From a virus, in the IMG/VR virus record IMGVR_UViG_3300030419_001186, positions 1 through 34,535 of that record: a stretch of 34,535 nt of DNA, one strand, 5' to 3'. The position numbers and the translations under genes are program-made. A model generated the notes under the pieces. The model ran no database searches, was not told where the DNA came from, and saw only the letters and a list, made by a program, of their open reading frames with translations. Numbering within the stretch: the stretch's first letter is position 1; the number at the start of each line of letters is the position of its first letter. Positions 1 to 34,535 of this stretch are shown piece by piece.

Positions 1-254
1 GTTTCTATCTTAGGTTCGTAGGATTTGGCAAATTTGTACGTATCACGCAATTCTGACGCAATCTTCTGTAAACCCTCTAAATCGGTACATTCTACCCCCT
101 GCTCGAATATTTCGTGAATATACGAACCAAATTGGAGAGCGTCCATATTTCCCTTATCCGTCTCCTCCAGGTAATCTACGTACTTATACCGATATTTCAG
201 CCTACATTGCCTCCATAGATCCCTTTTTGAATTACTAATCTGGTTACAGAACAT
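1..254 (-). CDS. PD-(D/E)XK nuclease (RecB/Cas4-like), partial
   Basis: Reading the minus strand from the ATG at 254 gives an open frame of 84 codons that runs off the left edge, so the C-terminal part is missing. The N-terminus shows the usual start of the RecB-like/Cas4-like PD-(D/E)XK family: an I-S-N-S helix cap, then W-R-Q-C-R-L-K-Y-R-Y-K-Y, a short linker, and F-G-S-Y-I-H-E-I-F-E with the conserved motif-I histidine. The catalytic D...ExK residues would lie beyond the window and cannot be checked. The start overlaps the stop of the upstream minus-strand gene by one base (TAATG), indicating co-translation. Known members process DNA ends in phage recombination or replication. The role here is inferred. 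Family assignment is fairly secure; function is not. Confidence 0.72.
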   Translation of the reverse strand, partial: MFCNQISNSKRDLWRQCRLKYRYKYVDYLEETDKGNMDALQFGSYIHEIFEQGVECTDLEGLQKIASELRDTYKFAKSYEPKIE

Positions 255-562
255 TACAGATCCTCTATGAAACCTACCACTATCGGACTGTAAACTTCTA
301 TGTCTATTGATTGGAAGAAATTAAGCACTTGCTCTCTTGAATAGTTACATTTTACCGTTAAGAAGGTATATAGAGTACTTAGTTTTAAACATCTTCTATC
401 AGAGAGACACTTAATTAATCTAGTTTGAAAGAGCTTTATAAACTTAGTACTGTATTTATCTTTCCATCTATTAATAAATTCATTACTTAAAGTAAAATCT
501 AGTAATTCTGTAAATTCAAATAATAATTGATTAATATCTTCATTGTCTTGTGTGTATACCAT
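254..562 (-). CDS. Hypothetical 102-aa protein
   Basis: A small protein on the minus strand, predicted to be largely helical, with no signal peptide or membrane segment and no family that I recognise. It has two cysteines and many aromatic and leucine residues spaced as in amphipathic helices. The ATG at 562 is preceded by AAAGG about 7 bases upstream, a good ribosome binding site. Its stop overlaps the start of the nuclease gene (TAATG), which supports it as a real gene in a two-gene minus-strand operon. It diverges from the baseplate operon across a 44-base gap. In T4-like phages small genes beside the hub cluster sometimes encode baseplate assembly factors, but nothing in this sequence proves that. 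Confidence 0.65.
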   Translation of the reverse strand: MVYTQDNEDINQLLFEFTELLDFTLSNEFINRWKDKYSTKFIKLFQTRLIKCLSDRRCLKLSTLYTFLTVKCNYSREQVLNFFQSIDIEVYSPIVVGFIEDL

Positions 563-606
563 ACATAAACCTTTATTTTACTATATACTAGGGAGGGAGT
601 CTGAGA
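563..606. promoter_or_regulatory. Divergent intergenic region with strong SD
   Basis: This 44-base AT-rich gap separates the minus-strand pair from the plus-strand baseplate operon, so it or nearby DNA should hold outward-facing promoters. No good TATAAATA octamer is present; the nearest is TATATACT at 582-589, with three mismatches. The sequence GGGAGGGAG at 591-599 is a strong Shine-Dalgarno for the gene starting at 607. On the minus strand AAAGG serves the gene starting at 562. Confidence 0.4.
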
Positions 607-1149
607 ATGTCAACTGCATTTACCAAGAATTTTGAAAAAGTAGTGGATAGTTTAGCTACAGATCTAAATGTTAAGGGTACGGAGAGAGAGACTAACTCTA
701 GATTTAGTGAGGTCCCAGTGTCCGCTGCGTATCTTCATCCTGGGGATATACTATTTTTCAAATATAATTCTGAAGTTTATGGAGAGGGTGAGCATATTAC
801 GATGCTTATCTCGAACAAACGAAGTGACACAGGTATTTACTTAGGAAGGAAGAAGGCTAGTTATAGCTCTGTTATAGGAAGAAAGAAACATACTCGACAT
901 TACAATATACATAGAAAGTATATGGCAGCAGTTAAGCTAAATAATATATGGTCTGAAACCGCAGCTTTAATAAAGGCAGTATATATTAGTAAGAATTTAA
1001 AATATGTAAAAAAGCCTTTAAATTCTAAGGTTATAGGCCCCCAACCGTGGATAGCGTTAGTAGGTCGAAAGAATTATAGGTCTTACATAGTTAATAATAT
1101 GACAAATGTAAATAAGTTGAATAATCCGAAGGAGATAAGTGTAGAATAA
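607..1149 (+). CDS. Hypothetical 180-aa protein, first gene of baseplate run
   Basis: Basic protein (many Lys and Arg) that I do not recognise with certainty. Residues about 45-75 contain H-P-G-D-I-L-F-F-K-Y followed by H-I-T-M-L-I-S-N. This resembles the beta-barrel core of small SH3-like or NlpC/P60-like folds, but no catalytic cysteine precedes it, so peptidase activity is not supported. No signal peptide or membrane helix is present. The ATG at 607 has a strong upstream GGGAGGGAG. The stop TAA overlaps the ATG of the next gene (TAATG), so it is translationally coupled to the probable tape-measure gene. That position could suit a tail or hub assembly factor, which is inference from context only. 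Confidence 0.7.
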   Translation: MSTAFTKNFEKVVDSLATDLNVKGTERETNSRFSEVPVSAAYLHPGDILFFKYNSEVYGEGEHITMLISNKRSDTGIYLGRKKASYSSVIGRKKHTRHYNIHRKYMAAVKLNNIWSETAALIKAVYISKNLKYVKKPLNSKVIGPQPWIALVGRKNYRSYIVNNMTNVNKLNNPKEISVE

Positions 1150-2708
1150 TGTCAGATTTATATAGAGTATCTGAACTCCTTGAGGAGCTTAATGGTAGTT
1201 TTGGAAACTTACAAGAGTCTAGCGATGCTGTTGCTAGAAATATACTAGAGTTAGCTAGGCAGATGGGCGAGGGCCGTGAAAGTAGTGATCAGCAAGGGAG
1301 AGATACGGCTGGGATGTTCTTTAATCCTATTAAAACCGCAGTTATTACTGGTTTTAGAAGACTAGCTGATGCTGTGAAAGTTCTAGAAGATTTAGAAACT
1401 AGATCTTTAACTACTGGATTAGATCAGTCACAACTATTAACAGATTTAAAAGAGTCACAAAAGGCTATTGAAGCGGCAAATAAAGACGCTGATAAAATGC
1501 TTACCACGAACTTTGCTGGGTTAGAGAAAGCAACTATGTCCGTGGTAGCAGGAGGGCAAGTAGGTCTCAATCTAACTCAAAAAAGTATTGAGAATGGTTT
1601 AGAAAGCAATTTAGTATTAAGAAACCAGTTAGCTTTACTAGAGGAGCAGGGAGGGCAAGGGAAAGCCGCACTGGGGTATTTCCAGGATTTAATTCGAAGA
1701 GGGTATAGTCCTCAGCAAGCTAGAATGTCTATGGAGAAGTTTACCGATATAGCTACATTCTCCATGCAATCAGCGGAGTCGGCCAAAAAGGTAGCCGATC
1801 AGTTGCGGCAAACGGAAGCAGTTAGAGCGGTTCTCGGTGGCGCGGGTGGCCGACAGACTGCGGAAAATCTCATGCAGATAGCTCCTGACGTAGGGGACAG
1901 GCAAGCAATCGGTAAGTTTATGGCTGGGGTGATAATGCCTACATCTGAGGAGCAGATAATGGTCGCTGCTGCTCTAGGTAATGAGAGAACAAACTTCCTG
2001 AAAGAGTTTGAAGCAGCAACAGATCCTCAGCAGGCGCAGAGAATGTTTCAAGATTTTGCTAGTTTATACCGAGAAACTGCTGTAGCGTTTACAGGATTAG
2101 AAGGAGCTTTTGAAGGCCCTGATGGTTTCATTCCTGGTATAGCGATGGCAGGCTCTAAAACAATCAATGAACTAATGCAGCTTGCTACCCAGATACAAGA
2201 AATTGAGGGAATGATAACGCAGCAGACAGAGATTGATGAGATATTTACTGATCGGAAGCGGGCTATGAGTGATGTATTAGACTTCCTTGGAGGGACGTTC
2301 AGATTTGCTGAACAGCAGATGAAAGATACTGCTTTCAACTCATCCAGGAACTTACAAATATTCCGCATGATAACGGCTGACATTGCAGAGGCTGGAACGG
2401 TAACAGTTGAGAGGATTCTTAGTAATATTCCCAGTGAGGTCACAGGGGACCGAGAAGAAATAAACTTCTTTACTGATAATACTATAAGACTTCTTGACCT
2501 CATTGCCGAAAAATCAGAGCCGATAATGAATCTGTTTGAAGCCTTAGGAGAGGCTTCAGATCCTGTTATAAATCTATTTAAAAGCTTAGGGGAGGCTGGG
2601 ACTGCTGGGACAATCCCCATCGAGGATGCCGCCGCAGAGAGGATGGGAAGAGGAACAGGAGCAGGAGCAGGTGAGGTCGCACCAGGCCAGGTGCAGTTAG
2701 GGGATTAA
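1149..2708 (+). CDS. Putative tape measure / central hub protein (gp29-position)
   Basis: 519 residues, mostly helical, rich in Ala, Gln and Glu, with long heptad-like stretches at residues 1-130 and about 330-480. The C-terminus has a short internal repeat (N-L-F-E-A-L-G-E-A then N-L-F-K-S-L-G-E-A) and ends in a Gly-rich tail. No transmembrane segment is obvious. It lies directly upstream of a tube-initiator-like gene, the position of T4 gene 29 (tape measure, 590 aa) ahead of genes 48 and 54. Length and composition fit a tape measure of slightly below T4 size. The call rests on position and composition, not on a recognised domain. An alternative is a hub-associated chaperone or internal tail protein. 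Confidence 0.45.
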   Translation: MSDLYRVSELLEELNGSFGNLQESSDAVARNILELARQMGEGRESSDQQGRDTAGMFFNPIKTAVITGFRRLADAVKVLEDLETRSLTTGLDQSQLLTDLKESQKAIEAANKDADKMLTTNFAGLEKATMSVVAGGQVGLNLTQKSIENGLESNLVLRNQLALLEEQGGQGKAALGYFQDLIRRGYSPQQARMSMEKFTDIATFSMQSAESAKKVADQLRQTEAVRAVLGGAGGRQTAENLMQIAPDVGDRQAIGKFMAGVIMPTSEEQIMVAAALGNERTNFLKEFEAATDPQQAQRMFQDFASLYRETAVAFTGLEGAFEGPDGFIPGIAMAGSKTINELMQLATQIQEIEGMITQQTEIDEIFTDRKRAMSDVLDFLGGTFRFAEQQMKDTAFNSSRNLQIFRMITADIAEAGTVTVERILSNIPSEVTGDREEINFFTDNTIRLLDLIAEKSEPIMNLFEALGEASDPVINLFKSLGEAGTAGTIPIEDAAAERMGRGTGAGAGEVAPGQVQLGD

Positions 2709-2710
2709 TT

Positions 2711-3685
2711 ATGGCTATAGTAAGAAGAGTAGATTCCCATTTGGGAGATGAGAACTGGAGAGGTAAGCTTGTTTTACGTTACCCAAGTAGAGAGGGCCAG
2801 CACTTTAAAGTAATTCCCTTTTTTGAAAACCCAGAGATTTCAGAATCTCAAAATCCTAGATATGCTAACTATGCTGTTGTGGCAAGATCCTCTAATTTAT
2901 TTGGCTATTTAGGAGCCGATTCTAGAAAGATTAATTTATCTTTTAAACTCACTCTTCCAAATATCGTAGCTGTAGGGGGTAAATTTGATTATGTTTTTAC
3001 AACACCTCCTACTAAGCTACAAAAACAAGCGGAAATAATGGATACTGCTGAATATAGGCAGGAGCTTACTGATCAATTAGGAGATTCAGCTATGGCTGAT
3101 AGTATAATAGATAAAGCTGTCGCTGAGTCTGAGTTTGCTTTAAAAAGATCTAAAGGAGCGGCTCAAGAGTATGAAGAGAAGTATTTTGAAATTTTAGATG
3201 ATGAAGAAAAAAATATACTTAGATATTTAAGATGGTCAAGCCCTATGTACCACTCTGACAATAATAAAGATTCGATTACTGCTGGTTATCAAAGGGTAGC
3301 GTTAAATGCAATAGGTAGTTTTGTAGCAGCTATACGATCTACTGTAATAAATAATGCTGCTGATACTCAATATGGCCCTCCTATGGTTAGACTACATTTT
3401 GGGATGCTTTATAATGATGTTCCTTGCGTTTGTAAGGGTTATAATATAAAAGTTAATCAGAAAGCAGGTTATGATAAAACCACTTTACTGCCTAGAGTTC
3501 TTGATGTAACTATGAAACTAGAAGAGGCTAGAAATCTTGCGGATAATACAACAAAATACAGAAAAAGCACTCAAGATAATTTAGTAGGGTACGAAGTTAT
3601 ATTAGGAACTAACAGAGAGCCAGGAGCGAATATGGATCCTGGTTATTATAAAAAGTGGTCTGATTTTGGATCTACGGGGAGATAA
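2711..3685 (+). CDS. Baseplate-tail tube initiator-like protein (gp48/gp54 type)
   Basis: 324 residues, close to the size of T4 gp54 (320) and gp48 (364). The N-terminus is beta-rich. A helical insert spans about residues 100-170, and the C-terminal third has the pattern P-P-M-V-R-L-H-F-G-M-L-Y-N-D-V-P-C-V-C-K-G-Y followed by L-D-V-T-M-K-L-E-E-A. This is typical of tube-fold proteins that bridge the hub and the first tail-tube ring. It sits between the probable tape measure and a gp53-like gene, with AGGGG upstream of its ATG. Only one such gene is present where T4 has two. The fold call is an inference from pattern and context. Confidence 0.55.
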   Translation: MAIVRRVDSHLGDENWRGKLVLRYPSREGQHFKVIPFFENPEISESQNPRYANYAVVARSSNLFGYLGADSRKINLSFKLTLPNIVAVGGKFDYVFTTPPTKLQKQAEIMDTAEYRQELTDQLGDSAMADSIIDKAVAESEFALKRSKGAAQEYEEKYFEILDDEEKNILRYLRWSSPMYHSDNNKDSITAGYQRVALNAIGSFVAAIRSTVINNAADTQYGPPMVRLHFGMLYNDVPCVCKGYNIKVNQKAGYDKTTLLPRVLDVTMKLEEARNLADNTTKYRKSTQDNLVGYEVILGTNREPGANMDPGYYKKWSDFGSTGR

Positions 3686-3690
3686 TAGTT

Positions 3691-4002
3691 ATGGATAATT
3701 ATATATCTAGATATGATTTTGGTTCAACTAAGATAATGCATAAAGGTAAAGAAATTGTTACTTCTATAAACACTAATTTTTTTGATAATTTTCAAGAAGT
3801 TGTAGAGGGTGATTCTTTTGGAGTAGGTACGGTAAAACAGTACATTCAACACAGACCAGACTCGATATCTGATATTTTCTATGATAATCCAGCGTACTGG
3901 TGGTATTTATTACTGTATAATAATATGAGTGATCCTTTTAATGATTTAAATGCTTCTGATCCTGTTTTAATTCCTGCACTCAATGACTTTTTACGAAGAT
4001 AG
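3691..4002 (+). CDS. 53: Baseplate wedge protein gp53-like
   Basis: 103 residues matching the compact core of the gp53 family: a beta-rich N-terminus, then Y-I-Q-H-R-P-D-S-I-S-D-I-F-Y, then N-P-A-Y-W-W-Y-L-L-L-Y-N-N and a D-P-F-N-D-L-N-A-S-D-P-V-L-I-P ending. The same order (YRPD, WW, DP-F, IP) is found in T4 gp53 and its LysM-like relatives, though T4 gp53 is longer (196 aa). gp53 clamps neighbouring wedges onto the hub. The gene has a GGGGAG site upstream and overlaps the next gene by 20 bases, suggesting coupled translation. Confidence 0.75.
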   Translation: MDNYISRYDFGSTKIMHKGKEIVTSINTNFFDNFQEVVEGDSFGVGTVKQYIQHRPDSISDIFYDNPAYWWYLLLYNNMSDPFNDLNASDPVLIPALNDFLRR

Positions 4003-5932
4003 TAAACCTGCTGCTAATGTAGTCATAGCAAAGACCGAAGAGGCTATAGCAGCTTTTTTAAGGGGAGATGACCCTCATAGAGGAGGTCTGTCCGTAACAG
4101 ACCCAGAAGATGAATCTACGTTTGTATTAAGCACCTCCAATGGTACTTTAATATCTTTAGAAGATAGTTCAGCCCAATATGGTAGTAAATTAATACTAAA
4201 ATTTGTAGATTCTGCTGGACAAACTATACAAAAGTTATTTGGTTTAAGTTTAACAGAAGCTATTAAAAGATCAAGATTTGGAGATACTACTGGATATTTT
4301 TTAATATCCTATGGGATGGGTATAGGGAAAGAAAACTGGTCGCCTCCTATGTGGTATCAGATGCACCAGGCAAAGTACGCTACTAACGCAGATGGTTTAG
4401 ATTTAACAATCTTGGAGCTTATTCCTAAACCTATGGGAGCAGTTGGAGGTTTACCTGCCCCAGCCTTAGCAGATATGATTTATAAAAGTGCATTTACTTC
4501 TAATCTTCAAGTTCCTATAGGGGAGTTTGATGATAAGGGTAATTATATGCCTAACTCTCAAGAGTACCATCAAACCGTAAGCTTAATTACCAAATTTGCT
4601 GAACAGTTATACGGGCTCCCTTGTGTTTTTGTAGAGTCTCCACCTCCGAGTGTAGGAGGGGGTGGAAAACCTTTAAAGATTATCTTGCATGAGTATTTTA
4701 GTAGAAATTATAGTGAGATGTTTGTTCAATCTACTGCTCCTACTAAACCCCCTCAACCTAAAGTAGTTCCTACCATGCTGAAAAATATAAATACTTTGTG
4801 GGGAACCCCTAAGATTTTTGGAACAGAAGGATCAATTGTAACAAAACCGTTTAATCCTGAAAAATTGAAGGTTTTTAATAATTTAGGAATAGACCTACTT
4901 TTAGTCGGACCAGGACCGTACTCAGGGGGATCCGCGAAGGATCTTAAGGTTTGTATGGATATATCTACTGAATATAGAACCTTACAGAGTGTTGCAAACC
5001 CGTCTGAGTATTTGTGGAAGTTTTTAAAGAATTTCTTTGATGCACTAAAACCTGTTAGCATTTCGACCGCAATAGGATCGAAAGGCGCTGTTTATGAGGC
5101 GGAAAAACCCTTAATGATTAATAATATAAGGGAATTACGTATATTAAAAGATGAGGGTATGATAGCAAATACGGATCTCCCTGTCGTAGTATTTGGTAGT
5201 AAATACATGGTAGCAGCCGTAAAACAATTACTGAAGCGCCCCCTCGCAAAAAAAACGGACCCTAATGTTATTCGTCAACCGACTCCTGGCCGAAGCCGTG
5301 TTGTCCCTAAAACATTTAGGGTAGCCAGTAATCATAACTTATTAAAATTTAGAGCCCTTACCCCACTTCCCATTGTTAGTGTCTTTAGAAATACTCACTA
5401 TTTTCAAGGCTCTAACGAGGAGGGCGGGACTCTAACAGAGGATCAGTATAAAGAATACATAGCAGGTTATTTAAAAGAGCAGCTTGAAATGTATAATACG
5501 GGAAAGGCCGATCTTTTAAGTTTTTATAATTACGATGATGCAGCTAAAGAGTTATATGAGGCACTAACCAACCCAGATGCTAGTTCTTTAGGGGATATGT
5601 ATTTAGCAACAGGATCTAATACTTCTGATTTAGCTGAATTCTTACACTTTTATTATAACTATGCTATGTTAGGTAACGTAGAAGCCGAGGTTGAAGTTCT
5701 TCCTTCCTTTAACTTAACTAGATCTAATATATTGGATAATGTAGATGTTACTATTTTAAAAAATCCTTCTAGTTATTCTCATATAATAGATAATGTCACT
5801 AACTCGTATTATTCTGGCACTTATAGACTTATAGGTTATAAGCATACAATTACTAATAATAGTGCAAAAACTAGCTTACGATTAGTTAAGCTAACCTTAG
5901 GAACCTCTACCGCAGGAAAGCCCACAAAATAA
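3983..5932 (+). CDS. Baseplate hub protein (gp27-like), putative
   Basis: 649 residues, beta-rich, immediately upstream of the spike gene as T4 gp27-type hub proteins commonly are. Residues about 30-120 form a beta-domain. Near residues 215-265 lie two Pro/Gly-rich loops (E-S-P-P-P-S-V-G-G-G-G and A-P-T-K-P-P-Q-P-K). The C-terminus carries S-G-T-Y-R-L-I-G-Y-K-H-T-I-T, a tube-domain-like strand pair seen in hub proteins. It is longer than T4 gp27 (391 aa), so extra domains are present. The ATG at 3983 overlaps the gp53-like gene and lacks a clear Shine-Dalgarno, which fits translation by re-initiation. The call depends mostly on position. Confidence 0.5.
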   Translation: MTFYEDSKPAANVVIAKTEEAIAAFLRGDDPHRGGLSVTDPEDESTFVLSTSNGTLISLEDSSAQYGSKLILKFVDSAGQTIQKLFGLSLTEAIKRSRFGDTTGYFLISYGMGIGKENWSPPMWYQMHQAKYATNADGLDLTILELIPKPMGAVGGLPAPALADMIYKSAFTSNLQVPIGEFDDKGNYMPNSQEYHQTVSLITKFAEQLYGLPCVFVESPPPSVGGGGKPLKIILHEYFSRNYSEMFVQSTAPTKPPQPKVVPTMLKNINTLWGTPKIFGTEGSIVTKPFNPEKLKVFNNLGIDLLLVGPGPYSGGSAKDLKVCMDISTEYRTLQSVANPSEYLWKFLKNFFDALKPVSISTAIGSKGAVYEAEKPLMINNIRELRILKDEGMIANTDLPVVVFGSKYMVAAVKQLLKRPLAKKTDPNVIRQPTPGRSRVVPKTFRVASNHNLLKFRALTPLPIVSVFRNTHYFQGSNEEGGTLTEDQYKEYIAGYLKEQLEMYNTGKADLLSFYNYDDAAKELYEALTNPDASSLGDMYLATGSNTSDLAEFLHFYYNYAMLGNVEAEVEVLPSFNLTRSNILDNVDVTILKNPSSYSHIIDNVTNSYYSGTYRLIGYKHTITNNSAKTSLRLVKLTLGTSTAGKPTK

Positions 5933-6978
5933 TGAGAACTCAGATAGCAATAGTAAGTAATACAAGCTTAAACATGTATCAAGGGTATTTTCAAGCCGTA
6001 TTGAAGGATACCAATGTAGAGGTCCCCGTGGTTATGACGAGCCCCATAGCATCTCATCCTGTAAGCTCTAGATATTACAGGTATTCTGGGCTATATGGGA
6101 TGCCTACTCAAGGATCTGAGATTATCATTAAAAGGGTTGATGGTTCAAAATTCTGGTATTTTGATTCTGTAGTGGCTATTCCTACAAAAATTGTGGAAAA
6201 GGACACCGCTTTAGGGGAAGAAGAGGATAAACCTTACGAACAAGGATCTCAATTGTGGCTAGGGGATTCTATGAATGATTATAGACTTGAGCCTTTCTCA
6301 CAAGTTCAAGGTATGATTAGCGCAGAAGGCAATAAGCTTGAGTTAAGTGATTCCCACAACAAAAACGAGAGGGAGATTTTTGCGAGGTTAAAGGATAAGA
6401 TTGGCAATAATTTAGGTTTATTTGCTTCTCAAGGTTTTGCATCGTTTAAAAATGAAAAAAGAGACGGAATCACTATTACAAGTGAAGATACTCAGAGTGC
6501 TTATGGAGGAAGACGTATTAGAACTGTAGCGGACGGCAGTATTACTACCACAACCAAAAAAGGAAGAATGAGATTTTCTGTAGGATCGGGCGGTACAACC
6601 TTTGATATAGAAAATACTGCTATTCCAGGGTTTAATGGAGCAGATATTCCTACAGATAATGATACAGGCTCTGTTAATATATCTACTCAATTTAATGATG
6701 TAACGATTAAAGGCTTTTCTCCAACTTCTAGAGTGTTTATTGATGCGACTGAACTTAATGGGGCAGTTTGTATAAAGGCTGGTTTAGGCGGTGTTGAGGT
6801 ATATACAGATGGAGATATTAATATGGCGTGTGGTGGCAACTTTAATGTTAGGGCACAAGGAGTGATAAACTTAAAAGGCACTCAGGTTCAGTTAAATCCT
6901 GATTACGAGTTGCCTAAAGTTACCAAGGAGCAATTTACAAAAGATAATTCTGAGTTAGCGGAAGATTTACTAGCATGA
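5932..6978 (+). CDS. 5: Central spike protein (gp5/gpV-like), no lysozyme domain
   Basis: 348 residues. Residues about 5-85 look like the N-terminal OB-fold of gp5/VgrG/gpV spikes (G-M-P-T-Q-G-S-E-I-I-I followed by F-W-Y-F-D-S-V). A linker follows, then residues about 180-340 form a repetitive beta-structure ending in T-D-G-D-I-N-M-A-C-G-G-N-F-N-V-R-A-Q-G and L-K-G-T-Q-V-Q-L-N-P, typical of the trimeric beta-helix. This protein punctures the outer envelope during sheath contraction. No T4-type gp5 lysozyme insert (catalytic E-D-T region) is visible between OB-fold and helix. The start overlaps the hub stop (TAATG) and the stop overlaps the next ATG (ATGA). The tip is probably capped by the PAAR protein encoded at 31219. 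Confidence 0.8.
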   Translation: MRTQIAIVSNTSLNMYQGYFQAVLKDTNVEVPVVMTSPIASHPVSSRYYRYSGLYGMPTQGSEIIIKRVDGSKFWYFDSVVAIPTKIVEKDTALGEEEDKPYEQGSQLWLGDSMNDYRLEPFSQVQGMISAEGNKLELSDSHNKNEREIFARLKDKIGNNLGLFASQGFASFKNEKRDGITITSEDTQSAYGGRRIRTVADGSITTTTKKGRMRFSVGSGGTTFDIENTAIPGFNGADIPTDNDTGSVNISTQFNDVTIKGFSPTSRVFIDATELNGAVCIKAGLGGVEVYTDGDINMACGGNFNVRAQGVINLKGTQVQLNPDYELPKVTKEQFTKDNSELAEDLLA

Positions 6979-9900
6979 CGAAATTTAATCCAAATGTTTT
7001 TAGTGACCCAATAGGAGGAGGTTTAGATATGGCCTTCGGTTTTCCGAAGTGCCTAACCGATCTTACTAAAGATTTGCTATCGTTACTTCCAGGAGATATT
7101 TTGGGGGGTATGGCCGCAGGTTTAGCGGAAGGTAGAGCTAATGCCCAGAACCACATGGGCGATGTTTTCGAAAAGATTCACGAAACCTTAGGTATTCTAG
7201 AGTATGATTCTGCCACAGGCAAGCTTTCTATATTTGGAGACGGTGGCCCAGGGGGAGCAATGAGTGATTTTGCAAACACTGTAGGCCAAATCGCAGGATA
7301 CGCTGGAGCTATTTATCAAGCTGGTCAAGATGTGTATGATGAATTTGTTGCTATAAAGAATTGTTTGGCTGATTACGCGGACTATTTAGATAAAGGCGAT
7401 ATTAAAGTAGATAGTAATTCTAATCTTTCTTCTGAGGAGCAAATCGCACGAACTAAAGGTCAGTTTTTAATTCAAAAAGCGCAAGTAGAGGCAGCAGCGG
7501 CTTATATTGATAAGGTTAATGGAGTTATTAACAATATTGGCGAGATTTTACTTGAAAGAGATGAAAATCCTAACCTGATTCCTATTTTTGGAGATGATCC
7601 TTCAACGTCTGCGCTTGATCCTGTATTTCGTCTCTCTTACGGACCTCCTAAAGCTAAGAAAGGTCAGTACCTTCTTTCAGTTGATGGTTTATATTACGAT
7701 TCTCAAGATAGAACTTATGCTGATGGGTCTCCTGTTCCGACAAAGGAAGACCTTCAGTTTATTCCAGCCAAAGATAAGTGGAAATTGGATCATTCACCCA
7801 ACTTAGGTGGTCGAGGAACTTCTTACTCTATAAAAGACTTAGATAATTATGTAAATACTATTTTTGATGTTAATAGCATAGACGAATCATCAACTTTGAA
7901 AGAGTATTACGAAGATGATCACTTCCTACAAGTCCTAGAGACGCAAAGAAATGAGGTAGTGAACAGTATTACTAAGAATTTAGATAAAGTAGCTGAGTCT
8001 GGGTATAGCCCTGATTCCGCTTTGTACGTTAATTACGTCGAGCAGATAAAATCGGAGAACGCAGCCTTTCAAGGTAAGATTAATAAAAGAAAAAAGCAAA
8101 TAGAAGTTGCAGTAAAAGCTCCTGATTTGTTTGGTTATGATATCCATTTTCAAAAAGGAAAGATTCCTATAAACGACTTCTCTTATTTAAGCTCTGTAAA
8201 TCTTAGTGTAGAGCTTGGCAAGCAAAAGAATTTAGTATTTGATCATGGCGAAGTTAGTGGTATAATTCTACCTATCATTCCAAAGTTTGTACACCAACAA
8301 GGCATGGCTAATAAGATAGTACTGACACCTCTTGAGGTTCCCGATACGGGCGTAGGCAGCATGGCAACAGGTCAGCAGCTAGAGGGCCAACCCATCCTCT
8401 CCCTCACCACAGGGATCACTACACGCGGCCTGAAGGTCATCTACTCCTTCGCAACTGGTGAAGTGCAGAGCCCTGCATCTGAAAACTTTAAATCTTTAAA
8501 TTGCGGAGTAGAAGGGGATGAAGACAAAGCCCAACTCGTATCCACTAACCCTAACTTATTATTCCAAAAGGGTCTAGGTCTTCCTTATCTGAATGGAGTG
8601 GTAGGTCTTAAAAAGAAGAACGCTAATTACACATTCCTCTCAGAAACTTGGAATACTTATCCCTTTGAAGTTATTGATTCTGGCAACTACGCAAAGCTTC
8701 CAGACTCCATTACCTTTCAAGATCTTTTATACTCTAATCAAGGGGCTACTATAGATTTATGGACTTACATTCCTGGTTTATTTGAAGATCAGAGTCCCTC
8801 ATCCTTCATGTATCACCCATTTAATACCAGTGCTTTTGATTTTACTTTAAGCTCTGACTCTGGGAAATGGGTAGATTCTCATTATTACAGAGTTCTTTTA
8901 GGGTGTGAGAACACAGGGGGTACTAATTTAAACATAGACCAGTCTGATGTTGTTGCGGATAGATCTTCCAATAATGTTAGAGGTATGTTGATGGGTTTTA
9001 GTAGAGACCCTAGAATGTATTATGAACAAGGGTTAGTGAACCCAGGCTCTACAGATCTTAATCCTAGAGAAAACTTCGGAGGCTACATCACTAGCGTTAG
9101 TGCTACCTTAGGAACTGGCACGGGCACCGATCAGTGTGCAGCCAGCGCAAACAGACAAACGGGGGTTTGGACTATAAGCTCAACTAATGATACTCCTGGA
9201 GCCTGGGTAACCACAGAGGCTGCATACCAGGCCAGCGGAACTTGGTCTACCCAAACCCTTAGTGGCATTACTGGAGCTATTAGTTACACTGTAACTGATT
9301 CAGGAGATAAGTACACATCTTCAGCTAATGATCTTTGCGCTGTTCTGTACTTGTCTGGGGATACCGCTACTGATAGTTTCTATTACGAACCGTCTTCTGT
9401 TAGTGCTAACATTAGCGTTGCTCCTTATAACAATATCTTTAAACCAGGAACTCAATCATCTGTATTTTTTATCGCCCCTACTCAATCTTACAACACTTCC
9501 TCAGTAGGATTCGTGAAGGATGGAAATTGCCGAACTGATTCAACTGATATTCTTAAGTTTGTAGTTTCTTCTAAGAAACAAGTTGGTAAAGTTAACTTTT
9601 CAGACATAACATCTCAGTTCGTAAATCTTCAAATAGTATTCGATGTACAGAATGATTCCTTAAAAATGTATGTTAATGCTGTGTTATTTAAAGAGGCTTC
9701 TATATCTTCAGTATTTGGAGTACCTGTAGGAAAGGCTCCTCAGGTCCCTTCCTTTATAGTGCCTAAAACTTTAACTACTAGCAGTTTCTATTACGATAAG
9801 AGTACAGTAACTCAAGGGGCTGATTGTACGTTGTTCGACACAGGCCCTAAAACTTATCCCCAATTTACTCCTTGGATTGTAGGAGGAGGCTGGACTGATG

Positions 9901-10079
9901 GTAGACCTGTAAGCTTGTCAACTTCTTCAGGAGGTTTCTTAGATACAGGTGCTGGCCTAATTAGTTCGTATAATGGATATATTGGAAGTTTAAAATTTTA
10001 CAATAAAGCTCTAGATATAGAGGAGCTAAAAACTAATTATGTATCTCAAAAGCTTTTCTTCGATAGTTTAGATTTATAA
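6975..10079 (+). CDS. Large structural protein with LamG/concanavalin-like domain
   Basis: 1034 residues. The N-terminal ~120 residues are Gly/Ala-rich and helical, and could anchor to the baseplate. Residues 330-390 form a charged helical segment. Residues about 560-690 and 850-1020 are beta-sandwich-like. The last copy ends with G-Y-I-G-S-L-K-F-Y-N-K-A-L-D-I-E-E-L, the classic closing strand of LamG/concanavalin-A-like lectin domains. An insert at about 705-800 is Ser/Thr/Gly-rich. Such domains bind glycans, so a role in host-surface contact is likely. It lies between the spike and gp25 and is translationally coupled to the spike gene (ATGA). A GC-rich codon patch occurs around 8335-8475. 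The LamG call at the C-terminus is good; the rest is not recognised. Confidence 0.7.
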   Translation: MTKFNPNVFSDPIGGGLDMAFGFPKCLTDLTKDLLSLLPGDILGGMAAGLAEGRANAQNHMGDVFEKIHETLGILEYDSATGKLSIFGDGGPGGAMSDFANTVGQIAGYAGAIYQAGQDVYDEFVAIKNCLADYADYLDKGDIKVDSNSNLSSEEQIARTKGQFLIQKAQVEAAAAYIDKVNGVINNIGEILLERDENPNLIPIFGDDPSTSALDPVFRLSYGPPKAKKGQYLLSVDGLYYDSQDRTYADGSPVPTKEDLQFIPAKDKWKLDHSPNLGGRGTSYSIKDLDNYVNTIFDVNSIDESSTLKEYYEDDHFLQVLETQRNEVVNSITKNLDKVAESGYSPDSALYVNYVEQIKSENAAFQGKINKRKKQIEVAVKAPDLFGYDIHFQKGKIPINDFSYLSSVNLSVELGKQKNLVFDHGEVSGIILPIIPKFVHQQGMANKIVLTPLEVPDTGVGSMATGQQLEGQPILSLTTGITTRGLKVIYSFATGEVQSPASENFKSLNCGVEGDEDKAQLVSTNPNLLFQKGLGLPYLNGVVGLKKKNANYTFLSETWNTYPFEVIDSGNYAKLPDSITFQDLLYSNQGATIDLWTYIPGLFEDQSPSSFMYHPFNTSAFDFTLSSDSGKWVDSHYYRVLLGCENTGGTNLNIDQSDVVADRSSNNVRGMLMGFSRDPRMYYEQGLVNPGSTDLNPRENFGGYITSVSATLGTGTGTDQCAASANRQTGVWTISSTNDTPGAWVTTEAAYQASGTWSTQTLSGITGAISYTVTDSGDKYTSSANDLCAVLYLSGDTATDSFYYEPSSVSANISVAPYNNIFKPGTQSSVFFIAPTQSYNTSSVGFVKDGNCRTDSTDILKFVVSSKKQVGKVNFSDITSQFVNLQIVFDVQNDSLKMYVNAVLFKEASISSVFGVPVGKAPQVPSFIVPKTLTTSSFYYDKSTVTQGADCTLFDTGPKTYPQFTPWIVGGGWTDGRPVSLSTSSGGFLDTGAGLISSYNGYIGSLKFYNKALDIEELKTNYVSQKLFFDSLDL

Positions 10080-10080
10080 A

Positions 10081-10527
10081 ATGGCACTATACGGAAAAAC
10101 TTCAACAAAGCAGGCTAAATATGAGGCCATCTCAGCCCCTTTTCAACAGCTTAGGGGTTTAAAGTGGAATTATCTGCCTAAACACCTTTCTAATCCGTAT
10201 ATGAACTCCTCTACGGGTAGAGATTTAATAATGTCACAGGTAAATCAACTACTTTTGACCGCTAAAGGGGAAAGGGTGATGCTCCCAGACTTCGGAACAT
10301 CTATTAAAAACTTACTTTTCGAGCCTTTGAGTAGCGATTTGGTTGCTTTAGCAGCCGAAGAGGTACAATCTGCTATAGATAAGTACATACCTTCTATTAA
10401 TTTGTTAAAACTTAGTATATCTAAAAATGAAAACATGTACGGTTTCGGACTTCCTGGGCTACAAGTTTATCTTTTAGTATCTTTGAAGGCTTCTTCTGAA
10501 GTATTGAATATAAAGGTTAAGATATGA
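10081..10527 (+). CDS. 25: Baseplate wedge protein gp25 (GPW/gp25 family)
   Basis: 148 residues, close to T4 gp25 (132). The family signature is clear: a helix leading to L-L-L-T-A-K-G-E-R, then P-D-F-G-T-S-I-K-N-L-L-F-E-P-L-S around residues 68-85, followed by a helix containing A-A-E-E-V-Q-S-A-I-D-K-Y. gp25 nucleates sheath assembly on the baseplate and shares a fold with sheath subunits. It belongs to the conserved wedge core with the following gp6 and gp7-like genes. The stop overlaps the gp6 start (ATGA). The upstream ribosome binding site is weak, so expression may depend on coupling with the preceding gene one base away. Confidence 0.93.
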   Translation: MALYGKTSTKQAKYEAISAPFQQLRGLKWNYLPKHLSNPYMNSSTGRDLIMSQVNQLLLTAKGERVMLPDFGTSIKNLLFEPLSSDLVALAAEEVQSAIDKYIPSINLLKLSISKNENMYGFGLPGLQVYLLVSLKASSEVLNIKVKI

Positions 10528-12134
10528 GTGATCCATACGCAAGCAGGACGGTGCCTTTCACTAATGTAGCTTCTGATTATCAGAAACTTGCTGCTATCCC
10601 AGATTCGTTAAAAGAAAATTATATTGATTATGCTTCTAGTGATTTTATTACTTTAAGAAATGCTTTATTAGCCTATATGGAATCGGTATACCCTACTGAT
10701 TACAATAATTTTGCTGAGTCAGATTTAGGCATGATGCTTGTTGAGTTAATTGCTTACATGGGATCGGTGATGTCGTTAAAATCGGATATGTTAGCTAATG
10801 AAAACTTCCTTTCAACCTCCAAGAATATCAATAGCGTTAGAAAACTGTTTGATCTTGTTGGCATTTCTTTAAAAGGACCGACATCAGCGCAAGCCGCCGT
10901 AGATATATCTGTAGATAATATAACTTCATTAGATAATACGTTAGTTTTATCTCCTTCTGAGAGGGTAGTAAGTGTTATAGCACCTCAAGACGGGGAAGCT
11001 TTGACCTATACAGTATACAGAGTTGAAGATGGTAAGGTGGATAATATAAATAATACTGCTAGTGTTTCATTTACCTCCTCCGTTGATAGTTCTTCCACTG
11101 GAACTTATAGTGACGCAGTATTACTTGAAGGAGCTTTTGGTGTGCAATCAGGAACCTTCTCTGATATTGGTATATTTAAAGAAATATCTTTAGATGACAA
11201 GCCCGTTATTCAGAATAGCGTAGAGGTATTAGTAACTTCTACTAATACCTCTGCGAATGGTGTATATAGGCAAGTAGATAATATTTTTCAAGCTTCTTCA
11301 TTGGAGGATAGAGTCTTCCAGGTGGTGTACTCGGATGATTATTCAGCCAGGATTATTTTCGGGGATGGTAGCAATGGCATAGCCCCTCCTCCGCAATCCC
11401 AATATACTGTAACTTATAGAGTAGGAGGAGGCACTAGAGGTAATACTCCTAATTCTTATGTTAATGCTGTAGGTACAGGGACGTATGGAGCCGCTTCTAC
11501 AGGGATTAGATTCTCTCAAACCACTCTAGCCACAGGAGGGGCAGATGCAGAAAGTATAGACCACGCTAAAAGGTACGGACCTCTTTACTTTAGGACTCAA
11601 GATAGGATAGTTTCTTTAGATGATTATATTGCCTTTGCTAACTCCTTTACCTCCCCTGTAGGCACTACAGGAAAAGCTACTGCGGTAACCAGAAAAGCTT
11701 ACTCGTCTGCTAATATTATTGATTTATATCTTTTAGAAAAGGCTTCTAATAATCAGTATCAAAAAGCATCTTTAAGTTTTAAAGATGCTTTATTAACTCA
11801 ATTAGAGTCTAAGAAGATGTTAACCGATGAGGTTGTTCTTGTAGATGGTTTAATTAGAACTTTGGATTTAATAGTAAGTATTAATATAAGTAAGAGGTTT
11901 GAAGGGACTGAGGGAGTTATAACGTCAAGAGTCTCAGATAGAGTTTTAAAGTACTTTATGAACGATAACTGGAACTTTGGTGATCCTTTAGTAGTAGCGG
12001 ACCTTAATCGGGAGATTTTTGAGACAGACGATGTGTTATTTTCTTCTATAGACAATTTAGACGGTACAATACATGTAGAGTTTAATGAAATTATACAGCT
12101 AAACAACATAGATATCAGTGTTAACTTAATATAA
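10524..12134 (+). CDS. 6: Baseplate wedge protein gp6 (Baseplate_J-like)
   Basis: 536 residues. The N-terminal signature (about residues 55-105) contains N-F-A-E-S-D-L-G-M-M-L-V-E-L-I-A-Y-M, then N-E-N-F-L-S-T-S-K and V-R-K-L-F-D-L-V-G-I, as in gp6/gpJ. The middle contains I-I-F-G-D-G-S-N-G-I-A-P and V-T-Y-R-V-G-G-G-T-R-G-N, the conserved FGDG...G and yR.GGG.rGN motifs of the family. gp6 forms the inner ring that links wedges and switches shape on contraction. It is flanked by gp25 (ATGA overlap) and the gp7-like gene (TAATG overlap), the standard core order. T4 gp6 is longer (660 aa). Confidence 0.92.
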   Translation: MSDPYASRTVPFTNVASDYQKLAAIPDSLKENYIDYASSDFITLRNALLAYMESVYPTDYNNFAESDLGMMLVELIAYMGSVMSLKSDMLANENFLSTSKNINSVRKLFDLVGISLKGPTSAQAAVDISVDNITSLDNTLVLSPSERVVSVIAPQDGEALTYTVYRVEDGKVDNINNTASVSFTSSVDSSSTGTYSDAVLLEGAFGVQSGTFSDIGIFKEISLDDKPVIQNSVEVLVTSTNTSANGVYRQVDNIFQASSLEDRVFQVVYSDDYSARIIFGDGSNGIAPPPQSQYTVTYRVGGGTRGNTPNSYVNAVGTGTYGAASTGIRFSQTTLATGGADAESIDHAKRYGPLYFRTQDRIVSLDDYIAFANSFTSPVGTTGKATAVTRKAYSSANIIDLYLLEKASNNQYQKASLSFKDALLTQLESKKMLTDEVVLVDGLIRTLDLIVSINISKRFEGTEGVITSRVSDRVLKYFMNDNWNFGDPLVVADLNREIFETDDVLFSSIDNLDGTIHVEFNEIIQLNNIDISVNLI

Positions 12135-15100
12135 TGGTACAGAAGTATTTTAAAAGATCATATGAAGATGCTCTTAAGTATGTAATACCTGAAGTTTACT
12201 TCAATAATGAACTAGAAACTAGCGGGACCGCCGTAAGGCTAGACGACAGCGTAGTTAATAGTATTATTAACTTTTGTGTCAATCAACCCTCACTTTTAAA
12301 TATTTCAGCAGTAGGGACTTTATCTTCTATAAACTCGATCTCTGGTATTGCGGAGTGGTTTATTCCTCAACATAAGCATTCTTTTGAGATAACTCCTTTA
12401 GAGGTGGAAGTAAAGATTCTCCATAAGTTAAATCTTTGCACTGGAAAGCTAGTAGGTAATTCTTGTACTTACTCTAGGGATGCGTCTGGTGTCGATAGGC
12501 TTGACCTGTCAGGAACTATTCAAAATAAACTTTTTGATTTATTTAGTGATTATCTACTGCCTAAAATACCTTTAAATTCTAGTGCTTTGGCTGACCTTAC
12601 TTCTAGCGCCTTCGCCAAAACTGCCTCTGGAACTCATGAGTACCTTGCCAGAAACTTAGGGTGGTTATACTTCCTAAACACTTCTGGATCTTCTTATAAC
12701 CCTTCATCTTATGTAGCCAGTGCTTTAACCGATATGTACGCCTCTTCCCTGACTTATAAAGTTAATGACGGGGTTAAGGGTACATTTGATTATATTTGGA
12801 GAAACTGGGATACAGCCTCTGCGGTGAGTACTAATTTACTACCAACCAACTTTTATTCAGGTACAGGGCAGTATGTTAGTGGAACTCAGAATTTAGATAA
12901 ACTAAAAACTTTAGTAGATGTTGTTTATGATGATCACCCTTTAGCAAAGTCGGATACTTATATCTATGATGCTTTTATAGATTATATAAGTAATGGGAAC
13001 CTGTTGGATTCTAGAGAATCCACTGGACAGTTTAGCAAGTTTATGAAGGCAGCTTCCTATTCCTTCTTTGATACGAATAGCGATGTCCAGTTACTATCGT
13101 ATCTTTATAGTATAGAGGACTGCCCTGCACATCTTTTAAAGTATTTGGCAGAGTTAATAGGCTGGGAATTAAGAGGTACTAATCCTGAGTCTTGGAGAAG
13201 ACAGCTTATGTTTGCAATGAAGCTGTATAAACAAAAGGGGACTAAGGAAGGTCTTTATAATGCCCTGACTACCGTGCTTCCTGGAACCTCAATAGAGACT
13301 TCTAGTATCAGTGAGTTTTATGAGTCCTATGTTCCTTTTTTAATTTATTATCTACTTAAAACGGATACTTCTTTATTTAGCTCGTTCACATCTTGGTCTC
13401 CTACTAAAGCTTCTGAATATTGTGGTAAGGAGTATAGTTACGTTGATATGGATTACAACATTAGAGTTGTAATAGACCATATGCTATTAAAAGCTGTGAA
13501 AGCTTTCCCAGAGTTATTTTATGTTAAAAACTTTAAGTTTGATTTAGAAGATCCTGATTTTGTTTTTGAGTATAGAGATAGAGCTTTTAATATACCTCCT
13601 TGGGAGGAGGTTAAGTTTTATAGAGATGTAGACCTCACTGAGGATTTAATAACTTTCTTTAAGAATGAGCTTATATGCTTAGGTGTTAATAGGCGTAATG
13701 CGGATCTTTTTTATGATTACGTTTTTGATAACACGGTAGATAAGGAAGTAGAATCTAAATTCTACAATAACTCTTTCCTGTTCTTCACAAGTGGTTTAAA
13801 TAGAGCGCCTAATGAAGACTCCATATTAAGAAGTAAAGAGTTTACTAAATATGATTACTTATCGTTGTGGAATGGTAAGTCTTCTCATTTCGATGTAACC
13901 GTATCTAGCGCCTCCTTTGATTCTCAGTTCTTCAATACTGATCTATTTACCAAGCAGGATTTTTTCCAATCCTTATCTATTGTGGAGGAGTTCTCTCCCG
14001 CTAAATCTATACCAAGAACACATGTAGACTTAAGTGCTATAGATACTATAAATAGGATAGCTTATAAATGTCCAAGTGTTAGATACGCTATACAAGACCA
14101 TATATTATCTGGGGTACAGGCAGGAGCTACTTCGTCTGGGGTGAATATTAGAAGCGTCTCTGGTGCTGTAGGAGGGGACTTCCCAACACTCCCAAACTCT
14201 TCTAGGTCTAGAAATAACCACGACGGTCTACCAGTCTTTAGTAGAGATTTTATAGATAGCTCTTATGACCCTGTACAGTTAGACGGATCTTCGGTAAGCG
14301 CCCTACCTTTAACGGATCTTTCTAGAAGTAATATAAGAAGAAGAGATTATTCTAAGACTTTAAAAAAGTCGGGTTGGTATTCTAGAACGGGCTATAACAT
14401 GCCTTCTTACTATAACTTGAGTGATGAAGGAAGTGATTCTGTAGAATTCTACCCCTTAGGTTTTGTTAACAGTCAGTACAAATATCACCCTGTAATTAAC
14501 TATTTAAACTTATATGAAACTAGCTCATGGCCTTGGAATAGTAGCGTATGGACTAACTGCTGGACTAGGGATTCTGATTATAGTTTATGTTCGGTTCACG
14601 TTTCTTCAACATTCCCAGTAAGAGGTTCTGAGGCTATTACAGCTAACAACTGTAATCCTTACGTAGCCAGAGATAGAACCCCTGAATTTGTTAAGTTTTT
14701 ATACAAGTTAAGGGAGAGGAAGTTCCAAGAAGAAGCAAAAGCTATTTACGCTACTAATCATATACTAATTGATACTTCTTCCTACCTGGACCCTATAGCC
14801 TCTATTGCGAGTAAACTTTCTAATGATTCTGATTTCGATTTGGGAGATATTTACTCTTCTGTATTAGGAGCTAGAATATTTAGTAGAGGGTCTTTAGATG
14901 GTGTTCATAAAACCTTTAAGGATTATATCTCTTATTTCTCGGAGACGGGTATAGGAAATTATTTAGTAGATGATTATTTAGATGGTGGCCCTAATATATT
15001 ATCTCATACTTATGGCCCTACAGTCTACAATGGGTATTTACGTCTTACAGGGTCGGCATTAGATATTAGCTCTTCTTTGGTTGAAAAGTCGGCGCAATCC

Positions 15101-16603
15101 GATTCTTATTTTAATATCTCATCTTTTTCTACAGGAACTACTATATTTAACATATCAGCCACCACCGTTGATGATATGTATGTTGAATTTCCTGAAGTTA
15201 GAAATCCTTATATTTTATCAGGAGTAGAATTGGTAGATACATCGGGCGGCTCGTCACAATTTTCTATTTATAACTTGGACACCTCTAATGCTTCCGTTTA
15301 TAGAGATAATTATAATATAGAAAATCCTTTAGTCGTTCTAAACGCTGAAAGCCCATTCCCTCGTTTAAGATTTAATATAAAAGAGTATGGGGAATATACC
15401 AACCTTCTTATACCTGAAAGAGATTTTAAGTTTACAATAAACGGTAATTTCGGAAGATTAAATAGTTTAGAGCTAGGGAATGGTGCTTTCGGGGTATGGA
15501 TACATACGGGAGTAGAGACCGATTACAATGGTAATAAAGTCTTCTGGAACTTTATGCCTGATGGTACTTGGAAAATGGTAGACGCTAATATACTTCAACA
15601 AAAGGGTGGAGTTAATTACGTTAAGTCTAAATTATCTCATGCTTTAGACTATACTGGAGAGACTCTTTACGCAGACGCCAACACTAAATGTTTTGAGTCA
15701 TCCTCTACTAATACTGTTATAGGGCTTATACAAAAGAAAGATCTTATTTCTAGAGACTTTTACTTTAATACACAAAATCAACCAATAAAGGTTCCTTATA
15801 CCTATTTTAAGAAAGAAGCTCAAGTTCACAGAGATGGGCAAGATTACATAATAGAGGTTTTCCCTTATGATAATGCATTCTCAGACACCTTTGCAATTAT
15901 AGATTATATATCTATTCAAGATTTAAAGTTAGCTAATAGAGCAAGAACTAAGTTTGAGGTAACTTATCCTGATTATACGGCATATAATTATACATTGAAG
16001 TCTTATAAATTCTATAACAGTAGCGGTGTTGAGATACCGTCTGGGGTGGATATCTCTTTAGACTCTTCAGGTAACATGACAACTTCAAGTGGGGATAAAG
16101 TTACTTGCCATATATCTGATAATGTAGGGAAGTTTAATGTTCCTGAAGATACCTACTCTCCTGGGTCATTATATGCTCAAGTTAGTACTGTTAATTTAGA
16201 AAGTTGGGTAAATGATTCTCAAGGTAAGGGTATTAATTTAGGTCAGAACGATTATAATGGAATAATTCAGCTTGGAGCATCTGGTAACATTATTCCTGAA
16301 GCTATAACTATATTAGGGAAGAGAAAGGGATCTTATATAAATAAATCCGAAATTGTATATGTTAATTTAGATCCTGATGATCTTCTATTAATTTTAAGAG
16401 AGTTTAAGAGATTGCAAGAAGGGGATTCTTCTAGGGATAAAACTATTACTGCAAGCCAATACGGACCCGAAGGAGGCAGTAGAATAAACTATAAAATTGC
16501 TCCTATGTGGGTTCTGAGTGGAGCAGGTGCGGTTCTGGGGGATTCCAAACTTACCTTTGAGAGGGCGGCTGGGCAGTATACACAAATAAACTTGGAGAAC
16601 TGA
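12134..16603 (+). CDS. Large baseplate wedge protein (gp7 / P2 gpI-like)
   Basis: 1489 residues, longer than T4 gp7 (1032). Residues about 325-380 hold the tail-protein-I pattern: C-P-A-H-L-L-K-Y-L-A-E-L-I-G-W, then S-W-R-R-Q-L-M, and K-Q-K-G-T-K-E-G-L-Y-N-A-L. This segment is homologous to P2 gpI, and in T4 the equivalent wedge scaffold is gp7. The remaining ~1100 residues are mostly beta-rich. A lectin-like stretch with F-G-V-W-I-H-T-G and V-F-W-N-F-M-P-D-G-T-W lies near residues 1116-1150. The position directly after gp6 supports the assignment. The start overlaps the gp6 stop, and no strong SD is seen. The long C-terminal region is not recognised and may dock the fibres encoded downstream. 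Confidence 0.75.
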   Translation: MVQKYFKRSYEDALKYVIPEVYFNNELETSGTAVRLDDSVVNSIINFCVNQPSLLNISAVGTLSSINSISGIAEWFIPQHKHSFEITPLEVEVKILHKLNLCTGKLVGNSCTYSRDASGVDRLDLSGTIQNKLFDLFSDYLLPKIPLNSSALADLTSSAFAKTASGTHEYLARNLGWLYFLNTSGSSYNPSSYVASALTDMYASSLTYKVNDGVKGTFDYIWRNWDTASAVSTNLLPTNFYSGTGQYVSGTQNLDKLKTLVDVVYDDHPLAKSDTYIYDAFIDYISNGNLLDSRESTGQFSKFMKAASYSFFDTNSDVQLLSYLYSIEDCPAHLLKYLAELIGWELRGTNPESWRRQLMFAMKLYKQKGTKEGLYNALTTVLPGTSIETSSISEFYESYVPFLIYYLLKTDTSLFSSFTSWSPTKASEYCGKEYSYVDMDYNIRVVIDHMLLKAVKAFPELFYVKNFKFDLEDPDFVFEYRDRAFNIPPWEEVKFYRDVDLTEDLITFFKNELICLGVNRRNADLFYDYVFDNTVDKEVESKFYNNSFLFFTSGLNRAPNEDSILRSKEFTKYDYLSLWNGKSSHFDVTVSSASFDSQFFNTDLFTKQDFFQSLSIVEEFSPAKSIPRTHVDLSAIDTINRIAYKCPSVRYAIQDHILSGVQAGATSSGVNIRSVSGAVGGDFPTLPNSSRSRNNHDGLPVFSRDFIDSSYDPVQLDGSSVSALPLTDLSRSNIRRRDYSKTLKKSGWYSRTGYNMPSYYNLSDEGSDSVEFYPLGFVNSQYKYHPVINYLNLYETSSWPWNSSVWTNCWTRDSDYSLCSVHVSSTFPVRGSEAITANNCNPYVARDRTPEFVKFLYKLRERKFQEEAKAIYATNHILIDTSSYLDPIASIASKLSNDSDFDLGDIYSSVLGARIFSRGSLDGVHKTFKDYISYFSETGIGNYLVDDYLDGGPNILSHTYGPTVYNGYLRLTGSALDISSSLVEKSAQSDSYFNISSFSTGTTIFNISATTVDDMYVEFPEVRNPYILSGVELVDTSGGSSQFSIYNLDTSNASVYRDNYNIENPLVVLNAESPFPRLRFNIKEYGEYTNLLIPERDFKFTINGNFGRLNSLELGNGAFGVWIHTGVETDYNGNKVFWNFMPDGTWKMVDANILQQKGGVNYVKSKLSHALDYTGETLYADANTKCFESSSTNTVIGLIQKKDLISRDFYFNTQNQPIKVPYTYFKKEAQVHRDGQDYIIEVFPYDNAFSDTFAIIDYISIQDLKLANRARTKFEVTYPDYTAYNYTLKSYKFYNSSGVEIPSGVDISLDSSGNMTTSSGDKVTCHISDNVGKFNVPEDTYSPGSLYAQVSTVNLESWVNDSQGKGINLGQNDYNGIIQLGASGNIIPEAITILGKRKGSYINKSEIVYVNLDPDDLLLILREFKRLQEGDSSRDKTITASQYGPEGGSRINYKIAPMWVLSGAGAVLGDSKLTFERAAGQYTQINLEN

Positions 16604-18861
16604 TGAAGGGTGTAGTAGAAATATACGGAACTAGAGACGATGGAAGTAGAGATCTCCTCTATCAGGGTGAAAATATGACCACTGTTGGTTTCTCTGAGAA
16701 TATAGTAGATATGCTTACCACCCCCTCCTCAATATCCTTAGGAGGTGATGGGACAACCAACGCTTTATCAGGCTATTTAAGTGCTGTTAACTATAAAGTT
16801 CAAGCTTTTTCTGTCTCTAAACAGGAAGATCAGTTTTCAAAAAACCTTCACGCCTACTCTACCTATAATTTCTTACACGATACCAACCTCGCAGGGTTAA
16901 GCCTGGGGAGCATGAGTGGGGCCTTGAGTGGGGGGGCCTCTTGGATCGCCTCTGGGGTAACCTCAGGGGACGTAGTGCTTGGTCCGATACCAGGAGTCAG
17001 CGGCTTAACAATAAGTGGAGACTCCTCCTCGTCTTGGTTTGGGCAGGAGATTCGGTACGACAATACTTCTAATAACTTTAGTGGAGGCCACTTTAGCGGT
17101 ACTGATTTTGTGTTTTCAGTAGATCTTAAATTTAATAGAAGCAATCCCCCTATACAAGTATCTTCAGACTCTTTAGGTAATTATGTAGGATATTCTCAGT
17201 TATCTTTAAGTTGCAACGATGCAATGCATAGGATGAGTATTAAGTGGGATAATAGTGGAAATGCTACTTTAGATCCTAGTACTGCATCGTGGGAGTCTAC
17301 TGGGGTTGTATCAGGTGTAGATGGTTCAGGTGGTATAAAGTATTTAGGTGGAGGCTGGAATAGAGTTTTTGTACATGGCGCTTTTTTGAAAGATATAGAG
17401 GCTGCCAAGTCTACTGCGGCCACTGTTGTGCAAATATTCCCAGCGGTAGGAGCAGGGGCAGATGCCTTAGTTGATACTACTAACTTCACCACTACAGGAT
17501 CTGGAGGGGTAGGTTCTATACAATTAGCTAGACCTCAATTGGAGCTAGGTATTCATCCTACTAATTATGTAGAAAACTCTGGGCTTCTAGTTCGGGATAA
17601 TCAATTAAGGTTTTCGTTATTAAACTCAACAAACCCTTACGGTCGAGATAATACCGATAATTACCCAAAGGTAGCTATTAATTACTACGTTCTTAGTGAT
17701 TCTGGTGGACCTACTTTAAGTGGTATGTATGATAAGACTTTTGACAAGGGAGTATCTGCTTACTTACCTCCATTAACGCCCCCTACACCCCCTGCTCATC
17801 CAGACGATAGGGAGCTAACTCCTGGTGTAATAACCCCAGTCGAAAGCGCGTTTGGCGTTAGGATAAATCAAGGTCATAACCCAGCCTGCGGACACCTGTG
17901 GGATCAGATATATGTTAGTTCTTACGATAATTCATGGACTTACACCACAGATTATAAGCCCTTCTTTGGAAGACATTTATTATATTTAGGAACTTATGTT
18001 AATAGTTCTATGTTTTCAACTCTTATACGTACCTCAGGCCCTTATAAGAGTTTAGAGCTTGGAACCTCTGCCCTGTACCCTTCAGGGCTGAGTAGTACCG
18101 ATCAGATGCATGGTAAACATAGTATTAATGGATCTATGTATGTTCATTATATAAGTGGTACTGATGCCGTAGGGTACGAAACCCCAGTATCTTCAACAAT
18201 AATAGGTTCTAGAAGCTTCTTAACTACAGCTTCCCCAGAATGCGCTCCCGATATGTATGGCTATATAGGGGTAGCTTCTTCTATTAGACCTGTTGATGGC
18301 CCAGCGGGTCTTTCTGCAATTGCGTATAGCGATAATGGAGCCCAGTTCCCTTATCAAGGAACCTATAGACCTGGAATGTCAACTTCAGCGGCACCAGATT
18401 TCTCATCTACTGGTGAGATTACTTACCATCTTAGGACTATAGATTCCTCTGGGGGTTACAGTCTAGCGTCCTCTAATTTTATTCCATCAGCTACCTATAC
18501 TTCTGATAAAGCTCTGTGGAACTTGTTTGGGGGAGTAACTGTTGTGGGCCTTTGGGGGTATGATCTAAAGAAGATAAGAGAGGATAATATTTATAGGATG
18601 GGAGGGTCTGATTTAAGTGCTTACCCACCAATCCCACATACTATTGATATAGCCCAACTTACTACGGGGGTCACCTCTAGAATCGAACAAACTAATCAAG
18701 GAAGTCCTTTTAATAGGTATAAGTTGTATAACAAGAAGGTTCTCACAGATAATATAGCTAAAAACGAAGGATTCCAAGGCGATGCAGTGGGTACTACATC
18801 TGCTGGTATTTTCACAAACTATAGAAACTTAGATTTATATTGGAAGGTGAAGTTCTTATGA
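16603..18861 (+). CDS. Tail fibre/adhesin A: shared shell with CBM-like insert
   Basis: 752 residues. The first ~50 residues (I-Y-G-T-R-D-D-G-S-R-D-L-L-Y-Q-G-E-N) and the last ~110 (V-V-G-L-W-G-Y-D-L, P-F-N-R-Y-K-L-Y-N-K and L-D-L-Y-W-K-V-K-F) match the ends of the next two proteins. Between them, residues about 130-325 look like a carbohydrate-binding jelly roll closing with A-R-P-Q-L-E-L-G-I-H-P-T-N-Y-V, a known signature of phage fibre CBM-like domains. A Pro-rich linker (L-P-P-L-T-P-P-T-P-P-A-H-P) follows at about 388-402, then a second unrecognised domain. Likely a baseplate-attached receptor-binding or decorating protein. The start overlaps the wedge stop (TGATG) with GGAG upstream. A GC-rich codon patch lies at about 16885-17060. 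Confidence 0.68.
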   Translation: MKGVVEIYGTRDDGSRDLLYQGENMTTVGFSENIVDMLTTPSSISLGGDGTTNALSGYLSAVNYKVQAFSVSKQEDQFSKNLHAYSTYNFLHDTNLAGLSLGSMSGALSGGASWIASGVTSGDVVLGPIPGVSGLTISGDSSSSWFGQEIRYDNTSNNFSGGHFSGTDFVFSVDLKFNRSNPPIQVSSDSLGNYVGYSQLSLSCNDAMHRMSIKWDNSGNATLDPSTASWESTGVVSGVDGSGGIKYLGGGWNRVFVHGAFLKDIEAAKSTAATVVQIFPAVGAGADALVDTTNFTTTGSGGVGSIQLARPQLELGIHPTNYVENSGLLVRDNQLRFSLLNSTNPYGRDNTDNYPKVAINYYVLSDSGGPTLSGMYDKTFDKGVSAYLPPLTPPTPPAHPDDRELTPGVITPVESAFGVRINQGHNPACGHLWDQIYVSSYDNSWTYTTDYKPFFGRHLLYLGTYVNSSMFSTLIRTSGPYKSLELGTSALYPSGLSSTDQMHGKHSINGSMYVHYISGTDAVGYETPVSSTIIGSRSFLTTASPECAPDMYGYIGVASSIRPVDGPAGLSAIAYSDNGAQFPYQGTYRPGMSTSAAPDFSSTGEITYHLRTIDSSGGYSLASSNFIPSATYTSDKALWNLFGGVTVVGLWGYDLKKIREDNIYRMGGSDLSAYPPIPHTIDIAQLTTGVTSRIEQTNQGSPFNRYKLYNKKVLTDNIAKNEGFQGDAVGTTSAGIFTNYRNLDLYWKVKFL

Positions 18862-20735
18862 TAGGTAAGTTTAAACTTAAGAAGGTTAATAACTTCACTG
18901 GAAAAGAAGAGGTAGTATTTTCGGAAGAGAATCAGCTTACTGAAGGTATCAGGCACTCTATGGTAAACGTGCTAACGGGTACTGGTTCTAAGAATTCGGA
19001 TGATTTCTCTTTTAAATACTTCCAACTAGGAGATCAAAAGTACGACTTATCTACTTTTGATATATCTGCTGATGTAACCTCTTCGGCATTTTCTTCTTAT
19101 TTTTGGACTCTTAAAAGTCCTTTAACTAAGGCCGATTATGGTAAGAATTCTAGATCTTACTTAACACAAAAACCTTCTTATATCTTAGGATCTGTATTAC
19201 CGTCGGGTTTAGGTAATACTAAGGTTATAGATAACTTTGTACAACCTCCAGATGTAAGAACTGTTTTAAATGAGTACTCTAATACGATAGCTCCCCAGGT
19301 AGATGGGGATGATTTGAGTGATAATTACTATAACTCTCACCTTTCTAGTGTATGGTCCTGTGGATGTGCTAATGATTTTATGAGTCAGCCTGAACACTTC
19401 GGATGGAACCCTCTTCCTGGTGTTCAGGATTTAACTATGTCGGGTCCTGATTTTAAAACTCCTACTTGGAAGTACTCTTACTCCACCAGGGATGATTTCT
19501 TACTACCTGACGGGAGTGTAGCTATAGACTCTATATGCGTAAGAAGTAATCATAGTTACATTTATAAAGGTCCAGTAGCTGATCATGTCCAGAATGAGCC
19601 TATGAATTATTGGGCAAAGCTGAGAACAAATCAAACGATTTCTGCATACTTCGCTGGAACGCACTACGTATCTTCCGTTGGAACTAACCCTTGGCCTCAT
19701 GCAGACACATCTGCTGTTTCGGGGACTAACCTTACTGGAAGGTTAAGTATTTATAATAGATCGGCTGGAGCTTTAATAGGGGGTGAGGCTGGTCAAAATA
19801 GCATTGATTTCTTATATAGATATAATTACGATACAGGACATGGAGCTAGTGCATGGCCTCAAACATACACTCCTTGCGCTATTTCAGTTTCTAGTGGGTG
19901 GCAATCTCAAGAAAATAAAGATGGAGATGCTTTAACTCAATTCAGTTCCGTATACGGTTTAACTTCTGAGTCGGACTATGGCGTTGTGTCTGCAAACATT
20001 CATAACCGTTATGGGGCGTTATATACTTATAGTGATCATTTAAATAATTACTCTTCTATGAATGGGGCAGGAGCCACATACATAAATACAGCGGATGCGG
20101 GATTCGGACCTAGCGGTAACTTTTATAGAGTATCTTTAACATGGGGCGCTGCACCCAGTAAGATGGTTAATTATTATAAAAGGGATAGCTCAGGGACTGT
20201 GTATGACGGTAATGTTTTGGTAGAAATGATGAGGCCCTGTGTATCTGCTTTGTCGGGGATACATCATGGGGCTAGTTCTATAGGAGGGTCTGGGCATATT
20301 TACCCAGGGTCTGACCCTAGGCAGGAAGGACATATAAGCTTTGTTCAATGGGATTGGGATACTTCAGCTACTCCCGTACAGAATGTGCATGGGGAGCAGT
20401 CGTATTATCTGACAAGCTCTCAAGAGTTTGTAGTTATTCCTGATGAAAATACAACTAGATTAAATTCTAATACTACTAATGTTAGATTAGAAGTAGATGA
20501 AGGTTTAGCTAATTCTAAAACTTTAAGAGAGGTGGGTTTGTATATTAAAAATCCAGGAGGTTTCGGTGTCGATACCCCATTCTTAGGGGCATATAAGAGA
20601 TTTCCTTGTGATATTAATAAAACTGATCAATTTTCTTACATTATAGATTGGGAATTTTCTTTCCAAGATAACTCTGTGGAACATTCACAGCAAACTGATC
20701 CTGTTGATGAATGTAATTCTTCTAACTCCAATTAG
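18858..20735 (+). CDS. Tail fibre/adhesin B: shared shell with large insert
   Basis: 625 residues from ATG 18858, chosen over the upstream TTG 18840 because GGAAGGTGAAG ends about 6 bases before this ATG and the ATG overlaps the preceding TGA (ATGA). The N-terminal ~75 residues (E-E-V-V-F-S-E-E-N, F-Q-L-G-D) and residues about 545-600 (L-R-E-V-G-L-Y-I-K-N-P-G-G, L-G-A-Y-K-R-F, I-I-D-W-E-F-S-F) match the 194-aa protein encoded next. The ~430-residue insert is beta-rich, with Y-R-V-S-L-T-W and V-E-M-M-R-P-C-V strands near 424-455 suggesting a CBM-like jelly roll. A short acidic Cys/Ser/Asn tail follows the shell. Function as a host-contact protein is inferred. Confidence 0.68.
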   Translation: MIGKFKLKKVNNFTGKEEVVFSEENQLTEGIRHSMVNVLTGTGSKNSDDFSFKYFQLGDQKYDLSTFDISADVTSSAFSSYFWTLKSPLTKADYGKNSRSYLTQKPSYILGSVLPSGLGNTKVIDNFVQPPDVRTVLNEYSNTIAPQVDGDDLSDNYYNSHLSSVWSCGCANDFMSQPEHFGWNPLPGVQDLTMSGPDFKTPTWKYSYSTRDDFLLPDGSVAIDSICVRSNHSYIYKGPVADHVQNEPMNYWAKLRTNQTISAYFAGTHYVSSVGTNPWPHADTSAVSGTNLTGRLSIYNRSAGALIGGEAGQNSIDFLYRYNYDTGHGASAWPQTYTPCAISVSSGWQSQENKDGDALTQFSSVYGLTSESDYGVVSANIHNRYGALYTYSDHLNNYSSMNGAGATYINTADAGFGPSGNFYRVSLTWGAAPSKMVNYYKRDSSGTVYDGNVLVEMMRPCVSALSGIHHGASSIGGSGHIYPGSDPRQEGHISFVQWDWDTSATPVQNVHGEQSYYLTSSQEFVVIPDENTTRLNSNTTNVRLEVDEGLANSKTLREVGLYIKNPGGFGVDTPFLGAYKRFPCDINKTDQFSYIIDWEFSFQDNSVEHSQQTDPVDECNSSNSN

Positions 20736-20743
20736 TAAAGATG

Positions 20744-20755
20744 GTATAATTATAC
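20744..20755. repeat. 12-bp perfect palindrome GTATAATTATAC
   Basis: The sequence GTATAATTATAC equals its own reverse complement and lies in the 39-base gap between adhesins B and C. It contains TATAAT, which matches a sigma70-type -10 box on both strands. It could be a promoter element, a regulator site or chance in AT-rich DNA. Confidence 0.4.
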
Positions 20756-20761
20756 TAGAGG

Positions 20762-20769
20762 TATAAATA
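20762..20769 (+). promoter_or_regulatory. TATAAATA octamer (T4-type late promoter match) ahead of adhesin C
   Basis: An exact match to the T4 late-promoter octamer, ending only 5 bases before the ATG at 20775. A transcript initiated here would have almost no leader and would lack the AGAGG Shine-Dalgarno, which lies upstream of the octamer. It may therefore be a chance match within the SD-to-start spacer, or a promoter giving leaderless mRNA. Confidence 0.3.
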
Positions 20770-20774
20770 ATATA

Positions 20775-21359
20775 ATGAGCAACAAGCAATACATGAATCC
20801 TACTGGTCATTTACAAATCTTCAAAGTCTATGAAGATGGTGAGGAAGAGTTATATTTTGAGGACGCCAATATAATTACGTCTGGGATGGGTGTAGGGTTT
20901 TCTCATTTATTTGCAGGAAGTGGCTCTGATAATATTATTGATTATCAGATTAGAAACTTTTTAGTAGGTTCTGGAGGTACGGATGCTACTGATTACGGGG
21001 TTTCTACTTATAAGCTAAAGGCTGGGGTTAGCGGTGAAGCTGATTGGGGGCCCGACACTTCTTTAATTACTGAATTTCTTTTCCCTATAGAAAATGGTGT
21101 CGTGATGGCTACGGAGATTCCACTTGCAAGAATAAGATTCAGTAATATACAAAAAGTAACAAATACTTCAGTAAGATATACTTTAGTATTAGACAGAGGT
21201 ACTTTAAATGGGTCATATATAAATGAGGTAGGCTTGTTTATGAGAAATCCTAGAGGCAATACAGCTATTAATCCCATCCTAGTAGCATATAGACTTTTTA
21301 CAGAAATAACAAAGACTAGTGATTTTAGTCTCATCTTTCGCTGGACATTACAATTCTAA
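20775..21359 (+). CDS. Adhesin C: minimal shell protein (194 aa)
   Basis: A short protein that appears to be the shared shell without an insert. Residues 10-75 carry L-Q-I-F-K-V-Y-E-D-G-E-E-E-L-Y-F-E-D-A-N and R-N-F-L-V-G-S-G, matching the start of adhesins A and B. Residues about 149-194 carry I-N-E-V-G-L-F-M-R-N-P-R-G, L-V-A-Y-R-L-F and F-S-L-I-F-R-W-T-L-Q-F, matching their ends. This suggests a compact baseplate-docking domain, from which A and B differ by large insertions. It might act as an adaptor or as a structural filler at a shared docking site. AGAGG precedes the ATG by about 13 bases. Its stop overlaps the next start (TAATG). Confidence 0.7.
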   Translation: MSNKQYMNPTGHLQIFKVYEDGEEELYFEDANIITSGMGVGFSHLFAGSGSDNIIDYQIRNFLVGSGGTDATDYGVSTYKLKAGVSGEADWGPDTSLITEFLFPIENGVVMATEIPLARIRFSNIQKVTNTSVRYTLVLDRGTLNGSYINEVGLFMRNPRGNTAINPILVAYRLFTEITKTSDFSLIFRWTLQF

Positions 21360-24300
21360 TGGCATTTAATTCAGACGATCTCTACACAGTTTCTGGCGGG
21401 GCCAATATATTTAACTATTGGAACCCTTTTGTAACCAAGCACGACTCCTCCTCCTTCTACAACTGGGAGCAAGACAACCTTCCTCTGTATGATGTAGAGG
21501 AAAGGACGTATTATTTATGGGAGAAGTTTGGGTATCCCTTGTCTGGGGTGCCCTCAATGGCTCTCCTAGTATCGTCTACAATCCCTACAGATACGGCTGC
21601 AAGTGCTAATATTTTTACCTCCGTATCAGCGGCTATAGAATCTCTGCCCGAAATAATTAGAATGCCTACCCTTATTGAGGTTGCTGTTAGTGGTCACATA
21701 GGTTCAATTGAGCTTAATAATATTAAATGTGAGGATGATGGGGCTTTAGAGATTATTAATAGAGGTTTTGCTCCTTTAACTCAGTGGCCTGAAATATCGG
21801 GAACTATATCTGATAATCAAACTTTCTATTTAGATGATGATATGGATGCTAAAAGGTTTATACCTAGCCAAGTGTCAGGTCATGGGATTGTAAGTTATAT
21901 TAATGATTCTAGTGCGGTTGCGTTTTCTTCTACGACAGCAGGGTTGTGGGATTTTACGGTCTCTGAAAAAACATTCTACAGGGTGTTAGCAATGCCTGTG
22001 TCTCAAACATCCTCTCTAACCGCTCGACCATCCAAGCCTTCTTATTCCTATCCTGGCGTTTCTAACTTTACTAATAGTATTACCAAGTCTGGAAATACTT
22101 TAAATATGTCTCCTATCTGCACCGCTAGTTTCCCTGGAATTAAAGGGCCTGTAGATGGCACTATAGATCTTTTAGATGTATCTACTTTTAATGATCTAAG
22201 TTCAGCCTACGTAGTTAGGCCACAGCCTGTGGATCACAACCAGATGCTTAATGGCGTTATTACTGCCAATAGGGTTTCTAAGATTAAGTTACAGAATTGT
22301 GATGGTCCTATCTATGTTCGAGGCTTCATCGTAGACGGTTATGATGACGTTGCTACTGCCTATGAGACCTCTGTGGGTATTGGGGTTTATAACTCTACTG
22401 ATGTCTCTATCGAAGACTGCGGAGCTATGAGGTGTACGCAGGCGGGATATGAGGTAGATAACTCTAAAGTAAAACTAAGAAGAAGGAACGTGGCTTCTAG
22501 AAACTATGATACTTCTTTAAGAGCTACTTCAGGTTATGAGTCTTATGGATTTAAAATATCTAACAGTGAGGTTGAGTATAAAGTAGATAACAAGTATTCC
22601 GTTGGAATGGCTGCTCTTTTAGCGTCTCATTTCCACACTTACGGAATATATTTAAATAACTCCAAGTTTTTTGGCGGTGATATATCCCCTGAGTTGGTAG
22701 ACGCCGTAACTCATTCTACTCTTAGAACTGTAAGTCCCTTAGAGGTTGGTTATAATAATTATGGTATATATTCTGACTCTTCTAAGTACGATATTAAAGG
22801 TCTAACAGATGTTTATAACAATGAAACTAATATAAAAGCTAATTCCTCTGAGTTCCGTACAGGATCTTATCTGGTAGATAATGCTAACCAAAACGGGGTA
22901 GACTTTAGTAACTCTAGATTTATTATAAACACTGATTTTAATAAGTACCTTAGAAATACGGGTCAAGACGTATGGGGAACCGCTGCTAACGATAGGTTTA
23001 GAAAGTTCGGTTATGGTACTATGTCTGAAAACGCTAGACATATGCTCCTTAATAATGGGTCGTACTACGGACCTGACTATCCTGTTGAATTATCTGCTTT
23101 TGATAATGATGTATTCTATACTGGAACTAGCGCCTTGGCTGACAATTATAACAGAGTTGTATTTGCGGAAGGTTGGGGTATGAATGGCCTTAGTGGAAAT
23201 GCAGCTTTGATGCCTTCCATAGTTCTTAATAACTCTAGGGCAGAAATGATAGGTGCTTATATACAGCAGCCATCTAATGGGGCACATACTAAAGGCGCGG
23301 CTATAAATGTTAACAACAACTCTGTTTGCAAGTTTATAGGATATTCGGCTGATTATGGAGTTACTCTTATAAAAGGTATAGGGTCTATAGCAGCGCAGTC
23401 GAAAGTTGCGGCTGTCGTAGCTGATAATAATTCTGAAATTTACTTTACAGGCCCTACTGCTATTCTACAGTACGGCATAGGTCTTCTTGCTGATAATAAC
23501 TCTGTTATAAAGGCTTGCCCAGTATTATCTGAAGATAATACTAGTTATGATACATCAAATGCTTGGGGGGCCTATATGGGCGCTGTTAGCCCTGTTATGG
23601 AGATTCATGCTACCAGGGCGTGTGCCGTAGCTAACAACGGTTCCGAGTTAAGGTTTGAGGATTTGGGGGACTATAGAAATTTCTGGCCGATAACTGAGAC
23701 TTCTTCTGCGGATTATACACCCTTAGGGACCGTAAGTTCGCTGCCTGGTTCTTCTATAATCACTTATGGAGCTTTACAATTCTACCCCAACCCTCCTCTG
23801 GGAGATATAGGGCGAGGTACTTTGGATGGCGCTAGTAATTTTAGAACCCCTACTGCTGGGGGCGCTTTCGCTCCTGCCTACGATAACTCCTTGAGTTGCC
23901 TCAGATTACTATATGACAACTCGTATGCAACTGGAACTATGGGCGATGAGGTTAAAGCTAGTGCCAGTAGAGGAGGTGTGTGTGTTATATCTACGGGTGA
24001 TAGTGAGGTATTCTTAAGAAATGTTCACTTCCCCTGTGGGCAAGTTAACGGTGATCAATCGTTCTATGATCCCTCTGCTAGTACTGCTGGCTGTAATGAT
24101 TTGTTTATGTGGAATGTTCAAGACACTTCTAGATTAAATGCTTCTTATAGTACTGTTAGTGGCCTCTACCCTTCCTTGGCTGGATACAGTGGACCTAAAG
24201 CGGTTTTCGAAACAGGTACAGGTGTGGCTGCTTTTGGTGCATGGTCAGGAACACCCGACACTACTGTAGTGTCTGTATTAGACCACTTCGGGAGCGGTGT

Positions 24301-25009
24301 TAATTTAAGTGCTACTACTTACCTCAGTGGCTTAGTCATGAGTGCTATACAGTCGGCCCGTGACAAGGATAGTGCTGCTGGTGTAGGTAGTATGACTACT
24401 TCCGCCTACGGGCCAAGCAGTTACGAAAATAGAGGACCCTTCAGATTATTCTTCCCTGTTAAACCTGAAGCTAGATTTTTATGTTATTTAAGTGCTGCTT
24501 CAGCTACAGCAGCAGTTCCAGACACCAGACCTTATCAGCACTTATCTCAAGGGTATGCTTTATCTGGCGCATGTTCGGCACTCGTACATTTGAGTAGTAC
24601 ATGGAATAATTTAATAACCCCGATAAACGATGAGCTTGATAGGGTTGAAGCACCAAAACTTACTACGAGTGGTTATTATTTCCCAGACTCTATAAAGGCA
24701 AAAGGGCATTTTTACGAATTTAGTGGTACAAATTACGGCTATGCGACTAATGAGATTACTACTGTTGGAATGCTTCCTGACTTTAATCCTGCTCAAGTAA
24801 TATTGGATGAGTCTTTTGCTAACACTTTTAATAATGCTAAACATTGTAGTACTAATTTTAGTGGACGTAAGCAGCTAGTTACCATATACAAACCTCTTAC
24901 TACTTCCGCAGGAGAAGGTTATATAGGAACGGAAGGGTCCACAGCCTTTGGCTTTACAGGGCACGGCTTACGTTCGGTTAATATATTTGATTTTGAAAGG
25001 GAAATCTAA
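21359..25009 (+). CDS. Long tail fibre/spike with right-handed beta-helix
   Basis: 1216 residues. Residues 33-56 hold an attachment-type motif (F-Y-N-W-E-Q-D-N-L-P-L-Y-D-V-E-E-R-T) shared with the next gene product. Residues about 340-760 are a repeating ladder in which N-N-S or N-S turns recur roughly every 20-45 residues (near 345, 367, 400, 432, 472, 493, 517, 564, 623, 652, 688, 712 and 759), as expected for stacked coils of a right-handed beta-helix with an Asn/Ser turn. The C-terminal ~450 residues are Ser/Gly/Thr-rich and beta-like, possibly receptor-binding or trimerising. No glycosidase or lyase catalytic motif is identifiable. No clear SD is seen; the start overlaps the preceding stop. 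Confidence 0.72.
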   Translation: MAFNSDDLYTVSGGANIFNYWNPFVTKHDSSSFYNWEQDNLPLYDVEERTYYLWEKFGYPLSGVPSMALLVSSTIPTDTAASANIFTSVSAAIESLPEIIRMPTLIEVAVSGHIGSIELNNIKCEDDGALEIINRGFAPLTQWPEISGTISDNQTFYLDDDMDAKRFIPSQVSGHGIVSYINDSSAVAFSSTTAGLWDFTVSEKTFYRVLAMPVSQTSSLTARPSKPSYSYPGVSNFTNSITKSGNTLNMSPICTASFPGIKGPVDGTIDLLDVSTFNDLSSAYVVRPQPVDHNQMLNGVITANRVSKIKLQNCDGPIYVRGFIVDGYDDVATAYETSVGIGVYNSTDVSIEDCGAMRCTQAGYEVDNSKVKLRRRNVASRNYDTSLRATSGYESYGFKISNSEVEYKVDNKYSVGMAALLASHFHTYGIYLNNSKFFGGDISPELVDAVTHSTLRTVSPLEVGYNNYGIYSDSSKYDIKGLTDVYNNETNIKANSSEFRTGSYLVDNANQNGVDFSNSRFIINTDFNKYLRNTGQDVWGTAANDRFRKFGYGTMSENARHMLLNNGSYYGPDYPVELSAFDNDVFYTGTSALADNYNRVVFAEGWGMNGLSGNAALMPSIVLNNSRAEMIGAYIQQPSNGAHTKGAAINVNNNSVCKFIGYSADYGVTLIKGIGSIAAQSKVAAVVADNNSEIYFTGPTAILQYGIGLLADNNSVIKACPVLSEDNTSYDTSNAWGAYMGAVSPVMEIHATRACAVANNGSELRFEDLGDYRNFWPITETSSADYTPLGTVSSLPGSSIITYGALQFYPNPPLGDIGRGTLDGASNFRTPTAGGAFAPAYDNSLSCLRLLYDNSYATGTMGDEVKASASRGGVCVISTGDSEVFLRNVHFPCGQVNGDQSFYDPSASTAGCNDLFMWNVQDTSRLNASYSTVSGLYPSLAGYSGPKAVFETGTGVAAFGAWSGTPDTTVVSVLDHFGSGVNLSATTYLSGLVMSAIQSARDKDSAAGVGSMTTSAYGPSSYENRGPFRLFFPVKPEARFLCYLSAASATAAVPDTRPYQHLSQGYALSGACSALVHLSSTWNNLITPINDELDRVEAPKLTTSGYYFPDSIKAKGHFYEFSGTNYGYATNEITTVGMLPDFNPAQVILDESFANTFNNAKHCSTNFSGRKQLVTIYKPLTTSAGEGYIGTEGSTAFGFTGHGLRSVNIFDFEREI

Positions 25010-27447
25010 TGGCAAGTGATGATTTTTACGCTGATGGTCAAGGTGGGGGCGAGGTAAGTTTTAGACAAAGCTCTCATCAATTTACAGAACCTATAAGATT
25101 ATTTAAATCCAATGATCCTTACTATTGGGAAGTGGATAATGTACCTCTTCAACAATTGCAGGAGAATGTATTATGGCTTAAAGATCAAATAGCGGGAGAT
25201 CCCTCCTTGGATGGTGTGGACAGGTCTGAGATTCTTGAATTAAAGCCTGATGCTCCTGGAGATAGTAGATTAGTTACGGTACGTCCTGGTAGGTTTAGTG
25301 GACGAGTTAATGATGCTTATGGTACTGGAATATCCACTTTAGCTCTTAAGGGTATTGCGAGCGTTTCTGGCATTACTTATGATCAGGTACAGATAACTAC
25401 TCCTGATGATACTATTAAATCTTTAGCAGGGGCAATAACTACTAAGATTTTAGCGGATAACGGTTTGTACGACTTAGTACAACACAACGTAACGGCTCCA
25501 GCGGGTTACCCTAATACAAGCTGGGTTAGCGAGTATACTGCTTTTATTCAAAATAGACAAGACGCTGATGGTACTATATATGATTTACAGAAAAACAAGT
25601 TGGCTTTATGGAAGCAGGCTACTACTGTACAAAACTACGGTGGAGATCCAGCCAGTGAGGTAGATCTTCAGCAACTTGCCGTAGAGTTTACCAGAGTATA
25701 TGGTGCCCCGTTTAGAACTGCAATAGTAGATGTCCCTTCTGAATTATCAATAAACATACCTGCTTTTGATGATTCTGATTATACTAATCAAACTACTTAT
25801 GTACCTTCTGTTCGTGTAGATTTATTATTTGTATATACTAAGCCTATAGATGCTCAATCTACGACTATTCTACAGCCTAATGGACTTGCTGGTACTACTC
25901 TAAACTCACCTCAACTAGGTTTAGTTAAGGGGGCTGGAGTAATAGCTCTGAATGTTAAGCCTGATGGAAGTGTGTGGTCCGATGAAACTCTAGACGAAGA
26001 ATTCTTTGATGATAATGATTATCAGGATTATAAAGAGGAGGCTAATTTACGGTTCCAACCTTCTGGGAATTTTGATTCTTTAGGTAATAGGCAAACCACT
26101 TCCGTTATATCTGATTTAAGTCAGAACACTATAGGGGTTGCTAATACTTTTGGAAATTTCCCAAGCCCTGACGATTTAATGAATGCTGCTCCTTATATTA
26201 CGGCTGGAGTATCCAAGAGTAGTCTTAAAATGATAGGCCAGTCTATACTTCCTATAGCCTATATATTCACCAAAAAAGGCAAAGCTGTCATAGAAAGATC
26301 TGATATTTTTGATATAAGACCATTCTTCCGTACAGCAGAGCTTACATATAATGAACGTGCTGGTTTAGCTGCTGCTAACCCACCTACTTCTTTAGCTAAC
26401 CCCGTAGTTAGTAAGTATGAACTTGCTGACACTACTCAAAAACTGAGAACCCATGTAATTGAGTCCATACCTCCTCCTCCAGAGTACCCTCGACCAGTAG
26501 GTTCGGGTTATGTATTTGGAGGTATCTTTTTTGGACCCGAGGGGGTTCTAGCTAGAGCAAGTCTATCTAATCCATCAAACCCTACTGGCCTAAAAAGCAT
26601 CTCTGATAACAAAACCGCTGCACAGCAGGAAATTACCCAATGGCTTAAAGATACTGGTCAGATACCTCCTATGGATAATTACCTTGTTCCCATCTATCCC
26701 GATTGGGAAGTAGCTCCTTGGGCCGCACCAAAAGGAAATGCTGGTCTCTATAGAAATGATTACTTTAATTTCTGGTATACCGAGTCAGATAGAGATAATT
26801 ATGTCTATAGTAAAGATAGTGACTATATTAAAAATTGGGGAACTGTAAATAAAAATATGTGGTCTAATGATGGTAGAACTGGAAACATGAGTTTCTATGT
26901 TAAGAGGCGTGTTGATTTAGATATGACTAAGGTAGCGGACTGGATGGAGCCAGGGAATTACCACGTTCGTTTGAGTCTTGTTAACTGCGCTCTAGGGTCC
27001 TCAGAGGGTAAGTTTATTAATGTTTCTAGAGAACACGAAGATCAGTCGATATGGGAACAATATACAGGTCTTTATGTAGAAAAATATGAAGACCATTTTA
27101 ATATAATTTGTACTTGGGTTGTAGGTGATCCTTTTAGTGGAACATCTAATAACGGACCTAATGGGGCTTCTAATGGTAAAACTGGGGGTTCCCCTGAAGC
27201 CAGGAGAACGAGCGAAAGATGGTCTTCTATATCTGTGACAAGTGAAGATACTATACTCGGTCAAACAGGCTCTAAAACCGCTTCCTGGGATAACCTAACT
27301 CAAGATAATATGGCTAGAAATGGAATGTGTACTTACCCTACTGTTCATTTTGAAATAATAGGATACCCTTCCACCTATGCAGAAGGTATAAAAACTGACT
27401 GGAGTGCTTCTGGTGGTGGGTCTTACGTAACCTTAACTGATACTTAA
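25009..27447 (+). CDS. Baseplate/fibre structural protein with W-E-x-D-N motif
   Basis: 812 residues. Residues about 35-60 read Y-Y-W-E-V-D-N-V-P-L-Q-Q-L-Q-E-N, aligning with the N-terminal motif of the preceding beta-helix protein. They are followed by a beta-domain containing V-T-V-R-P-G-R-F-S-G-R-V-N-D. A Pro-rich patch (E-S-I-P-P-P-P-E-Y-P-R-P) sits near residue 485. The C-terminal ~200 residues are Trp, Tyr and Asn-rich and beta-like. It lacks the Asn ladder of its neighbour, so it is not a second beta-helix. AGGG precedes the ATG, which overlaps the previous stop (TAATG). A role as a baseplate-proximal fibre or fibre connector is inferred from the shared motif and location. No known family is recognised with confidence. 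Confidence 0.6.
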   Translation: MASDDFYADGQGGGEVSFRQSSHQFTEPIRLFKSNDPYYWEVDNVPLQQLQENVLWLKDQIAGDPSLDGVDRSEILELKPDAPGDSRLVTVRPGRFSGRVNDAYGTGISTLALKGIASVSGITYDQVQITTPDDTIKSLAGAITTKILADNGLYDLVQHNVTAPAGYPNTSWVSEYTAFIQNRQDADGTIYDLQKNKLALWKQATTVQNYGGDPASEVDLQQLAVEFTRVYGAPFRTAIVDVPSELSINIPAFDDSDYTNQTTYVPSVRVDLLFVYTKPIDAQSTTILQPNGLAGTTLNSPQLGLVKGAGVIALNVKPDGSVWSDETLDEEFFDDNDYQDYKEEANLRFQPSGNFDSLGNRQTTSVISDLSQNTIGVANTFGNFPSPDDLMNAAPYITAGVSKSSLKMIGQSILPIAYIFTKKGKAVIERSDIFDIRPFFRTAELTYNERAGLAAANPPTSLANPVVSKYELADTTQKLRTHVIESIPPPPEYPRPVGSGYVFGGIFFGPEGVLARASLSNPSNPTGLKSISDNKTAAQQEITQWLKDTGQIPPMDNYLVPIYPDWEVAPWAAPKGNAGLYRNDYFNFWYTESDRDNYVYSKDSDYIKNWGTVNKNMWSNDGRTGNMSFYVKRRVDLDMTKVADWMEPGNYHVRLSLVNCALGSSEGKFINVSREHEDQSIWEQYTGLYVEKYEDHFNIICTWVVGDPFSGTSNNGPNGASNGKTGGSPEARRTSERWSSISVTSEDTILGQTGSKTASWDNLTQDNMARNGMCTYPTVHFEIIGYPSTYAEGIKTDWSASGGGSYVTLTDT

Positions 27448-27462
27448 AAGCAGTGTTTTTAG

Positions 27463-30400
27463 ATGGCGAATTACATCACATGCTGGCTGCGCGATCCTGG
27501 AGAGCTTCCGAGCGATAGTGGCCCCCCTGGAGGAGGGGGGTCTGGGGGAGGTCCACCTGATGATGATGACGGGGACTCCTGTGATGGGCAACTACTTTAT
27601 TTTTGCTGTGGGGATCCTAAGTTAAACTGGGATACAGTTGATGATTGTATCCCTACAGAGTTCGATAAGGATGCACTCACTGTAGGATGCACTCAAGAGC
27701 CTCCTGATATTTATCAAGGATGTTATTACGCAGAGAATGACGGTAAAACTAGATGCGAAAATGAGTGTAAGCCTCCTTATTCAACCTGTATAGGTGTTAC
27801 TTGTGATGAGTCTTCTAAAGAGTGTGGAGACGCTCCAATAGCTACAGATAAAGAGTTATACGATGCTAATGCTTGTGGGCAAGGGGTTGAGCCTGGTTGT
27901 GATTTAACTTACCCTTGTACTTATGGACCCACCACTTATTATGAGACTGTAGATGCGTGTGAGGTTGCTGATAATGAGTGTGAGGAGCCCCCAGGCTGCA
28001 ATGCTTGGAAGTGTAAAGAGCCTGGGTGCGGTCCAAATGGTGGTGAGTGCGAAGCGGTTACTTTAAGTGAGGCCCAGATGGATCAGTGCGCCTGGATGGT
28101 GGATCCTAATGATCCTAATATGGGCTGTTACGGGACCGATATGGGTTCTACTGGAGAGACTTGTAAGGTAGACAATGAGACTGTTTGGGAATATGCAGGG
28201 AAGCAAGATTGTGAGCAATCAGATGAGTGTACTTTAGATCTTTCTTGTACTAAGTGGACCTGTAATGTAGAGGGTACGGATTCAGGAACTTGTACGTCCT
28301 CCATAGTAACTGAAGATTGCGAAGGTGATGGAAGTGATTGTGGGGCTGGAGTTTATAATGGACCTGATGGCTATGGAACTGAAGATGAATGTAAGCAAGA
28401 CCCTTTATGTAATCCGTGCCCTCCTGGGTGGTATTGTGATAAATCCAGCGGAGGTGATGGTACAGGCACTTGCCTGGAAGGAGATGAGGAATCTTGCCCT
28501 GGTACATATACCAGCGATGGGTGTACTTATAGCGATGGGTGCTTTCCTGATGAACCTGAATGTGAAAAGTCTGGTTGTGAGTGTAAACCCTTTGTAGGGT
28601 GTGGGTTGGCATTAAAGAATGGAAATACTGATTGCGTAACTTGTGATCCTATCAGATATGATAAAGATAACGATAAATGTATCTACCAAGAAGATGACGA
28701 TCCTACTGAGTATTGGATAGGTGAGGATGGAAAAGGTATAACCAAACAAGCATTCTTTGAAGGCCCTTATGATACGTGGAGATTTGATAAAGATACCGCT
28801 GGTGGGAGTAGTAAATGTGAGGAATGGTGTAAGGTAGGTAATGATACTTGTTGGGCGTGTGAAGACTCTACATGTTGGGAATGTGTAGAAAAAACAATGG
28901 AAGGACAGCGAACCGCTACAGCTAAAATATGCGAGGAGGTTCCTTCTGAGGGGGACGAATGCGTTCCTAAGGAGACTGGAGGCATTACTGATGGAAAAGA
29001 TTGTATACTTCTTCAAAAAGCTGATGGAGATTTAAGATGTATTGGATTGGATGGGGCGTGTAAGACTAAAATTCAGTGCGAGACTGATGGACTTTGTGTA
29101 GGGGCTAGTTGCCCAGAGTATGATGAAAAAGCTGACTGCGAATCTTTATGCTCTTTTGAGGATTTTAATCCTCCCGCTGGGTTTAATTTAGGAGGTTCTC
29201 TGGGATTCTTTAGAATTTATGGAAGCAATTTAAATAATCCTGTTTACCAAAAAGATATTAATAATACTAGACTAAGAAATAACTCAAAGTTTTTAGGAGT
29301 TAGTAGAGGGTCTTTACGTCCTGATATCTTTAAGGAAACGATCCACATAGGAATTAAGGCGTGTGTAGATATTATAAGTAAAACAATTCCATTTAGCGAT
29401 AAGCCTTTTACGGATTTAAGCAACAGGAATATAGAAAAGAGCCTACAAGATGATTTTTTACTTAAGTTAAATACCGCAATACTAGCTAACGGAAAGCCTT
29501 TAAAGAGTTTAATAATACCTTCTTTAAGGAATCTTATTATATCAGGTAGATTGGATGAGTTTAGTAAAGAAGATGTAGTGAGTATAGCTGATCACATTAT
29601 ACACTTACAAGGTAATGATGAGTATTCCGATACTAGAAGCTTATTTAATTTACGTGATGTAAATCAGATATCTAGCGAGGCTAAAGCTATAGAGCTAGTT
29701 ACAAAACATGTATGGCCTTTAGTTAGTACGTCCTACGATGATAGAACTGCTGAAAGGATGAAGTATTGGAAGACTTTAGCTCCAGACCTTAATAAGCATC
29801 TCACCGTAAGAACCTCCGATGGTACGACCCTCCCCCTTTATTATAATATTAATGATGAAGTAGTCATAGACGGTAGCGGCATAATGACCTTAAGCCCTGG
29901 AGATTTACAGAGGTATACCAAGTCTGATGGGAGTATAGGTGAGATAAGTATTCAAAGCCTGATAGATAGAGCGGGTATATTAAATATTGAAACACTTCAG
30001 CGTGTCATGGCTATATTGGGTACTACTTATGATTTTAAAATGACCGTAACTACAGACGCTTCTGCAAGAATAGATGAGCGTTATGGAGTTACTAAAGAAA
30101 GAAAGAATTTCTACATGCTGACTTTACAGACTAGTAGCATAGAAGATCTTCCTAGAGATAATTCATTTGTCGCTAAGACTAAAGCCACTTATACTTATGA
30201 AACTAGTGGGCCTGTTAGAAATCAACATGTGGCTGCCGCACCGTATCCTTATTTAGAGTTATATGTAGATGCACAAGATCCTATCTTTAATTATATAACT
30301 AATGATGGTGTGGTAGAGGTAGAGTCTAAAGATTTTGTTTTCGATATATTTAATGATTTTAGCGCCCTTCCCGTAATCCCCAGAAGAGGACCAGTTCCGA

Positions 30401-31023
30401 CTATCGTTTTATATCCTTCGGATAAAACTTCCAATGTGGTAGCTCATAAAATATCAAGATATAAGAGTTATGGAGTAAGAGAACTAGATTTCATCATTAA
30501 TCCTAATCCAGGGGTTTCTGATATATGGCAGCCAGTTTATTTAAAGGAATCATTGGCGTACCCTGATAAGGGTATTAGTCAGACGAGAGGAACCACTCAA
30601 GATATAACCTTCTCAGTAAATACCGATGCTATAAATAATCAAGATTTATACGTAAGTGGTGGTCCTGTATTACCTAGATTAAAGTTTGGGGTTAGGTACG
30701 CTTATTCTGTAGGTAAAGAACTCGTAGACGATTATCAGGTTCCAGCAGACAAGATCGTAAGTTGGTATGAGGTATACGAAAGAATGCCTATACCAATGAT
30801 GAAGTTTATGCATAAAGAATGTTTAGATTTTAAAAACTTTGAATCTCTTTTCGCTATAGGGAAGCCTTCATCCGACGATTCCGTAAATGCTATGTACCCT
30901 AAGTTACGAGAAGTTAGATCTCAGAATTGGCTAGGCACTACCGCTCCTAATCCAGATCCAGTTAGGACTTATTTAGAAGTAAAACCTGACCACACACCCG
31001 TTCCAGTGGAGCCTTTAGATTAA
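27463..31023 (+). CDS. Cysteine-rich baseplate/fibre protein (1186 aa)
   Basis: A two-part protein. Residues 20-40 are a Gly/Pro/Asp linker. Residues 7-563 contain about 62 cysteines, with C-x4-C pairs (C-I-G-V-T-C, C-N-A-W-K-C, C-T-K-W-T-C), C-P-P-G-W-Y-C, and a C-W-A-C/C-W-E-C cluster near 466-477. Residues from about 567 onward contain only two more cysteines and look like an ordinary phage structural region with a helical part (620-800) and a beta-rich part. The cysteine density suggests tandem disulfide-knotted or metal-binding modules. No signal peptide is present, so folding would occur in the cytoplasm or after release. I do not recognise the family of either half. The start lacks a strong SD. 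It closes the fibre cluster just before the PAAR region. Confidence 0.7.
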   Translation: MANYITCWLRDPGELPSDSGPPGGGGSGGGPPDDDDGDSCDGQLLYFCCGDPKLNWDTVDDCIPTEFDKDALTVGCTQEPPDIYQGCYYAENDGKTRCENECKPPYSTCIGVTCDESSKECGDAPIATDKELYDANACGQGVEPGCDLTYPCTYGPTTYYETVDACEVADNECEEPPGCNAWKCKEPGCGPNGGECEAVTLSEAQMDQCAWMVDPNDPNMGCYGTDMGSTGETCKVDNETVWEYAGKQDCEQSDECTLDLSCTKWTCNVEGTDSGTCTSSIVTEDCEGDGSDCGAGVYNGPDGYGTEDECKQDPLCNPCPPGWYCDKSSGGDGTGTCLEGDEESCPGTYTSDGCTYSDGCFPDEPECEKSGCECKPFVGCGLALKNGNTDCVTCDPIRYDKDNDKCIYQEDDDPTEYWIGEDGKGITKQAFFEGPYDTWRFDKDTAGGSSKCEEWCKVGNDTCWACEDSTCWECVEKTMEGQRTATAKICEEVPSEGDECVPKETGGITDGKDCILLQKADGDLRCIGLDGACKTKIQCETDGLCVGASCPEYDEKADCESLCSFEDFNPPAGFNLGGSLGFFRIYGSNLNNPVYQKDINNTRLRNNSKFLGVSRGSLRPDIFKETIHIGIKACVDIISKTIPFSDKPFTDLSNRNIEKSLQDDFLLKLNTAILANGKPLKSLIIPSLRNLIISGRLDEFSKEDVVSIADHIIHLQGNDEYSDTRSLFNLRDVNQISSEAKAIELVTKHVWPLVSTSYDDRTAERMKYWKTLAPDLNKHLTVRTSDGTTLPLYYNINDEVVIDGSGIMTLSPGDLQRYTKSDGSIGEISIQSLIDRAGILNIETLQRVMAILGTTYDFKMTVTTDASARIDERYGVTKERKNFYMLTLQTSSIEDLPRDNSFVAKTKATYTYETSGPVRNQHVAAAPYPYLELYVDAQDPIFNYITNDGVVEVESKDFVFDIFNDFSALPVIPRRGPVPTIVLYPSDKTSNVVAHKISRYKSYGVRELDFIINPNPGVSDIWQPVYLKESLAYPDKGISQTRGTTQDITFSVNTDAINNQDLYVSGGPVLPRLKFGVRYAYSVGKELVDDYQVPADKIVSWYEVYERMPIPMMKFMHKECLDFKNFESLFAIGKPSSDDSVNAMYPKLREVRSQNWLGTTAPNPDPVRTYLEVKPDHTPVPVEPLD
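27778..28428 (+). repeat. Degenerate Cys-rich protein repeats (~60-80 aa units)
   Basis: Within the cysteine-rich protein, residues about 106-176, 177-259 and 260-322 each begin with C-x4-C and end with an aromatic, 5-8 residues, then C-E/K and another C a few residues on (for example Y-E-T-V-D-A-C-E, W-E-Y-A-G-K-Q-D-C-E and Y-G-T-E-D-E-C-K). Spacing varies, so this is a diverged repeat visible at protein level and not an exact DNA repeat. Similar C-E...C endings recur later, near residues 538 and 559. Confidence 0.5.
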
Positions 31024-31045
31024 ATTGAAGGGTTCATATAAGATT

Positions 31046-31231
31046 ATGGTGGAGGGTGAGATAATAGTATATAATAATTATAACGATATACCTGATAAGA
31101 TAGACCATGTTATTAGTTTCCTTCCTCATTACCCTAAAGGACCCCATACAGAAGAGGAGCATGAAATGATTTCTAAATTTGGAGAAAAGTTACAAGATTT
31201 ATTAAGGAGAGAAAATACATGCCAGCAGTAA
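31046..31231 (+). CDS. Hypothetical 61-aa acidic protein upstream of PAAR
   Basis: A small protein with I-I-V-Y-N-N-Y-N-D-I-P-D-K-I-D-H-V-I-S-F followed by P-H-T-E-E-E-H-E-M and a charged helix, predicted as one strand pair plus one helix. I chose ATG 31046; the frame is also open from a TTG at 31025 (68 aa). Neither start has an ideal SD; AAGGG lies 13 bases before the ATG. The gene overlaps the PAAR gene by 13 bases, which argues for a co-translated partner of the spike tip. No function is known to me. Confidence 0.6.
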   Translation: MVEGEIIVYNNYNDIPDKIDHVISFLPHYPKGPHTEEEHEMISKFGEKLQDLLRRENTCQQ

Positions 31232-31515
31232 CAAGAAAAGGTGATAAAGATGTGACACATTGTAGTACACCTGTGAGGGAGGGAGCATCTCCAGATGTAT
31301 ATGCAAATGGAAAAAGAATTTCTAGAGAAGGTGATACTAATAGTGTTCACGAACTTCCAGGAAGCCCTTGCCCTTCCCATGCAGCGCCTATCACTCAAGG
31401 AAGCACAACTGTATTTATTAATGGGAAGGGGTGTGGTCGAGTTGGGGATGCTATAACTGGGTGTACTGAAGTTGCTGAAGGGTCTCCTGATGTATTTGCT
31501 GGCCCCTATGCTTAA
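31219..31515 (+). CDS. PAAR-domain spike tip protein (gp5.4-like)
   Basis: 98 residues, the same size as T4 gp5.4 (97). It starts M-P-A-V-T-R-K-G-D, as PAAR proteins usually do, and contains H-C near residues 14-15, P-C-P-S-H near 51-55 and C-G/G-C pairs later, offering the usual His/Cys zinc ligands. It has two G-S/G-A-x-x-V-x-x-N-G-K-type repeats (V-Y-A-N-G-K-R-I-S-R-E-G-D and V-F-I-N-G-K-G-C-G-R-V-G-D). PAAR proteins form the sharp zinc-bearing cone on the spike. Here it should cap the gp5-like protein encoded 24 kb upstream. An AAGGAG site precedes the start. Confidence 0.93.
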   Translation: MPAVTRKGDKDVTHCSTPVREGASPDVYANGKRISREGDTNSVHELPGSPCPSHAAPITQGSTTVFINGKGCGRVGDAITGCTEVAEGSPDVFAGPYA

Positions 31516-31555
31516 GGAATAATTTAAAAAAACTAATGCTTTTATCCAGGGATTA

Positions 31556-31563
31556 TATAAATA
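31556..31563 (+). promoter_or_regulatory. Late promoter TATAAATA upstream of head-core operon
   Basis: An exact TATAAATA in the 91-base gap after the PAAR gene, 43 bases before the ATG of the first head-core gene. In T4 this octamer is the sole late-promoter element, used by sigma factor gp55 with gp33 and the sliding clamp. The head-core operon would then be transcribed late as its own unit. Position and exact match are convincing; function is inferred. Confidence 0.65.
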
Positions 31564-31565
31564 CA

Positions 31566-31584
31566 AGTAGGCATTTAGCCTATT
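31566..31584 (+). other. Leader hairpin before head-core gene
   Basis: AGTAGGC-ATTTA-GCCTATT folds into a 7-bp stem (one G-U pair) with a 5-base loop, directly after the TATAAATA. It falls in the predicted 5' leader, 22 bases upstream of the ATG and before the GGAG site. It could stabilise the mRNA 5' end. The TTTTT run at 31590-31594 starts 5 bases after the stem, so it is a poor intrinsic terminator. Confidence 0.4.
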
Positions 31585-31606
31585 CACACTTTTTGGAGAA
31601 TTAAAT

Positions 31607-32038
31607 ATGAAAGTTAATGTAACGGAAGATTTTGTAAGCGAGCTTCTTGAGTCCCGTGGTTGGGATAAGGCTGGCATTACTATTGACGAATCGAAGAAAG
31701 AGAAGAAGACTGGTGGCGGTCCTGAAGTCGAAGGTGCTAAAGAAGTAGGCAAAAGTGCTTATGATAATGAAAAAAATAGCCCTGAAGGCATTACTGAGGA
31801 CGAAGAGAAGGCTCTTGCTTGCCCTCTTTGTGAGTCCGCTTTAGAAGAGGAGCTTAGTGATGAAGCCCTTGAGGAACATGCCGCCTCCATGCTTGGTGTT
31901 TTCACCGAAGCGGGACTGATCTCGGAAGACATCGAGGTTGATCAAGAGTTCATTATCGAAAACGCTAATGAGATTCTTGATATTCTTTCTGAGGCTGGTT
32001 TGATCGTTGAGGATACTAACGAAGAAGAAGAGAAGTAG
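31607..32038 (+). CDS. Putative acidic prohead core protein (gp67 position)
   Basis: 143 residues, strongly acidic (Glu and Asp throughout, ending E-E-E-E-K), predicted helical, with a single C-P-L-C at 72-75. It opens the head-core operon, where T4 has gene 67, which also encodes a small acidic internal core protein. A possible gp21-type cleavage site (L/I-x-E before A/G) lies at L-S-E/A, residues 127-130. Codon use is shifted toward CTT, GAG, GTC and CGT compared with the fibre genes, as expected for a highly expressed product. GGAG lies 8 bases before the ATG. The function is inferred from charge and location; no sequence family was recognised. Confidence 0.6.
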   Translation: MKVNVTEDFVSELLESRGWDKAGITIDESKKEKKTGGGPEVEGAKEVGKSAYDNEKNSPEGITEDEEKALACPLCESALEEELSDEALEEHAASMLGVFTEAGLISEDIEVDQEFIIENANEILDILSEAGLIVEDTNEEEEK

Positions 32039-32040
32039 TA

Positions 32041-32484
32041 ATGAAAAAATTAGAAGAAGCAGGCATTAGTATAGGGGACTTTGCTATGTCCCTTGTTGAA
32101 TCTGGTAAAATAGGTACGAAGACGCAAACCCCTGAGGTTGCTCGTCCCGCTGAATTACCAGTGTCCGAAGTTGATATATCTGACGTTAAGGTCCCTTCTT
32201 CTATGATGGATAAAGTTCTTCAAGAATCCTTCGGTGTGGATAAGGAGGTTCCTGAGAAAGTTCAGGAACCTCAACTATCTGAACAAGAGATTCTTCAGGA
32301 GAAGATTATTACTCTTAAAAGTGAGCTTGTTGAAACTATTAATAAGCTGACTAGTTTAGTTTCGGAAATGGCAACTATAGGAGCGGGTACAACTACTCAA
32401 AATATAGGGGCTAAACAGGGTGGGGAACCTAAAAGAATTACTAGATCAAGCAAATATCGTGGACGTATTAAACCTATTACATAA
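32041..32484 (+). CDS. Putative prohead core protein, helical (147 aa)
   Basis: 147 residues with a Pro-rich middle and an extended helical stretch at about 80-115 (E-Q-E-I-L-Q-E-K-I-I-T-L-K-S-E-L), probably a coiled coil. A basic tail follows (P-K-R-I-T-R-S-S-K-Y-R-G-R). The segment D-I-S-D-V-K-V-P-S-S-M-M-D-K-V-L may be a structured N-terminal motif. L-E-E/A at residues 4-7 fits the gp21-type cleavage rule. It starts 2 bases after the previous gene with AGAAG upstream. Its last 65 bases also encode the N-terminus of the next protein in another frame. A core or scaffold role is inferred from location between the acidic core protein and the protease. Confidence 0.6.
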   Translation: MKKLEEAGISIGDFAMSLVESGKIGTKTQTPEVARPAELPVSEVDISDVKVPSSMMDKVLQESFGVDKEVPEKVQEPQLSEQEILQEKIITLKSELVETINKLTSLVSEMATIGAGTTTQNIGAKQGGEPKRITRSSKYRGRIKPIT

Positions 32485-32902
32485 ACTAGAAGAAAAGAAG
32501 AGTAGTAGCAGCCGTTACCCTTCTGGACGAGGTAAGTATTCCACTAAGAATAAGAGTGGAAACTTAGCTATTAAGTCTAGGGTAAAGGTTTACGATACGA
32601 TTAAGGATGCTTTAAAGAAGAAAGGTCCAGGTCATATTTTTTCTACCAAAGGTTCTAGAAGGTTGTATGTTATTTCAAAACGAACTAAAGGTGGAACAGA
32701 CCCCGAATCAGTAGTAAGCGGAAGGATAGCTAAGGGCTTTACCCCAGGAAGCTCTACCCCTAGTTCTGAGTGGGGCTCCGTAAAGGATCACGCAGCGCGT
32801 GTTGGTTATAAGTATACAGGCAAGAAAGCTAAGAAGCTTTCTGCCAAAGCTAGAAGAGAGGCCCGTAAGGGTAAAAAATATAAGAGAAAAACTAAGGGTT
32901 AA
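32420..32902 (+). CDS. Putative basic prohead core protein (gp68 position)
   Basis: 160 residues, very basic, beginning with an amphipathic helix (L-K-E-L-L-D-Q-A-N-I-V-D-V-L-N-L-L-H-K-L) and ending in a Lys/Arg tail. The middle (V-Y-D-T-I-K-D-A-L, H-I-F-S-T-K-G-S-R-R-L-Y-V-I-S-K-R) looks folded. The start is a GTG at 32420: an in-frame TAG at 32405-32407 lies just upstream, and AGGGG at 32406-32410 is a well-placed SD. It overlaps the previous gene by 65 bases in the +1 frame. T4 gp68 is a basic 141-aa core protein in the equivalent place, which makes this a good positional match. A DNA- or scaffold-binding role is likely but unproven. Confidence 0.65.
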   Translation: MGNLKELLDQANIVDVLNLLHKLEEKKSSSSRYPSGRGKYSTKNKSGNLAIKSRVKVYDTIKDALKKKGPGHIFSTKGSRRLYVISKRTKGGTDPESVVSGRIAKGFTPGSSTPSSEWGSVKDHAARVGYKYTGKKAKKLSAKARREARKGKKYKRKTKG

Positions 32903-32905
32903 GAC

Positions 32906-34135
32906 ATGCAACTGTTAGAAGACGTTTTTATTGTAGAAAATTTACAAATTCTTACCGAAGGTAAGACTGGTCCTATGAGGATTAGAGGTTGTTTCCAAAG
33001 AGCGGACGAAGAGAATAACAATAAGCGCGTCTATGGTAAGCCTTTACTAGAGAGAGAAATTAACAAACTAGCGGAAGCTATTACTGAGCGCAGATTGATG
33101 GGTGAACTCGACCACCCTCAGCACGACTCAGTTAAACTTTCTAACGTCTCTCACCTTATTACAGGTCTTAGCATGAAAGGTAATGAGGTTATCGGTGAGG
33201 CTGAGATCCTTGACACTCCCTCTGGCAAGGTAGCTCAAGCTCTTATCCGTGGTGGGGTCAAGGTAGGAATCTCCTCAAGAGGTATGGGTACTGTATCTGA
33301 GGATGTTCACGGTAAGCGTCACGTAAACGAGGACTTCAGATTAATTACCTGGGATCTTGTTGCTGACCCCTCAACCAGAGGAGCTTACCCTGGTCTTACG
33401 GAGTCCACTCAAATCCAAGAGATTATTGATAAGGTATACCCAGAAGCTCAAAAGGTTAAGAATTTTACCACTCTTTTAAAAGAGAGTTTAAATGAGGGGG
33501 AGGCTAAGAGTTCTGAGGATTTACATCGTGCAGGTAAACCGCGTGAAGAGGTAGAGGCAAGAGAGAAAAGACAACAGGCTCGTTCAAGAGCTATAGAACG
33601 TAAAGCTCTACAATCAACGAGGAAAAGAGAAAGCTCTTCCACTAGCCTTGCTGATCTTGTAAGAAGTAAGTTATATGAGATAGCATCGGCCCCAACCCCA
33701 TTGGCCCAAGCGCGAGCACAGCGATTGGAGATGGAGAAGAGGATGCGTAAGAAAGAAGGAATAGCAAAAACCTTTACGCCAAAGAGTAAGTCAGACGAAG
33801 ATAAACCCAAAAGAGAAGACGCTTCCACTAGCCTTGCTGATCTTGTAAGAAATAGATTAGATGAATTAAAAAGATCTCATAAAAAAACTAAACAAAAAGC
33901 GGCTGCAAGAAAGGTGAGGCAGGCTCGTCGCGTTCCAGGTGTGCCCCGTGATCCTCAGTTTGATACAAGAAAGCCTAGAACACAAAAAAGAAGAGAGGCT
34001 AGGCTCTCTCAGCACATCAAATTGTCTAGGAAGAGGACTAGGGTAGAGCAGGAGAGTAGGCGCAGAGAGTATTACGCAGATCCTCAAAGTTCCCAGGCTA
34101 GTCCTACCGACCGCGAGACACCTATGAACAAATAA
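32906..34135 (+). CDS. 21: Prohead core protease gp21-like with basic C-terminal extension
   Basis: 409 residues against 212 in T4. Residues about 20-165 match the gp21 (S80) protease: N-K-R-V-Y at 39-43, G-E-L-D-H-P with the likely catalytic His70, G-I-S-S-R-G-M-G with the likely catalytic Ser123/124, and W-D-L-V-A-D-P-S. It should cut scaffold, core and capsid proteins during prohead maturation, and also itself: L-N-E/G at 195-198 fits the L/I-x-E cleavage rule and separates the protease from the tail. Residues 200-409 are highly charged and basic. They contain S-T-S-L-A-D-L-V-R twice (246-254 and 307-315), encoded by a 30-base direct repeat. Codon use also shifts toward AGA/AAA in the tail. 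AAGGG precedes the ATG. Confidence 0.9.
   Translation: MQLLEDVFIVENLQILTEGKTGPMRIRGCFQRADEENNNKRVYGKPLLEREINKLAEAITERRLMGELDHPQHDSVKLSNVSHLITGLSMKGNEVIGEAEILDTPSGKVAQALIRGGVKVGISSRGMGTVSEDVHGKRHVNEDFRLITWDLVADPSTRGAYPGLTESTQIQEIIDKVYPEAQKVKNFTTLLKESLNEGEAKSSEDLHRAGKPREEVEAREKRQQARSRAIERKALQSTRKRESSSTSLADLVRSKLYEIASAPTPLAQARAQRLEMEKRMRKKEGIAKTFTPKSKSDEDKPKREDASTSLADLVRNRLDELKRSHKKTKQKAAARKVRQARRVPGVPRDPQFDTRKPRTQKRREARLSQHIKLSRKRTRVEQESRRREYYADPQSSQASPTDRETPMNK
33636..33665 (+). repeat. 30-bp direct repeat, copy 1 (protease tail)
   Basis: An identical 30-base stretch occurs here and at 33822-33851, in the same reading frame, 186 bases apart. It encodes the S-T-S-L-A-D-L-V-R segment. The flanks (aaaagagaa before, a helix-coding stretch after) are also similar, which points to an internal segment duplication. 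Confidence 0.85.
33822..33851 (+). repeat. 30-bp direct repeat, copy 2 (protease tail)
   Basis: Second copy of the 30-base repeat at 33636-33665. The residues that follow diverge (R-S-K-L-Y-E-I after copy 1, R-N-R-L-D-E-L after copy 2) but keep the same helical pattern. Confidence 0.85.
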
Positions 34136-34178
34136 GATAACAAAAAATAATAAAAAACATCACCTTTTAAAGATAGAG

Positions 34179-34186
34179 TATAAATA
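34179..34186 (+). promoter_or_regulatory. Late promoter TATAAATA upstream of scaffold gene
   Basis: An exact TATAAATA in the 72-base gap after the protease gene, 21 bases before the scaffold ATG at 34208. TAGGAG, a strong SD, lies between them. A separate late promoter here would raise scaffold (and probably capsid) expression above that of the protease, similar to the separate late control of capsid genes in T4. Confidence 0.7.
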
Positions 34187-34207
34187 ACAACAGATAGGAG
34201 ACTTAAC

Positions 34208-34535
34208 ATGTCAGATAAAGTAAATGATATTGCTGAACTACTGCCCGAAGGGATGAGCGAAGAGCTTATTTCTGAGATCGCAAAAGTTATGCAAGACGTT
34301 ATCGCTGAAAGAATTGATGAGGAGATGGCGCTTTTAACCAACAAAGTCCACGCCTTCCTTCGTCATCAAATGGATACTGTCCAAGAAGCTGCCCTTGATG
34401 AGCTTTCTGAGTCTCATGAGATTTACAGAGACGCCCAAGCTCTTAAGGATATTAAGTCTGTTCTTGCGTTCGAGATCGAGCGTGAGGATATTCAGCACGT
34501 AGCTTCTCAAATTGATGAGAGCGTAGCTAAAGCCC
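34208..34535 (+). CDS. 22: Prohead scaffold protein (gp22-position), partial
   Basis: The open frame starts at ATG 34208 and runs off the right edge after 109 codons. The visible part is acidic and almost entirely helical, with no cysteine, and alternates Glu, Asp, Ala and Ile as in coiled-coil scaffolds. It follows the gp21-like protease, exactly where T4 places gene 22, the main scaffold. L-P-E/G at residues 12-15 is a candidate protease cleavage site. Codons are shifted to CTT, GAG and ATC, in keeping with high expression. TAGGAG at 34195-34200 is a strong SD. Sequence similarity to gp22 itself is not evident; scaffolds diverge quickly. Confidence 0.7.
   Translation, partial: MSDKVNDIAELLPEGMSEELISEIAKVMQDVIAERIDEEMALLTNKVHAFLRHQMDTVQEAALDELSESHEIYRDAQALKDIKSVLAFEIEREDIQHVASQIDESVAKA

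Follow-up and report, generated by a model that had tools for sequence, protein, structure and literature searches.

The window analysed here is a 34,535-nucleotide stretch of viral DNA (34.5 kb) taken from an IMG/VR record. The presence of gp25-like and gp6-like wedge genes at 10081..12134 places the locus in a T4-like baseplate cassette. The cassette also encodes a Tail_P2_I/TIGR02242 protein and several large proteins without known families ahead of the gene of interest, w27463, which is followed by a PAAR protein gene, small genes and a gp21-like prohead protease gene. The main features are:

10081..12134, plus strand: gp25-like and gp6-like baseplate wedge genes (phrog_261, E 1.1e-14; phrog_219, E 1.1e-30)
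21359..25009, plus strand: w21359, a large protein of 1216 aa with orthologues in relatives, the predicted partner of w27463
25009..27447, plus strand: w25009, the upstream neighbour of 812 aa and a marker of the cassette (orthologues at 28-61% identity)
27463..31023, plus strand: w27463, an open reading frame for a putative modular appendage protein of 1186 aa, with syntenic orthologues in dozens of IMG/VR contigs
31219..31515, plus strand: PAAR protein downstream of w27463 (PF05488, E 1.2e-11; phrog_281, E 4.9e-23)
32906..34135, plus strand: prohead core protease (gp21-like) at the cassette end (PF03420, E 7.9e-24; phrog_207, E 2e-49)

The gp25-like, gp6-like and gp21-like genes resemble those of the baseplate and prohead cassette of T4 and the cyanomyoviruses. 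Unlike in that cassette, the products of w21359, w25009 and w27463 have no PHROG or PDB sequence match, and profiles of the two neighbours of w27463 likewise found no match in PDB. w21359 displays a weak beta-helix similarity (Pfam Beta_helix, E 0.0019) that lies below the curated cut-off. Elsewhere in the cassette, the products of 18840-20735 and 20775-21359 apparently share a homologous domain, a single reading frame matching both in some relatives, and in locus L028 (10004-15295) the w25009 gene is doubled in tandem (884 and 878 aa). Near the prohead protease, the product of a small gene (31607-32038) carries a CPLC motif (Cys72, Cys75) that is kept in 34 of 36 relatives and may contribute one half of a zinc site to a prohead-core-like protein.

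The w27463 reading frame starts with ATG, contains no internal stops and encodes 64 Cys residues. An earlier note on this DNA had counted about 62 Cys within residues 7-563 and two further on; a recount on the 1186-aa frame gives exactly these numbers, the two outliers being Cys634 and Cys1120. The position at which that note ended the Cys-rich part, 29160, fits as well, given that the conserved C-terminal domain starts at about 29221 (residue 587). Residues 1-566 are 11% Cys, rich in Gly and Asp, and acidic (123 Asp and Glu, 37 Lys and Arg). As the note had also indicated, Cys is scarce in the neighbours: the other predicted structural reading frames of the window contain 0-1.4% Cys, with the exception of the 98-aa PAAR protein, which has four. 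Between the window and the orthologue of locus L021, 52 of the 62 Cys columns are kept (84%) against 29% of the non-Cys residues, so that the Cys richness of w27463 is neither chance nor a coding artefact.

The view that this protein is unlike any standard part was sustained by the searches. No match to w27463 was found in Pfam (E up to 1), PHROGs, NCBIfam, PDB sequences or GenBank phages, and a PHROG search for known phage tail families with the full-length protein returned no profile match. A single-sequence search of IMG/VR and a tblastn search of GenBank phages revealed no relative. Neither EGF-like, TIL-like nor other Pfam Cys-rich domains were detected in the Cys-rich part at E up to 1, nor EGF- or TIL-like domains in 35 orthologues at E up to 0.1. 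In the literature searched, mainly papers outside subscription journals, nothing relevant on Cys-rich or Kunitz-like phage tail parts was found.

Relatives of w27463 were reached solely through the neighbouring genes. In the corresponding position of a contig with a 49% gp6 relative lies a gene whose product shares its C-terminal half with w27463 and again has a Cys-rich N-terminal half. Alignment of the upstream gene w25009 yielded a first set of 62 contigs; a third cassette gene, likewise aligned, added two partly overlapping sets of 80 loci. On contigs that extend past the w25009 homologue, a w27463 orthologue usually comes next. Judged by this gene neighbourhood, w27463 is probably a tail or baseplate-region protein of uncultivated T4-like viruses that form a large family. 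The family is common in metagenomes, and one case is linked to Prochlorococcus: the virus cassette is found on a 130,604-bp contig (QCKN01000003.1, locus L084) from the Prochlorococcus sp. AG-409-P03 single-cell genome, with a w27463 orthologue devoid of the Cys-rich arm, and is nearly identical to IMG/VR contig 3300030333_006551. This single genome is an association, which suggests but does not prove a cyanobacterial host. In L128/L129, L203 and L209 the appendage gene is gone and the next cassette gene adjoins w25009; the gene is therefore dispensable in some members of the family.

Comparison of the orthologues divides w27463 into three parts, listed here with the codon of a residue in w21359 that is discussed below:

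27463..27510, plus strand: N-terminal anchor peptide MANYITCWLRDPGELP with Cys7 (codon 27481-27483, TGC), a near-invariant alignment column
27580..29151, plus strand: hypervariable Cys-rich arm, residues 40-563, with 61 Cys, from the orthologue comparison
29221..31020, plus strand: conserved C-terminal domain, residues 587-1186, from a 36-sequence alignment
24092..24094, plus strand: codon TGT of Cys912 of w21359, the predicted partner of w27463 Cys7 by co-occurrence with the anchor Cys

The N-terminal peptide, of the form FxCxxxxPG with Cys near residue 7-13, is present in nearly all orthologues, and 47 of 49 orthologue clusters have a Cys within the first 23 residues. Among orthologues, the entire N-terminal part is 33 to 1235 residues long and contains 0 to 100 Cys beyond the anchor. 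By these alignments, the most constrained Cys of the family is the lone anchor Cys, outside the Cys-rich module, and the module itself is a hypervariable insertion, missing from some relatives. In L051 (12391-13455) a PKD-like (Ig-like) domain fills the variable slot instead of the Cys-rich arm, and in L065 (12428-16054) the anchor peptide is followed by a long threonine-rich tract and then a small Cys cluster. The C-terminal domain of about 600 aa is common to all orthologues and was modelled confidently by AlphaFold2 (pLDDT 88.9, pTM 0.89). The model gave no Foldseek match with E < 0.1 in PDB and BFVD and a best Z of just 2.1 in VIA-align, which leaves room for a known fold.

Taken together, w27463 may be a three-part appendage protein of the tail or baseplate region. 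The anchor peptide would be attached through a disulfide between Cys7 and Cys912 of w21359, as suggested by cross-gene covariation. The arm would consist of small disulfide-rich domains in which the remaining 61 Cys pair mainly within the chain, a reading that draws on count parity and paired gains. Its variability prompts the guess that it serves as a compact acidic spacer or presentation arm. The third part would be the conserved domain of about 600 aa, with its confident predicted fold and without a detected relative. Phage tails assemble in the reducing cytoplasm; both kinds of disulfide are therefore expected to close late or after lysis, and in oxic water they would both lock the appendage on and stiffen it. 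Part of the virus tail may thus be secured by bonds that are not expected to form until the virus has left the cell. This whole explanation, a Cys7-Cys912 tether together with a disulfide arm that closes late, is considered fairly probable on the sequence evidence. If it is true, the timing and place of phage virion oxidation become testable by ordinary biochemistry.

It is conceivable, at a clearly lower level of confidence, that the family finishes its tail outside the host, with oxidation in open water closing the interchain disulfide that locks the appendage to the baseplate and stapling the fast-evolving arm, built of a six-Cys domain not described before, in a redox-dependent maturation of the virion.

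The strongest competing proposal accepts the same chemistry and differs on function alone. The disulfide-rich arm would bind receptors or mediate surface adhesion and would vary with the host, its disulfides being mere scaffolding with no role in maturation. The extreme variability in length and sequence between conserved ends speaks for adhesion, as does the filling of the slot by a PKD-like domain in L051 and by Gly/Pro/Thr-rich linkers in others. However, the variable part is not at the C-terminus, where most phage fibres have theirs, the arm is almost missing in some relatives, and no carbohydrate-binding or adhesin family match was found. The chances of such a role are put a little short of even.

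The tether of the three-part appendage is supported by the co-occurrence of two Cys residues encoded by different genes. In a first scan of the conserved Cys of the neighbours, 59 of 61 sequences had Cys912 of w21359, and the only two without it were those that lack the anchor Cys. With the second set included, it occurs in all 64 distinct carriers of the anchor Cys and in none of four non-carriers: L056 and L076, without the N-terminal part; L095, with an N-terminal part but no anchor Cys; and L128, where the appendage gene is absent and PAAR directly follows w25009. Among 162 columns of w21359 conserved at 85% or more, only 912 was changed in all four non-carriers, and no tested column of w25009 was altered in every one of them. 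A third set of loci, retrieved once the rule had already been stated, contained Cys912 in 9/9 carriers and 0/2 non-carriers, the latter (L203 and L209, both without the appendage gene) having F and N at this position. Combined, the two Cys occur together in 73 of 73 loci and are both missing in six of six. Only these six non-carriers exist, and in five of them the loss extends beyond the anchor to the entire N-terminal part or the entire gene, L095 being the exception. In L194, which at first appeared to break the rule, the reading frame is split and the anchor Cys lies in its upstream piece, and Cys660 of w25009 was discarded as the tether partner, L038 having the anchor Cys without Cys660.

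A tree was built from 78 w21359 sequences from which column 912 had been removed. Parsimony on this tree counts five independent changes, each common to the anchor Cys and Cys912, and L209 groups with the carriers L211 and L212 with a support of 1.0. Moreover, carriers without any arm Cys (L064, L075, L148) retain Cys912, which therefore tracks the anchor Cys and not the arm. An interchain disulfide between the anchor Cys and Cys912 is predicted. Sequence comparison alone in this way predicts one specific covalent bond, naming the residue involved on each of the two proteins, and the pattern recurs in a later genome set. Covariation reveals an interaction and not its chemistry, and the residues that replace Cys at 912 are N, S, D and F; the pair could accordingly represent a non-covalent contact or a shared metal site. 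This is considered unlikely, as Cys is found on both sides in every carrier with no alternative residue pair seen, and Cys-tethered appendages are established in phage Milano.

To our knowledge, virion disulfides of tailed phages have been demonstrated structurally in few systems. In Agrobacterium phage Milano, disulfides cross-link the sheath and baseplate, Cys38, in the N-terminal region of the short tail fibre, is bonded to baseplate proteins, and contraction in vitro required a reductant (PMC10811340). The capsid of its relative, phage 7-7-1, is similar in kind (PMC12796354). The likeness to the present family lies in an N-terminal-region Cys that bonds, or is proposed to bond, an appendage to the tail in contractile-tailed phages (Cys38 in Milano, Cys7-Cys912 here), although the Milano disulfides have been seen structurally and the Cys7-Cys912 pair is known only through comparison of sequences. 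The distribution of Cys also differs: the structural proteins of Milano have a mean of 2.1% Cys, spread over many proteins (PMC10811340), whereas in the window Cys is concentrated in the one arm of w27463 (11%), the other predicted structural proteins are Cys-poor, and no general rise across structural proteins is seen, the other large reading frames containing 0-1.2% Cys.

Pairing within the arm is suggested by the Cys counts. Excluding the anchor Cys, a post hoc choice made with the counts already seen, the number of arm Cys is even in 34 of the 45 clusters that have any (one-sided p 0.0004 and two-sided p 0.0008 against 50:50, for clusters that are partly non-independent), and the neighbouring control genes are at about 50:50. 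Counts over whole N-terminal parts are mostly odd, a pattern accounted for by a single anchor Cys added to an even-numbered arm. Among close relatives the arm count changes by 2, 6, 12 or 24 Cys; between L021 and L068, once one-column alignment shifts are set aside, there is a single real gain of two Cys (46 and 65). In the first set, the even counts are 0 modulo 4 in 14 clusters and 2 modulo 4 in 10; this split favours pairs over Cys4 sites. The arm of the window itself, with 61 Cys, breaks the even rule, so that at least one of its Cys must be unpaired or bonded elsewhere; 11 of the 45 clusters are odd. Neither DsbA nor thioredoxin was found in 25 contigs of the family, which are fragments.

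The earlier note had offered disulfides and bound metal as two hypotheses for this part of the protein. The first has gained from the even counts and the two- and six-Cys gains, and the second has lost ground, with no excess of CxxC quartets in the arm. The predicted covalent tether to w21359 is in keeping with the first as well. A metal-binding module with Zn or Fe clusters, folding in the reducing cytoplasm and serving adhesion or storage, would be equally compatible with even counts, and a few CxxC or CxC motifs do occur in w27463 (CNPC, CVTC, CWAC, CWEC, CEC). However, His is absent from the 566 N-terminal residues, the Cys are mostly spaced by 5-8 residues, multiples of four are not favoured, and each of the canonical repeats described below has six Cys and, towards its C-terminal end, a predicted helix bearing CxxxC, in the manner of disulfide domains. 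Metal binding is for these reasons improbable, and pairing of the arm Cys as disulfides is the favoured interpretation of the sequences.

The repeats are clearest in L025 and L027, whose arms are built of tandem units of about 55 aa with the pattern CxxYxC..C..C..GxxYY..CxxxC and exactly six Cys in 24 of 24 clear copies. The fold predicted for the L025 repeat has a pLDDT of 91.4. Such repeats are predicted to form a family of disulfide-rich domains absent from Pfam, which expands and contracts by units of paired Cys. A divergent copy was located in the window:

27997..28230, plus strand: repeat copy, residues 179-256 of w27463 (iterated HMM, E 3e-7)

This copy keeps the frame C..W.C..C..C..C..C and has three extra Cys, nine in total; weaker copies lie at residues 106-170 and 262-313. 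Attempts to read the disulfide connectivity off repeats with fewer Cys gave ambiguous results and were abandoned.

Kunitz-type inhibitors resemble the repeat in its length, six Cys, strands and C-terminal helix with CxxxC. The structural similarity is weak: in VIA, the only PDB chains reaching Z >=2 with the repeat model were three, all Kunitz inhibitors (Z 3.1-3.6, rmsd 1.9-2.4, in a partial alignment over 38 residues). The Kunitz Cys pattern is C-x8-C-x15-C-x7-C-x12-C-x3-C, and that of the model sequence, C-x4-C-x6-C-x16-C-x20-C-x3-C, agrees with it only in the last C-x3-C. A Kunitz-like protease inhibitor that shields virions or acts on host proteases is very improbable, given the unlike spacing, the low Z, the lack of any Foldseek match for the model and the absence of Kunitz (PF00014) among the Pfam-A matches of 34 repeats up to E 1.

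A Cys-repeat protein near a gp6-like gene in a huge-phage record was also considered and set aside as unrelated to w27463 and not an orthologue. It is encoded on the minus strand at 23324-25348 of locus L011 (LR756511.1, 530000-575000, from a 595-kb uncultured phage record), and its 674 aa include 31 Cys and tandem PPSFDCISFCQ repeats of 11 aa each.
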